Below, piece by piece: positions 1-64,000 of a stretch of 64,000 nucleotides of DNA; the first letter of the stretch is position 1, and every line of letters begins with the position of its first letter. Source of the stretch: Natranaeroarchaeum sulfidigenes (GTDB lineage Archaea; Halobacteriota; Halobacteria; Halobacteriales; Natronoarchaeaceae); NCBI RefSeq assembly GCF_017094485.1, contig NZ_CP064786.1:1612001-1676000 (forward strand), given 5' to 3'. The notes below the pieces were generated by a model. The model saw only the letters and a program-made list of their open reading frames with translations, was not told the origin of the DNA and did not search any database. A program made the translations under genes and the position numbers.

Positions 1-1635
1 AAACTCTCCATCGAGCTTCTGAATCAGGCTATCGCCTACCTTGAGCTTGAAGGAGAAGTTCGGTAGCACTGGGCGCTGGTCAGGAAGTTGTTCCTCCCCT
101 TCAACGAGCGAAAGCCAAAGACGGAACTCAGCAACCCGAACCGCCCAGTCCTTGATATCGACTCCGTACAGGTTCTCGTTGATGATCTGCTCTTTGAGGT
201 GGTAATCCGGAGTCGTACCGAGCTTTCGGTAAAGTTCGGTGACCACTTGCTTCATTCCCACCAAGAACGCACCACTACCACAGGCCGGGTCAACGATACG
301 CAGTTCGTGGAGGATACTCTCTAGTTGCTCTGTTTTCCCGCTACCGTCCGCATCCCAGTCCTGTGGCTCACTGAATATGAACTCGACAATCTGCTGTTTT
401 CCTTCAGCATCGAGATCGTTTGCATGGTCACAGAACTGCTCGTACAGTGCCATCCGGCACATCAGATCGACCTCGACACGAGGCGTGTAGAAGATCCCAG
501 CCTCACCGCGTTCCTGCTCGGCAATTAGGGATTCATAAATCTTTCCTAGCATAGCTGGATCGACAGCGACATCGATATCGTAGGGGCTCTCCTCGGTAAC
601 TGTGAAGTTGTACTGTTCGAGGAACTCTTTGATCACCGACTTCAACGCAGAATCAGATAGGAACGTGTCGTATCGGTCCTCCTCAGTCGGCTGGAAGAGT
701 CCACCGTTCATGTACGGAAGTCCTGCAATAGCCGACTCGACATCCGATGGGAGATCAGCATCTATCTCTCCACCTTCCAGGCTGTTCATTCCCTCGAAGA
801 ATAGTGCCGAGAGCCACTTCTCGTGGAACACGCCCTCCTCGTCGGACTCCTCGTACTGCTGGTGGAACCATCGGACGAAGTCCTTCCGGTCACCGATCCA
901 GCCCTTCTTCTGGAGGTAGTAGAAGAACATCAACCGGTTGAGCGTGGTGTGTGCGTATCGGTCGGCGTCCTCAATTTCCAGCCCCTTACGGCGAAGTTCC
1001 TTACTGAGCATATCGAAGGCGCTCTTGTAGTTCTCGTAGAAATCCTCGGTAACGGGCTTGACTCGGAACGCCTCGTCAATGCGTTCTGCCAGCCGACCCT
1101 TACTGGCGTCCATGCTCGAAAGTCCATCGGCGACGGTGCGGTGGGTCTCACCTTCACCGAGCGTATACCGGCGTAGCACGGGACGACCAGTCGTGATGTC
1201 GTCGGTGCCCTCCTCGTAGGGAGTAACGAGGTGCCAGATGTCCTCGTCCGGTGCGTGGAACACTGTCAAGAAGGAGCCTTCGATGGCCCAACCACTCGTT
1301 CGGTCCGACCGCGTGAGGCTCTGGATAGCGTTCCGTTCGGCTGTCCGGGTCAGCTTCTCCAGTTCGACGTAGATTACGCGGAAGTTCCCTGATTCGGCGA
1401 AAAGTCGAGCAGCGTTCGCTGGAGCTGTATCTGGCCACTCGTGAACAGGAATATCCTGCCAAGTGGCGTCACCTAGAGGTGAAGTCGTCTCTTCAAAGTT
1501 GAGAACCTGAACGAACAGGTCCTGAAAGAATTGGGTCGCTGCCTCCCCAGTTGATCGGTAATCGCGTTCAAACTCATCCAAGGAGAGGTCCTCATCTAAT
1601 CGCTGTCGAATCTCTTCGGTTTGCTCGTCAGTCAT
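1..1635 (-). CDS. Eco57I-type restriction-modification adenine methylase, N-terminal part (runs off the window)
   Basis: The minus-strand frame stays open from an ATG at 1635 to the left edge, giving about 545 residues of a larger protein. The first 200 residues look like a helicase- or nuclease-free N-terminal domain. A helical region with two tyrosines in FFYYLQKKGW follows, and methylase motif I, DPACGSGAFLVGM, lies near residue 449, followed by YGVDIKDWAV, the acidic loop that contacts the adenosine of SAM. This arrangement is that of large single-chain adenine methylases (type IIG or Eco57I-like, including DISARM DrmMI and BREX PglX relatives). The catalytic NPPF/Y motif would lie beyond the edge, so the subtype cannot be decided. 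An AT-rich box about 45 bp upstream of the ATG (near 1680) could serve as its own promoter. No partner gene of a DISARM or BREX system is visible inside the window. Confidence 0.85.
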   Translation of the reverse strand, partial: MTDEQTEEIRQRLDEDLSLDEFERDYRSTGEAATQFFQDLFVQVLNFEETTSPLGDATWQDIPVHEWPDTAPANAARLFAESGNFRVIYVELEKLTRTAERNAIQSLTRSDRTSGWAIEGSFLTVFHAPDEDIWHLVTPYEEGTDDITTGRPVLRRYTLGEGETHRTVADGLSSMDASKGRLAERIDEAFRVKPVTEDFYENYKSAFDMLSKELRRKGLEIEDADRYAHTTLNRLMFFYYLQKKGWIGDRKDFVRWFHQQYEESDEEGVFHEKWLSALFFEGMNSLEGGEIDADLPSDVESAIAGLPYMNGGLFQPTEEDRYDTFLSDSALKSVIKEFLEQYNFTVTEESPYDIDVAVDPAMLGKIYESLIAEQERGEAGIFYTPRVEVDLMCRMALYEQFCDHANDLDAEGKQQIVEFIFSEPQDWDADGSGKTEQLESILHELRIVDPACGSGAFLVGMKQVVTELYRKLGTTPDYHLKEQIINENLYGVDIKDWAVRVAEFRLWLSLVEGEEQLPDQRPVLPNFSFKLKVGDSLIQKLDGEF

Positions 1636-1792
1636 GGATATCGAGTTTGGAGGAGGTTATCTCTTCGAAGTAAATGGGCATATAATACTATGCTCAGTCA
1701 CATGTCTTAAAACTTCATCAAGACTCTCCCCTCACTGAGTTTGGCGCAAACCTTTGGATCGGATGGGGCGTTACTGCCAGGAAATGCCGGAC

Positions 1793-2026
1793 TTAATCAG
1801 AGACGCTCCAGAGTAGGGAGTTCCCCACTTTCCTACTGGTAACTTCCTCTTCGGATTCGAGCGACTGAAGACGTGTGTATGCTGTCCGCCGAGTGCAACC
1901 GACAGTCTCGGCGATCTCTGAAGTTCCTGCCATCCCATCAAGTGTTTGGATGGCATCTATGAAATCCGAATCTGGGTAGCTCGTCGTATACTTCCCAGAG
2001 TCTTCCTCTCGATCTTTCCCCGGCAC
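1793..2026 (-). CDS. small winged-helix transcriptional regulator, probably autoregulated
   Basis: This is a protein of about 77 residues if translation starts at the GTG at 2026. The longer frame reaches an ATG at 2101, but that ATG lies inside the sequence TATAAATG, which is better read as the TATA box, so the shorter start is preferred. The body has a helix-turn-helix (TSEIAETVGCTRRTAYTRL) and a wing (KVGNSLLWS). It aligns along its length with the regulator of the HicAB operon at 12027-12266, including the G-rich linker, the HTH spacing and the final GNSL-WS. Both genes have the same kind of palindrome at their promoters, so autoregulation is likely. It is divergent from the CSF-like operon beginning at 2224 and might control that operon as well; this is inference. 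Confidence 0.75.
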   Translation of the reverse strand: MPGKDREEDSGKYTTSYPDSDFIDAIQTLDGMAGTSEIAETVGCTRRTAYTRLQSLESEEEVTSRKVGNSLLWSVSD

Positions 2027-2043
2027 GCTACTTGATTTGTAGA

Positions 2044-2129
2044 CATCACCTATGTAGGTGATGGGTTCATTGCCTTCTCCTACGGAGGAGATGGGAAACA
2101 TTTATACCATTACACAATGTAGGAGATGG
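2044..2129 (-). promoter_or_regulatory. promoter with three palindromic operators for the 1793-2026 regulator
   Basis: Three related dyads sit at 2044-2063 (CATCACCTA/TAGGTGATG), 2073-2094 (core TCTCCT-N4-AGGAGA) and 2107-2129 (CCATTACAC/AGGAGATGG, imperfect). Their centres are spaced about 30 and 35 bp apart, close to three helical turns. The minus-strand TATA box (TATAAAT) occupies 2100-2106, between the second and third dyads. The third dyad therefore abuts the upstream side of TATA, as the single dyad at 12298-12319 does for the paralogous regulator. Confidence 0.7.
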
Positions 2130-2143
2130 TAGAGAAGCTCAGT

Positions 2144-2200
2144 CCCAGTGGGGCGTAGGCACGGTAAAAACGCCCGAGTGCTAAGGACACTCGGACTGGG
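2144..2200 (+). other. predicted three-way-junction RNA structure upstream of the CSF-like operon
   Basis: Three helices nest in 57 nt. CCCAGT (2144-2149) pairs with ACTGGG (2195-2200), GGGCGT (2151-2156) with ACGCCC (2170-2175), and GAGTG (2176-2180) with CACTC (2188-2192) around the loop CTAAGGA. Only G2150 and G2193-2194 are unpaired at the junction. It ends 23 nt before the first ATG of the operon. It may be a leader element or a small RNA. All pairing was read by eye, and no covariation evidence is available. Confidence 0.4.
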
Positions 2201-2223
2201 TTTCTCACAGGATGTAAGAACCC

Positions 2224-2664
2224 ATGGAAGACTCAAATCCGCCGAATCAAGAGACTGTCGGTGACCAGCTGATTGAAGACATATCACAATTACAACAATT
2301 TTCGCTCGGGGAAGGGGCCGCGAAGTGTCTAGTGTGCGGTTCTTCTTTTGGTGAGGGTGATACGGTTGTTGTGTACGTGTTTCGTCCGGCTGACGAGACG
2401 GTGTTTCAGGTTGGTTATGTGTTGTGTGCTGAGGATCGGGACGGGTATTTGTCGGAGGGTACGCTTGGCGTGCGTGAATTGCTTGTTGAGGGCCGTGTGG
2501 GAGTGTGTACTGACGGGGCGACGCAGTCGTCGTGGCCGGTTTTGCTTGCGCCGGAAATACTGGGTGTGAGTGCGGCGTCGACGAAGTCGATTCGGTGGTG
2601 TGCGTCTGCTGCCGATCAAGCTGAATCAGGCGTGCGGAGTGCGGAAGGCGAGGTGGGGCGATGA
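2224..2664 (+). CDS. Csf1-like zinc-binding protein, first gene of a CSF-like RAMP operon
   Basis: A 146-residue protein. After about 35 residues it has a treble-clef-like start (KCLVCGSSFGEGDTVV), then a second cysteine in YVLCAEDRDG and a third region with a cysteine (GVCTDG). Csf1 of type IV CRISPR systems is a small large-subunit analogue with an N-terminal zinc finger, and it commonly precedes csf2. The assignment rests mainly on this short finger and on the next gene being Cas7-like. Its stop overlaps the next start (ATGATG at 2661). The ATG at 2224 follows the structured element at 2144-2200. The C-terminal 40 residues are low in recognisable features. A general haloarchaeal zinc-finger protein remains an alternative. 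Confidence 0.5.
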   Translation: MEDSNPPNQETVGDQLIEDISQLQQFSLGEGAAKCLVCGSSFGEGDTVVVYVFRPADETVFQVGYVLCAEDRDGYLSEGTLGVRELLVEGRVGVCTDGATQSSWPVLLAPEILGVSAASTKSIRWCASAADQAESGVRSAEGEVGR

Positions 2665-3635
2665 TGTCGGGTGACGACGTGGAGTTTGACTCGTCGCAGC
2701 TCGATATCGAGCTGGATTTCCCGCGGTCGGTTGAGGAAATGCTGCTGCCGGATTTGTACGTCGGTCTGGATATTGATCTGCTTGCGCCGGGTGATGGGAT
2801 CGTTACTGATCGGCATCATGCGTCGGCGGATCGGTACGAGGCGGATGATCCGCAGAACCAGATTGCGGGGCAGATTTCGCCGTTCACACTCTCAGGCTGG
2901 CTTCGACATGGGTGTGAGCGAGTGGTGCAGGAGGCGGGCGCGTCGGCGTGTCATCCGGGTGAGGCGAACGGTGATTACATGCTGGATGACGTGTACGAGC
3001 GTGATCTTGCGAACGGGTATCATGAGAAAGGGGCGTGTGTTGATGATGATGCGGAGACGGGCTGTGTGATTCATGATTTGTTCGGTGGCTTCGGGAATCG
3101 TGCGGGCCGGGTGATTCGCCGCCCGATTCGGTTCTCACCGATCCGTAGACAGGTGGATGTCACGAACGGCGAGGCTGAAGCGCACTACCGGCAATTGAAT
3201 ACGCATGTGCGGTCGCGTAATGCTGCGGATGAGGGGCAGCCGTTGCGGCAGGCGACGCGGGATGTCGTTGGTAACTTGGTGGGGACGTGGCGACTGACGC
3301 TTCGAGAGCTGAAACCCGAGTACGTGGGGTTGCTTGTTGAGGCGGTTGAGTACCTGGATGCGCATAGTGATGAGTACGATATGCAGCTTGGCGGCGCGCG
3401 GAATTTCGGGGCTGGGATCGCTGATGCTGCGGTCGTGAATCCGCTGTATACTGAGGCGGAGCTTCGGCGTGTGTATAATCGCGCGCAGGACGCGACGAGC
3501 GGGATGAAGACGAAAGACGATGTTTGGCGTGAGCAGTGTCGTGATGAGTTCGTGCGGGCGTTGCAGGCGCGGACGGCGGCGCGTGATGGTGACTTGCCGA
3601 TGCCTGACGGTGGGTCGGGAGGTGAGTCGGCGTGA
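2661..3635 (+). CDS. Cas7-like RAMP protein (Csf2/Csm3-like backbone subunit)
   Basis: A protein of 324 residues from the first ATG (a second ATG follows directly). Three features fit Cas7/Csm3/Csf2 backbone proteins. The segment ISPFTLSGWLRHG near residue 75 corresponds to the conserved loop that usually reads IPGSSLRGxLR. CVIHDLFGGFGNRAGRVI near residue 135 corresponds to the LFG...GR block. GGARNFGAGI near residue 245 is a glycine-rich loop. The family multimerises along crRNA. The C-terminal 40 residues are polar and probably disordered. Start and stop overlap both neighbours by 4 bp, which indicates translational coupling. No CRISPR array lies within several kilobases, so any guide RNA would have to come from elsewhere, possibly from a chromosomal type I-B array outside this window. 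Confidence 0.7.
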   Translation: MMSGDDVEFDSSQLDIELDFPRSVEEMLLPDLYVGLDIDLLAPGDGIVTDRHHASADRYEADDPQNQIAGQISPFTLSGWLRHGCERVVQEAGASACHPGEANGDYMLDDVYERDLANGYHEKGACVDDDAETGCVIHDLFGGFGNRAGRVIRRPIRFSPIRRQVDVTNGEAEAHYRQLNTHVRSRNAADEGQPLRQATRDVVGNLVGTWRLTLRELKPEYVGLLVEAVEYLDAHSDEYDMQLGGARNFGAGIADAAVVNPLYTEAELRRVYNRAQDATSGMKTKDDVWREQCRDEFVRALQARTAARDGDLPMPDGGSGGESA

Positions 3636-4006
3636 CGGACGCTGCTGATGGTGAGTCTGGGTCTGATGGTGACGGGGAAGCGTCGGGCGTTGATGCGGGT
3701 GTCGACGAACTTGCCGAGCCTGTGGAAACGATCATGCCGGTCGGACACGGGTCGGGTGAGACGCCTGATCAAGCGGACGCTGCGGGCGACGCGCGAGGCG
3801 GCGTGGACGACGCGGCGATGACAGATCGAGATGAATTCAATGAATTCGATGAATTAGACGAATTAGAGTTAGATGAATTCAATGAATTGGCTCCGCCGGT
3901 CACGGAAATCCTCCCGGTAGGGTACCGGCCTGATGGGGGCGATGCCGATACGGCTGCTGACGACGAATCGGGGGCGTCGGACACGGACGGAGGGACTGAT
4001 GACTGA
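3632..4006 (+). CDS. acidic disordered protein with duplicated PV-x2-I-x-PVG motif, within the CSF-like operon
   Basis: A protein of 124 residues starting at a GTG that overlaps the previous stop (GTGA). It is rich in D, E, G, A and S and has no predicted fold. Two short matching segments stand out: EPVETIMPVGHGSGE near residue 29 and PPVTEILPVGYRPDG near residue 87. Between them is a 20-residue period-3 stretch of D/E/N with F/L (3830-3889). The repeated motif suggests a bivalent linear peptide that binds two copies of a partner, perhaps the adjacent RAMP proteins; this is inference. The central repeat is much more AT-rich than the surrounding gene. I do not recognise the family. Confidence 0.6.
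   Translation: MTDAADGESGSDGDGEASGVDAGVDELAEPVETIMPVGHGSGETPDQADAAGDARGGVDDAAMTDRDEFNEFDELDELELDEFNELAPPVTEILPVGYRPDGGDADTAADDESGASDTDGGTDD
3830..3889 (+). repeat. AT-rich short tandem repeat (GATGAATT-type) inside the disordered gene
   Basis: Sixty bases consist of imperfect copies of GATGAATTCAAT / GACGAATTAGAG units within a GC-rich operon. The reading frame is kept and encodes D/N-E-F/L triplets. It looks like in-frame repeat expansion. Confidence 0.8.
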
Positions 4007-4841
4007 TTCGACGGGCGCGGCGGGCGCTGGTCGTGACTCGGTCGACGGTGAGGGTGAGACGGACGTTGCGCCGATGCTTGCGGTGTATCGTCATGATGTG
4101 CATAAACTGTTCGGCCGGTCGCATGCGTCTGCTCGTGATCGGGTGCATGGCGTCAGGGTGAACGAGACAGTCCCTCACGGTGCGGATCGGGATGCGGCGT
4201 TGTTGAGCCGGCCGCGTGGTGATCCTGAGCAGACGCTGGATGCGTACGCGTCGCCGCCTCGCGTGTCGTTTCTGACGGGTGAAGTGGTGATGACGGGTGG
4301 GCTCCGCGCTGGTGGGCGTGACGCGGCGGTGCGGAAGCTGGTTCGTATCGAGGATGCCGAGGCGATGCACGAGGCGTGGTTGTCCGCGGACGTGCCGGCG
4401 CTGGTCAACGAGTCAGTGTACTACCCGTACACGTCGCTGAAGTATCACACGTTGCTGGCGGCGGCGTTGCTGGATAATTACCGCGCGGGTTTCGCGTTCG
4501 ATGAGTTGTTCCTGGTCGTCGAGGAAACTGATGGTTCGGCGACGCCGCATCGAACGGTGTTGTCGACGCCCGACATTCGACTGGAAGTGACTGCCGAGCC
4601 CGGGGATCGCCCGGCGGCTCGGCTCGGTGAGACTCCGACACGCTGCTTTGCTGACGTGTGGGCGCGCTTGCCCGAGTACCCGTTTGATGTGAGCGTGTCG
4701 CGTCGGTGGGGCGTGCTGGATGCGCAGTTGCGTCGCATCCGGTCGTGGTCGGCGGCGCTGCAGTTCGTCGCAGAGTATTGTCACCGCTTCGACCCCGCAG
4801 GCGATGCGGGGCGTGGCGGTGAGCACGGGGGTGAGAGGTGA
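3999..4841 (+). CDS. unknown protein of the CSF-like operon (possible Cas5/small-subunit equivalent)
   Basis: A protein of 280 residues. The ATG at 3999 overlaps the previous stop and is preferred over upstream in-frame starts, which would lie inside the previous gene. The first 30 residues are acidic linker. The centre (residues about 60-200) is globular, with the block RVSFLTGEVVMTGGLRAGG, a helical block VPALVNESVYYPYTSLKYHTLL, and the strand FDELFLVVEE. A C-terminal helical part ends in a glycine-rich tail. I see no clear glycine-rich RAMP loop, zinc site or nuclease motif. Position between the Cas7-like and double-RAMP genes suggests a structural subunit of the same complex. The function is not recognised. 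Confidence 0.75.
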   Translation: MTDSTGAAGAGRDSVDGEGETDVAPMLAVYRHDVHKLFGRSHASARDRVHGVRVNETVPHGADRDAALLSRPRGDPEQTLDAYASPPRVSFLTGEVVMTGGLRAGGRDAAVRKLVRIEDAEAMHEAWLSADVPALVNESVYYPYTSLKYHTLLAAALLDNYRAGFAFDELFLVVEETDGSATPHRTVLSTPDIRLEVTAEPGDRPAARLGETPTRCFADVWARLPEYPFDVSVSRRWGVLDAQLRRIRSWSAALQFVAEYCHRFDPAGDAGRGGEHGGER

Positions 4842-5167
4842 TGCCGGCGGGTCGGGGGTACGGTGGGATGAGAACGGTGTTCGTGGTGGGGCACCGTTCA
4901 GTTGTGACTGCTCGCGTGACAGGCCGTGGTGGGACTGTCACTGTGAGTCGATCAGCGGGACGTTGCCGATGGGGACGGTCGGGACGTGTGGTGGCGTCTC
5001 GACCGACGTGTTCGCCGACTCGCTCTGTGGTGGGGGCGAGTGGGCGTGTGCGACAGCGAAGACTGGTACGCGCTCGGTCCGCTGCGGGATGGCGACTGGG
5101 GAGAACGCTGGCCCCGCAGTGGTCGCGTGCGTGTGGTGGGACTCGATCCGGTGGTGATCTAGTGTGA
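4831..5167 (+). CDS. ambiguous small gene: two competing frames
   Basis: About 320 bp separate the 3999-4841 gene from the 5164 gene, and two frames are open. Frame A (GTG 4838 to TGA 5165-5167, 109 aa) has 4-bp GTGA overlaps with both neighbours, exactly as elsewhere in this operon, but its product is arginine-rich and almost lacks acidic residues, which is abnormal for a haloarchaeon. Frame B (GTG 4831 to TGA 5155-5157, 109 aa) has more normal codon use and acidic residues and contains clustered cysteines (CDCSRDRPWWDCHC). The junction geometry supports A and the composition supports B. It could also be a frameshifted remnant. A basic product would suit RNA binding; this is speculation. Confidence 0.35.
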
Positions 5168-6099
5168 CCCGAATTCAACAGGTGTTGTTCGAACTGGACG
5201 GTCATTATCTGGGCCACCCGTATGCTGTGACTGGGAACGCGTTGTATAATGCGTTGGCGCGGCGGGTCGATGATGAGACGCGACGTTCACTGCGCGTGAG
5301 TCACGGTGTGTTTGTGCCGGGCGAGTACGGTGAGTACCCGGCGGCTGCCTCGCAAGACGGGTATGCTGGGAAGCTTGGGCAGTCGCTGCCCGAGATCGCG
5401 TCGTACGAGGATCTGTTCGTCTTTCGAGATGCGGCGCAACGCTGGTTACTGGAGTCACGGCCGCGAGACGCGCATAACGTGCTTGCGGTGCAGGATCACG
5501 GTGGCCGGCTCGCGGTCGACGATACATGTTGGTTTGGCCGGCCGCCCGGGCAGCGGAATCGGCGGCGATCCATGTCGTGGTACGTGCAGTGTTACGTGCA
5601 CGCCGATCGTGACGGTGTGCTCCCGGTAGCCGAGGACGTGCTTGATGGGATCAGTGTTGGGGGCGCACGGAACTACGGGTTCGGGCGATTGACGGTTGCA
5701 GACTCACAGGTCGTGGATCTGGATGCGTTGGAGTACTCACGCGTCAGAACAGCTGCGGAGCGTGGTGACGCGTTCCGGATCGAACTCATGACGCCGTACG
5801 TGCTGGCGACGGAGTATCCCGGTGGCGACGACCAGTCCATTCCGTGGTGGTGGCGTGTCGAATCGGGCGAGCTGCGGCGTCGGGAGACACGGCTTGCTGA
5901 CGATGGTGAATCATACACGGTGAACACGGTTGATCACGGGCAAGTTGTTCGATATGTCGGTGACGATCCGGTGGCCACCGCGAAAAATGGCGTGACGCGT
6001 GTCGGGACGCATTCGCGGTTCGGATTCGGTGAGTTCCGGCTTCGACCGGCATGTGAAGATCGTGTGCCCGAGCGTAGCGGGATGGAAGGTGATGCGTGA
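5164..6099 (+). CDS. double-RAMP protein, Cas5/Cas6-like (Csf3 or Csf5 equivalent)
   Basis: A protein of 311 residues from a GTG start. Two glycine-rich loops typical of RAMP ferredoxin folds are visible: GISVGGARNYGFGRL near residue 165 and GVTRVGTHSRFGFGEFRL near residue 280. Two such loops suggest a tandem-RRM protein, as in Cas6, Cas5, Csm4 or Cmr3. The N-terminus (ELDGHYLGHPYAVTGNALYNAL) matches the usual opening of these proteins, which line the 5' handle of crRNA or cleave the repeat. A histidine catalytic for Cas6 cannot be fixed by eye. The stop overlaps the start of the exonuclease gene. Whether it is the cap subunit or the processing nuclease remains open. Confidence 0.65.
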   Translation: MTRIQQVLFELDGHYLGHPYAVTGNALYNALARRVDDETRRSLRVSHGVFVPGEYGEYPAAASQDGYAGKLGQSLPEIASYEDLFVFRDAAQRWLLESRPRDAHNVLAVQDHGGRLAVDDTCWFGRPPGQRNRRRSMSWYVQCYVHADRDGVLPVAEDVLDGISVGGARNYGFGRLTVADSQVVDLDALEYSRVRTAAERGDAFRIELMTPYVLATEYPGGDDQSIPWWWRVESGELRRRETRLADDGESYTVNTVDHGQVVRYVGDDPVATAKNGVTRVGTHSRFGFGEFRLRPACEDRVPERSGMEGDA

Positions 6100-6764
6100 T
6101 GGTGTTAGAGCAAGTAGCGTTTGATATTGAGACGACCGGGTTCGACGTAGATGATGTCGTGACAACGGTCGGGTTTGCGGTGCCGATGGGGGTGCAAGTG
6201 TTCGTCCAGTCCGGCGAGCAGGAGGCGGCTCAGCTTGAAGCAGCGGTGGAGGCCGAGGTGCCGGACACGCTCGTGAACGTGTCGACGGTCGCGTCCGAAC
6301 GCGAACTCTTGGTCGCCGTGTCCGCGTTCGTTACTGAACGGTTCCGTGATAGCGATACGTTGCTCGTGGCGTACAACGGGGAGAAGTGGAAGGGCGGGTT
6401 CGATATCCCGTTTCTTCGAACCCGATACGCGCAACTGGGTCTGGACTGGCCGTTTGAGGATGTCCCGTACGCGGACGTGATGCCGCTCATCACGGATCGA
6501 TTCAACACGACTGTTGATGGTGAGGAGTGCGGCGGGCTCGTCACGACGTACGACGTGTTATGTGACGGGTCCTACGGCGAGTTAGATCCGTTTGACGACA
6601 GTGCCGAGGCTGTGACGGCGTTCGAGGACGGGCGGGTCGATGCGCTCGTGTTGCATAACGTGTCGGACGTGCTGCGGACACGAGCGCTTGGCCGTGTTGC
6701 GGAACGGTACTGTTCGAAGTCGGATTTTAACGTGAAATCGTTGACGCCGACGAGGTCGATCTAA
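6096..6764 (+). CDS. DEDD-family 3'-5' exonuclease (DnaQ/RNase_H_2-like)
   Basis: A protein of 222 residues starting at the GTG at 6096 or the ATG at 6099, overlapping the previous stop. The DEDD pattern is visible. Motif I, FDIETTGF, is near residue 9; motif II, AYNGEKWKGGFDIPFLRTR, is near residue 92; motif III, LHNVSDVLRTRAL, is near residue 190 and carries the last aspartate. The layout resembles the YprB/RNase_H_2 and DNA polymerase B exonuclease groups, which remove nucleotides from 3' ends. It is the last gene of the overlapping CSF-like operon and occupies the place where type IV-A systems carry the DinG helicase. It may therefore act as the effector nuclease or trim crRNA 3' ends; both are inference. 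Confidence 0.8.
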   Translation: MMVLEQVAFDIETTGFDVDDVVTTVGFAVPMGVQVFVQSGEQEAAQLEAAVEAEVPDTLVNVSTVASERELLVAVSAFVTERFRDSDTLLVAYNGEKWKGGFDIPFLRTRYAQLGLDWPFEDVPYADVMPLITDRFNTTVDGEECGGLVTTYDVLCDGSYGELDPFDDSAEAVTAFEDGRVDALVLHNVSDVLRTRALGRVAERYCSKSDFNVKSLTPTRSI

Positions 6765-6940
6765 GATGGCGGTATATCGAGTGCTGGGAGCAATACAGCG
6801 TGGCCGCATACGCGATTGGGTTGTGCCGTCGGCGCTCGGGTGAGTGGCAGGGCAACTGCAGGACGTACGGATTGAAGCGATACAGCATGGAATCGGGCGC
6901 GCTGAAACTGCTAGCTGATCAACAACTCGAAGACCAATTC

Positions 6941-8005
6941 ATGACAGAGACAGAGTCACCGAACGACGAGGAGACGAGTAGTACGAACGATGCAACCGAG
7001 GAGCGAACTGACCGCGTAGCGCCGGTCGAGTGCCACGAAACGGTGGATCCGGAGACACGGGACGCGGTTCTGGACAAGTACGAGTCACGGTGTCAGGTAT
7101 GCGGACGGCGTGGTCCGAAGGAGGGCGGCTTGGCGACGCTGCACGCACACCACATCGAGCGGGACCCAGACGAATTGGACGAACATGAGATGGACAACCT
7201 GACGTTGTTGTGTCGATCGTGTCACAGTTGGTTCCATCGGCAGTCCACGCCGGACGACTCGCCTGTCGAGATCACTGAAGAAGATCAGAGCGTACTGTTG
7301 CCCCAAGATATCGAAATCCTTCGATACTTGTCCGAACACGGTCCGAGTCGGACGGGTGATATCGTGTCAGGCGTGCCGAGTGACCTGGCGGTGTCATCTG
7401 TCCGGGAACGCTTGTGGGTGCTGATGGGGCTCGACAATCTCGTGGAGACTCGTGACAGGCAGGTCGTAGACAAAGACGTTGAAACCGGTGAGTGGGGCCT
7501 TGCAGAACATATTGAAAACTCCGCCCGCGGGCATATCCCGGACGACCCGCAGTTACTGTTGCAACGTATGGAAGACGAGCAAGTCCGGCAAGCACTGGAC
7601 CGCGAGTGCGGCCGGGAGAAAGTCACGGACGTTCTCGGAATCACGCGCCGCACGACGTTCAACAAGGTCAAACGAGCGAACGCGTATGACTTTCCGCTGG
7701 GTGCGTTCAGTCGCGGGGGCCGCCCAGCGAAAGACACGCGATCGAATTTAGACGGACCACAGGAGCCACCGACGGACGAGAGTGATGGACAGCAACGGCT
7801 TAATGCAGTTGCTGAGGGAGAAGACGATTCGCTGGCCCGGACTGAAACGTGGGGGGTCGCCGAAGCAGAGTCTACGGTACAGTCCGATGATGCGAACGGG
7901 CAGCGTACAGATCAGGTAGCAAGTGATGGCACTGACAGCAACGAGTTGCGAGAGCATCTGCGGCAAGCAATCGACGCATTAGAGGACGTGAACGAGCGGC
8001 TGTAA
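6941..8005 (+). CDS. HNH endonuclease-domain protein with helix-turn-helix regions
   Basis: A protein of 354 residues. The ATG at 6941 (MTETESPNDEE) is preferred because the upstream part of the frame is basic and unlike haloarchaeal protein. An HNH domain lies near residues 30-100: CQVCGRRG, the HNH core LHAHHIERDP, DNLTLLCRSCHSWFH, with two Cys pairs binding zinc. A winged-helix-like segment follows (ILRYLSEHGPSRTGDIVSG), then an HTH (REKVTDVLGITRRTTFNKV), then an acidic disordered tail and a short C-terminal helix (REHLRQAIDALEDVNERL). It follows the exonuclease gene after 176 bp, so it may be outside the overlapping operon. Related HNH-HTH proteins are common in haloarchaeal accessory regions, so a link to the CSF-like genes is uncertain. 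Confidence 0.75.
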   Translation: MTETESPNDEETSSTNDATEERTDRVAPVECHETVDPETRDAVLDKYESRCQVCGRRGPKEGGLATLHAHHIERDPDELDEHEMDNLTLLCRSCHSWFHRQSTPDDSPVEITEEDQSVLLPQDIEILRYLSEHGPSRTGDIVSGVPSDLAVSSVRERLWVLMGLDNLVETRDRQVVDKDVETGEWGLAEHIENSARGHIPDDPQLLLQRMEDEQVRQALDRECGREKVTDVLGITRRTTFNKVKRANAYDFPLGAFSRGGRPAKDTRSNLDGPQEPPTDESDGQQRLNAVAEGEDDSLARTETWGVAEAESTVQSDDANGQRTDQVASDGTDSNELREHLRQAIDALEDVNERL

Positions 8006-8027
8006 GTCTCAGCTGGCCCAACTAGTT

Positions 8028-9290
8028 TCAACCACTGTGGGCCAGGAGATCATACCAGAGTTGGATTTTTGCGCAGAGATCAAGAAGTGATTGCATCTGC
8101 TCTGGGCAGAATTCCAGATGGATGGTCTCTGTGGAACTATTCAATTCGACAGTGACTGTTTCGGACCATGTTGGTGTGATTGAATACGAGAGATTGCTAA
8201 GATGTGATTTAACTGACTGCCTCACCGCTTGCTTCCCGGGTGTTGATATTCGGGAACACTCCAATTCATAGCCCACGTTTAGAACGAACTCGATAAATGA
8301 CTCAACATCATTCTCGTCAAACAGTGTCGTGACTTCTGTTCCATCAACGATCTTTCGAACGGTGAACTGACTGACGTTTGTGCGGTTGACTCGAAATGTG
8401 AGCGAAAAGGTTTCTCCAGGCCCTTCGTTGAACCAGCTAGAAAAAGAAGTTGGTCGGGTTTCTAACTGAACTATGTCACTGCGTTCTTCGACTGCAGTTC
8501 GGTGCTCGCTGCGTAAACTTTGGATTCTGCTCTGAAGCCATGATTTGTAGACCTCTTGGACGCCTGGAGACGTTATTGAAAGATTGAGATTCAGTTCTTT
8601 CTCACGAGCCCACTCGGCCGTATTAGCACATTTTTCAGTAGTATCGGAGTTGGCGCGGAATTCACCTAACGAAATTTGATCGTCCACGTGATTCGGGAGA
8701 AAGGCAACAAGATCACGTTCAGTGACATCTAGATACTCTCCAGGTGACGAGTCTGGCGATGGCGTATCACCGTGAGGGACGCTGTATGGCCAGACAGGGA
8801 TTGGGTCAGGGAGTTCGACATCCTCGTACTCAGGGCGAGTCCCAACGTAGTTTTCCTCAAAGAGCCATATCACACTGATATCGGCGGTGAGGTAGCTGAC
8901 AGTCGTTTCTGTGAGGTCCTTCTGGTCGTTCCGGTACTGTACCTCAACAGCGATTCCCTTCCCGAAAGGGAATTGTGGCTGCTCAAATTCAACGAACACA
9001 TCAGCACGACGCGGAACGTCGTCGGTAACGAACTCGACGCGTATCGATGCGTTCGGGTACTCGTCTGTAAGCTTCTCAACAGCGATTGATTTCATCCGGA
9101 GATGGAGAGAGGATTCACCATTACAAGAGGGGTCTGCCGGATGGTAGAAATGACGGGTACGGGATCCTTCACGAACACTCATCATGTCATTACACTTGGG
9201 ACATTGAACCTCTTCGTCGTCGCCGACGCCGACAGGGATCCGAGGCCGATTATCGACGGGATCAACCGCAATGAAGGGCATCAATATCAC
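8028..9290 (-). CDS. CoiA-like nuclease-domain protein
   Basis: A protein of 420 residues. The first 50 residues contain a zinc site (CPKCNDMMSVREG, later RHFYHPADPSC) of the kind found before CoiA nuclease domains. Residues about 60-145 show the CoiA/PD-(D/E)XK pattern: a helix with SLHLRMKSIAVEKL, RRADVFVEF with the metal-binding aspartate, GIAVEVQYRNDQKD with the E-x-Q core, then the TETTVSYLTADISVIWLF strand. CoiA is known from competence and DNA uptake, but the same domain is frequent in defence and mobile loci. The C-terminal 250 residues are not recognised. The gene converges on the HNH gene with a 22-bp gap. Confidence 0.7.
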   Translation of the reverse strand: MILMPFIAVDPVDNRPRIPVGVGDDEEVQCPKCNDMMSVREGSRTRHFYHPADPSCNGESSLHLRMKSIAVEKLTDEYPNASIRVEFVTDDVPRRADVFVEFEQPQFPFGKGIAVEVQYRNDQKDLTETTVSYLTADISVIWLFEENYVGTRPEYEDVELPDPIPVWPYSVPHGDTPSPDSSPGEYLDVTERDLVAFLPNHVDDQISLGEFRANSDTTEKCANTAEWAREKELNLNLSITSPGVQEVYKSWLQSRIQSLRSEHRTAVEERSDIVQLETRPTSFSSWFNEGPGETFSLTFRVNRTNVSQFTVRKIVDGTEVTTLFDENDVESFIEFVLNVGYELECSRISTPGKQAVRQSVKSHLSNLSYSITPTWSETVTVELNSSTETIHLEFCPEQMQSLLDLCAKIQLWYDLLAHSG

Positions 9291-9454
9291 TGAGGGAGTG
9301 ATAGACTATATATTTTTAATCAAAGGCACTTCCTTACGTGTAAATGGGAAGAAGCCGAGTGCCACGGGCATGACTCCGAGGCAGTTTACTAACTAAAGAC
9401 AGTCACACACACACATGACTTCGAGGGTGGATGCAGCACAACAGCTTTGTATGT

Positions 9455-9609
9455 CGTTCATCCGTAGGAGATTGTTGATATAGTTCCTTTCAGGGGATCT
9501 GTAACAGCGAATGGCGGTCTAACTGTGCACAAAAGTAGATGTTACTGCAACGTACTCCAGTTCAGAACCGCAAGGAGGCTCTACATCAACAATGTGCTAC
9601 GGAAGAGCG
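9455..9609. mobile_element. MITE related to the ISH4-like element at 21221-22221
   Basis: A 155-bp non-coding element bounded by 25-bp inverted repeats (9455-9479 and 9585-9609) that match each other at 21 of 25 positions and both end inward in ATTGTTGAT. The same termini bound the complete element at 21221-22221. The interior shows no reading frame. It is probably mobilised in trans by that transposase. I could not identify a target-site duplication. The rest of the 9291-9712 gap shows nothing recognisable. Confidence 0.85.
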
Positions 9610-9712
9610 TAGAACCTAATCAAATTGTCCGTCCGCTCTTGTGAAGTTGATTGTTGATGTCACCATCCAGTAATATCGAAAATGAGGTCTCAAATTGACT
9701 ATTAATTTTGGA

Positions 9713-10702
9713 TCAAAGCGGCCGTTCTTGTTCAAGCTTCGGAATGAGTTCCTCGGTGTAGTTCCCTCCGTAGGAAGGGTGTTTGAGTGCCACGATATAT
9801 TGTGGTGAGTTGTTTGTCTTGACTCTATAGAGTCCACGTTTTGCCTCGCTGATTTTTCGGGAGATTACACTTCCCTGGAGCGGTTCGAGATTCGACTCAT
9901 AAGCATCATATATTTGTTTCCATCCTTTAGACCCTGCTGCGATCACCAACTTTGGTTTTGCACATTCGATTTCGTGCCGGATATCATTCTCAATCTCCGT
10001 AGTGAAATTCTTAGTGCCACCACTATCAGGAGTTGAAAATTTATATGTTGTAGTATAATAAAAGTCGTTAAAGAATCCAGTTGTTAAATCAATTTCGCGG
10101 TCGAAATCGATCTCTTCCAAATCCTTTCCCCGTATGACTTGTTCTCTTGCATAATATTTCCAATATTGTGCAGTTCTTTCTTGTAAATATGTCTCTCCTT
10201 CAGGAGGTTTGCTAAGATCCAGAATTTTATTTTTGGAATCAACCAGTTCATCAAACAGGTTTGTTAGATTTGTACCACTAAGCCAACCAACGATATGATG
10301 AGCCCCTATCCTAGCCATCTCTGTGGGGTCAAGACCGCCGCCAGTTTTGTCTACCTGATTGTATAGCCTCCCCTCGCCGACCTTGAGATAGTAATAAGGG
10401 TCGGGAAAGCCTGGATTAGTGGTCACCAGCATATACGGCTGTCCAGTATACGGGAAACACCGATAGAATAAATCAATGTGCGCTTGATCGGCTAGAGTCT
10501 GTACAGTTTTATTGATCGGATGGCTGTCAGCTGGTCTTGTTTTTCCACTGCTCCGAGACAGGTAAGAAGAGTATTCCGCGATATATTCTGCAGCCGAAGT
10601 AATTTCCTTTCCGTCTTCTAACTGATTAGCAAGTTTATTTCGGTACTCATTTTTTGTCTGTTGATGAAACCCGGCCATGTTGTCGCTAAGCCAAGATGTC
10701 AT
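9713..10702 (-). CDS. uracil-DNA-glycosylase-superfamily-like protein
   Basis: A protein of 329 residues. A motif near residue 95 (MLVTTNPGFPDPYYYL) resembles the GxNPG water-activating loop of the UDG superfamily. The strand-helix ECAKPKLVIAAGSKGWKQI near residue 255 is the usual CxPxLVIxxG block, and VALKHPSYGG near residue 305 resembles the HPS motif that clamps DNA. The fold assignment is reasonable; catalytic activity on uracil is not assured. The ATG at 10702 lies about 28 bp from a CTTAAT box (10728-10733) that it appears to share with the divergent gene. The gene is AT-richer than its neighbours. Confidence 0.55.
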   Translation of the reverse strand: MTSWLSDNMAGFHQQTKNEYRNKLANQLEDGKEITSAAEYIAEYSSYLSRSSGKTRPADSHPINKTVQTLADQAHIDLFYRCFPYTGQPYMLVTTNPGFPDPYYYLKVGEGRLYNQVDKTGGGLDPTEMARIGAHHIVGWLSGTNLTNLFDELVDSKNKILDLSKPPEGETYLQERTAQYWKYYAREQVIRGKDLEEIDFDREIDLTTGFFNDFYYTTTYKFSTPDSGGTKNFTTEIENDIRHEIECAKPKLVIAAGSKGWKQIYDAYESNLEPLQGSVISRKISEAKRGLYRVKTNNSPQYIVALKHPSYGGNYTEELIPKLEQERPL

Positions 10703-10763
10703 AATTGTCCAAGAGCCATACCAACTACTTAATCATTTAGCCTCTTGTGAAGGTGCTGTTGCG

Positions 10764-11438
10764 GTGTCCCCGTCGCAGGTCTCTACGCTTTGCTCTGCTA
10801 CGCTGTCTACAGACCCTGATCACGTTTCGGTAGCACTGCACGGTGACCGATTGATGATGGAAGCAAACGGGTTTGGTGGGACTGTCCTGACCGAGATCCC
10901 TGCCAGTGACTCTAACCAGCACGCCAAAATTGCTGATTCTGATCTCCGTGCAGTCCATGATCAGCATACTGCTGAAGCTCGTATTACCGACTGCCAGTTT
11001 GAAGAATTCGTTGACTGTCACGCAGACGCTTCTGATGTACAGATCTCACTCACTATGGACAGAGCGGTCGTAACTACCCGGGACGGACATGCGTACTGGT
11101 CGTGGGGAGAAAGTACTGGCTCTGGAACAGCGACGTATCGTTGGCAAGAGGTTCTCGACGTGTTTGATCAACTCTCTTCAGTCGAGTCAACTCCGCGGTT
11201 CGCATGGGGTGATGATGAGACCGCAGCAATGATCTTTCACGCTGATAGCTGGTACGTGATTGGCTACGCCACCTCTGTTCAGGGTACCCCCTCAGAGACT
11301 GCTCGGTGCCACGAAGAATCTGGCACTGCAAAACGACACTGCCGTGAGTGTGGCAGCCAGCTTGAGCGCGATCCCGAAACCGGGAATTGGACGTGTCAGT
11401 CTCCAAAATGTGGGTTTCGAGCGATCGCGTTAGAATAA
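10764..11438 (+). CDS. hypothetical protein with C-terminal zinc ribbon
   Basis: The frame opens at an ATG at 10677, but that start overlaps the divergent gene and precedes the only AT-rich promoter box (10728-10733). A GTG at 10764, about 34 bp downstream of that box, is therefore preferred, giving 224 residues. The body is a beta-rich acidic domain without recognised motifs. The last 40 residues form a zinc ribbon: HCRECGSQLERDPETGNW followed by CQSPKCGF. I cannot assign a function. Confidence 0.7.
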   Translation: MSPSQVSTLCSATLSTDPDHVSVALHGDRLMMEANGFGGTVLTEIPASDSNQHAKIADSDLRAVHDQHTAEARITDCQFEEFVDCHADASDVQISLTMDRAVVTTRDGHAYWSWGESTGSGTATYRWQEVLDVFDQLSSVESTPRFAWGDDETAAMIFHADSWYVIGYATSVQGTPSETARCHEESGTAKRHCRECGSQLERDPETGNWTCQSPKCGFRAIALE

Positions 11439-11487
11439 GGCGTTTACTCGCCGCGTAGACGGTCGAGTGGGTTCCAGTCCCCGTCAA

Positions 11488-11742
11488 TTATCGGTTTTGG
11501 TCGATCCAGGCTTTGAATTTCTGGTAATCGTTCGCGCCGGCCTGATCTGCGATGTCTTTGAGCGTGCCCTCGCTGATCTCGTCGTGAAGCGGGACTGGGA
11601 CGGTACGCGCTTCGGCGTCGTGGTCCTCGGGCGGCTCCCAGCGGAGGATCGCATGGTGGCCGCGCGTGCGCTTCCACTCGTAGATTCCGCTGTTGACCAT
11701 CACCTTCACTACGTCTCGTCCTGAGAACGGCGAGTACGACAT
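11488..11742 (-). CDS. hicA: HicA-family toxin (mRNA interferase)
   Basis: An 84-residue protein with the HicA double-stranded RNA-binding-like layout: an N-terminal helix (SGRDVVKVMVNSGI), the catalytic-histidine strand KRTRGHHAILRW, and the conserved tail VPLHDEISEGTLKDIADQAG. HicA cleaves mRNA and is neutralised by HicB. It is the last of three genes in the order regulator, hicB, hicA. The hicA start lies 15 bp after the hicB stop. Confidence 0.9.
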   Translation of the reverse strand: MSYSPFSGRDVVKVMVNSGIYEWKRTRGHHAILRWEPPEDHDAEARTVPVPLHDEISEGTLKDIADQAGANDYQKFKAWIDQNR

Positions 11743-11757
11743 TAGTAGTAGGAGAGG

Positions 11758-12030
11758 TCAATCGAAAATTTCCGAGTCATCCAGAGAGTCGGAGGTGTTG
11801 TTCTCGGGGTCAATCCCCATCTCGCGGAGATCCTCGTCGCTAGGAGGGTCGCCATCTCCGTGATAGCCTTGAAGTGCTTCATCGAGGTTTTCAAGAGCCT
11901 CCTGGCGGCTCTTACCCTGACTGGCGACGCCGGTTTCTTCATCCTTTGCGACCCACCAGTTGGTTTCACGGGTAAGCGTGATCGTGGTGCCCGTCGGCGG
12001 GTCGTGATTGCTGCTGGAGTCAGTGCTCAT
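11758..12030 (-). CDS. hicB: HicB-family antitoxin
   Basis: A 90-residue protein with the partial RNase H-like HicB fold: ITLTRETNWWVAKDEETGVASQGKSRQEALENLDEAL, in which the ASQGxSxxEAxxNLxEA block is diagnostic. The tail is acidic and contains no DNA-binding helix-turn-helix. Many HicB proteins repress their own operon through such a domain. Here the separate winged-helix gene at 12027-12266, which overlaps hicB by 4 bp, probably supplies it. Confidence 0.88.
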   Translation of the reverse strand: MSTDSSSNHDPPTGTTITLTRETNWWVAKDEETGVASQGKSRQEALENLDEALQGYHGDGDPPSDEDLREMGIDPENNTSDSLDDSEIFD

Positions 12031-12266
12031 GCTTTAGCCTCCGGAGTCAGACTCCATGCGAGAGAGTTCCCGATCATCTTACTCTCCACCTTACCGTCGG
12101 TTTCGAGTTGACGAAGTCGGTAATCAGCGCTGGGGCGCTTGATTCCCAGCTCTTCGGCAACCTCCGTCGTGCCTGCAGGCCCGTGCTTTTGTACGGCGGC
12201 GAGGACCTCGTCGTCGCTGTGTTTCGCGGAGAAACGCCCGCGCTCATCACGTTCGCTTTCACTCAT
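12027..12266 (-). CDS. winged-helix regulator leading the hicBA operon
   Basis: A 79-residue protein from the ATG at 12266 (MSESERDERGRF). Upstream in-frame starts would cross the promoter and operator. The HTH is TTEVAEELGIKRPSADYRL and the wing ends GNSLAWS. It is a clear paralogue of the regulator at 1793-2026. Its stop overlaps the hicB start (ATGA). The operator at 12298-12319 directly upstream suggests it controls the toxin-antitoxin operon. Confidence 0.85.
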   Translation of the reverse strand: MSESERDERGRFSAKHSDDEVLAAVQKHGPAGTTEVAEELGIKRPSADYRLRQLETDGKVESKMIGNSLAWSLTPEAKA

Positions 12267-12286
12267 ACTTTGGCGTACGGATGCGT

Positions 12287-12319
12287 AGGATAAAAATCCA
12301 TCTACTACGAAGTAGATGG
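12287..12319 (-). promoter_or_regulatory. TATA box and palindromic operator of the hicBA operon
   Basis: A perfect dyad, CCATCTACT-N4-AGTAGATGG, occupies 12298-12319. On the minus strand it is followed immediately by an AT-rich TTTTTAT box about 26 bp from the ATG at 12266, so the mRNA is probably leaderless or nearly so. The dyad would cover the BRE, the site of TFB contact. The half-site matches the operators at 2044-2129. Confidence 0.75.
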
Positions 12320-12403
12320 TCAACCGATAGCGCATCCTATTAAGCGCAGACGAGTAGCTCAAACATCACATCTGAACCCGAATAGTTTAGCTCGCGGCGT
12401 GCT

Positions 12404-12751
12404 TTACTTGGAGTCAGTGAGCTCCCGATTGAGTTCGAGTAAGTCGCAGTTCGGACCGTGGAATTCGAATGGTGGGGTCCCGGGTGCGGGCTCTTCATAA
12501 ATCGCTTGTTCGGTGATGCCGAGCCAGACGGCGATGATCGGTAGGGAAAGCGTGCTGTATGTGTGGACGATTTTCCCGAATCGTGGTGCTTGGTCCCAGT
12601 CAGATAGATCACCTCGGTCTTTGAGCCAGAGTGCGAACAGTTCGGTCAGCATTTTCTTGCTAGACCCACCGGAGTAGAGCGCTCCGTGATTGGCGTCGAC
12701 GGCGTCAATCGACCACTCGTACTGGATCGTTGGGGTAGCGGTCACGGGCAT
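12404..12751 (-). CDS. hypothetical protein
   Basis: A protein of 115 residues from the ATG at 12751 (MPVTATPTIQYEW); an earlier in-frame ATG at 12778 is possible. It has an acidic N-terminal half and a central helix pair (KMLTELFALWLKDRGDLSDW, IIAVWLGITEQAIYEE). The second helix loosely resembles an HTH but lacks a clear recognition helix. No family is recognised. Confidence 0.6.
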   Translation of the reverse strand: MPVTATPTIQYEWSIDAVDANHGALYSGGSSKKMLTELFALWLKDRGDLSDWDQAPRFGKIVHTYSTLSLPIIAVWLGITEQAIYEEPAPGTPPFEFHGPNCDLLELNRELTDSK

Positions 12752-12778
12752 TGTGCGGACTACTGAGTCCAGCAGCAC

Positions 12779-13418
12779 TGTATTTATAGATAGCGCTTTA
12801 CCAGGTTCTATTCAGAAATTGAACAACGAATAGATACGAGACCACATACAATTGAACGTTCTAGAATAACCGGTTAACAGATCGGAAGCATCCGACAGAA
12901 GAGGTACAATTACCACAGATAGATTGCACAAAATACGTGTTCAGATAGCGAATCTGATTGAGTTAGCGGAGTGAGCGTTCCCGGGAAATCTTCCCACGAT
13001 ATGGTCATACTGTGAGTCGCCCTAGACTGCTCACGTCGGTGTGTTTTCTTCGGTCCCCCTGCGTTCCTTTGAGGGGCGATGATCGCTTCTGATCGCAGAA
13101 CCGCACACCAAGTCTCCGCTCTACTTCACTACTCGCCCTAGAGGGCCTCCATCCGTTCGTCAAAATGAGTGATACAGTGGCGACTACGTCACGTCATTCG
13201 ACGGGGTCGTCTGCGTCTTCTCCAGGGGTTGGTGCGTGTAGCGGCGGGCGGAAGTGGACTCGTGTGTTATGATCTCTCGGATGACGGTCCCAACGGCATT
13301 CCTACGGTGACCCGGTCTTGTATTGCTCGCTGGAATGAATGCTGAAGTCGTCTGACTCGAACCATCGAGTCCGGAGAGAAGCCGGCGTATCAGGCATCGG
13401 TGGGGTCGAAAGTGCCGC
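12779..13418. other. gene-poor stretch
   Basis: I see no convincing gene, RNA or repeat array here. A 35-codon frame starts at 13163 (MSDTVATTSRHS) and is too short and low in information to call. Several partial frames on both strands carry stops, so decayed genes are possible. Confidence 0.5.
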
Positions 13419-13730
13419 CTAGGGCTGGGTAGTTACGCCGCTCTGCGTCAAGGAGGGTTGCTCTGCGTTCGAACATTTTCCAATCGGAAAGTGCCCCCAC
13501 ACGTCTTCAGTTGCCATGTCCTCGCTGGCTTCCACAAGAGAAACCTGACCCGGGTTGTCACCGTCGAACTGAGATCTGTACTTGTTGATCTGATCGATGG
13601 TATCTGACAGGGCTTCGACGAGCAGATCCGTCCGATCTTTGCCGAAGAGATCGGCGATCGCATCAAGCCGGTTAACGATGTACTCTGGGGACTGAAATTG
13701 GACCCGTCCTGGGTCATCGCTCGTGCTCAA
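13419..13730 (-). CDS. ribbon-helix-helix family protein
   Basis: The useful part of a longer frame begins at a TTG at 13730 (STSDDPGRVQFQSPEY), giving 103 residues; the residues upstream of that are basic and unlike the rest. The pattern VQFQSPEYIVNRLDAIADLFGKDRTDLLVEALSDTID is a CopG/RHH strand-helix-helix, with QF and V in the DNA-contacting strand. No partner toxin is adjacent. The TTG start is inferred, not proven. Confidence 0.6.
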   Translation of the reverse strand: MSTSDDPGRVQFQSPEYIVNRLDAIADLFGKDRTDLLVEALSDTIDQINKYRSQFDGDNPGQVSLVEASEDMATEDVWGHFPIGKCSNAEQPSLTQSGVTTQP

Positions 13731-13914
13731 GGTGCATATTCTGCGGATACGAGAATAACTGTTTCGTCGTCTGCACATGGCTTGCACATGGATAGCCCTG
13801 TGCGCACTGTGAAATATAACTCCAAGAACAAGGACTTGGGGCAACCACCTGTTGGGACAATCTCCCAAAGCAGACTGATAAAGATGTAAATACTATCACT
13901 CGTAAAGAAGATTC

Positions 13915-15108
13915 ATGTCAACAGAGGGAACCGGTGTGGCTGCAGGACCGGTCATCCTCATTGCGCTCTCGATAGCTGCGTTATTACTCGGTGCCAGCGT
14001 GATGCCATCTCTCGGCGACCAGTCTCCTGGCGCATCCGTCACCAGCCCTGAGGTGGGCGATGGAGAAGAGCTTGATCCAGTTGGTCCTGACAGCGCTGAT
14101 GGACAGGGCGAGGAGCTCGATATCGATGGAGCGGGTGGTGATGCCGGCACTGTGGAACCGCCAGAGGCACTACTGGCGCTTGGAGAATTACTGAGTCCGT
14201 TTGCACTTCCCATGGATATCCAGGGGCAAGATAGCGATCCTGAACTGCCGGAGATGGCCGGCGATGGGTCTGATGACGAAAGCCCATCTCAAGGCTCCGA
14301 TGAGGCGGACGGCGATGATGATACAGCGGAAAGCAGCGAGGATTCCGATGATGGCTCGTCTAACGGCGATTCGACAGAAGATGAGTCGACTAACGATGAT
14401 TCGTCCGAAGACGAATCGACTGACGATTCCGATGATGAAAATGAGCTAGACGAAGAGGAGTCAGACGAAGGCCTCCTCGATACGCTCACTTCGATCGGTC
14501 CGTACGCACTCGGTGTGATTGGGCTTCTCGCACTTGGTATGTATCTCTGGCAAACGGATCGTGGCGTGATCACCGCGCTTCGACAGTTCCCGAGGCGAAT
14601 GCTGTCGGCAGCCATTGCGGTATTGATTGCCCTGGCGAACCAGCTAGAACGGGGTATCGCTGCTCTGAAACGCCTCGAATCAGTGGTGGCACTTCCTACG
14701 TTGGTTTTTGGAGCTATCGCTGGTTGGTTCGCATCAGCACAACAACGTGTGCAGTCAGTCTCACTAGGGTCGCTCCGAGGCGGCTCTACGGCCGACGACA
14801 CCGCTACCGCTGACGGGAGAGCATCGGAGGAACCGGAATCGGCGAAAGCCCAGATACACGAGGCTTGGGAGACGCTTCTTGATGCGGCCCCTGTAGCTCG
14901 ATATCGGACCGCAGCACCCGGTGAGGTTGCACGAAATGCGGTCGGTGCGGGTCTGCCCACCAGTCCAGTACAAACGATTACTGAAGCGTTCCGTGATGTC
15001 GAATATGGGGATATCGACCCTGAGGTCCATGTCGAACAAACACAGCAAGCGCGGATGGATCTTGAGACCAGCCTGCAGGAAGACGAGCAATCGGGGGAAG
15101 AAGAATGA
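13915..15108 (+). CDS. membrane protein with C-terminal DUF4129-like domain
   Basis: A protein of 397 residues. A signal-like hydrophobic segment is at residues 10-30. A long acidic serine-rich spacer follows (about 95-190), then a transmembrane helix (YALGVIGLLALGMYLW), further hydrophobic segments, and a cytoplasmic C-terminal domain with AWETLLDAAPVARYRTAAPGEVA and FRDVEYGDI, the usual DUF4129 pattern. It is the first gene of a four-gene operon (13915-18705) joined by 4-bp overlaps. Such operons accompany DUF58 and MoxR genes in haloarchaea and are thought to serve envelope-related protein maturation or activation; the exact function is unknown. Confidence 0.8.
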   Translation: MSTEGTGVAAGPVILIALSIAALLLGASVMPSLGDQSPGASVTSPEVGDGEELDPVGPDSADGQGEELDIDGAGGDAGTVEPPEALLALGELLSPFALPMDIQGQDSDPELPEMAGDGSDDESPSQGSDEADGDDDTAESSEDSDDGSSNGDSTEDESTNDDSSEDESTDDSDDENELDEEESDEGLLDTLTSIGPYALGVIGLLALGMYLWQTDRGVITALRQFPRRMLSAAIAVLIALANQLERGIAALKRLESVVALPTLVFGAIAGWFASAQQRVQSVSLGSLRGGSTADDTATADGRASEEPESAKAQIHEAWETLLDAAPVARYRTAAPGEVARNAVGAGLPTSPVQTITEAFRDVEYGDIDPEVHVEQTQQARMDLETSLQEDEQSGEEE

Positions 15109-15746
15109 CTCGCAAACAGGTCTTGATCGGGCTGGTCTGTGCTGGTGCACTTGGAATCGGAATCATCGGCGTTGTCGAGCCGGCCGTACTATTCGACACC
15201 GTACCGGAACTACACAGTATTATTAGCGCTGTAGAGCCGTCGCTTGTATTGCTGGGGCTTGTCGCGCTTCTCGCTGTTTTCACGCTTGCACGCGGGGTCT
15301 CTGGGCGGAAGCAGGCCAACCCACCATCGGCCCTTTACACGACCGAGCAACAGACATCGCTTTTTGATAGTTATGACTACGAGGTAGTTGGGGCAGCACT
15401 AGACAGCCGCTTCGAAGCTGCGATGGCCTACGACGATGGTGACCGTTCCAAACGCGAACGTGCCCGTAATGATGTCGAGACCGAACTACGAGCATTGGCG
15501 ACGGCGAATTATATGGACCGGACCGGATGTGAAGAGTCCGTCGCCAGTGAGCATGTCGAGGCGGGTGAGTGGACCGATGATCCGAGAGCGGCAGCGTTTC
15601 TTGCTGGCGATACCGGACCGACAACTCCCCTGAGGCTCTGGCTCGTGGACTTGCTGACGGGGCGTGACACGTTCGAACGCGGTGTCGAACACACGATTGA
15701 CGCGATACAGCGATCACAGAGCGATCACCAGGAGGTGGCATCGTGA
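15105..15746 (+). CDS. DUF7269-like membrane protein of the DUF58 operon
   Basis: A protein of 213 residues with two N-terminal transmembrane helices (VLIGLVCAGALGIGIIGVV and LVLLGLVALLAVFTLA) and a cytoplasmic acidic domain containing RARNDVETELRALATANYM. This is the size and layout of the conserved partner that lies between DUF4129 and DUF58 genes in haloarchaea. It overlaps both neighbours by 4 bp. No catalytic motif is seen. Confidence 0.75.
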   Translation: MTRKQVLIGLVCAGALGIGIIGVVEPAVLFDTVPELHSIISAVEPSLVLLGLVALLAVFTLARGVSGRKQANPPSALYTTEQQTSLFDSYDYEVVGAALDSRFEAAMAYDDGDRSKRERARNDVETELRALATANYMDRTGCEESVASEHVEAGEWTDDPRAAAFLAGDTGPTTPLRLWLVDLLTGRDTFERGVEHTIDAIQRSQSDHQEVAS

Positions 15747-17056
15747 GGCGACTCGTTCGCTGGCGTGGTGCGATTGTCGCAACGCTTCTCTCAGTCACAC
15801 TCGGCGTCGCACTCGGCGTTGACACGCTGTTTTTGCTTGGCGTTGTCGCACTTGGGATCGCTGCAATTGGCTACCTGAGCTCGTCACCCCGCGGGGAGAT
15901 CCGAGTCGAACGCCAGCTTTCTCCCGACAGACCTACGCCGGGTGAGGTAGTGACAGTGACGCTCACGCTGCACAATGAGAGTGATCACATCCAACCCGAT
16001 GTTAGGATCGTCGACGAGCCGCCGGATTCTGCGGCTGTCGTGGGGGGAGTCCCTGCTGTTGCAACGTCGGTTCAGCCGAACGAATCAGTGACTCACGAGT
16101 ATGAGATTGCCCCACAACGGGGAGACCACGGGTTTGGAACGCCCACACTCCGCCGTCGTAATCTTGCAGGTACGATCACCGCCACGGAGGATGTCGAAGT
16201 TGATGGACTCACAACGGTTACCTGTGAGACGCTGCTGGATGCCTTCCCACTGCGTGAACAGACGATCCAGTATGTTGGCCGCTCGCCGACGGACGAGGGG
16301 GGCAACGGGATCGAGTTTTATGCGACTCGGCAGTATCGACCGGGGGACCCGATCAATCGTATTGACTGGCACCGGCTCGCCAAAACCGGCGAGCTTGCGA
16401 CCGTCGAGTACCGAGAGGAAAAGGCCGTAACGGTCGTCTTTATTATCGACGATAGGTCCGGGATCCATCGTTCACCGCGGGGTGGCGGACCGAACTCGTT
16501 CGACCTGACGCTGTACGCTGCCTCGAAAGGGGTTGCCGCATCGATGGACGGCGGAAACCGGACCGGTGTTGCGACGTACGATAGGCGTCACTGGATCGAC
16601 CCCGGAACCGATGCGGGAACGAGACAACGTGTTGAGGACCTGTTCAACAGTGCTACTGATGGAGCAACTCCGACGATGACGGACGGAGGCACTGCGTCCA
16701 ACGAACCATCGCAGCAATCACCGACTATTCCCACGAAAGCGCTCAACCGTCTCTCTGAACAACTCCCGCGGAATGCACAGGTCGTGTTCTGTTCGCCACT
16801 GACGGATGACGGTGCGGTCGAGACGGTCCGACAACTGGCTGCCCGCGATCACGACCTAACCGTTCTCTCGCCGGATATCACGACGGGCATCACCGAAACC
16901 GAGCGGACTCTCGGAACCAGAGTCGAGCGATCGTGGCGATCGAACCGGATCTCGAAACTGCGAGCGATGGACGTTGCTGTGATCGACTGGCAGCTCGACG
17001 AGCCGCTGCCGATTGAACTGCAACGCCTGCTCCGGCGCTGGGGGCGCGACGTATGA
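15743..17056 (+). CDS. DUF58 domain protein (vWA-like, MoxR partner)
   Basis: A protein of 437 residues from a GTG start. There are two N-terminal transmembrane helices (about 10-50), a beta-sandwich region with VTVTLTLHNES, and the DUF58 signature block EFYATRQYRPGDPINRIDWHRLAKTGELATVEYREEKAVTVVFIIDDRSG near residues 190-245. A degenerate vWA-like domain follows. DUF58 proteins act with MoxR AAA+ ATPases, here at 19933-20889 on the opposite strand. The neighbouring genes overlap it at both ends. Confidence 0.9.
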   Translation: MRRLVRWRGAIVATLLSVTLGVALGVDTLFLLGVVALGIAAIGYLSSSPRGEIRVERQLSPDRPTPGEVVTVTLTLHNESDHIQPDVRIVDEPPDSAAVVGGVPAVATSVQPNESVTHEYEIAPQRGDHGFGTPTLRRRNLAGTITATEDVEVDGLTTVTCETLLDAFPLREQTIQYVGRSPTDEGGNGIEFYATRQYRPGDPINRIDWHRLAKTGELATVEYREEKAVTVVFIIDDRSGIHRSPRGGGPNSFDLTLYAASKGVAASMDGGNRTGVATYDRRHWIDPGTDAGTRQRVEDLFNSATDGATPTMTDGGTASNEPSQQSPTIPTKALNRLSEQLPRNAQVVFCSPLTDDGAVETVRQLAARDHDLTVLSPDITTGITETERTLGTRVERSWRSNRISKLRAMDVAVIDWQLDEPLPIELQRLLRRWGRDV

Positions 17057-18705
17057 CCCAGAACACTGGCGAGCAAAGCCGGGCGACCATTGGCGCTGTG
17101 TGGGGGACACTATCGTCGGCAATATCCGAAGCCGGAACCGGGGCCCGACGTCAATTGAATAGATTGTATGCCAGCGATGCGATCGTCATTGCGATCACGC
17201 TAACTGTCGCACTTACCGTCGGCGCGTCAGTGACGAGCACTGCTATCGCCACGCTCACGTTCGGTGCCGGTGTGGGAATGGCGTTGTCGGTCGTTCTGTC
17301 CAACAGTTCAAACCCACTCGTGGGATTACTGGGCGGGATGGTCACTGTGGGTGCTGCGTTGGTCGCTCTCGCACCACTGACATTGACTGTTGCATTCGTC
17401 TTCGGAGACAGTGGGTCTGGAATGATTGCGGGCGTGACGGTGCTCTGGCTCGTCCTGGCATCATTTGCCGCTGTGACAGTGCCAACACGAGCTCCAGGTG
17501 ATGGGACAGTCCGAACAGCGGGCCGAACTGCAATCCTTGCGGGACTCGGTATCCTGCTCGTCGTTGCCCTTAGGCTCGTCCCCGAAACGGGGATCCGAGA
17601 GCAGGCACTCGTCGCGGCAATAGATGCGGTTGGCTTCGGCATCGATCTGATCGTCCGGCCCGGTGGTGGCGACGCACTGGTTTCGCTGCTTGTGTTAGTG
17701 GCGGTGACTGCGCTGATTGTTCGGTGGGGGCTTGGCAAACTACCGGTTGAGCGTTTCCTCCCACCGGAACGCCGTAAGTCGGTTGTCAGCGGACTCGAGC
17801 GTGGTCGATCACTTCTTCACCGACTGTTTCAACTATCCGTCCTCAGCACTCTCGTTGCTGTCGGTGTCACACTGCTCTCATCGGAAGCTATCGAGAACGG
17901 TCCGGAGCAGGCCTACACCCACGTCGAGACGATCCGAACTGAGCTTCCTGCACCTGCCGGTGAACATCTCACTGAGTTCGTGCTCGCTCCGCTGCCACGG
18001 TGGATCCTCCTCACTGCTTGTGCAATGGGTCTCGCAATTGGCCTCATCGACCTTGTTCGATCTGCCCTCCGTAGGGGTATGGCCGGTGTGCTGGCCAACA
18101 TAGTCGCACCCATTATCGGCGGCGCGGTCGTGACCGTCATCATCGCAACCCGGATCGCCGACCCTGAGCTCACTACAACGCTGGTTTCGGTCGTGCCGCC
18201 AAGTGTTCCAGAGTCGGTCATCTCACTCGTCATTGAGTCACCGGCGTTTGTCGCTGCGGGTATCGGGCTCCTCGTTGCGCTAGCTGTCCTCTGGAGTGCG
18301 TTCGCTTTCATTACAGTACTGCGTATGGTACGGATCCTACCGGGGCGAGCGACAGGTGTCGCACTCGCTAGTATTGCACTGTTTGGAACGGCGATCACTG
18401 CCGCACTAGTCTCGCAGCCGACGCTGGCAGTTGGCACCGCTGTGGCCGCCCTCCTTGTCTGGGACATTGGCGAATTCGGTACCGGGCTTCGTGAGGAACT
18501 CCCCGCCGGTACACCCACCTTCCGCGTCGAGATCGTCCATGCAGGAACGAGTGGTCTTGCGGGACTTGCCGTTGGTGCAGGTGCGCTGTTCGCGCACGAT
18601 TGGGTTTCCGCCTATCTCACACCACCCGACCCGCAGTTGGCTCTTGTAGCCCTCGCCGTCACGGCGGTTGTTACCGCGCTCGTGACGTTTTCTCTCCGGG
18701 GGTAA
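17053..18705 (+). CDS. polytopic membrane protein of the DUF58 operon (DUF7519-like)
   Basis: A protein of 550 residues with about 14 hydrophobic segments, the last gene of the 13915-18705 operon. It has no enzymatic motif. Its size and position match the large integral membrane protein usually found last in haloarchaeal DUF58 operons. It overlaps the DUF58 stop by 4 bp. The 200 bp after its stop, up to the VapC gene, hold no gene. Confidence 0.8.
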   Translation: MTQNTGEQSRATIGAVWGTLSSAISEAGTGARRQLNRLYASDAIVIAITLTVALTVGASVTSTAIATLTFGAGVGMALSVVLSNSSNPLVGLLGGMVTVGAALVALAPLTLTVAFVFGDSGSGMIAGVTVLWLVLASFAAVTVPTRAPGDGTVRTAGRTAILAGLGILLVVALRLVPETGIREQALVAAIDAVGFGIDLIVRPGGGDALVSLLVLVAVTALIVRWGLGKLPVERFLPPERRKSVVSGLERGRSLLHRLFQLSVLSTLVAVGVTLLSSEAIENGPEQAYTHVETIRTELPAPAGEHLTEFVLAPLPRWILLTACAMGLAIGLIDLVRSALRRGMAGVLANIVAPIIGGAVVTVIIATRIADPELTTTLVSVVPPSVPESVISLVIESPAFVAAGIGLLVALAVLWSAFAFITVLRMVRILPGRATGVALASIALFGTAITAALVSQPTLAVGTAVAALLVWDIGEFGTGLREELPAGTPTFRVEIVHAGTSGLAGLAVGAGALFAHDWVSAYLTPPDPQLALVALAVTAVVTALVTFSLRG

Positions 18706-18907
18706 CTGAATCGGGATACTGACACTGGTGGAGTCATAGAACGATTTGGTTGACACTTTGGTTCCAATTTGTATACTCTGTTGAAATCCGCCAAACCTCA
18801 GATGAGCTGGATGCTATATATAGGTCGCGAGTCTTGTACGGGTATTCGACTGAAAGATCAGTTATTCAGATCGGTCAATATAGGCCGCATATGCATCACA
18901 GACCAGA

Positions 18908-19402
18908 CTATCCATCAATTAGGGTTAATTTCTCACGTGTCTCAGTTGGAATTGGATTGACGTATTTCACATCTTCGTCGTCACATAGATCTTCGAAATC
19001 GCCGTCAGTTGTAATCAAGTAATCGGCGTCATATGCTCGTGCAAGCGCGACGATGAACGAATCGTACACGTCGTGGTTTTTCTCAGCGCTGATCTCGTAC
19101 GCCTCAAGCAGCGTTGTCTCGGTGGCACTGACGATTCGTGCAGGGCTACGAACAAGTGATTGGATAGCATTCCGAGCATCAACTGCGTCTACTCCAAAAT
19201 TGCTCGTCATCAGATACTGCGCTCGCAACGGATAATAATCAAACACGAGCAAGACGTTTGGCCCATCAATTGCGTTTTGGATCCACGGATACACATCGTC
19301 ATGTGCAGGGTGATCATCGGTGAGCGCGATTGCTAGTACGTTCACGTCAGTGAGAACTGTCACTTCAGTAGGGAGAGAATCAGCCATCAGATAGTCGCTC
19401 AC
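18908..19402 (-). CDS. vapC: PIN-domain ribonuclease toxin (VapC-like)
   Basis: A protein of 164 residues. The acidic residues of a PIN active site are present: D in VTVLTDVNVLAIAL near residue 19, E in LLEAYEISAEKN near residue 101, D in DVYDSFIVALA, and D in ITTDGDFEDL. VapC proteins are Mg-dependent RNases that cut specific RNAs. Its ATG overlaps the antitoxin stop by 4 bp. The pair sits between the DUF58 operon and its MoxR gene, which is an unusual position. Confidence 0.85.
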   Translation of the reverse strand: MSDYLMADSLPTEVTVLTDVNVLAIALTDDHPAHDDVYPWIQNAIDGPNVLLVFDYYPLRAQYLMTSNFGVDAVDARNAIQSLVRSPARIVSATETTLLEAYEISAEKNHDVYDSFIVALARAYDADYLITTDGDFEDLCDDEDVKYVNPIPTETREKLTLIDG

Positions 19403-19668
19403 TGGTCCATCGGCCCGAAGAGGGTTTCTCCGGCATCAGTTGGTGTCGTGTTCTCCCAGTTCTTCTGACCGGCTGTTGCTGTCTCTAATTTCGAGCTTGG
19501 TTTGGGGTTGACTTCAAGGACCGATCCAACGAGGGTTGCAGGAATCTCATCGTTTGATTCGATTCCTAATCGGTCTCGAACCTCTTTTGGGAGTGTTACC
19601 CGCCCTCTATCGTCCACTGTGAGTGTGAGTTCTTCCCCGTTGTTCGCTTCAAATGCGGACTTTCCCAT
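19399..19668 (-). CDS. vapB: AbrB/SpoVT-type antitoxin (VapB-like)
   Basis: An 89-residue protein. Residues about 14-55 form the swapped-hairpin AbrB fold, with LTVDDRGRVTLPKEVRDRLGI as the DNA-binding core. The C-terminal tail (KNWENTTPTDAGETLFGPM) is the likely toxin-binding peptide. It is first in a two-gene operon with vapC and would repress its own promoter. Confidence 0.88.
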   Translation of the reverse strand: MGKSAFEANNGEELTLTVDDRGRVTLPKEVRDRLGIESNDEIPATLVGSVLEVNPKPSSKLETATAGQKNWENTTPTDAGETLFGPMDQ

Positions 19669-19932
19669 TTTGAATCACCTTATTCCCACTACTGTGTTGA
19701 TATATAAAACTCTTGCGCCACCCGAAATGCTGATTAGTTCGCAGGGCTACCTAACAGCTGATTCAGCTGCTCATACGTGAATTGAACTTCTGCCAGATGC
19801 TAACTTCATCCGCTATATTCAGCAGGATGCATGACACCTATCATATACTGCGGTTTCAACAGAGCCTACGATTATTTCCCGACGTGCAGCGGTGGTGTTG
19901 CTGTTCCTCCGGTTGGCAAGGAATGGCAACTG

Positions 19933-20889
19933 CTAGAATTCGTCCATCGAGGGCACCGCCACGCTATCGACGGCGCTGTCGACGACATCCCCTTTGTCTG
20001 CGTTTCTGACGGTCGCCTCCGTCGTTAGGACGATCCGATGTTCGAGCGTTGGGTGGACAACTGCTTTGACATCTTCTGGCGCAACGTAGGGGCGCCCCTC
20101 GATGGTTGCCCGAGCTCGACTCGCCTCGAAGAGGCGCTGGATCCCTCGCGGTGAGACACCGACTTTGACACGGTCATCAGTCCGAGTCGCTCGACAGATA
20201 TCGACGATATATTCACAGACACTCGGATCGACGTCGACCGTCTCAGGGACACCTTGCATCTCCAAAACCGTCGTCTGATTGACGACGACTCCTGTCTCCG
20301 GGATTGATGATGTTCGGCCGGAGCGCCGTTCGAGCAGCAACAACTCGCCATCACGGTCCGGATAGCCCATACTCGTTTTTATCATGAAGCGGTCACGCTG
20401 TGCTTCAGGCAGTTCGAAGGTTCCTTCCTGCTCGACGGGGTTCTGCGTGGCGAGAACGAAAAACGGTTCAGGAAGTTCCATCGTATCGCCGTCGACGGAT
20501 ACCTGCCCTTCACCCATCGCTTCCAGCAGGGCGGCCTGGGTCTTTGGCGGTGCGCGATTGATTTCGTCTGCCAGCACCACGTTTGCAAAGATCGGGCCCT
20601 TATTGAACTCAAAATCACCAGCACTCTCATTATAGATGTGTGATCCGGTGATATCGGCAGGGAGCAGGTCCGGCGTGAACTGGATCCGATTGAACTCCAG
20701 ATCCAGTGCCGTCGCCAGGCTTCGGGCGGTGAGCGTCTTGCCAGTCCCTGGAACGTCCTCCAGTAGGACGTGTCCGTCGCCGATAATTGCAGTCATGACT
20801 GTCTCCAGCAAATACTCGTCCGTAATGACTGCCTGTGACACCTCATCGAGTACCGATTTGCAACTACTCGCTGCTTCGTCGACGTCCAT
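19933..20889 (-). CDS. MoxR-family AAA+ ATPase
   Basis: A protein of 318 residues. Walker A is LLEDVPGTGKT near residue 42, Walker B is VVLADEINRAPPKTQAALLEAM near residue 105, and the sensor region contains ATQNPVEQEGTFELPEAQRDRF, the block typical of MoxR. A C-terminal lid domain follows with VGVSPRGIQRL. MoxR ATPases act as chaperones for vWA or DUF58 partners; the DUF58 protein is at 15743-17056. Here the two are on opposite strands and converge across the VapBC pair. The 260 bp between vapB and moxR hold no gene I recognise. Confidence 0.93.
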   Translation of the reverse strand: MDVDEAASSCKSVLDEVSQAVITDEYLLETVMTAIIGDGHVLLEDVPGTGKTLTARSLATALDLEFNRIQFTPDLLPADITGSHIYNESAGDFEFNKGPIFANVVLADEINRAPPKTQAALLEAMGEGQVSVDGDTMELPEPFFVLATQNPVEQEGTFELPEAQRDRFMIKTSMGYPDRDGELLLLERRSGRTSSIPETGVVVNQTTVLEMQGVPETVDVDPSVCEYIVDICRATRTDDRVKVGVSPRGIQRLFEASRARATIEGRPYVAPEDVKAVVHPTLEHRIVLTTEATVRNADKGDVVDSAVDSVAVPSMDEF

Positions 20890-20953
20890 GACCTCTCAGA
20901 TGAATGCCATTGCAAAATAGCCACCGACACTGCGGCCATCATCTATATGCCTA

Positions 20954-21142
20954 TTACTGATTTTTCAACTGTACATCGACCGAATGTGTCACACTGAGAT
21001 ATTGCTTGATCTCCGGGTCCTGGGCGAACTGGTCCAGAAACCACTCTCGAAAACTCGGTGAGGTTTCCAGTAACTGAACCAACTGCAAGTCAATATCGCG
21101 TTCACGGACCGATGATACGAGTGGCCGTTCCTCAATGCTCAT
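20954..21142 (-). CDS. short hypothetical protein, possibly an N-terminal gene fragment
   Basis: A 62-residue protein from the ATG at 21142 (MSIEERPLVSSVRERD). An earlier ATG at 21166 is possible. It is predicted helical (IDLQLVQLLETSPSFREWFLDQFAQDPEIKQYL), resembling the opening of larger nuclease-related proteins that begin with such a helix. The complete IS element lies just upstream of its start, so truncation or promoter loss is possible. Function unknown. Confidence 0.45.
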   Translation of the reverse strand: MSIEERPLVSSVRERDIDLQLVQLLETSPSFREWFLDQFAQDPEIKQYLSVTHSVDVQLKNQ

Positions 21143-21220
21143 GCCGCATTGTTTCCTCATGAACACATTAGTTGTGTGGCTCGTTCTCGACTCGACGGGA
21201 AATCTAGATATTACATCGTA

Positions 21221-22221
21221 CGCTCATCCGTAGGAGATTGTTGATACTGCTGAGCGGTCGCTGTGAAGTCCAAGAGGACAAGGGCACCGCGGTAGCGGTG
21301 CCCGACACGAATGATTCCGCTCGATGTGTTTGGCTCGGAATCGGTCGCAGCGGACCTGCTCCAACAGGTTCGCTGGCGTGACGGTGTAACCTGTCCTCGC
21401 TGCCGTTCTGACCGCACGGTCAGAAACGGCAGCTATGGAGAGTTTCAGCGGTATCTCTGTAAGGATTGCGACCGCACGTTCAACGACAAGACAGGCACGA
21501 TCTTCGCTCACTCGAAGGTTGCACTCCGCCGGTGGCTGTTCTCGATCTACGCGTTTCTGCGCTTTAACACGAGTCTCCGACAACTGCAGTGCGAAATAGA
21601 GGTGACACACAAAACGATCCATCGGCGCATCGAGCGCTTCGCCAGCGCGCTCGATGCGCCTTCGCTCGATCTTGTCGGCCCGGTCGAAATCGACGAAGTG
21701 TACGTCTCCGCTGGGAAGAAAGGCCGCGAGCGCGACCAACCGTCGCGCTCGCGTGGCCTGTCCACGCGTGGGCGTGGTTCATACGATGGCGACAAGCCAC
21801 CGGTGTTCATCATCACTGATCGAGGCACCGGACAGCGGTACGCGATCCCAGCGAAAGCCGCCGACCAATCGACGATTCGACTCCTGCTGACTGACCGCAA
21901 AGAGGAGTCGCTCACGGTCTATACCGACGGCTTTCGAGCGTACGAACCGCTCGAAGAGGACGACGCATTCGACCGCGAATACGTCGTCCACGGCGACGGT
22001 GAATACGCCGACGACGAGGTGCACGTCAACAGCTGCGAGAGCCACGCGTCGCTGGTGCGACGGTGGCTCTCGCCCCATCGGGGTAACTCGAAAGACAAGT
22101 TAACACAGTATCTCAGAGCATTCCAGCTCCGCCGAGAATTATACAGAAAACCGGGACGAGACGCACTCAAACACGCCATCAAAGCGACGCTGTGAAATCA
22201 ACAATGTGCTACGCAAGAGCG
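21221..22221. mobile_element. complete ISH4-like insertion sequence (IS1595 family)
   Basis: An element of about 1.0 kb bounded by 25-bp inverted repeats at 21221-21245 and 22197-22221, each ending inward in ATTGTTGAT. It carries one transposase gene. The right end contains a self-complementary hairpin, CTACGC-AAGA-GCGTAG (22209-22224), and the left end a shorter one. I could not see the 8-bp target duplication expected for the family, so the exact ends may be off by a few bases or the element may have recombined. Confidence 0.85.
21311..22195 (+). CDS. IS1595-family (ISH4 group) DDE transposase
   Basis: A protein of 294 residues. An N-terminal zinc ribbon (CPRCRSDRTVRNGSYGEFQ followed by CKDC) precedes an HTH-like region. 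The catalytic core has D in VEIDEVYVSAGKKG, D in VYTDGFRAYEPL and the final acidic residue in NSCESHASLVRRWLS, which is the ISXO2-like IS1595 pattern. The frame is intact and the gene fills the element, so it is probably active. It probably also mobilises the MITE at 9455-9609. Confidence 0.92.
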   Translation: MIPLDVFGSESVAADLLQQVRWRDGVTCPRCRSDRTVRNGSYGEFQRYLCKDCDRTFNDKTGTIFAHSKVALRRWLFSIYAFLRFNTSLRQLQCEIEVTHKTIHRRIERFASALDAPSLDLVGPVEIDEVYVSAGKKGRERDQPSRSRGLSTRGRGSYDGDKPPVFIITDRGTGQRYAIPAKAADQSTIRLLLTDRKEESLTVYTDGFRAYEPLEEDDAFDREYVVHGDGEYADDEVHVNSCESHASLVRRWLSPHRGNSKDKLTQYLRAFQLRRELYRKPGRDALKHAIKATL

Positions 22222-22430
22222 TAGCAGGAAATGACTGAGCGAGAACTGTGATAGCGGTTGATTCAAGATATATAGAATAATTTGCTCATTTTCGGATCAA
22301 CAGCAGCGTACAGCCGTACGACCATATCATGTCTATTGTTTTCACGACACTATTTCCCAAACCCTTGTTATTATTTAGAGACTTGTAATTGCTCGGTGGA
22401 TTTATTTATTCTAAACACAACGGAGTGATC

Positions 22431-24968
22431 ATGGGAATTGAACCTGACTCACCAACCGTGATAATTGGGGTCGGCGGGGCTGGACTGAAGATGCTCCGCC
22501 GAGTGAGCAAAGTACTTGAAGAAGAAAATTACGACCGAAGTCACTTTTTGCTTCTCGCAGTTGACTCACGGGATGTCGGAGAAGTCGACGAAATAGACCG
22601 CTGGGGACAGTTTACCACTGAGTTGAACTGGTCATCGCGGGGGGCCTGGGAAGAGAAACAGGATCAATATCACTATCTGGGCAATAATGATGAATCACCA
22701 CCTGAAGAGGGCGGTGTCAACAGAAATCGTACTGCAGCTCGGGCCGTCCTTGACGACCCACGGAATTTCAATAAACTTGTCAATCACCTCGAATCCCAAC
22801 TCGAAAGCTTTGGGTCTGGAAGTAATCTGTCGATCTGGACACTGAGTGCACTCGGTGGGGGAACGGGCAGCGGGATACTCCCGACTGTGCTAGGCACGTT
22901 ACAGGATATGGAAAACGGCCGGCTTCAGGAGAAAATTTCCCTGAATTGTATTACCACAGTCCCAGAACTGCATGCTGCCCCAGACCAGCAATCTGTCCCG
23001 ACAATAGATAACGATGCATACGGCAATTCGTTTGCGGCTCTAGCAGAGCTCGGCGATCTAATCGACGCTACCCGGTCCGAGCAACAGTCGCTTAATATTG
23101 AACAGGAGATGGAGATCGACTTAGTTGACCTCTACGATGAGTACTCGGAACCACTAAAGCTGAGTCGAGACTCGATCGACAACTTCTATTTGCTCACCGT
23201 GGATGAGGACCGGCTTGACCGTGACGATGGGAGTTACGAGCGGGAGATTGAGCAGATTGCGGCTCAAACACTCCTGATTCACACGCAGGCTACAGAGAAC
23301 TTCCCGAACCATCCGAACCAAAATTACAGTAATCGAATCCTCAAGACCTGTAACGTGTCTGAGTACAGTTTCCCCTACGACGAAGCAACTAATTTCGTCC
23401 TCAGTTATGCCCGGCTGAGAGAACTTGAGTATGATCAAGAACGTCTTGGGACCCTCGAAGAAGCCTTTACAGAGGGGAAAAGAGTCGTAGACAACTCGTT
23501 GGAGGCCGAAAATCGGAACGAAATCGATGATCCACGCGTCGAAAATGCCCTCGACTATTTCCTTGGGGAACTCAACGGAGAGAGCTTCACATTCTGGGAC
23601 GACAAGGAGTTGATCAATGAGAGCCTCCATTCGGCCGTTGATATTGAGGATGGTCATCTCCAGTCTCTCAAGCAAATATTCGCTGATGTTGAGAAAACCC
23701 GCAGCGAGATCATTGCAGATAAGTACCGGCCAGAGTCCCCGCGACAGTTCCTTTCAGGGGACGTTGACGAGGTTGGTATTGTCACGCCGGAAGAGCTCGT
23801 CTACGAATATCTCTATCTCTCGCAGGCGAGAGCCGAAATCCGATTTGAGCGAGACGGTGTCGAGAGTAATCTTGATGACGACATTTCGTGGATATACAAT
23901 AACCAGCACATTTCTGGTGAGCTTGCTCGCCGGGTCAAAGACGACTTCACGGATGCAGACGGGCCGAGCGAACAGTGGGAAGTACTGCGCCGCCCAGTCA
24001 ATAACCGAGTGAGCGAACTCCGTGACTCCGGTATCATGGGCATTGGTTCAAAAGATGATGTTGCTGACGAGGTTAAGGCCAGGAGCCGTGCTATTGACGA
24101 CGATATTGAGACCTATGAGGACCTGACCGCTTCACTGCAGACTGTCGAAGAACTTCTCAGCGTTCGCAGAGAAAAGCTACAAGACCTCTTACAGCAGTAT
24201 CATACGTGGCAGACGGAGGTGCGTGGATATCAAGAGACTGTTAAAGATGCTATTTCCCGTCAAGAAAACACGGTAAACAATCAGAGGGAAAAGGTACGGC
24301 ATCCACCACAGGGGGACGACAAACAATTCCTTAAGATTCCGGTTTCCGATCCGGATATGTTGGTGGAGTTCGTCTTCGGTGAACAGGTAGACTTCAAGGA
24401 GTCGATTGAGAACCTGCAAAAAGAATACGACACCGAATCGAATCGGACAGCGATTCGCCGGAAGCTTCAAAATGAGGTGTCGATCGAGACACTCGAAACG
24501 CAGGCCATAGTTGATAAAGACACGATTTATCAGGATCTTGTGACAGTTCTCGGAGCATTAGAACACAATACCCCTGGTACTGGTGGAGCAATTGTCGTCC
24601 CTGTCTCGCATGGGGAAGATAACTGGCCAGCAGCGGCTGGCGAAAGCGGGTTTGGTGGGATCCTCAGTGCTAGTGATTTGCGAGCTAGTATCGTTACGCC
24701 TGACAGGGGCAAAGGCTCTGGAAAGGTTACCTCCGGATTACCTGGCACGATTCGCTTCGTGTACCTAGAGTTGGATGTGCAACTTGATGCTCTGAACGAG
24801 TTCCGGACCATGGAAGCATGGTACGAAAATGATCGAATCCTCAGTATCATGGATTCTGACGAAGATGACCCCGAACAGGAAATTAACTGGGCCTATCCGG
24901 AGTTGGCAGGCAAGTTCACCACGGGAGGCACGATAGAATCACTAGATGAGACCGAGTTAGGTAGCTAG
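22431..24968 (+). CDS. tubulin/FtsZ-like GTPase-domain protein (Tubulin_2 type)
   Basis: A protein of 845 residues from the ATG at 22431 (MGIEPDSPTVIIGVGGAG). An in-frame ATG at 22389 lies 42 bp upstream, but the Rossmann strand fits the later start. The N-terminal half is tubulin-like: IIGVGGAGLKMLRRV for phosphate binding and the T4 signature LGGGTGSGILPTVL near residue 145. The C-terminal half is mixed alpha/beta with long predicted coiled coils around residues 560-640. Proteins of this type in bacteria occur in gene sets with vWA proteins and chaperones and are suspected conflict or stress systems. Here a vWA, GrpE and Hsp70 set lies 7-11 kb downstream. Polymerisation is an inference from the fold. 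Confidence 0.85.
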   Translation: MGIEPDSPTVIIGVGGAGLKMLRRVSKVLEEENYDRSHFLLLAVDSRDVGEVDEIDRWGQFTTELNWSSRGAWEEKQDQYHYLGNNDESPPEEGGVNRNRTAARAVLDDPRNFNKLVNHLESQLESFGSGSNLSIWTLSALGGGTGSGILPTVLGTLQDMENGRLQEKISLNCITTVPELHAAPDQQSVPTIDNDAYGNSFAALAELGDLIDATRSEQQSLNIEQEMEIDLVDLYDEYSEPLKLSRDSIDNFYLLTVDEDRLDRDDGSYEREIEQIAAQTLLIHTQATENFPNHPNQNYSNRILKTCNVSEYSFPYDEATNFVLSYARLRELEYDQERLGTLEEAFTEGKRVVDNSLEAENRNEIDDPRVENALDYFLGELNGESFTFWDDKELINESLHSAVDIEDGHLQSLKQIFADVEKTRSEIIADKYRPESPRQFLSGDVDEVGIVTPEELVYEYLYLSQARAEIRFERDGVESNLDDDISWIYNNQHISGELARRVKDDFTDADGPSEQWEVLRRPVNNRVSELRDSGIMGIGSKDDVADEVKARSRAIDDDIETYEDLTASLQTVEELLSVRREKLQDLLQQYHTWQTEVRGYQETVKDAISRQENTVNNQREKVRHPPQGDDKQFLKIPVSDPDMLVEFVFGEQVDFKESIENLQKEYDTESNRTAIRRKLQNEVSIETLETQAIVDKDTIYQDLVTVLGALEHNTPGTGGAIVVPVSHGEDNWPAAAGESGFGGILSASDLRASIVTPDRGKGSGKVTSGLPGTIRFVYLELDVQLDALNEFRTMEAWYENDRILSIMDSDEDDPEQEINWAYPELAGKFTTGGTIESLDETELGS

Positions 24969-25088
24969 ATCAAAGCAATTGAGGCGTGGAAGAGGCAGTC
25001 CGCCGGACCGAACCACACGTTTCACTAGATCCAGACTATTTGTTCACCAAACCAAAGGTATTAGTTCTATCCATAATATCTACTCTCC

Positions 25089-25991
25089 ATGAACTTACAG
25101 AAGCTGCTATTTATTTGTCTTGTCATAGCCGTCGGCGTGGGCGCTGGTAGTGCAGGCATTGTCCACGCAAATAGTGGAGATTCCCTGTCCCAGTCACAAG
25201 ATGCTGAGACCACGACCACTGAAGAAGAAATCGTTCAGGTGACGACCGAATATCCGACCGACGAGAGTAATCAGGCCATCGGCGTGACCGTCCAGATTGC
25301 GCCAGAACAGGAGACTGTGACCGATGTAGAAATCGATATCCGGCAATCAGAGGAGTCGTTTATCGATCATGACTCGTATGGGATTTCAGTTGAACCGAGC
25401 GGGGCAGCCGAGATTAATGAAGAGCTTCGAGATGCTGGGACCCACCACATTAAATCGTACGAAATATCGGAGCTTGAACCGGGTGAGGAAGTCGAAATTA
25501 GGTTTGAGGCGTACCCACGTCAGTTGACGGCAGATGACGAGATGATTGATGCAGCTTCGGTCCAGTACGAATTCCGTCGCGGCGGTGTGTCTGTACCAGA
25601 TGCTGGTATCGCATCGATTGACGCAGAAACCGATATTTCTGGTTCACCTGTATATCAGCTACTTGACCTCAGGACACAGGTCAATAGTCTGGAAACACAA
25701 GTCGAAGAGCTTGAGGCTGACGACGATGAAGTTGTAGAAGATGATGACTCGGTACTCCCTTGGATCATGTTCGGTGTCGGGGTTCTTGGCCTTCTTGCCG
25801 GTGTGGGTGGCATCGTCTATACACGACGGAACGGTACTAGCGATCCACCAATAACCGAGTACGATCTCCAACGGTATAAGAGCGATATTGAAGATCTGAG
25901 TCAAAACGCGGAACGCTACGGTAACGAACGAACTGCAGATCAGGCAGCGGAAATCGCTAAACAACTCGAGGACGAACTAGACGATCGGTAG
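25089..25991 (+). CDS. exported membrane-anchored protein with coiled coil
   Basis: A protein of 300 residues. A signal peptide is predicted (LLFICLVIAVGVGAGSAGIVHA). An extracellular beta-rich domain of about 160 residues resembles the fibronectin/CARDB type of sandwich (ISELEPGEEVEIRFEAYP). A coiled coil (LRTQVNSLETQVEELEADD) and one transmembrane helix (VLPWIMFGVGVLGLLAGVGGIVY) precede a short charged cytoplasmic tail with helices. It follows the tubulin-like gene on the same strand after about 120 bp. Its tail could interact with the cytoplasmic GTPase; that is inference. No enzymatic motif is visible. Confidence 0.8.
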   Translation: MNLQKLLFICLVIAVGVGAGSAGIVHANSGDSLSQSQDAETTTTEEEIVQVTTEYPTDESNQAIGVTVQIAPEQETVTDVEIDIRQSEESFIDHDSYGISVEPSGAAEINEELRDAGTHHIKSYEISELEPGEEVEIRFEAYPRQLTADDEMIDAASVQYEFRRGGVSVPDAGIASIDAETDISGSPVYQLLDLRTQVNSLETQVEELEADDDEVVEDDDSVLPWIMFGVGVLGLLAGVGGIVYTRRNGTSDPPITEYDLQRYKSDIEDLSQNAERYGNERTADQAAEIAKQLEDELDDR

Positions 25992-26028
25992 CGGTCGCCG
26001 TTTTTCGAACCTGATCATCCCACTACGG

Positions 26029-27591
26029 TCAGGGGTCCAATTTGGACAGATCCCAGTCATCTACTGACTGGTCCGTTAGCCACATTTCAATTGCTCCGCC
26101 ACCCAGAAGCACCACGGTAATGAGTACTAACCCAGTCCGTGCTATCCCGGAAGCCAGAACGGCCACCAATCCGTGCAATATTGCTCCGGCAACGGTGTAC
26201 AATCGCAGACTGTGACGACGCCAATCATCAGCATGGTTGGCAATTCGACTGATATGTCCAAAGTAGCCAAGCCACAGGACCGGCAAAATCATATACACAG
26301 CCCAGTGGTTAGGAGAAATCGCTTCCGTCATTACTCCCAGCACTGGCCAGACCATCACCATGACCACTAGACTCCAGACGACCACGTGATGCTCTCTGCC
26401 AACAGAATGTTCTCCGCGACGTCGAGTTACAACCACTGACGCGAGTAACCCTACGATGATGAGTGGCCACACGAGTACGAACGACAGGTCACCAAGCGTG
26501 GATGTACGATCGGCGACGATCGTCATCAGGACCCATCCCAGTACAGCAGGGAGGATCCCCCCTACTGGTCTTGCAGTGACACTGGGTGCCGACCCACCGG
26601 TGCTTAACCCTGCAGTGGGTGTGGTAACGAAAGATGACACTCGGGCCAGGTACCGGTAACAGACCCACAACCCGTAAGTCCCGCAAGCAAAAATCGTAAC
26701 CGGAAACCCGAGCAGTCCCCAACCCAGCAACGGCGTAGCTCGAAGTGTCTCGGTTGACAGGATCAAACCGTAGTTGAGATCAAGAAGCGCCTGAAATCCG
26801 ATGACATACAAAAGAACGAACTGGATGCTAGTGAGGGCAATAAACCACGTCAGAATCATACCGTGGATTCCTTGAGAAGCCATAGACAGATGATCAAATA
26901 GATACTGTTCAGCATCCGGCACCGTCTGACTCCGATCATTGAGAACTGTCAACAGTACCCCTCCAAGGACGATTAGATCACTGAGAGGATAGGCCAGAAA
27001 GAGGAGCAATATGACGACTCCAGCGAGAACGACTGGGAGAAGAATCATACTTGTCCCCGCGATAACGTCACCAACCGAGCCAATAAGCTCGCGCATCTGA
27101 CCATCTCCCCGCTGGGTGGTATCTGGTGGATTTCGGAGCAATTGTCGGTACTGATCAGTACTTCTCCAGCGCCGCCACACAAAAAGATAGAGAACCCATG
27201 CAAGTATGATCACAAAAAAGAGACTGCCAGCGCTTCCGATGGTCGGTGTATCCGTGATGTCGGCCATGAAGGAAGCGATTGCCAGAGCTGACAGAAGTGC
27301 CGTGATAGCAAACAGTACTACAAACCCTCGTTCACCACCGGCGGGTGGAAGCTGATTCTGATTGGAGTATGCTCTTGGCGCAAACAGTGCCGCGACATAG
27401 CCAAATAAGAGCCATGTTGTGACGAATGATAGCCAGTCAACATCAGCAATCTCAATCCCTAACGACAGTATCACTACTGCGATATCGACGAGTGCATCAT
27501 CAGTGGGTGTCAATGACGGCAGCCGCCAGACTGCATCGACACAGACTAGCGTCACCAATTTTGCTTTCCACGACGTCCTCAGGACACCCAT
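26029..27591 (-). CDS. polytopic integral membrane protein, unknown function
   Basis: A protein of 520 residues with about 12 hydrophobic segments separated by short charged loops, among them RRWRSTDQYRQLLRNP and RRRGEHSVGREHH. I see no transporter signature or catalytic motif. It converges on the exported-protein gene with a gap of about 35 bp. It may belong to the envelope part of the surrounding gene set. Confidence 0.75.
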   Translation of the reverse strand: MGVLRTSWKAKLVTLVCVDAVWRLPSLTPTDDALVDIAVVILSLGIEIADVDWLSFVTTWLLFGYVAALFAPRAYSNQNQLPPAGGERGFVVLFAITALLSALAIASFMADITDTPTIGSAGSLFFVIILAWVLYLFVWRRWRSTDQYRQLLRNPPDTTQRGDGQMRELIGSVGDVIAGTSMILLPVVLAGVVILLLFLAYPLSDLIVLGGVLLTVLNDRSQTVPDAEQYLFDHLSMASQGIHGMILTWFIALTSIQFVLLYVIGFQALLDLNYGLILSTETLRATPLLGWGLLGFPVTIFACGTYGLWVCYRYLARVSSFVTTPTAGLSTGGSAPSVTARPVGGILPAVLGWVLMTIVADRTSTLGDLSFVLVWPLIIVGLLASVVVTRRRGEHSVGREHHVVVWSLVVMVMVWPVLGVMTEAISPNHWAVYMILPVLWLGYFGHISRIANHADDWRRHSLRLYTVAGAILHGLVAVLASGIARTGLVLITVVLLGGGAIEMWLTDQSVDDWDLSKLDP

Positions 27592-27725
27592 GATACTTAC
27601 TATATCTTGACCTATTAGATAAAAATATGACGTAAGTAGTAATGAATAGGACTTAATGTTCGAGAACCAAGGGAGAAGTCTCAGTTACCCAAAGGGTTAA
27701 TTTGACAGTATGTATCGGGGGTACT

Positions 27726-28301
27726 ATGAGCAGATACGTTATTTCGGATCATCATTTCGGCCATACGAACATCATCGAATACTGCGACCGGCCGTTCTCT
27801 AGCGTCGGGGCCATGAACAATACACTGTTGGACCGTCATTACGAGACAGTTGACGATGAGGCCGTCCTGATCCATCTGGGCGATGTCGCGATGGATATGC
27901 AGGACGGACGGGAAACGATCGAGTACTTCCAGCGACTCGACGGTGATTTGTTGGTCCGAGGTAACCACGATGTGGGATTGGAGCCAGAGCAAGCACCATT
28001 CCCGGTGCTTGATTCGTGTGTTCTCAATCATGACGACTACACGTTCTATTGTGCACATCGGCCTGAGGATATTCCCGATGATTGGGACGGGTGGATTATC
28101 CACGGCCACATGCATAACAACGACACAGATGGGTACCCGTTCGTGGCCGTTGATGATCAGCGGGTGAATGTTAGTAGCGAACTCCTGAATTTCCGGCCAC
28201 TCGCTCTTGATACGATCACGAGTATCATCAATAAGTGTCCAGAGGGAAGTCGTCTCCGTGACATCAACGTCGCTAAAGAACGTCTTGAAATAAATTTGTA
28301 A
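27726..28301 (+). CDS. calcineurin-like metallophosphoesterase
   Basis: A protein of 191 residues from the ATG at 27726 (MSRYVISDHHFGH). The dinuclear metal site is complete: D-x-H in ISDHHFGHTN, GD in LIHLGDVAM, GNHD in LVRGNHDVG, H in FYCAHRPE, and GHMHNN. The compact size and the DxHFGHxNII opening match the YfcE-like/phage-type phosphoesterase group seen in many genomes. The substrate is unknown. It does not overlap its neighbours. Confidence 0.88.
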   Translation: MSRYVISDHHFGHTNIIEYCDRPFSSVGAMNNTLLDRHYETVDDEAVLIHLGDVAMDMQDGRETIEYFQRLDGDLLVRGNHDVGLEPEQAPFPVLDSCVLNHDDYTFYCAHRPEDIPDDWDGWIIHGHMHNNDTDGYPFVAVDDQRVNVSSELLNFRPLALDTITSIINKCPEGSRLRDINVAKERLEINL

Positions 28302-28346
28302 TAGCCGTAGGGCCGAGTCTTCCAAGAAATTGAACGGTCCTCAGTA

Positions 28347-28958
28347 TTACCCATCTGTGAGTTCAAATACAACCTCGACAGTTTCTGATGCAGTGATAGG
28401 AGACGGCTGAATGACTGTCCCCCGATTCATTTCTAGTGCTTCATCAACAAGACTGTCCATCCCCAACCCGTCACGCTTTTCGGTCACATCCAATACGTCC
28501 CCGACTTCAAGATCCTCTGTAGACGCGATACTCTCAGCCTTCTCTCGTGCCCTCTGCGTAGCCTTTATGAGGGCCTCTTTTTCGAGCTGACGTGCTACCG
28601 ATTTGTCGGCTGAGAAGTTCACCTCACGCACCATTCCGCCGGCGTCAGTTACGTCAATGACAACTCCCTCAACAGCATCTGGGGTGCAATCAATCTCAAG
28701 ATGTTCTGTTGCTTCAAACGGGGCATCGGTGTTGCACTCGTAGAAGTCGGCAGGGTCCTCAACCGTGAAATCAACAGTCCGAACCTGCTCCTCGTCGATC
28801 GACGTCACCGAGGACCGAATCGCAGCAGCTCGATCTTTCGCATTTGCGTAAGCGGCTGCTGTTGTCTCACCGGTTCCGGAAGCGGCGACTTTGATCAATG
28901 CTAACACCGGGAGCACCTCTGCCTGACCTGTCGCATCAACCTGAACTGTTCGTGTCAT
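28347..28958 (-). CDS. SIMPL-domain (DUF541) protein
   Basis: A protein of 203 residues from the ATG at 28958 (MTRTVQVDATGQAEV). The SIMPL layout is clear: the opening strand VDATGQAEVLPVLALIKVAASGTGETTAAAYANAKDRAAAI, the middle HLEIDCTPD, a helix ALIKATQRAREKAESIA, and the final strand TVEVVFELTDG. Eukaryotic and bacterial SIMPL proteins are linked to signalling and stress, with periplasmic oligomers in bacteria. No signal peptide is seen here, so it is probably cytoplasmic. The 250 bp upstream of its start contain no gene. Confidence 0.88.
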   Translation of the reverse strand: MTRTVQVDATGQAEVLPVLALIKVAASGTGETTAAAYANAKDRAAAIRSSVTSIDEEQVRTVDFTVEDPADFYECNTDAPFEATEHLEIDCTPDAVEGVVIDVTDAGGMVREVNFSADKSVARQLEKEALIKATQRAREKAESIASTEDLEVGDVLDVTEKRDGLGMDSLVDEALEMNRGTVIQPSPITASETVEVVFELTDG

Positions 28959-29207
28959 CGTACTCTCACAACAAATCAGATAGCTACGGAGGTAATTAAT
29001 TGTTGGCAAGCCGAAATCACCGCGCCGATCTCGTTTTCAAGATCATTGATCAGCCATCAGTAGAACTGCATCAACATCACTCTCTTGCTATTCTCGGGCG
29101 TCGTACTGGCTGGAATAAAATTGCACCTCTGGTGAACAACTTGAAATCAATCCCTGAGCATTATTAGACCCCTCCCCTCGTCTGACATGACGTTAATCAA
29201 TACTGCC

Positions 29208-30362
29208 CTATCGTGTGAAGCTCGTACTAACATCATGAAGTGAGCCGTCAATAGACAGTTTGAGACGGCCTCGGACATCCCCCTCGTTATTTGGCTCAAA
29301 AACGGTCTGCGAGAATTCGTGCGACTGCCCATTATATAATAAGTCGATAGAACAGATTTTCTCTCTTGAGATTGCACGTCCCCGTTCAGTTTCAAAATAA
29401 AACACAGCAGTAACCTTATTGGCAGGAGCATTTCCAAAGTTTGCTATATGACCGTCAATCACTACGTCTCCGTCACCAGTGGGTTCTGCTGACCACTTGT
29501 GAACAAGTACCGGCTGATCATTCACTGGATACGCTCTAACGCTCGCATTTGTGTACCGAGGAGGAATGGATCCGTAGTCCCATCCTGGAGAAGTTGTCTC
29601 TACGAGTGTGTACTCCTCCCCCTCATGTTCAACGCATGCCCCACCAATATTAGCATGGAAGGAGACGCCCAGCATCATATGTTGTTTTCTTGGAAGGACA
29701 AGGATTGCAACATTGTAACCGAGTTCCCGCAGAATGGCCCCAAGGATGATCGAGGAGTCCTCACAATCTCCCCCTTCGTGTAGCAGTGTTTCGATCGGGA
29801 ATTTCGGATATTCGAGTTCTCCTTGAGTAACCTTATCAGAGGCATATTCGAAATGTTGAACGAAACTACGTGCGACCTCGTGTAGCTGGTCCTCTGGAAT
29901 ATCATAGTCAGTGCAGAACTCTTTCAATCGGTCTATGATATCTCGAATAAGTCCTTGGTCGAATGGGTCGGCAATATACGTAGCAAACGATCGAGTACGG
30001 TATCTCCGAGCATAATATCGATATAACCGTTTTGGAACATCAAGTTCGAATGATTCTGAATGATACTGATACTGCCAATCGAAATTACGGACAAATGATC
30101 GGTTTGATGATTCTTCGTCGGATTTTGGCTGAGACTGTCCTGACCAGCCCGGGTGACTCTCTTCGTATTGGGCTGAGGTATTATTATCACTTGGTTGTGA
30201 TGTCGGTGGCGATGTGGTCATATCTGGAGTGAGCCAGGACTGGTTCAATTGCATGAGTAATTCCCGGAACTCCTCAGATTCGATGTTTCCAGCGTCTCGC
30301 TCTGCTCGTAATTGTTCGACAGCTTCAAGCAACGACCCCGCTTTGATCGTTTGGTCAGCCAT
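29208..30362 (-). CDS. transglutaminase-like cysteine peptidase with N-terminal SHOCT-like segment
   Basis: A protein of 384 residues. Residues about 9-40 (SLLEAVEQLRAERDAGNIESEEF) match the SHOCT-type helical hairpin that often marks membrane-associated or oligomerising proteins. After a polar linker, residues about 140-275 form a transglutaminase core with the nucleophile in GGDCEDSSIILGAILREL and the histidine in RKQHMMLGVSF. The C-terminal 100 residues are a beta-sandwich (VIDGHIANFGNAPANKVTAVF). There is no signal peptide or membrane helix. Proteolysis or peptide-bond formation on an unknown substrate is likely. It lies in the envelope/chaperone gene set without overlaps. Confidence 0.82.
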   Translation of the reverse strand: MADQTIKAGSLLEAVEQLRAERDAGNIESEEFRELLMQLNQSWLTPDMTTSPPTSQPSDNNTSAQYEESHPGWSGQSQPKSDEESSNRSFVRNFDWQYQYHSESFELDVPKRLYRYYARRYRTRSFATYIADPFDQGLIRDIIDRLKEFCTDYDIPEDQLHEVARSFVQHFEYASDKVTQGELEYPKFPIETLLHEGGDCEDSSIILGAILRELGYNVAILVLPRKQHMMLGVSFHANIGGACVEHEGEEYTLVETTSPGWDYGSIPPRYTNASVRAYPVNDQPVLVHKWSAEPTGDGDVVIDGHIANFGNAPANKVTAVFYFETERGRAISREKICSIDLLYNGQSHEFSQTVFEPNNEGDVRGRLKLSIDGSLHDVSTSFTR

Positions 30363-30466
30363 TCGATAGGAGGTTAACGTATTAGAAGATAAAATTTTCC
30401 TGTTTTAACTACACATAGCCCATCTATGACAAATATTTTATACGAGAAGGAACCATAGAATTCATC

Positions 30467-30634
30467 TCATTGCTTCTTACAGCCCGGTTCATTTTCCCGC
30501 TTGTAGTTGGTGATTGCAACAACGAACCGGAGACAGAGCGCATGGAACACATCTGCTCATGATTGGAGGCGGCCTCGAGCGCGGACCTGCCCGAGGCCGC
30601 AGTGCTTGACTGTGTAGTTGGTTCGTTCGATCTT
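30467..30634 (-). pseudogene. transposase C-terminal remnant with internal stop
   Basis: The minus strand reads KIERTNYTVKHCGLGQVRA, then a TGA in frame near the middle, then ADVFHALCLRFVVAITNYKR, and ends at a stop at 30467. The composition and the C-terminal ITNYKRE-NPG-like end resemble the terminus of haloarchaeal transposases. Nothing of the N-terminal part is seen, so only a scar remains. The rest of the gap between 30363 and 30828 is AT-rich and without a gene. Confidence 0.55.
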
Positions 30635-30828
30635 AGTAAGAGGGAATTGTATTTACTTCATGAGCACACGCTTAAACAATAACTTGCCGTAAATATGTCC
30701 GAAGTTTTTTAAACTAAGGCGAAACCATATTTGATACTGAGTCTCAAAGAATTTGCTCCACGCCAATATAATCAACATATCAATGGATTCCGCCCAACGA
30801 AACCGAGTGTCCATACGGAGGTTCAGAA

Positions 30829-31713
30829 ATGGATATTGATGAAAATATATCTGTCAGCAGATTTGGTGTGACAGGAGGGCTAATGATTGTAGGGTTGGGA
30901 TTTCTTACTTTATATATAGGATTGTTCGTATTTCCTATTTGGTATTCAATTTTTACTTTTATACCTGGTGGTATTTTATTTATAATTATAGGGATAATCT
31001 TCTCGATCGGTGGAGGAATTCTCGGAAAGGTAGTGGACAAAGGTCTGCGCTGTAAGGAGTGTGGTGCAAAAGTCAACGGGAACGGTATGTATTGCGAAGA
31101 GTGTAGTGCAAACCTATCGTCTCAAGAGACAAGTTGTGGGTATCAAGAGGAACAAAATGATGGTATTCGTGGGGGGATAGTAGAGGGGTACCGTAAAATG
31201 TTGCCTCAGCATTTTTTTCTGGCAATGACCTTTTACACATTCCCAGTTTTCGTACTCGCAATAATATACCATATCCTTCCGAGTAGCTACGATACGGGAG
31301 AGTTAGCTATTGCTATTTTATCACAAGTCTTGTTAGCTCCGATCTGGGCTGTGCCGCTGATCATAATCTTATATTGTACTATTACAGGAGTTCGCGCGTC
31401 GTCATCTAAACTTTATTGGATTGGATCATATATGGTGACATTCGCCCTTTTTTTCCAACAGACACATACTATTGAGGGCGGAGGATTTTCTGAATACGGT
31501 AGTATGACGAGAGAATCTCTGGGGTTTTTTCAGGCATTTTTCGAATTAACTGTATTGCTAATAGTCGTCTCTTCCGGATTAGCAATAACAATAACAATGC
31601 TGCAAATAATGATTGGGATATATTCGAACATACGTGTGTTAATAATAGAGATAATACAAGATGTGCTCGGACTGCCTGAGTCTGCAATCGAAGCTATCCT
31701 TGACTTTTTTTGA
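30829..31713 (+). CDS. membrane protein with internal zinc ribbon
   Basis: A protein of 294 residues with two N-terminal transmembrane helices (residues about 15-65), a cytoplasmic zinc ribbon (LRCKECGAKVNGNGMYCEECSANL near residue 73), and then four more hydrophobic helices. The coding sequence is strikingly AT-rich, with many ATA and TTA codons, unlike neighbouring genes, which suggests recent transfer from a low-GC source. It lies beside a transposase remnant. I do not recognise the family. Confidence 0.7.
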   Translation: MDIDENISVSRFGVTGGLMIVGLGFLTLYIGLFVFPIWYSIFTFIPGGILFIIIGIIFSIGGGILGKVVDKGLRCKECGAKVNGNGMYCEECSANLSSQETSCGYQEEQNDGIRGGIVEGYRKMLPQHFFLAMTFYTFPVFVLAIIYHILPSSYDTGELAIAILSQVLLAPIWAVPLIIILYCTITGVRASSSKLYWIGSYMVTFALFFQQTHTIEGGGFSEYGSMTRESLGFFQAFFELTVLLIVVSSGLAITITMLQIMIGIYSNIRVLIIEIIQDVLGLPESAIEAILDFF

Positions 31714-32042
31714 TGTCCATAGCACGTATAAACAATCCTCACACGTGGGCGGTTTGATTATTGTTCCAGTTCGAAATGAGTTTAGAAGTGGGTGCACCAA
31801 GCGTACGGAGTATGAACTAGTCAGAGAGCATCCGTTCAGTGGCGGATATTGATAGTTCGTTGGTATCAGCGGTGGTCCGACGTGGGGTGCACGCTTCTTT
31901 GAGAACGGTGAATACGGTCTTAGGGCTGTTGAATCGAATACGAAGACTACCAGGCGGGCTATCCTATGACATGCTCTACTGAAACTAATAGTTGTAATTT
32001 CAGCAATAGTTATAAAAATGGGAGTAGTATTTGTGGCCAATA
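31714..32042. other. intergenic stretch without a recognised gene
   Basis: No supported gene. A 133-codon minus-strand frame covers much of it and runs into the preceding gene, but its composition (few acidic residues) does not look haloarchaeal. A CAATAGTTATAAAAATGG region near 32003-32020 contains a good TATA box for the vWA gene starting at 32043. Confidence 0.5.
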
Positions 32043-33212
32043 ATGACGGTGAACATTACTGGCGGTACCAGCAACTCACTTCCGACATCTGGGGGAGTAA
32101 CGACGATCGAAGCACGAATTGATCCCCTAGCCAAAACAAAGCCCACGAAGAGACACGTTGTATTACTCATTGACACGAGCGGATCAATGGCCGGTGACAA
32201 AATAGACAACGCAAAAAATGGTGCAGGGAGTGCGCTTGGGAAATTAGATAAGGAAGATTACGTGAGCGTCCTCGGTTTCGATACAGAGGTTCAGACCGTA
32301 CTTCCAATAGACTCTTGGTCAAATATAGATCAAAAAGGTGCAAACAAAGAGTTGACCAATATCGATTCTGGTGGAGGGACTGACATATACAAAGGACTTG
32401 AGAACGCAAGGGATCAACTTATAGAACACGCTCCCAATGACTCAGAGGCTGTCAAGCGAATTATCTTACTTTCAGATGGCCAGGATCGGTTCGACCCCGA
32501 AACCTACCGCGACCTCGCAGAAGAGTACAACGAGTGCGGGATTTCCATAATGGCAGCCGGTATCGGAGGAGGGTACGACGAAGAGGTAATGCTGGCGTTA
32601 GCGAACGGGTCAGGTGGTGTTCCCGCAGACCTGTCACAAGAGGATATCGATGCGTTCCTCGACGAGACAGTCAGCGATACGGATCAGGTTATTGTACCAA
32701 ATCCGGAACTCAAGATCCATCCGGCACACGGATTCATATTAGATGACAAAACAGTCTTTTTTGACGCGCCGAAAATCGAACAACGGGAGATCGACCATGA
32801 TCAATCTCCGCCATCAGTTGGTCTTCCCGAACTACAAGTAGGCGATCCTCATCGATTGACGTTTAAAATACTCGGGCAACCCAAAGCTGGGGGCTTGAGT
32901 TATGAAATTGCAACATTACGAGTAGAAGACGGATCAGGATCAAGAGTAGCTGAAACGACCGTTGACGTTGACTACACAGATCAAGCGGGACTCGAACGTG
33001 TCGACATAGAAGAAAACCGGGCGATTGCGGAGGTGACTGTAGGTATTCAGGATCCGGAGACTTCAGAAACAGAAGTGAGAGAGAAAATCAAAGAAATTGA
33101 GGATCAAGGCTGGATTGATACTGCGGATGAGCTCAAACAGAAGCTAAATACAGCCGAAGAAGCAGGCGGTATCATTCGGGTGGGCAAAAATAGGCTTGAT
33201 ACCGAAGACTAA
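32043..33212 (+). CDS. von Willebrand factor A-domain protein
   Basis: A protein of 389 residues from the ATG at 32043 (MTVNITGGTS), about 27 bp after a TATA-like box. The MIDAS metal site is complete: DTSGSM near residue 45, the threonine in SGGGTDIYKGL, and the aspartate in LLSDGQDRF. A beta-sandwich middle (about 210-310) and a charged helical C-terminus follow, ending in REKIKEIEDQGWIDTADELKQKL. There is no signal peptide, so it acts in the cytoplasm. The GrpE-like gene follows after 50 bp. In bacteria, vWA proteins with Hsp70/GrpE and tubulin-like partners form suspected conflict systems. Confidence 0.88.
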   Translation: MTVNITGGTSNSLPTSGGVTTIEARIDPLAKTKPTKRHVVLLIDTSGSMAGDKIDNAKNGAGSALGKLDKEDYVSVLGFDTEVQTVLPIDSWSNIDQKGANKELTNIDSGGGTDIYKGLENARDQLIEHAPNDSEAVKRIILLSDGQDRFDPETYRDLAEEYNECGISIMAAGIGGGYDEEVMLALANGSGGVPADLSQEDIDAFLDETVSDTDQVIVPNPELKIHPAHGFILDDKTVFFDAPKIEQREIDHDQSPPSVGLPELQVGDPHRLTFKILGQPKAGGLSYEIATLRVEDGSGSRVAETTVDVDYTDQAGLERVDIEENRAIAEVTVGIQDPETSETEVREKIKEIEDQGWIDTADELKQKLNTAEEAGGIIRVGKNRLDTED

Positions 33213-33262
33213 GCGCCAAAAAAAATAAAAACAAAGAACAACATTCACGAATTAGAGAAACA

Positions 33263-34084
33263 ATGATAGACCCTGATCCTTCTGAAGACCAAGATCCAGA
33301 CGAGAACTCCGAGCGTACCGACACGACAGACACAACAGAGCAGAGTAGCGGTACGTCTAACGAAGAACAAGAAGAGAAAATCGACGATGGAGAGACCGGC
33401 AATTCAAAGACAGGTGAAACTGTTCCAATTGATCCGGAACCACAAAATGAGAGTACTGAAACCCAATCAGGCCGACAAGGGACAAAAAATCTAGAAGACA
33501 GCGAAGGGGAATCAGCAGTCAGTTCTGAAGACCGGGCAGAGAATGGTACAGTTAGCACAAACGAATCAGATGCGTCCACGAACTCAGAACCACATTCCTC
33601 ACAAGAACCAGAAAAGGAGAGTAAATCAGTTGCTCGGCTTGAGGAAAGAATTGAGACGTTAGAGGAAACTGTGGAAGAAAGCCAGCAGCGAATTGACGAT
33701 CTTGAGTCTCTACTAAGTGATTATCAGCGACGAAACGAGCACGAACACGAGGAAATCAAGAATTACGCAATCGAAGATTTTGCGAGAGATATGCTGGATA
33801 TCAAGGACAATCTTCAAGACGCCATTGAGCTTGAAGATCTCCAAGAAGGACCAGAGCGTCGACTTCAGATCATCACCAAGCAGTTCGATCAGGTCTTTAC
33901 CTCTGAACAGATCGATAAGATTGAACCCGCTCTCGGTGAGGAATACGATAACGATCTTCACCGGATGATCGACAAGGAGGCAACTGACTCATACGACACC
34001 GAAGAAATCGTGCGAGTGGTCGAAATAGGGTACGCAATCTCCGAACGAGTGATCAGGCCAGCACAGGTAGTTGTTAGTGAGTAG
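33263..34084 (+). CDS. GrpE-like nucleotide exchange factor with long disordered N-terminus
   Basis: A protein of 273 residues, compared with about 180-240 in usual haloarchaeal GrpE. Residues 1-120 are acidic and disordered. A coiled coil (RLEERIETLEETVEESQQRIDDLE) leads to the GrpE core: LLSDYQRRNEHEHEEIKNYA, DFARDMLDIKDNLQDAIE, and the C-terminal beta domain RMIDKEATDSYDTEEIVRVVEIGYAISERVIRPAQVVV. GrpE releases ADP from DnaK. It is in the same orientation as the vWA gene and converges with the Hsp70 gene, their stops 5 bp apart, so it is a dedicated partner in all likelihood. The host housekeeping grpE is expected elsewhere. Confidence 0.88.
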   Translation: MIDPDPSEDQDPDENSERTDTTDTTEQSSGTSNEEQEEKIDDGETGNSKTGETVPIDPEPQNESTETQSGRQGTKNLEDSEGESAVSSEDRAENGTVSTNESDASTNSEPHSSQEPEKESKSVARLEERIETLEETVEESQQRIDDLESLLSDYQRRNEHEHEEIKNYAIEDFARDMLDIKDNLQDAIELEDLQEGPERRLQIITKQFDQVFTSEQIDKIEPALGEEYDNDLHRMIDKEATDSYDTEEIVRVVEIGYAISERVIRPAQVVVSE

Positions 34085-34089
34085 TCCGG

Positions 34090-35724
34090 TTAAATATCGA
34101 AATCACCGTCAACTTCTTCTCCACTTTCCTCGTCGACAGCCTCAACGTGAAGAATTCCGTTCTTATCGTAGTCATAGGTGACCTCAATTCTTGGGACGCC
34201 GGCAGGCCGTGGAGAGATGCCGGTCAATAGGAGTTCTCCGATTTCTTCGTTTTCTCTGGCAATCCCACTCTCTCCTTGATACACACCGACACGGACTCTA
34301 GTCTGATTATCACTCGTCGTCGTGTACATCCCAGTGCCTTCAGCGTTGTCCGTGCTTGTCCCTTGCTCGATGAGCACGTCCATACTCCCATCTTTTAACT
34401 CAGTCCCAAGGGAGTGGCTGATAATATCAGTAATACTGTCTTCAGCACCAGTAATACTCTCTTCTCCACCACCTGTATGTACTTGTGCTTGGTGGGCTTT
34501 CCGAGCGTCCTCGGATTGGAAAGTTTCGTCACAATCTGGCTGTGTGCACTCGAAAGCGTCTTCGGAGTCAGAATGATCTTCGTCGTAGTGCTCGTTAAGG
34601 TGGAGTATTGCATCGAACTCTTTCCCACACACACTGCATCGGTACCCCGTTTTGATTTCGCGCTGTGCATACACTGCTGCACCCTGCGCGACAATCTTAT
34701 CAGGATCAATTGTTAGTGTCGGTTCGGTACCGAGAAACTGTTCAAGACGTTCCTGAACTGCTGGAATCTGTGTGGATCCGCCCACCAGTAGTGCCGTGTC
34801 AAGGTCATTGGTGGAGAGGTCAGCCTTGTTAAGTGCAGTCGATACGGGATCGATAGACCGATCTAGGAGTTCTTCGACAGTATCTTCGAACGTTTCTCTC
34901 GTGACTTTCTCCTCAATCTCGATGATTTCACCGTTGATTTGGCCGAGGAACGGTGCTAACGCTTCAGCTTCTTCGTCAGTTGAGAGATCAATCTTTGTTT
35001 CTTCGGCTTCTGTACGGAGGTTTGCTCTGACTTCCTCGTCGTCAAGAATGTCAATGCCGTGTTCCTCTTCATATCGATCCGCAATCAGCTCCATCAGTGC
35101 CCTATCAAAATCAGCGCCCCCTAGACTGTTGTCCCCATCCGTTGCTAGAACTTTGTACTCGTCATTGGCAACCTCAATAATCGAGATATCCAGTGTTCCA
35201 CCCCCGAAGTCGTACACAAGTATCGTTTCGTCTAGCTCCTTCCCGTTCCCGTATGCGAGTGCTGCTGCAGTTGGTTCGTTCAGAAGGTGGATGTCGTCGA
35301 TGCCAGTAATCTCAGCAGCTTCTTTCGTTGCGGCAGTTTGTTTGATTGTAAAGTATGCTGGAACTGTGACAACTGCTTCATCAACATCATCTCCGAGATA
35401 CTCCTGCGCATCGGATTTGAGTTTGTTGAGGATCTCCGAGGAGACTTCAGGAGGCGTATACTCGGAACCTTTAATTTCTACCGTATGGTCCTCCTCTCCC
35501 ATATGACGTTTAATTTCTCGAACGACTTGCTCCGGTTCGGCAGGTTCACGATCAATTGCCCGTCGGCCGACGAGTGCTTTGCCGTCCTCATTATAGTGAA
35601 CAACAGACGGTGTCAGTCGCTTTCCTTCATTGTTCGCAAGCATTTGTGGGTCGCCGCCCTCAACAATCGCCATCCCACTGTTTGTTGTGCCTAGGTCTAT
35701 TCCTAATATCTTCTCGCTTGCCAT
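34090..35724 (-). CDS. Hsp70 (DnaK-like) with two C2H2 zinc fingers and no C-terminal lid
   Basis: A protein of 544 residues. The nucleotide-binding domain (1 to about 355) is intact: LGIDLGTTNSGMAIV, the second phosphate loop LVYDFGGGTLDISI, and the adenosine loop LLVGGSTQIPAV. Between it and the substrate domain lie two zinc fingers at about 361-384 (CSVCGKEFD...HYDEDH) and 391-416 (CTQPDCDETF...HQAQVH). The usual hydrophobic interdomain linker is not recognisable. The beta substrate domain (about 417-530) is present with TSDNQTRVRVGVYQGE, but the protein ends there, so the helical lid is missing. This is not a housekeeping DnaK. The fingers could bind DNA, RNA or a partner and replace allosteric coupling; this is inference. 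Confidence 0.92.
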   Translation of the reverse strand: MASEKILGIDLGTTNSGMAIVEGGDPQMLANNEGKRLTPSVVHYNEDGKALVGRRAIDREPAEPEQVVREIKRHMGEEDHTVEIKGSEYTPPEVSSEILNKLKSDAQEYLGDDVDEAVVTVPAYFTIKQTAATKEAAEITGIDDIHLLNEPTAAALAYGNGKELDETILVYDFGGGTLDISIIEVANDEYKVLATDGDNSLGGADFDRALMELIADRYEEEHGIDILDDEEVRANLRTEAEETKIDLSTDEEAEALAPFLGQINGEIIEIEEKVTRETFEDTVEELLDRSIDPVSTALNKADLSTNDLDTALLVGGSTQIPAVQERLEQFLGTEPTLTIDPDKIVAQGAAVYAQREIKTGYRCSVCGKEFDAILHLNEHYDEDHSDSEDAFECTQPDCDETFQSEDARKAHQAQVHTGGGEESITGAEDSITDIISHSLGTELKDGSMDVLIEQGTSTDNAEGTGMYTTTSDNQTRVRVGVYQGESGIARENEEIGELLLTGISPRPAGVPRIEVTYDYDKNGILHVEAVDEESGEEVDGDFDI

Positions 35725-36087
35725 GTTAGTGAGCCATTAATGCAGGAGTAATTATTCTTTGGGTAGATACTAACGTTTGATTTTTATTTAGATATTCATT
35801 ACTTTGAAAAGCGCACTGTCTAGCTCAGCAAGTTCGAGAAACAAGGGGACAGTAGCGAGAACTGATCATGGAACTGGCAGACCTCCTCAAAGAACGTTTA
35901 GATATCAAGAACGAAGACGTTTGAGAGAACGATCGTACACCGACACCCGTACGCTGTTTTACGGTTTGGTTCACTCGACTAGACTGTCCTTGCGTGGTTC
36001 TCCAAAGCGGTTACTCCTTGGACAAGATTCAACCGATGGGAGTTACTAGCAGTAGGTTTTATATCACCTCAATAAATTCTATCAGCA
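35725..36087. other. intergenic stretch without a recognised gene
   Basis: No convincing gene. An 18-codon frame at 35867 (MELADLLKERLDIKNEDV) and an 81-codon basic frame are probably spurious. It probably contains the promoters of the divergent Hsp70 and Cdc48-N-like genes. Confidence 0.5.
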
Positions 36088-37029
36088 GTGGCGAATAAAG
36101 CGATACGAGATCCGGAATCCGCCGACAGATCCTCTCAAAAACTTACAACTACGTCAACTGTTAGCGCTGGCTTCAACAGAAAAACTACTAACCTCCACGA
36201 TATCCAGCTTCACCCCGACACACTCGGTGAGTTTCCAAATGTTTCAGAAGGAGAATTTCTCAAAATAACCGCTGATCACGACGAGAGGTCGCTGGAGTTC
36301 TATGGGCGGGTTGAGGCTCTTGACGACAGATTTGACACTGAAATCAAACCAGACGAGGTCGGAGTCGGGATTCATTGTCGGCGTGGAATCGCAGTGTCAA
36401 TCGGCGATGAGGTACTTGTGGAAGAAGTCGATTTAGAGACCATCGGATTCCGGCAGCGAATGATGAATAGCATGCTGAGGTTTCGACCCGCTTCGTGTCG
36501 AGTTCGAAAAGCATCCTCACCTGATGCAGGGTATCGTGTTTGTCGGATACCACCAGAAGTGAAGGATCTTGTTGGTATTGAGTGGGGCGACCGAATTGTG
36601 ATACAATCGGCAAACGCTCGTCTTCGTGGGATGAAAGCACTCCCTCTGCACGAGCGACTAGAAGAGAAGTATCGAGACCGTGAAGAAGAAGCTCCGACTC
36701 GATATCCACCACCGTTCGTTGATACGAACGAAGCCAGTCGTGCTGGTCTGCTCCTTGATTTGCCAAGAATTTACATTAGTGCTAGTGCCCGGAACGAGTT
36801 ACAACTACGGGGTGACGGCGTGTATCAACCCGTTAAGGTCCACAGAGATACGAGCGACGTGTTCGTTCGACTGTTCGATAAGTTATCAATTCCAATTGTG
36901 TTGGGCGCTGCAACGATAATCATCGGATTTGATATCTCGATGAGACTTAAGATTGTCGTGTTCATTGTGGCTCTAATCGTAGCGTTATTCTCAATTAGAC
37001 TCCACGCCCGTCGGGTTTTACTGGAATGA
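36088..37029 (+). CDS. membrane-anchored double-psi beta-barrel (Cdc48-N-like) protein
   Basis: A protein of 313 residues from a GTG start at 36088. Residues about 40-120 (LHDIQLHPDTLGEFPNVSEGEFLKI...VGIHCRRGIAVSIGDEVLVEEV) match the N-terminal double-psi barrel plus beta-clam of Cdc48/VAT, including the IGDEV turn. A second barrel-like repeat (about 140-190: YRVCRIPPEVKDLVGIEWGDRIVI) follows, and two transmembrane helices are at the C-terminus (VLGAATIIIGFDISM, LKIVVFIVALIVALFSI). There is no AAA+ ATPase domain. In Cdc48 this region binds adaptors and substrates, so this could be a membrane receptor or decoy for an AAA+ unfoldase; this is inference. Confidence 0.65.
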   Translation: MANKAIRDPESADRSSQKLTTTSTVSAGFNRKTTNLHDIQLHPDTLGEFPNVSEGEFLKITADHDERSLEFYGRVEALDDRFDTEIKPDEVGVGIHCRRGIAVSIGDEVLVEEVDLETIGFRQRMMNSMLRFRPASCRVRKASSPDAGYRVCRIPPEVKDLVGIEWGDRIVIQSANARLRGMKALPLHERLEEKYRDREEEAPTRYPPPFVDTNEASRAGLLLDLPRIYISASARNELQLRGDGVYQPVKVHRDTSDVFVRLFDKLSIPIVLGAATIIIGFDISMRLKIVVFIVALIVALFSIRLHARRVLLE

Positions 37030-37200
37030 TTATTCGGCTCTGTTGGAATCTTCAGCAGTGAAAATTCTGTTTCGGCTCTCGTCTACGGGAATGTTGATCT
37101 TTCATTCGCCGCAAATAGAGACCAAATCATAAAGAAAAGATACGTTACGGATTGTCCTGATGAGCGTAAAGTTATTAAAATGACGAGAGTAAGGATGAAC

Positions 37201-38010
37201 ATGAGCGACTTCGAAGTATTCATTTGTGGTGATATCGAGGGTGTATCGGGATTCGTAGACTGGGCACAAGAAGACGAGGAGTCCGAACGGGTCCGCCGAG
37301 CAATGACGGAGGATATTAACGCGGCAATTAGAGGAGTCCTCTCCGAGCGGAAAGCTGAAATCGTTGTGAACGATTCCCATGGTGGGAAGCGTAATATAAT
37401 ACTTGAAGAACTACATCCCAAGGCGACACTGGTTCGTGGCGGACCCCGACCACATGGGATGATTTCGGGGGCCGAAGGTAGTGCCGATATTGGGTTTCAA
37501 ATCGGTGCCCATACACGCCCAGGTTACGGAGGTGTATTAGAACATGTGTTCAGCTCGTCGACGATGTCGGAAGTGACCCTAAATGGGCAGCCGGTTGGCG
37601 AGGTGGAACTGAATGCGATGGGAATGGAATACTTCGATGTCCCGACGGGTCTTGTAACCGGCGACGATCGTCTTGAGGATGAACTTACTGAGCTACTTCC
37701 CCGGACCAAGTACGTAGTCACAAAAGAATGTCGTGGAATGCGATCTGCGGCGTGTCGTCACCCAGAAGCGGTGCGGGAGGATATAGAGGCACAAGCGGCC
37801 GCTACAGTAGCAGAGATCGAAAATGGCTACCCGCTGAATCTCGGAGTCGATGAAGACGTTCGAGCGACAATCAGATACCATCAAGCCGATACAGCCGATA
37901 AGGCAGCTCTATGGCCGGAGGTCGAACGGATAGACAGCCGAACGATTGGATACCAATCGACCGATAATCTTGAAATCTACTCGTTTCTCAGAGCCGCAAG
38001 TAAGGTCTGA
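37201..38010 (+). CDS. M55-family metallo-aminopeptidase (DppA-like)
   Basis: A protein of 269 residues from the ATG at 37201 (MSDFEVFICGDIEGVSGF). The M55 zinc ligands are visible: D-x-E in GDIEGVSG near residue 10, HGG in VNDSHGGKRN near residue 60, and H in FQIGAHTRPGYGGVLEHVFSS near residue 105. The E-x-N pair in VELNAMGMEYFDVP fits the catalytic region. DppA cuts D-amino-acid-containing dipeptides and forms a decamer. The physiological role in haloarchaea is unknown. A regulatory link with the cyclase genes downstream is only a matter of position. Confidence 0.85.
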   Translation: MSDFEVFICGDIEGVSGFVDWAQEDEESERVRRAMTEDINAAIRGVLSERKAEIVVNDSHGGKRNIILEELHPKATLVRGGPRPHGMISGAEGSADIGFQIGAHTRPGYGGVLEHVFSSSTMSEVTLNGQPVGEVELNAMGMEYFDVPTGLVTGDDRLEDELTELLPRTKYVVTKECRGMRSAACRHPEAVREDIEAQAAATVAEIENGYPLNLGVDEDVRATIRYHQADTADKAALWPEVERIDSRTIGYQSTDNLEIYSFLRAASKV

Positions 38011-38168
38011 CTCCAATCAGAACGGCGGGCGCACGTTTTATTACTTCTGGAAAATCGAGCATCACGAATATCGTCTCGATAAGGAGTCTACCAATCATCA
38101 CCACCGTCATTCAGTTGTACAGACGGCGTATAGTTTATGTATTATGCGGACACTTCTCCTATAGGTTA

Positions 38169-39704
38169 ATGGAAACGCGACAGTCAGAACAGATTCGGGA
38201 CGGCTGGGGTAGTGTCCTATTTGTTGATTTGCGCAATTTCACTAATCTACTGGAGTTTTACGGCACAAAAAAACTCGAGTCAGTCCTCGACCAGGTGTTT
38301 GTCAGTTTCAAACGTGTCGTTGAATCGTACGGGGGGACGGTAGACAAGCTGATCGGTGACGGTATGATGGCGGTGTTCCGCGACGACAGGGAACGAGACT
38401 GCGAAGCGAACGCAGTCCGGGCGGCCGGTGAAATGCTTCACCAACGTCTCCCAAACTTGGAACATAGAACTAATCTCAACCTTGAGATTGGTATCGGTAT
38501 CTCAAGCGGTGAGCTCAAACGAACAACCATTGCAGACATAGACGAGACGATTATCAGTCGTAACGTGAATATTGCAAGTCGGCTACAGAGCCTCTGTAAG
38601 AAGTTTGATATAGCTATCATCACCGACAAAGAAACACGGGAAAATATTGATGGCTTAGCACAGGGCTATACTTTCCGGTTGATTCCTGATCAACGTATCG
38701 AGGGGATTTACGAACGGATTGACGTTTTCGAAATCTGTTCGCTTGAAGAGTACGACGGCGACTATTTAACGCGCTACAATGAGGCCGCTCAACACTACAG
38801 CGCCGGAGAGTTTTCTAAGGCGCTTGAATTCTTCGTTTCGGCGTACTCCGATATGAGCCAGAAACAGGACCGGACGCTTCTCCATCACTTCGCCAGCGAG
38901 TGTTTCGACCGGCTAGATAATAGTGACAGTCTTTTTCAGAATGCAGACAATTACGAAAATAACTCGACAACACAGCGGACACAGGCGGATTACCTCCTTT
39001 GGCGACTGGAGCAGTTCATCGACAAACGTGATTTAGTTCCTTCTCGGATGCTAGATATCGGCTGTGGATCAGGGACGCTGACGGTCGGTATCGCCGAGCA
39101 GTACTCGACTACCGAGTTAGTAGGTATTGATGAATCACAGGCTCAGATCCAAAAGGCCAGACAGGATCATTCCCACTCTAGAGTCCAGTATGAGACGGCA
39201 GATATCGTCGAGTACGGTCCAGTAGACCCGTTCGACGTGATTGTAAGTAACTCGACGATGCATTGGGTGCAGCCACAGGACAAAGCCTACAAGAACATTT
39301 TTCAGCACCTGAAGCCCGGAGGACTCATCGCTATTCATCAAGGAGGAAAGGGATGTTACAGTGAACTCCACGACGCAGCGGAGCAGGCGTACAAAGAGCT
39401 CGGGTTTGAGGAGTACTTCGACGACTTCCAGTTCCCACTCATCTACTACGACAAAGACGAAATGGAACATCTTCTCAGAGAACATGGGTTTGAGCCACTG
39501 AAAATCAATCAGATGGAATCCGAACAACCGGATACTTTGGTCGACGACTTTGCGGAGGCATCGCTCCTTTCGTATCGCAAACAATTAGCCAACGACGCCG
39601 AGAAGCAGGCGTTCGTAGAACGATACAAATCAATAGCGGAAAAGTACGACAAAATCGATACTACGCGAATTTACGCGTTTGCAGTCCGACCAAGTAACCA
39701 ATGA
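38169..39704 (+). CDS. class III nucleotide cyclase fused to SAM methyltransferase
   Basis: A protein of 511 residues from the ATG at 38169; an ATG at 38115 is in frame but its extension is basic. Residues 1-170 form a class III cyclase domain: first metal Asp in LFVDLRNFT (D20), second in LIGDGMMAVF (D64), and the transition-state Asn/Arg pair in RNVNIASRLQ (N134, R138). A TPR-like helical stretch follows (about 195-250). A class I methyltransferase then has motif I in LDIGCGSGTLTVGI (near 296) and motif IV-like SNSTMHWVQP. The 42282-44522 protein has the same order of domains, with an added N-terminal pair. Which nucleotide is cyclised is not decidable by eye. The stop overlaps the GNAT gene start by 4 bp. 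Confidence 0.9.
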   Translation: METRQSEQIRDGWGSVLFVDLRNFTNLLEFYGTKKLESVLDQVFVSFKRVVESYGGTVDKLIGDGMMAVFRDDRERDCEANAVRAAGEMLHQRLPNLEHRTNLNLEIGIGISSGELKRTTIADIDETIISRNVNIASRLQSLCKKFDIAIITDKETRENIDGLAQGYTFRLIPDQRIEGIYERIDVFEICSLEEYDGDYLTRYNEAAQHYSAGEFSKALEFFVSAYSDMSQKQDRTLLHHFASECFDRLDNSDSLFQNADNYENNSTTQRTQADYLLWRLEQFIDKRDLVPSRMLDIGCGSGTLTVGIAEQYSTTELVGIDESQAQIQKARQDHSHSRVQYETADIVEYGPVDPFDVIVSNSTMHWVQPQDKAYKNIFQHLKPGGLIAIHQGGKGCYSELHDAAEQAYKELGFEEYFDDFQFPLIYYDKDEMEHLLREHGFEPLKINQMESEQPDTLVDDFAEASLLSYRKQLANDAEKQAFVERYKSIAEKYDKIDTTRIYAFAVRPSNQ

Positions 39705-40249
39705 CAACCATCGATTATATTTCCGAAACAGAACGGTTCAGCGATGGTATCCGAGAATTGTTAGTCGCTGCAGACGACGAGTTCGTCCCGCGCCTCTCAG
39801 CACGGGAAGGGACGACTCAGCGGGAAGGGCTAGCTGATGCTTCGAGTGCTGATACTGAAGATGTTGGCGATGCAATCGAATCTTATCACTCGCAGTGTTT
39901 GGACCAACATCTTATCGCCTGTCATGACAGAGGAGATATTCGTGGGTTCATGTCTTTCCGGGAGGGCTACCGAACCTCAGAGCTCGAAGGCTACCAGCCA
40001 TCGAACTACATCTCAACTGTCATTGTGTCACCGGACTATCGCCGTCGTGGATTCGCCCGGAAAATGTACAAGCGGATTCTCTCGGACCTTCCACCAGGAA
40101 TTGAGTGTCCGTATGTGACGACTCGGACTTGGAGTACGAATCACTCGCATCTATCGCTATTAGAAGAACTCGGATTTGAGAACGTCACGAACCTACCAGA
40201 CGACCGGGGAGACGGTATCGACACAGTGTACTATGCAATAGAGCGGTAG
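39701..40249 (+). CDS. GNAT-family N-acetyltransferase
   Basis: A protein of 182 residues. The acetyl-CoA binding loop is visible: ISTVIVSPDYRRRGFARKMYKRIL near residue 110 (the R/Q-x-x-G-x-A motif A), followed by the motif B region VTTRTWSTNHSHLSLLEELGFENV. The GNAT fold transfers acetyl to amines. It overlaps the end of the cyclase-methyltransferase gene by 4 bp, so the two are translated together. The substrate is unknown, and acetylating the neighbour or acting as an auxiliary enzyme are possible. Confidence 0.88.
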   Translation: MTTIDYISETERFSDGIRELLVAADDEFVPRLSAREGTTQREGLADASSADTEDVGDAIESYHSQCLDQHLIACHDRGDIRGFMSFREGYRTSELEGYQPSNYISTVIVSPDYRRRGFARKMYKRILSDLPPGIECPYVTTRTWSTNHSHLSLLEELGFENVTNLPDDRGDGIDTVYYAIER

Positions 40250-40434
40250 TGTAGCCACTCATTCCGTTCAAGAGAGTACATTTCCGTCAGCATAGTCCAA
40301 ATTAATTTTGTTGCCTTTCTCTTGATTTCTATATTATTGTCTTAGTACGGCACATCTGGAGGCGATAGATATACTCGCAACGACGACCTTACCGGTAGGT
40401 TTCTTGAGGGTTAGGCTCGAAACAGCAAGTATCG

Positions 40435-41496
40435 ATGGAACGTGCTGTCAATGCCGCCCGGGGCACGCTCCTCGGCCTGGCCTGCGGTGATGCGCTCGGA
40501 CGTCCGGTCGAGTTCTCTACGTCAGCAGGGATTGAACGCGAACACGGTACGCTTACCAAGATGGCCGGGGACGGGACCCACGGACAGCCAGCCGGTACGA
40601 TCACTGACGATACAGAATTAGCGCTTCGGATCGGCCGTTCGCTGGCGGACCGTTCTGAGTTCGATGGCGGCGATATTGCACGACGATTCGTGGAGTGGTA
40701 TCGAAGTGGCCCCTTCGATATCGGCCTTATGACTGCCGATGCACTCCGAGCGATCGACGATGGGATGTCGTGGCGTGAGGCCGGCCAAGTGGTGTGGGAG
40801 TCACGTTCTGAGGGGAGCAACGCTGGCAACGGGAGCCTCATGCGGTGTGCCCCATACGCGATTCGGTACGCCCGCTCGCCGATCGAACTCGATGCTGTGA
40901 GCCACAGCTCATCAGCGATCACGCACGCCGATCCGCGGTGCACCCATGCTTGTAGTGTCTTGAACCGGATTCTTGCGACACTCATGTTGGTCGACGAGGA
41001 GACTGCCCGGAAGTTACCCTTCGATCCGCTCATTGGCGTCGTCGAGAACCCGCTGTTCGGCCTGCCGGACGATATCGAAGCTGCACTCAGGCCTGGCCTC
41101 GATGGCCTCTCTCCGGACGATCTGGACAACTCCGGATACGTCGTCAGTACGCTTCAAGCCGGGCTGTACTACGGTCTCACAGCCAACTCGGCCGAGGAAG
41201 CGATCGTGACGGCAGTCAACGCCGGTGGAGACACCGACACGATCGGTGCGGTGGCCGGCGCTGTCGCCGGCGCTCGGTTCGGTATGAGTACTCTTCCGGA
41301 GCGATGGCTCACGGAACTTGACAAGGTCAACGAACTTGACAGGGTCGCACAGAACCTGTACGGCCAACGGGAGGCGTCGACGACGTGGAATGACGATACA
41401 GACGACCCCAGCACGGAACCAATTGGAGCCATCGACCTATTTGTCACGACGACACGAACCGCCGACTCCGGACCATATCGAACTTCCGCCGTTTAG
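40435..41496 (+). CDS. ADP-ribosylglycohydrolase (DraG-like), copy 1
   Basis: A protein of 353 residues. The family signatures are strong: RGTLLGLACGDALGRPVEF near residue 8, the metal ligands in AGTITDDTELALRIG near residue 55, and GGDTDTIGAVAGAVAGARFG near residue 262. These enzymes remove ADP-ribose from proteins or nucleic acids with Mg or Mn. The paralogue at 46431-47339 is 302 residues long. This copy has about 45 extra C-terminal residues overlapping the following frame by about 100 bp, which hints at a mutated stop or a frameshift near 41370-41400. It lies between the GNAT and the TFIIB-cyclase genes. Confidence 0.9.
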   Translation: MERAVNAARGTLLGLACGDALGRPVEFSTSAGIEREHGTLTKMAGDGTHGQPAGTITDDTELALRIGRSLADRSEFDGGDIARRFVEWYRSGPFDIGLMTADALRAIDDGMSWREAGQVVWESRSEGSNAGNGSLMRCAPYAIRYARSPIELDAVSHSSSAITHADPRCTHACSVLNRILATLMLVDEETARKLPFDPLIGVVENPLFGLPDDIEAALRPGLDGLSPDDLDNSGYVVSTLQAGLYYGLTANSAEEAIVTAVNAGGDTDTIGAVAGAVAGARFGMSTLPERWLTELDKVNELDRVAQNLYGQREASTTWNDDTDDPSTEPIGAIDLFVTTTRTADSGPYRTSAV

Positions 41497-42181
41497 CGGC
41501 GGCCATCGCCCTCGACCAGAGCCGAGATATCTACCAGATGAACCGCCAGCTGATCTCTCGCCGATTGACACGGTCTGGTTCGACTGGATGGCACGGATGT
41601 ACCTGTCGTTGAATTACGGGTATCCAGTCCATGAGGGGCCAGCAGCCGACGGTGACCGTGTCCGAGAGGTAAAACACCAGCTTGAGGAGTCCCTCCGAGT
41701 CAGGCTGCCCGAATACACAGTATCAGCAACGTTTGAGGCGCTTCCCGAACAGGATCGGAACCGCCTCGAACAGTTGTTCAACATGGGGACTGAAGCGTTA
41801 CAGGCGGCCGCCGACTCTATCCTGGATGTACGGTCGGAAGGCGGACAAGCGTTTACGCATCTTCATGGCTATCTCGCGGCATCCTCACGAAATGCGCCGT
41901 TCTTGAGTGAGCAGCTTCTCCGCGACACATCAGTCACTGAACCGAACGCAGATGAACTCCTTCGGGCAAGCCAGAAGTTCGCCCAACTCACGTCAACATA
42001 TCTCGAAGTGTTTGCTATGCTGGATGCAACCCACGCTGAGGTCGAGCAGCTCGTCGACACAACGAGTTCAGCACACGAGGCTGCCCAGCGTGCACGCCAC
42101 TATTTCATTGCATTTGCGCTCAGACATCCAGCAATCGACGAGGTCATGATCCAGGATGGACTCGCTCGTCGAAATACGTGA
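41390..42181 (+). CDS. hypothetical helical protein overlapping the ADP-ribosylglycohydrolase gene
   Basis: A protein of 263 residues if it begins at the ATG at 41390 (MTIQTTPARNQ); the true start is uncertain because this overlaps the previous stop by more than 100 bp. The first 50 residues are proline-rich and low in complexity. The rest is helical (VWFDWMARMYLSLNYGYPVH, RNRLEQLFNMGTEALQAAADSIL, LLRASQKFAQLTSTYLEVFAMLDATHAEVEQL), perhaps a helical bundle. No known motif was recognised. It precedes the TFIIB-cyclase gene by 100 bp on the same strand. Confidence 0.65.
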   Translation: MTIQTTPARNQLEPSTYLSRRHEPPTPDHIELPPFSGGHRPRPEPRYLPDEPPADLSPIDTVWFDWMARMYLSLNYGYPVHEGPAADGDRVREVKHQLEESLRVRLPEYTVSATFEALPEQDRNRLEQLFNMGTEALQAAADSILDVRSEGGQAFTHLHGYLAASSRNAPFLSEQLLRDTSVTEPNADELLRASQKFAQLTSTYLEVFAMLDATHAEVEQLVDTTSSAHEAAQRARHYFIAFALRHPAIDEVMIQDGLARRNT

Positions 42182-42281
42182 GCCGCGAAACCTACTCGAA
42201 GGAAACGAGAGTGCTCCTTTGAACGAAGTCGTGCGCAGAGACAGCAATGTATTTACATGTACTCTCCTGGCGTTAGAGTAA

Positions 42282-44522
42282 ATGGTCAGCAAAAAAGACG
42301 TATCGAATCTTATTGACCCCCTCACAAGTGCTGGAACAGCGCTTGATCTGTCCCAGGACACCAAGAACCGGGCGATGGAAATTCTGCGGACGGCTGCAGA
42401 GAAACTCTCTGTTCACTCACATGGCGTGGACAACGTCGGGGCAGCGGTGTTGCTTGTTGCGTGTCGGCAGGAGGAAGTGGCGGTGACGATGACGGAGGTT
42501 GTCGATGCCTGGTCGCCGATCGATCCGGATCCGGATGTCGGTGAACCGTTCAGTCACTCATCCGTCGGGCGAGCTTTCAACCATATTTCACGCGCGCTGG
42601 CCATCAAGACTCGCCCAACGGCTCCGGAAGGGCTCGTCACACGGGCCACGACAGATCTTGGCCTGGAAGACGAGACTGCGACGGTTGCTGAGAATATCCT
42701 TGGTGCAGTTCGGGTAGTGGAACCGTCGACCGTCGGGGCAGTCACTGCGAAGGGTGCGGCCTCGACTGCGCTATACCTTGCCTGTCGGATCAGCGATCAA
42801 GACGACTGCACCCAATCACAGGTTGCAGCGGCCCTGGACACGAATTCAGTGACGCTCAGAACGAACCGGGACGCGTTCAAACAGGTCCTCTCCGATCATC
42901 CGGAGCTGGATATCATCGAGGAAACCAACTACAAGACGCTCGACACCGCACTATTTCTCGACCTGGAGGAGATACGCGGCGACCCATCATCGCTCCCGTC
43001 AGATTTGGCTGAGACACCTGAGGCTGACGCCGAAGAAGAGTATCTCACCAATGCTGCGGTTCTGTTCGGCGACATTCGCAATTTCACGAGTATTGTTCAG
43101 TTGTACGACGGTGCGTACGCGACGATCAACGAACTGTTCCAAGAAATTGAGCGCACGGTCGCAGAGGAGTTCCAGGGAGAAGTAGATAAACTGCTTGGGG
43201 ACGGCATCATGGCTGTCTGGACCGACGAGAACGCTTCACAGAATGCGGTAGCGTGTGCTGTCGATATCCTTGAGACTGTCCTGCCGAATATACGGTCAAA
43301 AGCTCCGTTCGAGCTGGAGATGGGGTTCGGAATCGCTACAGGTCGAATCCGCCGGGTTGACGTCGGCGACGTGGATCGGACGGTGTTCGGTGAGAACGTC
43401 AACCTTGCCGCACGACTTGAAGGGTTGTGTAAAGACTTCGACGCGCAAGTAATCGTGGACGAGGACACATACGAGACCGTCCGTGACAAGACTGCGATGT
43501 ACCACGTCCCCAGCCGCTCCCTGCGTGGGTTGAACGCACCGCAGGATGTCTACGTCCGTCCGGATTCGTCAGTGATCGATACTGACGACGTACACGATTT
43601 TAACCAGGCGGCGGCCGACCTGGACGAGGGGTTTTACGCGGAGGCGCTCGAATTTTTCGCAGAAGCGTACGGGAATCACCAACACCCCTACAATCAGACG
43701 CTAGTGCAACTGCTTGCAGTCGAGTGTTTTGATAAGTTTGAGCGAGACGACCGGGCCTCGTGGTCGAAACGTACACTATATGAGTATACCGACACCCAGT
43801 ACCGCCGGTCGCGGCCGTTGAAACGGAAAGCTGTATCGTGTCTTGAATCGCCCAACATGGAAGCGATACGTGTCCTCGAAATCGGTTGTGGAACCGGGGA
43901 TTTGACGACCGAACTGGCCGAGGAGTGGCCAGCAGTGGAGTTCGTCGGTATCGACACTGCACCTGATGCGCTCAAATCAGCGAAAGACGGGGCACTATCG
44001 AACGCTACGTTCAAGCGGACATCTGTCGAGCGTCTCCGACCGGACAAGCCGTTCGACCTTATTTTCTTGAATTCACCGCTGTACTCCCAGTCATCGTATT
44101 TAGAGACACTGACTGACGCTCGCACCGTAATCGCAGACAACGGGGCACTGCTAATTCAGCAAGCACCGCCGTCGTTCACCGCAAAGCTTCGAGAGAGCAC
44201 CAGAGAGGCTGCGACGATGATGAAGTACGAAGGAACCTTTGAGCGTTTTGATTACCCGATCGACTTCTTCGAGCAGTCAGAACTCGAATCTGCACTCAGT
44301 AACCGACGGTGGAACCCGTCGATTGACCGCGTCGATATCGAAGTGGATGTGTACGATCTCGTTCGTGATTTCACGAACGTTGGCCTCACGCCGTACACTG
44401 AATGCTTCTCGAACGCTGTAGAGAAACAGAAGTTCAAAGCAGAGTTCCAGACCGCAGCAAAACGCGTCGCGGAAGATATCCCCTCCTCGGTGTTTCTTGT
44501 TCAAGCAAGCCCTGATACGTGA
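42282..44522 (+). CDS. TFIIB cyclin-repeat domain fused to class III nucleotide cyclase and SAM methyltransferase
   Basis: A protein of 746 residues. Residues about 20-205 look like the paired cyclin folds of TFB/TFIIB core: AAVLLVACRQEEVAVTMTEV in the first repeat, and AKGAASTALYLACR plus QVAAALDTNSVTLRTNRDAF, the HTH that would bind BRE, in the second. No N-terminal zinc ribbon or B-finger is present. Residues about 255-400 are a class III cyclase: LFGDIRNFT (D264), LLGDGIMAVW (D307), ENVNLAARLE (N374, R378). A TPR-like segment (about 440-490) and a methyltransferase (VLEIGCGTGD near 533) follow. A TATA-like TATTTA sits about 30 bp before the ATG. The combination suggests that a transcription factor-like module is coupled to second-messenger synthesis; this is inference. 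Confidence 0.93.
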   Translation: MVSKKDVSNLIDPLTSAGTALDLSQDTKNRAMEILRTAAEKLSVHSHGVDNVGAAVLLVACRQEEVAVTMTEVVDAWSPIDPDPDVGEPFSHSSVGRAFNHISRALAIKTRPTAPEGLVTRATTDLGLEDETATVAENILGAVRVVEPSTVGAVTAKGAASTALYLACRISDQDDCTQSQVAAALDTNSVTLRTNRDAFKQVLSDHPELDIIEETNYKTLDTALFLDLEEIRGDPSSLPSDLAETPEADAEEEYLTNAAVLFGDIRNFTSIVQLYDGAYATINELFQEIERTVAEEFQGEVDKLLGDGIMAVWTDENASQNAVACAVDILETVLPNIRSKAPFELEMGFGIATGRIRRVDVGDVDRTVFGENVNLAARLEGLCKDFDAQVIVDEDTYETVRDKTAMYHVPSRSLRGLNAPQDVYVRPDSSVIDTDDVHDFNQAAADLDEGFYAEALEFFAEAYGNHQHPYNQTLVQLLAVECFDKFERDDRASWSKRTLYEYTDTQYRRSRPLKRKAVSCLESPNMEAIRVLEIGCGTGDLTTELAEEWPAVEFVGIDTAPDALKSAKDGALSNATFKRTSVERLRPDKPFDLIFLNSPLYSQSSYLETLTDARTVIADNGALLIQQAPPSFTAKLRESTREAATMMKYEGTFERFDYPIDFFEQSELESALSNRRWNPSIDRVDIEVDVYDLVRDFTNVGLTPYTECFSNAVEKQKFKAEFQTAAKRVAEDIPSSVFLVQASPDT

Positions 44523-44539
44523 GTGCCAGTACTGATTGG

Positions 44540-45307
44540 CTACAGGCGGCGATACCAAGTATTCTCTCTACCGCCTCCATCGACGAATCGAACACGGAGA
44601 TCCTCTTTACGATCTACTATGGCGTACGCACCGAACGCCTCATTGGGGGTTAATTGCTTGTTGAATGCGTCGACGGTGAAATGGCTAATGCCCCCGGAGC
44701 AAACATACCCGAATTCGTGGAGGTGGCCGTTGAACGTCGCTGCGACTGCATCAGTCATTGCCAAAGCGTTGCGAACCGCCGCTCCGTCAGCACAGAACGC
44801 CTCCTCCGGGCGGTCGGCAAACCACCGGTTATTGCTGACATCACACTCGTGGACTGGGTGATGTACGAAGACGAGAGCATCCGAGAGATCCTCTAGTGCG
44901 TCCCGGAGTGCCCGTAACTGTCTTTCACCGATCTCGCCACGACCACCGTCGAGGTGCGGGGCCGTCGAGTCAAGATACACTAGCGACGCGTCAGTGTCGA
45001 TCCCCCAGGCTTCGTGACCGAATAATTCGGGCCAGTCGTCCGCGATCGAGAGGTGAACCGCGTCGTGGTTTCCAGGCAGGTACCGCACTGGGCAGGAAAT
45101 CTCATCTAGAATCGAACGGATAGTCACTGCATTCTCACGGTCTGTCGCAGCCGCGTCTACTTCGTGGACAATGTCGCCGAGCACCACGACTCGGTCGGGC
45201 TGGATCCGTTCTTCGAATCTGAAAACTGCTTTCTGGAGTTCAGCTGTGAGCTGCTCGGGTGCAGATTTGTTGTAATGAAGGTCGGTCAGGATGGCGACCC
45301 GCGTCAT
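44540..45307 (-). CDS. CpdA-like calcineurin-fold phosphodiesterase
   Basis: A protein of 255 residues from the ATG at 45307 (MTRVAILTDLHYN). All metal-binding blocks are present: DLHYN, VVVLGDIVHEVD, LPGNHDAVH, FVHHPVHE and FNGHLHEFG. Class III phosphodiesterases of this type include CpdA, which hydrolyses cAMP, and other phosphoesterases. The gene converges with the TFIIB-cyclase gene (gap 17 bp) and overlaps by 4 bp the membrane-protein gene at 45304-45951, with which it is co-transcribed. This context supports a role in cyclic nucleotide turnover, but hydrolysis of other phosphoesters is not excluded. Confidence 0.88.
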   Translation of the reverse strand: MTRVAILTDLHYNKSAPEQLTAELQKAVFRFEERIQPDRVVVLGDIVHEVDAAATDRENAVTIRSILDEISCPVRYLPGNHDAVHLSIADDWPELFGHEAWGIDTDASLVYLDSTAPHLDGGRGEIGERQLRALRDALEDLSDALVFVHHPVHECDVSNNRWFADRPEEAFCADGAAVRNALAMTDAVAATFNGHLHEFGYVCSGGISHFTVDAFNKQLTPNEAFGAYAIVDRKEDLRVRFVDGGGRENTWYRRL

Positions 45308-45951
45308 AACAGGATAACGCCGATGAAGGCGACGATGAACTGTATGAGGAACAGTAAGACGGCGAGACGGAGCCAAGCAAGGCCACGACCTGCATACTGT
45401 GCCTTTCGTTTTCCAACTTGTTTGTAATGATAGAGTTTCGCCAAGCGGAACTCGTCGTAGTCCTCAACGCGGTCCGCGCTCCCGTAGTCTGCGACGAAAT
45501 CGGCGACAAATGACTCGTATGTTGACTGGTCCAAATCGTCGTGACCCCCGTCGCGCATCTTCATTACGGAGTCGTACTGCTCGGCCGAAGTTCCGTACCA
45601 AGGGAGCCAGGGGTGGCTGAGAAGTGGCTCTCCAACTCCTTCTGAATAGAACCCGACAGGAAGCAACGAGTTAACGATCGCGTTCAAACTCAGAAAGATC
45701 AGCGCCATCGCAGTGATACCGAGTGCAACGAACAGCCACTGGACGCCACCGGTGACCATGGTTTCTGACTGCAGAACGAGCGTAGAGAGAGAGACTTGCG
45801 CGCTCAACAGGAACGTAATTGCAAGGACGGTTGTGTCGCTGATATTGTCTAGATCGGTGATCGAATCGAACGTGTCTTCAGCCTCGTCATCGGCCATTGC
45901 GACCAGTTCGTCGTGTTCGTTCACAGCGATTATTGTCGGGTTTGAATACAT
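45304..45951 (-). CDS. membrane protein with Pycsar-effector-like (PycTM) layout
   Basis: A protein of 215 residues. A soluble N-terminus of about 40 residues leads to two transmembrane helices (TTVLAITFLLSAQVSLSTLVL; GVQWLFVALGITAMALIFLSL), a cytoplasmic loop of about 75 residues (WYGTSAEQYDSVMKMRDGG, RLAKLYHYKQVGKRKAQYAGRG), and a final transmembrane helix (LRLAVLLFLIQFIVAFIGVIL). PycTM effectors of Pycsar anti-phage systems share this TM, TM, s-x-Y loop, K-rich helix, TM plan. Sequence identity cannot be tested here. It is first in an operon with the CpdA-like phosphodiesterase and lies 0.8 kb from a nucleotide cyclase gene. Confidence 0.6.
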   Translation of the reverse strand: MYSNPTIIAVNEHDELVAMADDEAEDTFDSITDLDNISDTTVLAITFLLSAQVSLSTLVLQSETMVTGGVQWLFVALGITAMALIFLSLNAIVNSLLPVGFYSEGVGEPLLSHPWLPWYGTSAEQYDSVMKMRDGGHDDLDQSTYESFVADFVADYGSADRVEDYDEFRLAKLYHYKQVGKRKAQYAGRGLAWLRLAVLLFLIQFIVAFIGVILL

Positions 45952-46118
45952 AAATATTGTGCCAGCGTAGCGGGCGATCGGTTGGCAAACCTACCCAACA
46001 GTCAATTCCCTCCAGAACAAAGTAATATCTGAACTATACACCCGCCGAATTTACGCATACCGGACCATCGGCTCGTGGATGTACAGAACCAGATAACTCC
46101 CAGAACACACGACGGATA

Positions 46119-46388
46119 ATGAGTAAGTCATTCGCTGACGAATACCCGGAAGCCGCCCCATATATCCAGAAAGCCGTCGACGAGCATAGTGAAGACTGGG
46201 TGCTTGAACACTATTACGAGCAACTGTACCCGCTTGGGCAACTGATGGCGATGCCCGAAAAGGAGGAACTTCCGTTCTACGACGAGGACGAGCACGACGC
46301 CATGACAGAGGATGAACGGGTGGAGATGTACCAGGCCAGGGCGGAGTATCGAGAGAATCTCCGCACAGGAACCAAACCGGACGAGTGA
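46119..46388 (+). CDS. small acidic hypothetical protein
   Basis: An 89-residue protein, strongly acidic and helical (YIQKAVDEHSEDWVLEHYYEQLYPL; MTEDERVEMYQARAEYRENL). No family is recognised. It precedes the second ADP-ribosylglycohydrolase by 42 bp in the same direction, so they may share a transcript. Confidence 0.65.
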   Translation: MSKSFADEYPEAAPYIQKAVDEHSEDWVLEHYYEQLYPLGQLMAMPEKEELPFYDEDEHDAMTEDERVEMYQARAEYRENLRTGTKPDE

Positions 46389-46430
46389 CTGTCACCCTGC
46401 ACTTTTGAGACTACTATCCTTTGGTGACGT

Positions 46431-47339
46431 ATGAACCGTGATCAAGCTCGCGGTACCCTACTTGGTCTGGCATGTGGGGATGCGCTTGGACGGCCAGTCG
46501 AGTTCAGATCTGCCGACCGGATTGCCGCTGAACATGGACGGCTCGACGAGATGGTCGGGCACGGCACATGGAATCAGCCTGCTGGGACGATCACTGACGA
46601 TACCGACCAGGCGCTGTGTATCGCTCGTAGTCTCGTCGAACAGCAGGCGTTCGATCCGGCAGACATAGCGGATCGGTTCGTTGCGTGGTACGATAGCGGG
46701 CCGTTCGACATTGGAGGGATGACGAGGCGATCACTCAGGCGTCTCAAACGCGGCGACGCGTGGGACGAGGCAGGCCAGCAGGTCTGGGCGGACAGTTCCG
46801 AAGGCCAGAACGCAGGGAACGGGAGCGTAATGCGGTGTCCACCGCTTGCTATCCTATACGCGACGGACTGGGATCGACTCGCGGCAGTGAGTCGGCAGTC
46901 CTCGCAAATCACGCACGCTGACCCACGATGTACTGATGGCTGTGCAGTACTGAACCTCACGATTGCTGGCCTCCTCGAAGAGGCGGAGACGCCGTTGCAA
47001 GACGCGCTTGATTATGTCGGTTCAGACGCGCCTGATGAGCTCGTGACGGCACTCCGACCGCTCGCTCGCGGCGACTCACCCGGTACACTGGAAACGTCAG
47101 GGTACGTCGTACATTCGCTGCAGACGGCACTCTACGATGGCCTCGGTGAGGACAGTGCCGAGGAAGCGATTGTGACTGCGGTCAATCGTGGCGGTGACAC
47201 TGATACGATTGGGGCGATTGCCGGCGCAGTCGCTGGCGCACGATTCGGAGCATCAGAGCTTCCGGACCGGTGGCTGAATGCTATCGGCGACACTGACGAA
47301 CTCGAAATGGTGGCCGAGCGACTCCCAGAGGTGGCGTGA
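46431..47339 (+). CDS. ADP-ribosylglycohydrolase (DraG-like), copy 2
   Basis: A protein of 302 residues, paralogous to 40435-41496 over the full catalytic domain. Signatures are RGTLLGLACGDALGRPVEF at the start, AGTITDDTDQALCIARSL near residue 53, and RGGDTDTIGAIAGAVAGARFG near residue 263. It ends about 20 residues after the last motif, the normal place for the family, unlike copy 1. Its stop overlaps the start of the HAD-HEAT gene by 4 bp, so the two are translated as a unit. It reverses ADP-ribosylation; the transferase partner is not seen in the window. Confidence 0.9.
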   Translation: MNRDQARGTLLGLACGDALGRPVEFRSADRIAAEHGRLDEMVGHGTWNQPAGTITDDTDQALCIARSLVEQQAFDPADIADRFVAWYDSGPFDIGGMTRRSLRRLKRGDAWDEAGQQVWADSSEGQNAGNGSVMRCPPLAILYATDWDRLAAVSRQSSQITHADPRCTDGCAVLNLTIAGLLEEAETPLQDALDYVGSDAPDELVTALRPLARGDSPGTLETSGYVVHSLQTALYDGLGEDSAEEAIVTAVNRGGDTDTIGAIAGAVAGARFGASELPDRWLNAIGDTDELEMVAERLPEVA

Positions 47340-49060
47340 TGTACGTCTTGGCATTCGACCGAGACTGGACAGTGGATCTGAATCCACATCCTCGGCGAGA
47401 AGCGGTACCATTGGAGTGGGTGCGATATTGGGCACACGAGGCCAATCATGAAGTCTGGGCGATCGGGAATCAAGACCTCGTCGAGGAGGCGGATATTCCG
47501 GGCACGGTGGAGTCTATCCGGCGGCGAGATGGCCACGTCGATGCGCTTGGTGAGCAGGACGACTACGGGGAGTATGAGTGGTGGCCTGAACGTAAAGAAC
47601 GCCTCCGGATTCTCGCGGAGTTGTTCCCTGATGCCGAGGGGTACATCGTCGTTGACGATCTCGATTTGGGGCATGTCGACGGCTGGGAGCACTACCACGC
47701 GTGGGACTTCGTCGAGCATGTCCGCCAAGGACAGCTCGGGCTGTCAGCACCGCCCTCAACTGATTTGAGTCCGGATGGCGGATTTGAATCCGGTGACGCA
47801 GTTCGGGAGGTCCTTGCTAACGGATACGTGTTCGAGCTCACACATCGGACGGACGGTGAACGGAAGACACATCTTGTCACGCATTTCGAACCGGACCGCC
47901 CGTCGATGACGCCGTTGAAAGGTCCGCCAGCGTTCTGGTTCGAGCCTGTCGGGAACGGCGAGCGGGTTTCCGTACGGCTCCCCGAGGTTGAAGCGTTGCA
48001 GCCGGTCCCATATGAGCGTCTCGCTGACCCGCTATCCGGGGCGGCGTTTGCGGCGGTGCGAAAGCAATTAGAAGAGGACCCTGCGTCGGTAGACAAAGCC
48101 ACGCTTCAAACGATGCTGACCGATGCGGCAACGGACGCGGTGAACGTGGATCGACGTGAAGCGCTCCGTTTGGCGATCACCACAGTAGAGAGCCGTGCCG
48201 ACGCTCGGAAGGTCGCCGTCGATACGACGTTCGTGTTACTATCTGAGGAGCCGACCGCGCTCGACCGAGCAGCGCTCCAAGCACTCCACGAGGCCGCCAC
48301 CAGTGAGCCAGCGGTACTGACAGATCACGTGGGAGACCTGGCGGCGTACGCGAGTCAGGACTCGATGTACCAGCAGGCTGCGACGCGTTGCTTGATGGAG
48401 TTAGCGGAGGCTGACCCGGCGAGCGTTCTTGACGCCGTCCCTGCCTTGGAAGCGGCGGCGACGGCAGAGACAGAGGCAACACAGAGTTACGCAGTGTACG
48501 CACTTTCCCGCGTCGCGGGAGCGCATCCTGAAGAGGTGTTTCCGGCGATTGATGCCTTGATCGAAGCGATGCAGAGTGAGGATGAGACGACGCAGACGAA
48601 CGCGTTAGCGGCGCTTGGGAAGATCGCGTCGGACTATCCGGACGCCGCAGAGCCCACCGTGGACGAGCTGGTGGCAGTCCTGGATTGTGACGCAAAACGC
48701 GTGCGAAATAATGCGGTCGGGTTGCTTGGTGATCTTGCGCAAGAACACCCGGCGGTCGTGATCGAGTACGCTGATCAGATCGCCGCGCAGTTGGAGGATG
48801 ATAATATTCAGGCGCGTGTGAACGCATCGATAGCGCTCCAGCGAGCAGGTGAGGCAGATCCGGCTGCAATTCGAGCACAACAGGACCGGTTGGAGGCCGC
48901 ATTAGAGGATCCGAGTCCGGAAGTCCGGGCGAACGTGTGCTCCTTGATCGGGAACGCGTACGTGAGCGTGCCTATCGAGACGCTTGCAGAAATGAAAGAG
49001 AACGATCTGGACGAGACAGTGCGCGAGCGAGCGGGTTGGGCGATTTCACGTCTTGACTGA
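47336..49060 (+). CDS. HAD-like N-terminal domain fused to HEAT repeats
   Basis: A protein of about 573 residues from the GTG at 47336 or the ATG at 47339. The N-terminus (YVLAFDRDWTVDLNPHPRREAVPLEWV) has an FDxDxTV motif and VVDDLDLGH near residue 105, consistent with a HAD-superfamily phosphatase-like domain. From about residue 235 to the end, regular helical pairs such as AAATAETEATQSYAVYAL and ALAALGKIASDYPD form about eight HEAT repeats, which are protein-interaction scaffolds. It overlaps the ADP-ribosylglycohydrolase by 4 bp. This pairing of ADP-ribose removal with a HEAT scaffold is a candidate two-gene module. Activity is unproven. Confidence 0.8.
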   Translation: MMYVLAFDRDWTVDLNPHPRREAVPLEWVRYWAHEANHEVWAIGNQDLVEEADIPGTVESIRRRDGHVDALGEQDDYGEYEWWPERKERLRILAELFPDAEGYIVVDDLDLGHVDGWEHYHAWDFVEHVRQGQLGLSAPPSTDLSPDGGFESGDAVREVLANGYVFELTHRTDGERKTHLVTHFEPDRPSMTPLKGPPAFWFEPVGNGERVSVRLPEVEALQPVPYERLADPLSGAAFAAVRKQLEEDPASVDKATLQTMLTDAATDAVNVDRREALRLAITTVESRADARKVAVDTTFVLLSEEPTALDRAALQALHEAATSEPAVLTDHVGDLAAYASQDSMYQQAATRCLMELAEADPASVLDAVPALEAAATAETEATQSYAVYALSRVAGAHPEEVFPAIDALIEAMQSEDETTQTNALAALGKIASDYPDAAEPTVDELVAVLDCDAKRVRNNAVGLLGDLAQEHPAVVIEYADQIAAQLEDDNIQARVNASIALQRAGEADPAAIRAQQDRLEAALEDPSPEVRANVCSLIGNAYVSVPIETLAEMKENDLDETVRERAGWAISRLD

Positions 49061-49143
49061 GATGTGTGGGTTGAGTCAGCATCGGCGATGGAGCGAGACT
49101 CTATACAACACAGAGTCTAGCCGGCCCACATTGTCTGGATGAA

Positions 49144-50187
49144 CTATAGCCACGAGAGGCCAGTGTTGAGTTCTTCGAGGAAGGATGGCCGGATCTGAAC
49201 CGTGGATGGGAACGAGAGTTGTTTGCCATCCCGGTCAAGGATCGTTTCTCGGAGGAACGGATGGGCCGGGTCGAATGAGGGGCTTGCTTGGATGCGGTAG
49301 TCGCTGTCGATGGTGAACAGCGCAGCGTCGAATGCGCGGTGATGCAGCGAGTTCAATACGAGAACGTTCTCCGGATGTTCTGCAAGTTCTGGGTGTTGAC
49401 TTCGTGGGAGGACGTGTGCGAGATCGAGCAGGTCGCCTTCTCGAATGCCGGTTAGGGTACACGCGTGGTCGTAGCGGTCGAATATGTCTGCCCGGAAGGC
49501 GTCACTCACGGTGATTTCGGACGTTTCATAGCGGCGAATCCGGCCGCTTGCATCGAGGGGTTCTCCGGTCGGCCACTGGGCCACCTCCCCGGTCTGGACC
49601 CACTGCTGCCAGACGCCCGGTGCCTCGCTGTCGTCGTTCCGCTGGGCGCGGTCGTGCAGCCACGTGACGGGGACGGCGTTGGTATTGAGGATCGAGAAGT
49701 GGAACTGGTAGTTCGGGACCTGTGTCCCGTCATCGGCCTGGTATGCGTGAACCTCGAAGTGGTCGGGAACGCAGAGCCCGCAGAACTCAACGACACCTGA
49801 TTCGGGTTTACGGAACACGAGGACGGGCGGGACCTCTTCGCGCCAACCTGCTGCAGCGTTGTCGAAGGCGGCTTTGATCTTCTGGTTCTGCGCGGACTCA
49901 TCGTAGGGGTTCGTGGCCTTTGCGTCGCCCCAGTAGCTGATGTACCCGGCGTTGACAGCGAGCGTGTCTTCCCACGGATCGTCGTGCTGTGAGATGCCGC
50001 TATCATTGGAGACGAGTACTAACGCCGCAGGCGTCTCAGACCGGTCTGCACCGAGATCACGGATGCCGCCGGTATTCTTGATGCCGGTGTCGAGCGGGCC
50101 GCGAATCCACCGTAGGAACTGGTCGTTCGAGTTGCGGTAACTGCCAGTGTCGCGGTATTGTTGCCCGACTCGAAACGCGTGTTGCAT
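49144..50187 (-). CDS. two-domain HNH endonuclease, candidate modification-dependent restriction enzyme
   Basis: A protein of 347 residues. Residues 1 to about 190 form an acidic sensor-like domain (NAGYISYWGDAKATNP, VLVFRKPESGVVEFCGLCVPDHFEV, NYQFHFSILNT) that resembles PUA/SRA-type reader domains of type IV restriction enzymes. Residues about 230-310 are an HNH module: FDRYDHACTLTGIREGDLLDLAHVLPRSQHPELAEHPENVLVLNSLHHRAFDAALFTI, with the catalytic H in LAHVLPR and N/H in LNSLHHRAFD. The combination is typical of enzymes cutting modified DNA such as ScoMcrA-like proteins. The reader assignment is weaker than that of the HNH domain. It converges with the HAD-HEAT gene. Confidence 0.75.
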   Translation of the reverse strand: MQHAFRVGQQYRDTGSYRNSNDQFLRWIRGPLDTGIKNTGGIRDLGADRSETPAALVLVSNDSGISQHDDPWEDTLAVNAGYISYWGDAKATNPYDESAQNQKIKAAFDNAAAGWREEVPPVLVFRKPESGVVEFCGLCVPDHFEVHAYQADDGTQVPNYQFHFSILNTNAVPVTWLHDRAQRNDDSEAPGVWQQWVQTGEVAQWPTGEPLDASGRIRRYETSEITVSDAFRADIFDRYDHACTLTGIREGDLLDLAHVLPRSQHPELAEHPENVLVLNSLHHRAFDAALFTIDSDYRIQASPSFDPAHPFLRETILDRDGKQLSFPSTVQIRPSFLEELNTGLSWL

Positions 50188-50561
50188 GATATCGTAGCAT
50201 TACGTCTGTCCGTCAATAAATGCCTGCGTGATACGCGCTACACGTCCGTTTTAGCCTGCGGTTCGAACGTTCTGATATGGTCACCCAGCTGCTCTCAGAA
50301 GTCGTCCGTTGACGTTGCTTGGATGCTTTCCGTCAGCTGCCCATCGAAAGCCCAGTTCGGGATGTATCGAACAGGAATATTGGACTAAATACAGAAGATG
50401 AGTGCCGCCTGATGGTCACTGTTGCTTCGATCTAAAAATACGGAATCAGCCGCTTACTGAAGAGTGCGAACTGAGCAACTTATTCACCCCGTAGGGACAG
50501 TTATCTGGTCTTCGGTGTGAATGTGTTACTGGAGTGACCGGGTAATGGAGCCGCTGATGAG
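50188..50561. other. intergenic stretch next to the transposase-PCNA unit
   Basis: No gene recognised. I searched this stretch and 53348-53752 for matching inverted repeats that would mark transposon ends and found none convincing by eye. Confidence 0.4.
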
Positions 50562-50732
50562 TTACGGTTCGATTTGGAGGAGTGTCGCTGCGTCTTCGAA
50601 TACTGGATCGCCAACCCCGTTCTCAAATTGCTCTACGTCGGAGTCGGAGACGCGTTCCAGTCCGCCAGTCTTCATGTCTGTGTAGTCTCTGATGTACCGG
50701 AGAAGAGCATGGGGGTCAGCGACATCCATCAC
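50562..50732 (-). CDS. small acidic protein downstream of the PCNA-like gene
   Basis: A 56-residue protein from a GTG at 50732 (followed by an ATG at 50729), ending at the stop at 50562. It reads MMDVADPHALLRYIRDYTD, then a conserved-looking ERVSDSDVEQFENGVGDPVF segment. It is acidic with good haloarchaeal composition, unlike the opposite-strand frame. It begins about 70 bp after the PCNA-like stop on the same strand, so it may be a third gene of the transposase unit. The family is unknown. Confidence 0.5.
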   Translation of the reverse strand: MMDVADPHALLRYIRDYTDMKTGGLERVSDSDVEQFENGVGDPVFEDAATLLQIEP

Positions 50733-50801
50733 CCGTTTATGACTCTTGTCTCGATCCGGGGAGCGACCGGATTTTCATTTCCGGCGTGTCGTCAATTTTT
50801 C

Positions 50802-51572
50802 TCACCGATAGATACTATCGAGGTACTCTGCGATGTATACGGTTATTTCAGCGTCTGGGACGGGGAATTCAGCACGGTATACGAGATAGTCATTCATCAA
50901 CTGTAAAGAAACTGGAGTGGCAGAAGGGATGGCTGCAACAATATCCCGAAGCCGGTCAATGGCTATTGTGAGACTGGCAGTGGGCTGTTCTGCAGCGATG
51001 ACTTGGTCAACGGGCGTTGAGAATAAAAAGGAGTCGCCAGTAGTACTGCTAGCCGAGAATTCTACGCTGCGAGTGTTTGACGTGACTTGGATCCGCATGC
51101 TCTCACCAACGAGGGCCGCAGCGTTGACCGCACGCGTGAAGACACCGTTGAGGAGTGTGACTTCCAAAACTGGAGCTGCCGAGAGGCGACTGGAGTTGTC
51201 CCGGTATACGGGGTGGGCTGCATTACTCGCCAATGGTGGGTATTGATACGTGACTGTGTCGGATTGTAGAGTTATCTTTGAGCTGGCTGCCTCCATAGGG
51301 GCTATAATGGTGACCTCGTTGCTAGTAACGAGCCGCACGAAGTCCTGCATGTGATCAAGTGTTGTCCAGTAGTTACCTGTGCCGAGGTCCTCTGAGGGAG
51401 TAAAAGCTGATCGCGGAATCGAGTAATCCAGATACGCTTCATGACTCTCTGACATGGACCTGAACTGAACCGTGTCTGAATTGATGTCGACGCGGCATTC
51501 ACTGTCTTTCCGGAGTTCTACTCCTGGACGAATCACCTGCTGGAGTGTGTCCGGGTCTATGCGGATCGGCAT
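50802..51572 (-). CDS. PCNA-like sliding-clamp paralogue
   Basis: A protein of 256 residues, the length of haloarchaeal PCNA. The N-terminal half has the weak clamp plan (MPIRIDPDTLQQVI, VDINSDTVQFRSMSES). The C-terminal half fits better: VFTRAVNAAALVGESMRIQV corresponds to the central helix and strand, and TASLTIAIDRLRDIVAAIPSATPVSLQLMNDYLVYRAEF corresponds to the SLDYLKDM...VTVELG...P strand-helix set. It lacks the usual LAPRIE end, reading IAEYLDSIYR. Its ATG shares the A of the transposase TAA stop (TAATG), so it is translationally coupled to the transposase. It is not the housekeeping clamp. Ring formation is unproven. Confidence 0.7.
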   Translation of the reverse strand: MPIRIDPDTLQQVIRPGVELRKDSECRVDINSDTVQFRSMSESHEAYLDYSIPRSAFTPSEDLGTGNYWTTLDHMQDFVRLVTSNEVTIIAPMEAASSKITLQSDTVTYQYPPLASNAAHPVYRDNSSRLSAAPVLEVTLLNGVFTRAVNAAALVGESMRIQVTSNTRSVEFSASSTTGDSFLFSTPVDQVIAAEQPTASLTIAIDRLRDIVAAIPSATPVSLQLMNDYLVYRAEFPVPDAEITVYIAEYLDSIYR

Positions 51573-53347
51573 TAGTAGTGTCCCCGATGGTAGGTTAGTG
51601 CGTCTGGAGCTGTTGGACCGTCAAAGGCGAGGTTCTGTACCACTTCTAACAGTTCCGACGGAGTCGTGTCGAGTTCAACGCCACTTCGCGGAGCGGGTAC
51701 GGTTTGCACTATCTTATACAGGTTGTAGAGCAGAACTGACATCTGGAAGTAGAACGCTTTGCGTATCGATTTATCCGTATCAGTCGAGAGATCGAACTGG
51801 TTTTTTGCCATGCGGAACATTGTCTCGATCTTCCCGCGCTGGTTGTAGCGAAAATTGATAGTCGTGATCTCCTCCTCTCGCTCATCCTCATCATCAGGTA
51901 GTGAAATACCGCTATAGAACGCCCGAATCGGGCCAGGACTTTCATCGTCTTCGTCAGCGCCCGAATACCCGATCAGCTTGACTGGCGGTTTCAGGTTCGC
52001 GTACCCAGCACTTGGACGAACAGCAGTTTTGCCGGGTTCAAGTTCAGCACGGAGACGACTGAAATCAGAGCTCTGCCCCTGAGGATCACTGTCGTCTTGT
52101 GCACAAATCACCCAGTGACCGGGAACGAACTTCCGGCAGGCTTTGATGTCTTCAGCCCCATCGAACCCGCGGTCAGCCATGAAGAGTTCTACCTCTACCA
52201 TCGAGGTCAAGTCGCGCAGGAAATTCTCCAGTTCTCGTGCCCGTGGTGCTTCTGATTTCAGCAACCGTAGCCCAAATGAGTATTCGATCGCAGGGTCTGT
52301 GAATGATAACGAAGCAAATCTCCACCGCCCGTCCTCGGTGAGGAACCTACTCTCGTACTCAGACAGTCCAAGACTCTGAATGTCCGTCAGGTCATACGAG
52401 ATCATCAATGGTCTCGACACGACCCCTGACTCAATGATGTATTCAAGCAGTGCTTGGTTGATATCGTCGAACATGTCTCCGACTTTCCATCGATTTAAAT
52501 CATCGATGTGGTCACGGATCGTGGTGGCAGAAAACGCTGAACTGAGATCAAACGAGTGCTGGGCAGACTGATGGTAGTCTTCGATGCTTTGCTCGTGATG
52601 CGCGGCATAGGCGAATATGCCGAGTAACGTTCTGAGGTCCCGTGATTTGTTGTTACCACGTTGTAGGTCAAGGTTCTCAACGACGATCTGTATCAGATCT
52701 TCTACAAGATTGTAGAGCGCTAACTGCCGTGCTGGTTTCGGGAAATCAGACGCAGCAGGCCCGGCATTGTACGACAGGTCATACCTGTCTTTAACACCCT
52801 CAGGAATCGGTACTCCGTTCCAGAACAAAGCATGGACTGCGACGAAACACGCCTCAACCAACAACGCATACTTGCCCTCTTTTTTCAATGCTTTTGCTGT
52901 TTTCCTGTATGTCGATTTCTCATACGCATACCGTAGTCCGTACTGCTTGAGGTCGTCACGCGAATACTGGGAAACATGCTGGGCTACCTCTTCGAAGTGG
53001 AGGTCGCGGGCTATTTGAATCATCAATGCCCGTAACTTGTGGAGGTCATCTAGATTCTGATCAAAACCATTCGATTCTAGCGCGAGCTCAGTGACATCAC
53101 ACAATGCTTCGTCGAAATTAGCATCTATACACTGTTCGCCAGTACTCTCATCTTCCTCAAATTTCGCCCAGTTTTCTCGCGCCATAGCGACCAGCAGCGG
53201 TTTCAGTTGTTCGATCTTATCCGGACTCCAGGGATGGGAGATGACGATCTCCTCAGTCGCCCCCGAATTGAGAGTTGTAAAGGTGTCTACCCGTTCTTGT
53301 TTCGAATGTCGTGTTTTGTTCGAGAAATTATCTTGATGCTCAGCCAT
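51572..53347 (-). CDS. IS4-like DDE transposase of an element also encoding a clamp-like protein
   Basis: A protein of 591 residues, long for the family. The catalytic region shows the DDE layout: D in PLMISYDLTDIQSLG near residue 317, D in LFMADRGFDGAEDIKACR near residue 395, and the Y-x2-R-x3-E-x6-K signature FRYNQRGKIETMFRMAKNQF near residue 505. The N-terminal 150 residues are unusual and contain helical repeats such as DDLHKLRALMIQIARDLHFEEVA. The following PCNA-like gene overlaps its stop, so the two form a functional unit. The ends of the element were not found. Confidence 0.82.
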   Translation of the reverse strand: MAEHQDNFSNKTRHSKQERVDTFTTLNSGATEEIVISHPWSPDKIEQLKPLLVAMARENWAKFEEDESTGEQCIDANFDEALCDVTELALESNGFDQNLDDLHKLRALMIQIARDLHFEEVAQHVSQYSRDDLKQYGLRYAYEKSTYRKTAKALKKEGKYALLVEACFVAVHALFWNGVPIPEGVKDRYDLSYNAGPAASDFPKPARQLALYNLVEDLIQIVVENLDLQRGNNKSRDLRTLLGIFAYAAHHEQSIEDYHQSAQHSFDLSSAFSATTIRDHIDDLNRWKVGDMFDDINQALLEYIIESGVVSRPLMISYDLTDIQSLGLSEYESRFLTEDGRWRFASLSFTDPAIEYSFGLRLLKSEAPRARELENFLRDLTSMVEVELFMADRGFDGAEDIKACRKFVPGHWVICAQDDSDPQGQSSDFSRLRAELEPGKTAVRPSAGYANLKPPVKLIGYSGADEDDESPGPIRAFYSGISLPDDEDEREEEITTINFRYNQRGKIETMFRMAKNQFDLSTDTDKSIRKAFYFQMSVLLYNLYKIVQTVPAPRSGVELDTTPSELLEVVQNLAFDGPTAPDALTYHRGHY

Positions 53348-53752
53348 TATTCCTATAATCCTAATTATCTGATCCAGTTACGTATAAACCCTCGCCGTGA
53401 GTTACGTCATCAACGAATCCGGCAATCATAATAGCTCGTCCTCACGGTCACGGTCCCCCCCGGAAACACCCGTTAGCAAGCCTGAGCAGCTAAGTTCGTT
53501 GCTTAAATACTAGTCGCTGTTTCTGAACTGGTCGAAAGCATCAGGTATAGAGTTTGAATTAATGTTTTCCGATTATTTGTATACTGCGCACGGAACGATT
53601 AACTGTTGTAAATCCAACATTATTGCGTCACGATCAGTTATGCAGAGTTGATTTAAAATACTGGTGCTACAGAGTCGCCCTGTCCAGATATTGTTGAACT
53701 CACAGTCGCAGATCTGTCGCTAAGTTACAGCCGGAGGGAGTTGCAGTTGTTT
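53348..53752. other. intergenic stretch between transposase and truncated PIN gene
   Basis: No gene recognised. It probably holds the promoter of the transposase and one end of its element, but I could not define the border. Confidence 0.4.
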
Positions 53753-53986
53753 TTAATAGAACTTGCAGCTTTCCTCACTGTAAGCGCACCGCGGCGTACT
53801 CCGATCCAGGGAACCACCAAGTTCCTCGTAGACTCGTTCCGGAATAACGAAAGTGAGATCGTTCCGTTGGACGAACCGTTCGAGTGCGGTATACTTGTTA
53901 TACCACTGACGACCACACTTGATGAAGAGCCTCGTATCCGCCACCCACGCTACTGACTCCTTCAACAGATCGAAGGACCAGTTCAT
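53753..53986 (-). pseudogene. truncated PIN-domain gene
   Basis: Seventy-seven residues remain: the start MNWSFDLLKESVAWVADTRLFIKCG holds the first PIN aspartate (VADTRLFI), and TFVIPERVYEELGG holds the conserved acidic helix. The frame then ends in unrelated residues. The second half with the other two metal-binding acids is absent. It follows the regulator at 53998-54582 by 11 bp, an order often seen for haloarchaeal regulator-PIN pairs. The nearby transposase unit may have caused the loss. Confidence 0.65.
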
Positions 53987-53997
53987 CGTTCCCGTCC

Positions 53998-54582
53998 TCA
54001 GTCCTCCAACGTTGGGGATTGTTCACGGGCGTTCCGAATTTCGTCGAAGTGTGGATCAACCGTCTTCATGTCAATAACGATGTCGCTCAACGCTTGGAGC
54101 ACGGCTATTGAGAACGCATGCTGGAGGTCTAGCTCCCGGGCTGCGACCCGTTCCGACATCTCGCCTTCTGCGTATGGGATCGCATACGTGAGCGCAGTTG
54201 CAAGCTTCCCCAGTCCGTGCTTCTCGATCAACAAATCAAGGTCTTGATCTCGGGGTGATCGGCCGAAGGCTTCGATGAACGTCGGCGTAATCGTGTACTC
54301 GTCTCCGTCAAGATTCGTGGTGAGAAGGATCGGGAGCGCCGAATACGTGTGAGTGCTGTGCTCTTCGTCTCGGGTCAGCACCCCGAGTTCGACGAGCGTG
54401 CCGGCATCCGAGTACACCGTCGTTCGCGGCATCTCCAATTTGTCGACGACATCATCAATGTTAGCATCACCCTCACGGAGAACAAACGTGTAGAGACTTG
54501 CTAGCCGTGGCTCTTTCAGCAGTTGTGCAACCGACAAGAGGACGTTGACGGCGCGCTCGGGATCGCCGACAGTCTTCGACAT
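53998..54582 (-). CDS. winged-helix transcriptional regulator (MarR-like, DUF7437 type)
   Basis: A protein of 194 residues from the ATG at 54582 (MSKTVGDPERAVNVL); an ATG at 54591 is also possible, while the longer upstream part of the frame is basic and overlaps the divergent gene. The HTH is NIDDVVDKLEMPRTTVYSDAGTLVELGVLTRDE, and the wing is followed by a helical effector domain with DLLIEKHGLGKLATALTYAIPYAEGEMSERVAARELDL. It is first in an operon with the truncated PIN gene, as in regulator-toxin pairs. It is divergent from the DUF429 gene. Confidence 0.85.
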   Translation of the reverse strand: MSKTVGDPERAVNVLLSVAQLLKEPRLASLYTFVLREGDANIDDVVDKLEMPRTTVYSDAGTLVELGVLTRDEEHSTHTYSALPILLTTNLDGDEYTITPTFIEAFGRSPRDQDLDLLIEKHGLGKLATALTYAIPYAEGEMSERVAARELDLQHAFSIAVLQALSDIVIDMKTVDPHFDEIRNAREQSPTLED

Positions 54583-54683
54583 ACAATTCATAGTTCGTGT
54601 TTTGAGTAATATCACTTGGGGAGACCGCCGGACTTCTACTATCGACTCGAACATTAAATAGGTGCGAATACGAGGAGAACAGC

Positions 54684-55424
54684 ATGTACATCGGCGTCGA
54701 TGGGTGTTCAACGGGATGGGTCGCTGTCCAGTTCGACGAGGAAGGCTACGAAGACACCAATCTCTACGAACATATTCAGGAACTTTGGCAGGCTCACGGC
54801 GAAGTGGCAGAACAGATCTTGATCGACGTACCAATCGGTCTCCGAGAAAACTCAAATGCGAAACGACCATGTGACGACGCCGCTCGCAAGAAACTCAGTC
54901 CGAACCGCCACTCCAGCGTGTTTCCCGTTCCCGTCCGGGCTGCCGTTCACGAGGGGAGCTACGAGGACGCAAAGGAGACGCAGGAGAAGCGCACGGATGG
55001 GAGTCTCGGTGTTCAGTCGTGGGGTATCGCCGATAAGATTGCCGAGCTCGATTCGTTCCTCTGCGAGACAGAGCCAGAAGCCGTTGGAACGATCCGTGAG
55101 GCTCATCCCGAAGTCTGCTTCTGGGCGTTGAACGGGGAATCGGCCACAGAGTACTCGAAGACAGGACAACCAGCACCCGCCTTCTGGGAACGAATTGAGA
55201 TACTCGAAACCATCGACGGTTCGATCATCGATGACATCCGTGATGCATCAACCGACCTCATGGCTGAGGTGGGTAATGACGACGTGATCGACGCGTTCGT
55301 GTTAGCGCTTACTGCCAGTCCGAAAACCGGACCACTACAAGCGCTTCCTGAGGAGTTGACACATGGCGATACAGGAGATCCAACGGGTGATCTCCCGATG
55401 GAGATGGTATATGCGTATCCGTAG
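54684..55424 (+). CDS. DUF429 protein (predicted RNase H-like nuclease)
   Basis: A protein of 246 residues. The opening MYIGVDGCSTGWVAVQFDEEGY has the first acidic residue of the RNase H-like fold. ILIDVPIGLRENSNAKRPCDDAARKKLSPNRHSSVF is the DUF429 signature. REAHPEVCFWALNG is near residue 140, and NDDVIDAFVLALTA near residue 208 supplies the final acid. The family is predicted to be a nuclease; the substrate is unknown. Confidence 0.9.
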   Translation: MYIGVDGCSTGWVAVQFDEEGYEDTNLYEHIQELWQAHGEVAEQILIDVPIGLRENSNAKRPCDDAARKKLSPNRHSSVFPVPVRAAVHEGSYEDAKETQEKRTDGSLGVQSWGIADKIAELDSFLCETEPEAVGTIREAHPEVCFWALNGESATEYSKTGQPAPAFWERIEILETIDGSIIDDIRDASTDLMAEVGNDDVIDAFVLALTASPKTGPLQALPEELTHGDTGDPTGDLPMEMVYAYP

Positions 55425-55592
55425 CCGGGTCTGATATGACGAATACAGAGATCAGCTTGGAGTGATTGGCCAGTTGGATCAACTCTGCAAGCTCTATTTT
55501 AATTGTCGAATAAATATGACTTGGTAGTTATCCGTGGCCGCTCCTGAACTATCCGCCAGTACCTATTAATATCGTGACCGCAGTCCTTCAGT

Positions 55593-57041
55593 ATGGTTGA
55601 TATGGACTATCGGATCGGGGCAACTCAGGCAATTCGAACCTGGGGGAAGATGATTTCTACCGAATCTGAGGGACCCGGATTCAATTTTCAGCAACCACGG
55701 CAAGCACAATTCATTGACCGGTATAGGTCATTTCTAAACAACCCCTCTGAGGAAACCTTTCGAGAGCTCTGGTGTGATGACGCTGTCGTTGAACATGACA
55801 ATCCTAACGCTGATATTTTGCTCCAATCCTTCACCGGGGGTGCAGATGATTTCGCTGACTTTCTTCGCACGTTCAAGGAAGCAGAGAAGTACGATCCCTC
55901 ATGGTCTGACCAGTTAATTTGGGAGAGGGCGCTCTGGGAGCTATACTCGCGCCTCTCACCAGAAGAAGCCGCGATCATCACGAGAAAGGCTGAGGAGGGG
56001 CTCGCCGTGTTTGGCATTTCAGCTTCTGGATCGTATAGAGATCGAATTGCTGTGTTTCAAGAGTTCGCCGACTGGTATCAGACTACCGTCGGACATCCGA
56101 CTGCGGGAACTGATCACGAGGTTCCGGTGAGCGTTGAACTTGAGGAACTATTCGGTGCGGCCGCAACTCTCTCCCCACGAGACCTGTCAGCACAGCTTCG
56201 CGGACCGTACGGACCGTTCTACCGCTTCCTATACGGTGGGAGTGAGGGAATGAGCGGCCGAACAAAAAAGGTGGCTCTGGTGGACGAGAGCGAGATCGTG
56301 TATGCGTATGCGTGGGGAAAGAAGCACAACGCATACGAGCGGGAAGATCAACCTGAATTCTGGGGCGGTACATACTGGGAGTCCTGGAAGCAGCAATATG
56401 CAGAGTATATCAACAATCAGGTTCGCTCGGAGTTTGTACTCGATGATCTCGACCCTTGTGAAATTGAGCCGCTATTTGAGGATTTGACGGATGAGGACGC
56501 AGCGGATCTCAGCCGTTCTGTCACAAAGTTCATAATGGGCAGTCAGTGGGGTAAGTACGCGTGGGACGACGTGGTAGAACACTTCCAAAGTGCTCCAGAA
56601 GAAGCAAGCAGCTTGCTGTCCCTCTTTTTCGATGACACGGTTAACGCAATAACACGACTTCGAGCGTTCCGAGAGCACACGATTCACATCACTGACCAGC
56701 CCAGTCGTGGTCCTGGTTCGCTCCAGCGAATGGCGACATCACTCCTCATGTTCACCGAGTTGGAGGATCAGCTTGGGCTGCCCTCACAGCGCACGGCTGG
56801 GTTCCTGGAAAACAAGAGTACGCTTCCCGAATTCAAGAATGGATTTCGTCCCGATCAGTATGGTGTTATTATTCCTCCGTTTCGTCGGCTACAAAAGAGC
56901 ATTCAGCAGGCATGTGATGAACTCGGTGTCGATGAGACTGCAACAATGCTCGACGTGCATAACATCGTCTGGATCTACAATGGTGGTGAAAATGAACCCC
57001 GAGAGAGCGAGCTACCACCAGAAGCATTGAGAAGTCCATAG
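55593..57041 (+). CDS. unknown protein near the integration scar
   Basis: A protein of 482 residues, probably from the ATG at 55593 (MVDMDYRIGATQAIRTWGKM). It is acidic, mixed alpha/beta, with many aromatic residues (GPYGPFYRFLYGG; AYAWGKKHNAYEREDQPEFWGG). No transmembrane segment, Walker motif or nuclease triad is seen. Segments such as YRSFLNNPSEETFRELW are compatible with a DNA-modification reader N-terminal region, but this is weak. It lies in a run of accessory genes before the tRNA scar and could be part of a two-gene system with 57181-57699. Function unknown. Confidence 0.75.
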   Translation: MVDMDYRIGATQAIRTWGKMISTESEGPGFNFQQPRQAQFIDRYRSFLNNPSEETFRELWCDDAVVEHDNPNADILLQSFTGGADDFADFLRTFKEAEKYDPSWSDQLIWERALWELYSRLSPEEAAIITRKAEEGLAVFGISASGSYRDRIAVFQEFADWYQTTVGHPTAGTDHEVPVSVELEELFGAAATLSPRDLSAQLRGPYGPFYRFLYGGSEGMSGRTKKVALVDESEIVYAYAWGKKHNAYEREDQPEFWGGTYWESWKQQYAEYINNQVRSEFVLDDLDPCEIEPLFEDLTDEDAADLSRSVTKFIMGSQWGKYAWDDVVEHFQSAPEEASSLLSLFFDDTVNAITRLRAFREHTIHITDQPSRGPGSLQRMATSLLMFTELEDQLGLPSQRTAGFLENKSTLPEFKNGFRPDQYGVIIPPFRRLQKSIQQACDELGVDETATMLDVHNIVWIYNGGENEPRESELPPEALRSP

Positions 57042-57180
57042 TGCTAATTTCGCAACTCGCTCATTGGTAGTCCATCTTTCAAAATTCTCTACATGATTTT
57101 CGTCAACGCTCAACCAGTGAAACAACTGTGCCCTCAATCTCTACCCAACCCTTTATTCAGAATTGCTCAAATCACAGTAC

Positions 57181-57699
57181 ATGGCAAATCAACCGAAGGC
57201 CGGTGAGATGTTAGTCGGCGCGTATCTCAAATTGGTAGAAGAGTGTGAGATAGTCGCATATGGACAGCATTCCCCGATTGAAGGCGAACAAATGGAAGTA
57301 GACGTTATCGGAATACATCCCGGTGGAAAGCGAGAAATCATTGTTTGCGAGGTCGCGACCCACCTCAGAGGCCTCGGATACGGAAGTTCCCGAGAAAACG
57401 GTGAGAAAGTCGAAAGTAAATTTCGGAACGCAGAGTCCTACGTTAGCCAAGTGTTCGGTTCGTCTGAGTCTCAACGGTACCAATTCTGGAGCCCAAATGT
57501 CCCACCGAAGTCAATGGAGGAACTGGAAAAGGCGTCTGACCAGTTCGAGAAACAATCTGGTTGTGAGCTAGAGTTGGTCACAAATAGACGCTACTCCAAG
57601 AAGATCAACAACCTGCGAAAAGTAGCATCTTCTACGTACTCCCAACGGAACGAACTTGCTTTCCGGTTCCTTCAAATTCTGGAACACCTCAAGGAATAG
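57181..57699 (+). CDS. PD-(D/E)XK-like nuclease-fold protein
   Basis: A protein of 172 residues from the ATG at 57181 (MANQPKAGEMLVGAYLK); an earlier in-frame ATG at 57163 is possible. The pattern fits a restriction-endonuclease fold: a helix with an early Glu (GEMLVGAYLKLVEECEIV), EVDVIGIHPGG with the metal-binding Asp, and IIVCEVATHLRG with E-x-x in place of E-x-K. The lysine is therefore missing or replaced by T/H, so activity is uncertain. The C-terminal half is helical and charged. It may act with the gene at 55593. Confidence 0.65.
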   Translation: MANQPKAGEMLVGAYLKLVEECEIVAYGQHSPIEGEQMEVDVIGIHPGGKREIIVCEVATHLRGLGYGSSRENGEKVESKFRNAESYVSQVFGSSESQRYQFWSPNVPPKSMEELEKASDQFEKQSGCELELVTNRRYSKKINNLRKVASSTYSQRNELAFRFLQILEHLKE

Positions 57700-57851
57700 G
57701 AGTACAATAGACATTCAGCGTACTGGAAATATCTACTGAGTTTTTCAACGCCCAGTGATTTGTACGGGCCAAATTAGACACCACGGAATACGCTCAAAAC
57801 CCAAATGGGTAGTCGGATCACTGTGATTCAGCAGACTAATCCTCCATGGTC

Positions 57852-58118
57852 TTACGGATGCGTTTCCGCTCTGATTCTATACTCGCTCCAGAAGCCCTCG
57901 ATCCCTTCGCCGAGTTGGGAGAATACAGTGGCAAGTACGGCAGACCATTCGTCCGGAAAGTGTGCATCTTCTCCGGGGATTGGTACGTCTGGGGGCGGGT
58001 AGAAGTGGTCGCGTATGTTATGGACGTGCCAATCATCTAGAATATCTTCTGCGGGGTGGATAATGGGACCACCATATAATTCGTGCGAAGAGTGGTGAAT
58101 TATAACCGATTTAGTCAA
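57852..58118 (-). CDS. hypothetical acidic protein
   Basis: An 88-residue protein with histidine-rich N-terminal region (SVIIHHSSHELYGGPIIHP, DDWHVHNIRDHFYPPP) and a helical C-terminus (EWSAVLATVFSQLGEGIEGFW). No family is recognised. It is the last gene before the scar. Confidence 0.5.
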   Translation of the reverse strand: MTKSVIIHHSSHELYGGPIIHPAEDILDDWHVHNIRDHFYPPPDVPIPGEDAHFPDEWSAVLATVFSQLGEGIEGFWSEYRIRAETHP

Positions 58119-58292
58119 ACTGACGAGTCCTTATAAAGAAGTTCGGTCAAAACACGTTCAACAGACCACCGACCCTGAAAACAACCGGGTGTTTATAAAA
58201 AAGACCGGCAGATTAGCGATCCCGGTTCGTTGCCCCTGTTTGTAGGTCGAGGCAACTCATCTTGAGTCGATCCAACCGGACACAGAGTGGTT

Positions 58293-58397
58293 CGGATAAG
58301 TCGGGGAGTCCTCACGGGCAATTAACTGGGTTCCTTATCCGTTTCCGACACGTATGATTCCCTACACGGTTGAAAACGGCCGTTTCAGGAGGATAAG
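58293..58397. repeat. three GGATAAG heptamers next to the att scar
   Basis: CGGATAAG occurs at 58293-58300, its reverse complement CTTATCCG at 58334-58341, and GGATAAG again at 58391-58397. The first two form an 8-bp inverted repeat with a 33-nt loop. They lie within 150 bp of the tRNA half and could be arm-type integrase sites. Confidence 0.4.
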
Positions 58398-58438
58398 ATG
58401 GACGAGAGCGAGAACATATCAGATAGGCTAAGGATGCG

Positions 58439-58479
58439 CTCTCACGGCAATGACCTGGGTTCGAATCCCAGTCGGAGCA
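58439..58479 (+). other. attachment-site scar: 3' half of a tRNA-Glu-like gene
   Basis: The 41 nt begin in the anticodon loop (CTCTCAC, anticodon CTC) and continue with the 3' side of the anticodon stem (GGCAA), a short variable loop, a perfect T-arm (CTGGG-TTCGAAT-CCCAG) and the 3' acceptor strand TCGGAGC plus the discriminator A. No D-arm or 5' acceptor strand precedes it. The sequence agrees with haloarchaeal tRNA-Glu. It is therefore a partial duplicate left by integration of an element into the tRNA gene. The complete gene should lie to the left of the element. Genes to the right are of core type. Confidence 0.75.
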
Positions 58480-58573
58480 TCCTGCGAGAAACTAGAGTGT
58501 CGAGCCGATGCTGTTCTTTTGATACACGGCCACACTATCGGTATGCCGTCTAGCTACGTATATCCAGAATACC

Positions 58574-59539
58574 TCAGTCGCGCCACGGGAAGATTCCCAT
58601 CCGCTCAACAGAATCCAGCCGACGACGCTCGTCAGCTGTGAACTCGACGTCAAGCGCAGCGAGGTTCTGATCGAGCTGTTCCCGCGTACTAACCCCGATC
58701 ACCGGGACGGTCGGCTGGTCCCGGTCAAGCAGCCACGCAAGGGCGATCTGGTTGCCGTTCAAACCCTTTTCATCCGCAATATTGTCGACGATATCGCGCT
58801 TGACCCGGTTCTCGGTGTTGACGTAGCCCTCGGGAATCCCGCGGTCTTCACGGCCGTAACAGCCGCCCAGGGTCGGTGAGTACGGTAAAACAGTGAGCTC
58901 GTCGTGGGTGGCGTAGGACAGTAGTTCGTCCGTCCCTTTCACCTGCCCGCCGAACTCCGCGCCGCGGTTCGGCACGTAGTACGAAAACCGTGGCTGGACG
59001 CACTGGTATGGCGTCAGTCCCTGTTCCTCGGCGATCCGGTTCGCTCGTGCCAGTCGCCAGCCGAGGAAGTTGCTCGCGCCGAGATGGCGGACCTTTCCGG
59101 CGTCGATCGCGCGCTGGAACGCCCGCATCGTCTCTTCCTGTGGCGTATCGAAGTCGTCGACGTGAGCGTACAGCAGGTCGATCTGATCGATCCCGAGGCG
59201 GTCGAGACTGCCGGCGATCTCTTGCTCGACGACCTCGGGCGCAAGGCTCTGGGGCGTCTCGCCGTAGTTAAAGCCGAGCTTCGTGGCGATGAACATCTCC
59301 TCACGGACGCCGCGCTCGTCGAGCCAGTCGCCGAGCAGTGGTTCGCTCCGGGGCTCGTCGTAGCCCTCGATCCACGTCGCGTAGTTGTTCGCGGTATCGA
59401 GAAAGCGCCCGCCCGCCTCGTAGTACCGATCGAGCAGTGCGAACGACGTTTCGCGATCGACCTCGGTGCCGAAGATCATCGGGCCGAGGCAGATCGAGCT
59501 GACTTCTTCGCCGGTCGTCCCAAGTGGTGTGGTCCGCAT
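58574..59539 (-). CDS. aldo/keto reductase
   Basis: A protein of 321 residues. The AKR tetrad is visible: D in FLDTANNYATW near residue 48, Y four residues later, K in FIATKLGFNYG near residue 85, and H in LLYAHVDDFD near residue 125. The NADP-binding C-terminal block reads PVIGVSTREQLDQNLAAL. It reduces aldehydes and ketones with NAD(P)H. It is the first core-type gene after the att scar and is transcribed alone. Confidence 0.95.
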   Translation of the reverse strand: MRTTPLGTTGEEVSSICLGPMIFGTEVDRETSFALLDRYYEAGGRFLDTANNYATWIEGYDEPRSEPLLGDWLDERGVREEMFIATKLGFNYGETPQSLAPEVVEQEIAGSLDRLGIDQIDLLYAHVDDFDTPQEETMRAFQRAIDAGKVRHLGASNFLGWRLARANRIAEEQGLTPYQCVQPRFSYYVPNRGAEFGGQVKGTDELLSYATHDELTVLPYSPTLGGCYGREDRGIPEGYVNTENRVKRDIVDNIADEKGLNGNQIALAWLLDRDQPTVPVIGVSTREQLDQNLAALDVEFTADERRRLDSVERMGIFPWRD

Positions 59540-59592
59540 ACAGGCACTCCGTACAGGCCCGGCTTAAGAGTTTCATAATTCGCAACCGGCAG

Positions 59593-61797
59593 TCACTCTA
59601 CGGCAGGGAGGCTGATCGTGACGACGCTCCCGCGAGGCTCTCTGTTCTCGACACTGACGGAGCCACCGGACCGCCTGAGGATCCAGTAGACGAGCCACAA
59701 TCCGAGCCCGCTACCGTGGTACAGATCCTCCGTCGCCTTCCCGGTCTCCAGCACGTCACGATCCATCGCCGGGATCCCCGGTCCGTCGTCTTCGATGTGG
59801 ATCAGGACCCGCTCTCCCTCGTGCTCGACGCACACCTCAACGGTTGGCTCCTCCTGATCGCTGTGGAAGACTGCGTTCTCGATCAGCTCGGTGATCGCCG
59901 AATTGAGCTGTTCCGTCGCGGCGGCGGTGGCAGGCCGTTCGATGTCCAGATCGATCCGTGCACTCGGATACGATTCGGCGACCGATGCCGCTGCCGTCTC
60001 GACGACCTCGTCGACCGCCGTTTCCCGGACGGACACGGTTTTGCTCAGGCTCTCGGTGATCGCACGCGACTTCTGGCTAGTCGTGAGTAGCTCGTCACAC
60101 CACTCGACGATTGCCGCTGCCATCTCGGCCACATCCTCGTCGCCAGCGGAACTGATGCGTTCGGCCTGCCCTCGGACGAGCTGGAGGCTGTTCCGCAGGT
60201 TGTGTCGCAGGATCTGATCGACGACCCGCAGCTGTGTGGTCTTCTCTTCGTTTTCAGTTACGTCTCTGAGCACGCCGACGACGCCAATCACTTCGCCATC
60301 TTCCCCTCGAAGCGGATGATAGCGTACGTCCAGCACTCGTTCTCCTCGTGAGGGATGGTGTCTGACCGTTCTGTACTGCACAGTATCGCCGTTTAGGGTC
60401 CGCTCGATCGAATCGACGATCGTGGCGTACTCATCATCATCGAACAGTTCCGACAGTGAGAGGCTGGATACCTCCGCAGCGGACAGCCCGTGATACTCGC
60501 GATACTGCGGGTTTGCAAAGAGATACTCGCCGTCGAGGTCGACCGCGGCGATCAGGTCGTTCGCCTCTGTGATCGCACGCTTGTACTGTCGGAGCGTCCG
60601 TTCGCGCTGTTTCAGATCCGTCACATTACGACAGATCGCGACTGTCCCGGCGAGGTTTCCGTCCGGATCGTAGTAGGGGAACCGCTTCGTGCTAAAGGTC
60701 GGCTCTCGACCGGTTCTCGGGAATGTGGGCGAAAGCTCGTACTGGACTGGCGTTTCCGTCTCGAGTACCTCGGATTTTTTTGCGCCGATCGTCGAAGCAG
60801 TGGCGTCGTCCATAAACGGCGTTTCATCCTCACCCAGTAGCGTCGCTTTCGAGAGCCCCGCGTATTCGGTCACAGCTTCATTTAGCAACTTGAACTCCCC
60901 GTCGCAATCTTGCATCATGATCGGATCGTCGAGCCGCTCGATGATTGCGGCGGACCGGCCGAGTTCCCGTCGGAGCTCTTTCTGTTCGGTTACGTCCGCC
61001 TGCATGCTCACGAAGGCGATCGGCTCACCCCCTTTCACGATTGGGGCGATCGTCTGATAGGCCGTGTACGTGCTCCCGTCTTTCCGCTCGTTGACGATCT
61101 CTTCTTCCCACACGTCGCCATCGAGGATCGTATTCCACATACTCTCGATGTAGGCTTCGGAGGTCGTCTCGGAGTTGAGGAGTTCCGGCGTTGCACCGAC
61201 CGCCTCGTCGGCACTATAGCCTGTGACCTCCTCGAACGCCGGGTTCACGTACTCGATTTCGCCCGACAAGTTCGTGATGTACACCGCGTGCCCGGACGCT
61301 TCGACGGCCTCCCTGAACCGTCGAAGGGCGTTTGCCTGTGCCTGTACAGTCAGCGACTGGTTGCGGAGCCGTAACATGGCCTGCACCCGCCAGCCGAGTT
61401 CCGCCTGTTTGATCGGCAGCGAAACGATCTCGTCGACCGTCGTCTGGAACACGTTCTCGGCGATCTCTCCGCCGTCCACGTCGATGACATCCAGTCGGCG
61501 GTCGGGAAGCAAGAGGAGCACTGGAAGTAATACCGGGTTCGCAGCCGACTTGAGCCGCCGCAGGGTCTCCTCGTTTCGCTGCAGCGCCCGATGGTCGACG
61601 ATACAGAGATCGAACTCGGCGTCCTCGAGCGTGACACCCGGCTCCACAGCCCGGTACTCACCGTGCTCGTCGAGCCACTGCCGCAACACTCGTTCGTTCC
61701 CGCTATCGGCCAGCAGTGGGTAGATCAGCGGTGGCGACGGATCCTGTAGAGCGGTCGTCAACCCCGTCCACCCGGGAGATTGCTGATCAGCCGTCAT
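59593..61797 (-). CDS. multi-PAS sensor histidine kinase
   Basis: A protein of 734 residues. The N-terminal 130 residues resemble a degenerate receiver (FDLCIVDHRALQ, PVLLPVLLLLP). Three PAS domains follow (starting near residues 160, 285 and 405), with typical starts such as RRFREAVEASGHAVYITN and QYKRAITEANDLIAAVD. The kinase core has the H-box ILRHNLRNSLQLV near residue 530, the N-box ELIENAVFHS, G1 in DDGPGI and G2 in GSGLGLWLV. It has no transmembrane helix, so it senses cytoplasmic signals. It overlaps the KaiC-like gene by 11 bp. No response regulator is in the operon. Confidence 0.95.
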   Translation of the reverse strand: MTADQQSPGWTGLTTALQDPSPPLIYPLLADSGNERVLRQWLDEHGEYRAVEPGVTLEDAEFDLCIVDHRALQRNEETLRRLKSAANPVLLPVLLLLPDRRLDVIDVDGGEIAENVFQTTVDEIVSLPIKQAELGWRVQAMLRLRNQSLTVQAQANALRRFREAVEASGHAVYITNLSGEIEYVNPAFEEVTGYSADEAVGATPELLNSETTSEAYIESMWNTILDGDVWEEEIVNERKDGSTYTAYQTIAPIVKGGEPIAFVSMQADVTEQKELRRELGRSAAIIERLDDPIMMQDCDGEFKLLNEAVTEYAGLSKATLLGEDETPFMDDATASTIGAKKSEVLETETPVQYELSPTFPRTGREPTFSTKRFPYYDPDGNLAGTVAICRNVTDLKQRERTLRQYKRAITEANDLIAAVDLDGEYLFANPQYREYHGLSAAEVSSLSLSELFDDDEYATIVDSIERTLNGDTVQYRTVRHHPSRGERVLDVRYHPLRGEDGEVIGVVGVLRDVTENEEKTTQLRVVDQILRHNLRNSLQLVRGQAERISSAGDEDVAEMAAAIVEWCDELLTTSQKSRAITESLSKTVSVRETAVDEVVETAAASVAESYPSARIDLDIERPATAAATEQLNSAITELIENAVFHSDQEEPTVEVCVEHEGERVLIHIEDDGPGIPAMDRDVLETGKATEDLYHGSGLGLWLVYWILRRSGGSVSVENREPRGSVVTISLPAVE

Positions 61798-63238
61798 CGT
61801 CCCAGTCCGGCGTTCCGGTCAGGATCCCACGCATGCCCGATAGCGGCTCGCCGACGGAAATACCGTCCTCGGAGATCATCAGTTCCTGGATCGTTGGCGT
61901 GCAGTCGCTGGCTCGCATCTTCAAGACACCGATTACTTTCCGAAGTTCGCTGTCGTATTCCACGTGCCGGAGAGCGATTATGTTGTCCGCTAGGTGACTC
62001 AGTTGCTGTTCAGTCGCCCGGAACGATCCGGTAATCTGGTGGACTTCGTTGGAGATAATCGCGGTGACACCCATATTTCGGAGATAGCGACCGATCCTGA
62101 CGAGCTGTTCGGTACCGTCGTCCTCAACCCCGCCAAGGGACCGGGCGAATCCGGTTACACCGTCGATCATGACGACTTCCATGTCCCCCTCCGTGACGTG
62201 AGTCTGGAGCTGCGACGTGAACTCATCGACCGTGAGCTCGTCGGGATCGATCGATTCGATACAGAGCAGTCCTTCTTCCACCATCTCACGGGCAGGGATG
62301 CCGATCTCGTCGGCCCGTGTGAGCATCGTCTTGCGCACTTCCTCGAAGCTATAGAGCACTGCCCGTCGGTCCTCCCTCGCTGCGGCGGTGAGGAACTGCA
62401 GGCCGAGTGTCGTCTTTCCGACCCCTGTGGGACCGCTCAAGAACGTAACTGTCCCAGTCGTGAGACCTCCGTTTATCAGGCCATCGAGCCCGTCAACGCC
62501 CGAGGCAAGTCGACCAAGGGGAGCGTCGCGACCGTGATCGGCCGGTGCTAGCCGTGGCCAGACGTGTATTCCGGTGCCGGTGATCGTGACTGTGTGAGGT
62601 CCCTGTTCCGATCCGGAGCCACGAAGCTTCGGCACCTGTAGTCGACGTCGACCGTTTTTCATGTCGAGGTTGATAACCGCGTCGGCGAGAAACTGTAGGT
62701 CGACGTCCGCAACAGAGGGCGCGGCCTGCGAGGTGAGCAGGACGGTTGCGCCCTCCGATTTGAGCAGATCGAGCAGGCTCAGGATCTGTGTCCGAAACTG
62801 GTGTTCCTCCGAGGAGAGATATTTGAGTTCGGTTACCGGATCGACGACGACACGATCGGGCGATACTGACTCGACTTCACTGCGGAGTGTATCTATCAGC
62901 GCTGGCTGTTCGACTTCGCTCGCCGAAAAGAGGTCGTAGGATTCCGACTTCCGGAACTGATCCGCAGACGGGGACAGGTCGAGGAACGTTACCGTGTCAA
63001 GATCCAGGTCGAAGGCCGCTGCAGTCTGCCGGAGATACTCCTTTGGCTCGCCCAGATTGATATAGAGTGTGTCTTCTCCGCCCGCGACGCCTTCCGCGAG
63101 AAAGTGCAGCCCAAAAATCGTCTTTCCTGCTCCCGGCGAGCCCCGGACTAGCGTCGACGAGTTGGATACAAAGCCGCCATGCAACACATCGTCTGCACCA
63201 TCGATCCCGGTGCTCACGCGGGGCGTTTCGGTAGTCAT
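61787..63238 (-). CDS. KaiC-like two-domain RecA-fold ATPase
   Basis: A protein of 483 residues from the ATG at 63238 (MTTETPRVSTGIDGADDVL); the longer frame to 63334 is basic. Two RecA-like ATPase domains have Walker A motifs VRGSPGAGKTIFGL near residue 32 and LSGPTGVGKTTLGL near residue 268. Walker B strands follow (PDRVVVDPVTEL; MEVVMIDGVTGF). The halves correspond to CI and CII of KaiC, and single-protein haloarchaeal homologues are thought to act in signal transduction. It is first in an operon with the histidine kinase. Confidence 0.95.
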   Translation of the reverse strand: MTTETPRVSTGIDGADDVLHGGFVSNSSTLVRGSPGAGKTIFGLHFLAEGVAGGEDTLYINLGEPKEYLRQTAAAFDLDLDTVTFLDLSPSADQFRKSESYDLFSASEVEQPALIDTLRSEVESVSPDRVVVDPVTELKYLSSEEHQFRTQILSLLDLLKSEGATVLLTSQAAPSVADVDLQFLADAVINLDMKNGRRRLQVPKLRGSGSEQGPHTVTITGTGIHVWPRLAPADHGRDAPLGRLASGVDGLDGLINGGLTTGTVTFLSGPTGVGKTTLGLQFLTAAAREDRRAVLYSFEEVRKTMLTRADEIGIPAREMVEEGLLCIESIDPDELTVDEFTSQLQTHVTEGDMEVVMIDGVTGFARSLGGVEDDGTEQLVRIGRYLRNMGVTAIISNEVHQITGSFRATEQQLSHLADNIIALRHVEYDSELRKVIGVLKMRASDCTPTIQELMISEDGISVGEPLSGMRGILTGTPDWDDDG

Positions 63239-63369
63239 TACCTTGGAATAGGGTAGTACCAGCATAAATCTGTTCGACCGATTCTCCGCTTCGTTTTCCG
63301 ACCCCGTGCGCAAAGCCGAACTGATCCGGCACAAAGGGCTTATTATGATCGGCTTACCTCCATTGCTGT

Positions 63370-63675
63370 ATGGAGATCGAGGCCCAGCAACTGGCCATGG
63401 AGTTCGGCGGCGGCGCGTTGATCGGCGGTATCATCGGCTATGCGACAAAACGGATCGCAAAAGTTCTTGCCGTCATCATCGGCGTCCAACTGGCGCTCTT
63501 TCGGTTTCTGGAGTCGAAAGGGATCGTGATAGTCGATTACGATCGGCTAACACACGGGCTGGTCGCGACGCGTGATCAAGTCCAGGACCCGGGCTGGATC
63601 GTGCCCATCATCTCGACGCTGTCGATCGGTGCAGGCTTTATTGGCGGGTTCTGGGTCGGATACCGACGCGGCTAG
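63370..63675 (+). CDS. FUN14-family membrane protein
   Basis: A protein of 101 residues with the FUN14 pattern: MEFGGGALIGGIIGYATKRIAKVLAVIIGVQLALFRFLES as two N-terminal membrane segments, and a third near the C-terminus (ISTLSIGAGFIGGFWVGYRRG). In eukaryotes FUNDC1 is a mitophagy receptor; the archaeal role is unknown. Its stop overlaps the convergent SBDS stop by 4 bp. Confidence 0.88.
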   Translation: MEIEAQQLAMEFGGGALIGGIIGYATKRIAKVLAVIIGVQLALFRFLESKGIVIVDYDRLTHGLVATRDQVQDPGWIVPIISTLSIGAGFIGGFWVGYRRG

Positions 63676-64000
63676 CGCGTCTTGATATCGTCTTCGTCTT
63701 TGATGATTTGTGTTTCGGCCTCGCCGCTCGTGACCTCGTTGGCCCGGTCGAAAAACTCGTTTTGCAGTCCGGCAGGGAAGGTGAGCACGCCGATCCAGGA
63801 GCCATCTGCCTGCCACTCCTCGCGTTCCAGGTCGCCGAAGCTGCGGAGCTTGGCCTGTGCGCTCCCGGCGTGATCCGGGGGGACCTGCACGGCGACGGTC
63901 ACTTCGTCGAAGCGGATCGGGATAACCGGCCGCAAGGCGTCGAGCGCCTCGTCGATCTGCTCTTCGACGGGTTCCATCGGATCGACGCTGAACCCGGCGT
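63672..64000 (-). CDS. ribosome maturation protein SBDS, C-terminal part (runs off the window)
   Basis: The frame extends to the right edge. The visible 109 residues read GFSVDPMEPVEEQIDEALDAL, then VPPDHAGSAQAKLRSFGDLEREEWQADGSW, then a C-terminal ferredoxin-like end. These match the C-terminal domain of archaeal SBDS/Sdo1, which helps release eIF6/aIF6 from 50S subunits. The upstream part is outside the window. Confidence 0.92.
   Translation of the reverse strand, partial: AGFSVDPMEPVEEQIDEALDALRPVIPIRFDEVTVAVQVPPDHAGSAQAKLRSFGDLEREEWQADGSWIGVLTFPAGLQNEFFDRANEVTSGEAETQIIKDEDDIKTR

Follow-up and report, generated by a model that had tools for sequence, protein, structure and literature searches.

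The window analysed here, a stretch of 64,000 nucleotides of Natranaeroarchaeum sulfidigenes DNA, lies on a contig of 3.04 Mb and contains an open reading frame (42282..44522, + strand, ATG start) for a protein of 746 aa in which a TFB-like core is joined to a class III nucleotidyl cyclase and a methyltransferase. Its segments, all on the + strand, are two TFB-like cyclin repeats (residues 4-106, 42291..42599, and residues 118-205, 42633..42896), a cyclase domain of the IIIb type (residues 256-430, 43047..43571), a helical bridge (residues 434-488, 43581..43745) and a SAM-dependent methyltransferase domain (residues 501-746, 43782..44519). Pfam recognised the TFIIB repeat twice (E 5.5e-12; 1.1e-13 for the domain alone), Guanylate_cyc at residues 255-404 (E 2.4e-10) and Methyltransf_31 at residues 528-639 (E 4.5e-17).

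The fusion gene faces, in convergent orientation, an operon of two genes on the - strand, which encodes a membrane protein with three transmembrane (TM) helices (45304..45951, likely start ATG 45897) and a metallophosphoesterase (44540..45307), the two genes overlapping by 4 bp (ATGA). On the other side, on the + strand, are genes for an M55 D-aminopeptidase (DppA, 37180..38010), a second cyclase-methyltransferase that has no TFB domain (38115..39704, likely start ATG 38169), a GNAT acetyltransferase (39701..40249, with a 4-bp overlap with the second cyclase gene) and, directly upstream of the fusion gene, a protein of no assigned family (41318..42181, likely start ATG 41390). No relative of the last of these was found at the other loci where the cassette occurs, and it is therefore probably not part of the system. 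A previous, sequence-only reading of this DNA had mentioned neither the neighbouring genes nor the second cyclase-methyltransferase. Two ADP-ribosylglycohydrolases (40435-41496 and 46431-47339), which are 59% identical to each other, flank the fusion gene and its partners.

That reading had recognised two TFB-type cyclin repeats at the N-terminus of the fusion, and all approaches used here agree with it. Among PDB sequences, residues 1-229 matched the TFB of P. woesei (1D3U/1AIS, E 3e-6) and also human TFIIB (1VOL). The AlphaFold2 model of the fusion, for which the underlying alignment was shallow (seven rows; mean pLDDT of the model 62.9), shows 5+5 helices across residues 4-205, at modest pLDDT. 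Foldseek with this model retrieved TFIIB (1VOL, E 8e-8), and in VIA-align 176 of 201 residues (model residues 3-196) were aligned with 1D3U (Z 15.9, rmsd 6.5). The fusion thus shares the two-repeat core with archaeal TFB and eukaryotic TFIIB, but has no zinc ribbon or B-finger, as had been noted before, and no linker (the reading frame begins at the core domain and contains no CxxC pairs), and carries an insertion of 11 residues and attached enzymes. The SAM methyltransferase was also correctly identified in the earlier work, whereas of the segment described there as TPR-like we recovered a short helical bridge, its TPR identity not being confirmed.

Only two TFB fusions were found in the survey of homologues, the window protein and an orthologue of 755 aa in a haloarchaeal genome of another family (G093), which has all the domains in the same order and is 57% identical. 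The presence of the same fusion in this genome rules out an assembly or frame artefact. Identity between the two proteins is 60 and 55% in the TFB repeats, 67% in the cyclase and 49% in the methyltransferase. For the TFB part, the codon-position identity is 67/78/39%, with dN 0.38 and dS 1.43 (a rough Nei-Gojobori estimate). From the even identity of the domains, the codon pattern and dN/dS we conclude that the TFB module is maintained and is not a relic; judging by these comparisons, all domains of the fusion are under purifying selection.

Conservation of the module does not extend to the two loops, universal in TFB, with which the core contacts DNA and TBP. The GR pair of repeat 1 is replaced by SH in the window protein (SHG, residues 46-48) and by AH in the G093 protein, while the S-GKSP loop of repeat 2 has become GAVTA (residues 152-156) and GAVAA, respectively. 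In TFIIB, the G153-R154 loop contacts BREd, and mutation of G153/R154 impairs that contact (PMC4529316). A comparison of TFB/TFIIB cores revealed that the window copy keeps 21 of the 47 near-invariant TFB columns, the other 26 being changed. The recognition helix (VTLR, residues 190-193) retains in both fusions Val190 and Arg193, which we take to be its BRE-contacting residues. Since the GR and GKSP loops are lost in both proteins, promoter engagement is doubtful and classical docking of the fused domain on a TBP-promoter complex appears unlikely; since Val190 and Arg193 are kept, binding of DNA through the helix-turn-helix is still possible.

The sequence-only reading had envisaged a novel signalling enzyme that might sense promoter engagement or DNA. 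Neither of the two outcomes that it named as refuting occurred, for the N-terminal region models as cyclin folds and the cyclase residues persist in the homologues. In the corresponding model, the TFB-like domain would still be a working promoter-bound factor, so that the protein binds TBP-TATA-BRE DNA and makes the messenger at promoters. This model is improbable: the full two-repeat core and the VTLR helix are retained, and the nearest TFB-like relatives preserve more of the loops, but GR and GKSP are gone from both fusions, more than half of the TFB-conserved columns compared have changed, and zinc ribbon and B-finger are missing. The enzyme itself fares better than the sensing of promoters. 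Because the cyclase that carries the TFB-type module is apparently active and the architecture is conserved, the fusion protein is likely to be a new signalling enzyme.

The 11-residue insertion of repeat 1 (at about residues 76-86) is common to both fusions and to two TFB-like proteins of another genus, which are devoid of a zinc ribbon and have an extra C-terminal region. These two proteins (G039 and G244), the nearest TFB-like relatives, are sister to the fusions (local support 0.96) and keep more of the DNA-contact loops than the fusions do. The fused domain therefore seems to belong to a divergent clade of TFB-like proteins and to have lost its promoter loops later. The genes for zinc-ribbon-less TFB-like proteins with the insertion (L140, 853-2103; L141, 1471-2763) have as neighbours two paired genes whose products exceed 1,000 residues. 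A further zinc-ribbon-less TFB-like protein, of 240 aa and with intact loops, is encoded elsewhere in the genome from which the window was taken (G000; L005, 1246-1968). A direct search for viral relatives of the fused TFB domain found none; a single general viral TFB was identified.

The cyclase was previously said to have all its metal and catalytic residues, and its homologues have retained them. All ten cyclase proteins aligned share D264, K303, D307, T367, N374 and R378; these comprise the two metal aspartates (D264 and D307), the transition-state Asn/Arg (N374 and R378), a lysine placed four residues before the metal Asp (K303) and a threonine, with T367/N374/R378 at the canonical +7/+11 spacing. 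A dead cyclase was ruled out, as every catalytic residue is invariant. Lys and Thr form the base-specifying pair of class IIIb adenylyl cyclases. Because the substrate residues of the window enzyme are Lys303 and Thr367, it is predicted to be an adenylyl cyclase of class IIIb, with cAMP as the likeliest product. It shares this Lys/Thr catalytic layout with PaCyaB, OaPAC, CyaC and soluble adenylyl cyclase, and the nearest solved structures are those of PaCyaB, photoactivated OaPAC and soluble adenylyl cyclase. Known class IIIb adenylyl cyclases receive their inputs through GAF, PAS, BLUF, WD40 or NTPase domains; we know of no TFB core among these inputs, nor of any other enzyme that has a TFB core as its sensory input. 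Neither a TFIIB-cyclase fusion nor Pycsar in haloarchaea was the subject of any relevant paper in the literature collection searched.

Pyrimidine specificity in the PycC cyclases of Pycsar is associated with Y50, D94 and R97 in BcPycC and with F100, R142 and Q144 in EaPycC (PMC11224242). The corresponding positions in the window protein, placed by their offset from the metal Asp, are F262/K303/L305/G306; none of these fits the UTP set and only Phe262 fits the CTP set. The PADLOC PycC model matched the window cyclase with E 3e-18, a kind of model that class III cyclases in general may match. Class III cyclase domains that are 29-35% identical to the query were also seen on IMG/VR viral contigs (L105-L117).

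The methyltransferase domain is nearest to the trans-aconitate, juvenile-hormone-acid and SABATH carboxyl methyltransferases, and it is fused to the cyclase in all ten homologues. Its motif I is intact in the window fusion and degenerate in the G093 protein (VGCEEGD), for which reason the latter domain may serve as a sensor of SAM or as a modifier. The constant fusion of the two enzymes, together with the presence of a dedicated phosphodiesterase, would also suit a modified messenger, for example a cyclic nucleotide bearing a methyl group or a conjugate of SAM with a nucleotide; SAM-AMP signalling is described for some type III CRISPR systems (PMC10600005). We consider such a product very improbable, given the degenerate motif I in G093, the carboxylate substrates of the nearest methyltransferases and the fact that no class III cyclase is known to produce conjugates.

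Most of the homologous cyclases have no TFB domain. Eight TFB-less cyclase-methyltransferases were found, one in the window (68% identical to its Natrarchaeobius homologue) and the rest in seven other genomes, the carriers including Actinarchaeum halophilum, Natrarchaeobius chitinivorans, Halobellus rarus and a Halomicroarcula. The TFB domain is therefore best regarded as an accessory, on the input side, of a circuit that already existed and has its effector and phosphodiesterase genes close by. Altogether, the cyclase-methyltransferase occurs in 9 of 391 haloarchaeal genomes, belonging to 6 of 86 genera; the cassette is sporadic and was not seen in any other sampled family member. Transport as phage or plasmid cargo was considered and rejected: no phage record matches, and a plasmid of Halobellus limi is the sole plasmid match covering most of the cyclase-methyltransferase part.

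The genes around the cyclase are also conserved. The convergent arrangement of the fusion gene and the operon for the membrane protein and the metallophosphoesterase is repeated in G093. Natrarchaeobius and Halomicroarcula have the order cyclase-GNAT-phosphodiesterase, with the membrane-protein gene adjoining; in three Halobellus genomes the order is the same and the membrane-protein gene is located about 50 kb away; in Actinarchaeum only the membrane protein is encoded near the cyclase. The GNAT gene belongs to the cassette in most genomes. Membership of DppA, whose gene is placed just upstream of the second cyclase, is uncertain, other genera carrying an S58 DmpA at this position. The membrane protein is present in exactly the same nine genomes as the cyclase, a co-occurrence whose probability by chance is about 1 in 5e17 by genome and 1 in 5e8 by genus, shared ancestry being ignored in both values.

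The metallophosphoesterase subfamily was found in eight of the nine cyclase genomes. Seven of these proteins score at least 371 bits (the next paralogue scores 221 bits), and the eighth, from Halomicroarcula (L022/G332), scores in pieces, its gene being split by an apparent frameshift. The metal motif of class III cyclic-nucleotide phosphodiesterases (DxH / GD / GNH(D/E) / H / GHxH) is invariant in six of six proteins and takes the form DxH, GD, GNHD, HH and GHLH in the window enzyme, which also gave weak matches to SpdA/CpdA models. This putative phosphodiesterase resembles CpdA, Rv0805 and SpdA in its complete metal motif; a sequence search of the PDB, however, found no relative.

From its N-terminus onwards, the membrane protein, our candidate effector, has a pair of TM helices, some 80 cytosolic residues and then a long TM helix at the C-terminal end; archaeal PycTM has this same layout. 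Matches of several family members to PADLOC PycTM models were weak (E 0.0096-0.063), as was that of one member to the Pfam PycTM model (E 0.57). Comparison with archaeal PycTM by hhalign, based on small alignments, gave a probability of 6.7%, and homology with PycTM is for this reason not claimed. Foldseek with a model of the membrane protein yielded no significant match, and no cyclic-nucleotide-binding domain was recognised in it. We regard the protein as PycTM-like in form. Pairs of PycC/PycTM-like genes were observed in haloarchaea (L134, 143-1488; L145, 1333-2619), and in one genome (G086) a plain PycC-like cyclase is followed directly by a small membrane protein of PycTM-like form.

The cassette is similar to Pycsar in that a class III cyclase is linked to a small three-TM membrane protein of the same layout and in that its distribution is sporadic, plain PycC/PycTM pairs being present in other archaea and in haloarchaea. 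It differs in the fusion of the cyclase to a methyltransferase (and, in the window, also to a TFB core), in the adenylyl-type Lys/Thr pair, which replaces the residue sets of BcPycC and EaPycC, and in the extra phosphodiesterase and GNAT genes. As pyrimidine signatures are absent and homology of the effector is unproven, we do not file the cassette as Pycsar. The best reading is that it works in a Pycsar-like manner with an adenylyl-type cyclase, the TFB-derived input being the new feature.

We propose, with about an even chance of being right, that the cassette is a Pycsar-like haloarchaeal cyclic-nucleotide circuit in which, in the window and G093 proteins, an inactivated TFB core serves as the input of the cyclase. 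A TFB core would have been recruited to the N-terminus of the cyclase, where its partner is probably a protein, or else DNA contacted through the remaining helix-turn-helix. A trigger received by this domain would cause the cyclase to make a cyclic mononucleotide, most likely cAMP; the TFB-derived domain would probably gate dimerisation of the cyclase in response to a disturbance of the transcription apparatus by infection or stress. The messenger would then switch the small membrane protein encoded next door, and the dedicated metallophosphoesterase would degrade it and reset the circuit. For the carboxyl-methyltransferase-like domain, the likeliest role is that of a further module for regulation or modification. 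The sporadic distribution and the form of the partners lead us to favour a role in conflict. A more specific version, which we judge unlikely, is that this domain, by mimicking TFB, serves the archaeal basal transcription machinery as a decoy or guard: bound or displaced at take-over of transcription by a virus or by a viral protein that targets TFB/TBP, it would elicit the cyclic nucleotide and hence the membrane effector.

The signal might also act in the opposite sense, a constant messenger holding the membrane protein off until the messenger is lost (to a sponge or nuclease of viral origin, or to the phosphodiesterase of the cassette) and the protein is set free. Panoptes provides a precedent for such inversion (PMC12657218) and has the same parts list of synthase and membrane effector, and a phosphodiesterase is indeed encoded within the cassette. 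However, Panoptes consists of a Cas10-like mCpol and an S-2TM-beta effector and not of a class III cyclase, and there is no direct sign of inversion, which makes this version distinctly unlikely.

Metabolism rather than defence is suggested by the racemase, DmpA and DppA that accompany the cassette in several genomes. In Halomicroarcula and Halobellus, the membrane-protein gene is flanked by those for an Asp/Glu racemase and an S58 DmpA, and the M55 D-aminopeptidase precedes the second cyclase of the window. The system could thus be one of nutritional or stress signalling by cAMP, in which the cyclase, phosphodiesterase and membrane protein regulate the use of D-amino acids or peptides and the TFB domain enables the enzyme to serve as a promoter-specific transcription regulator or to report on one; the Val190/Arg193 pair of its helix and published measurements of haloarchaeal cAMP (PMC1906763, PMC6741144) are consistent with this. 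On the other hand, the peptidase families vary by genome and in G093, Natrarchaeobius and Actinarchaeum are either missing or encoded far away, the rarity and sporadic distribution of the cassette are ill-suited to a housekeeping pathway, and the GR and GKSP loops are lost. We regard this explanation as unlikely.

If the cassette works as proposed above, i.e. as a Pycsar-like circuit, it would offer a messenger, an effector and an off-switch that can be tested in tractable archaea, it would constitute a purine-type, methyltransferase-fused branch beside Pycsar, and it would exemplify a basal transcription factor turned sensor, possibly of viral transcription take-over. Should the decoy or guard version be true, a general transcription factor would, after its retirement, have given rise to an immune sensor of transcription take-over. 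Haloarchaea rarely have class III cyclases, which were found in 3 of 95 sampled genomes (the two fusion genomes and G086).

Several other genes were observed around the cassette. The Asp/Glu racemase and S58 DmpA genes near the membrane-protein gene are located at 8269-9384 and 10209-11249 of L128 in these Halomicroarcula and Halobellus loci, which also include L022 and L024. A cluster at 22389-35724 of the window encodes an 859-aa Tubulin_2-like protein, an Hsp70 whose tail is a C2H2 zinc finger, and a VWA protein. In Halobellus (L127 and L129) the membrane-protein gene likewise adjoins one of the Tubulin_2-like type, and in L128 it has an Hsp70 gene nearby. About 5 kb from the fusion gene (49144-50187), the window also encodes a methyl-directed HNH restriction endonuclease with an AspBHI-type N-terminal domain.
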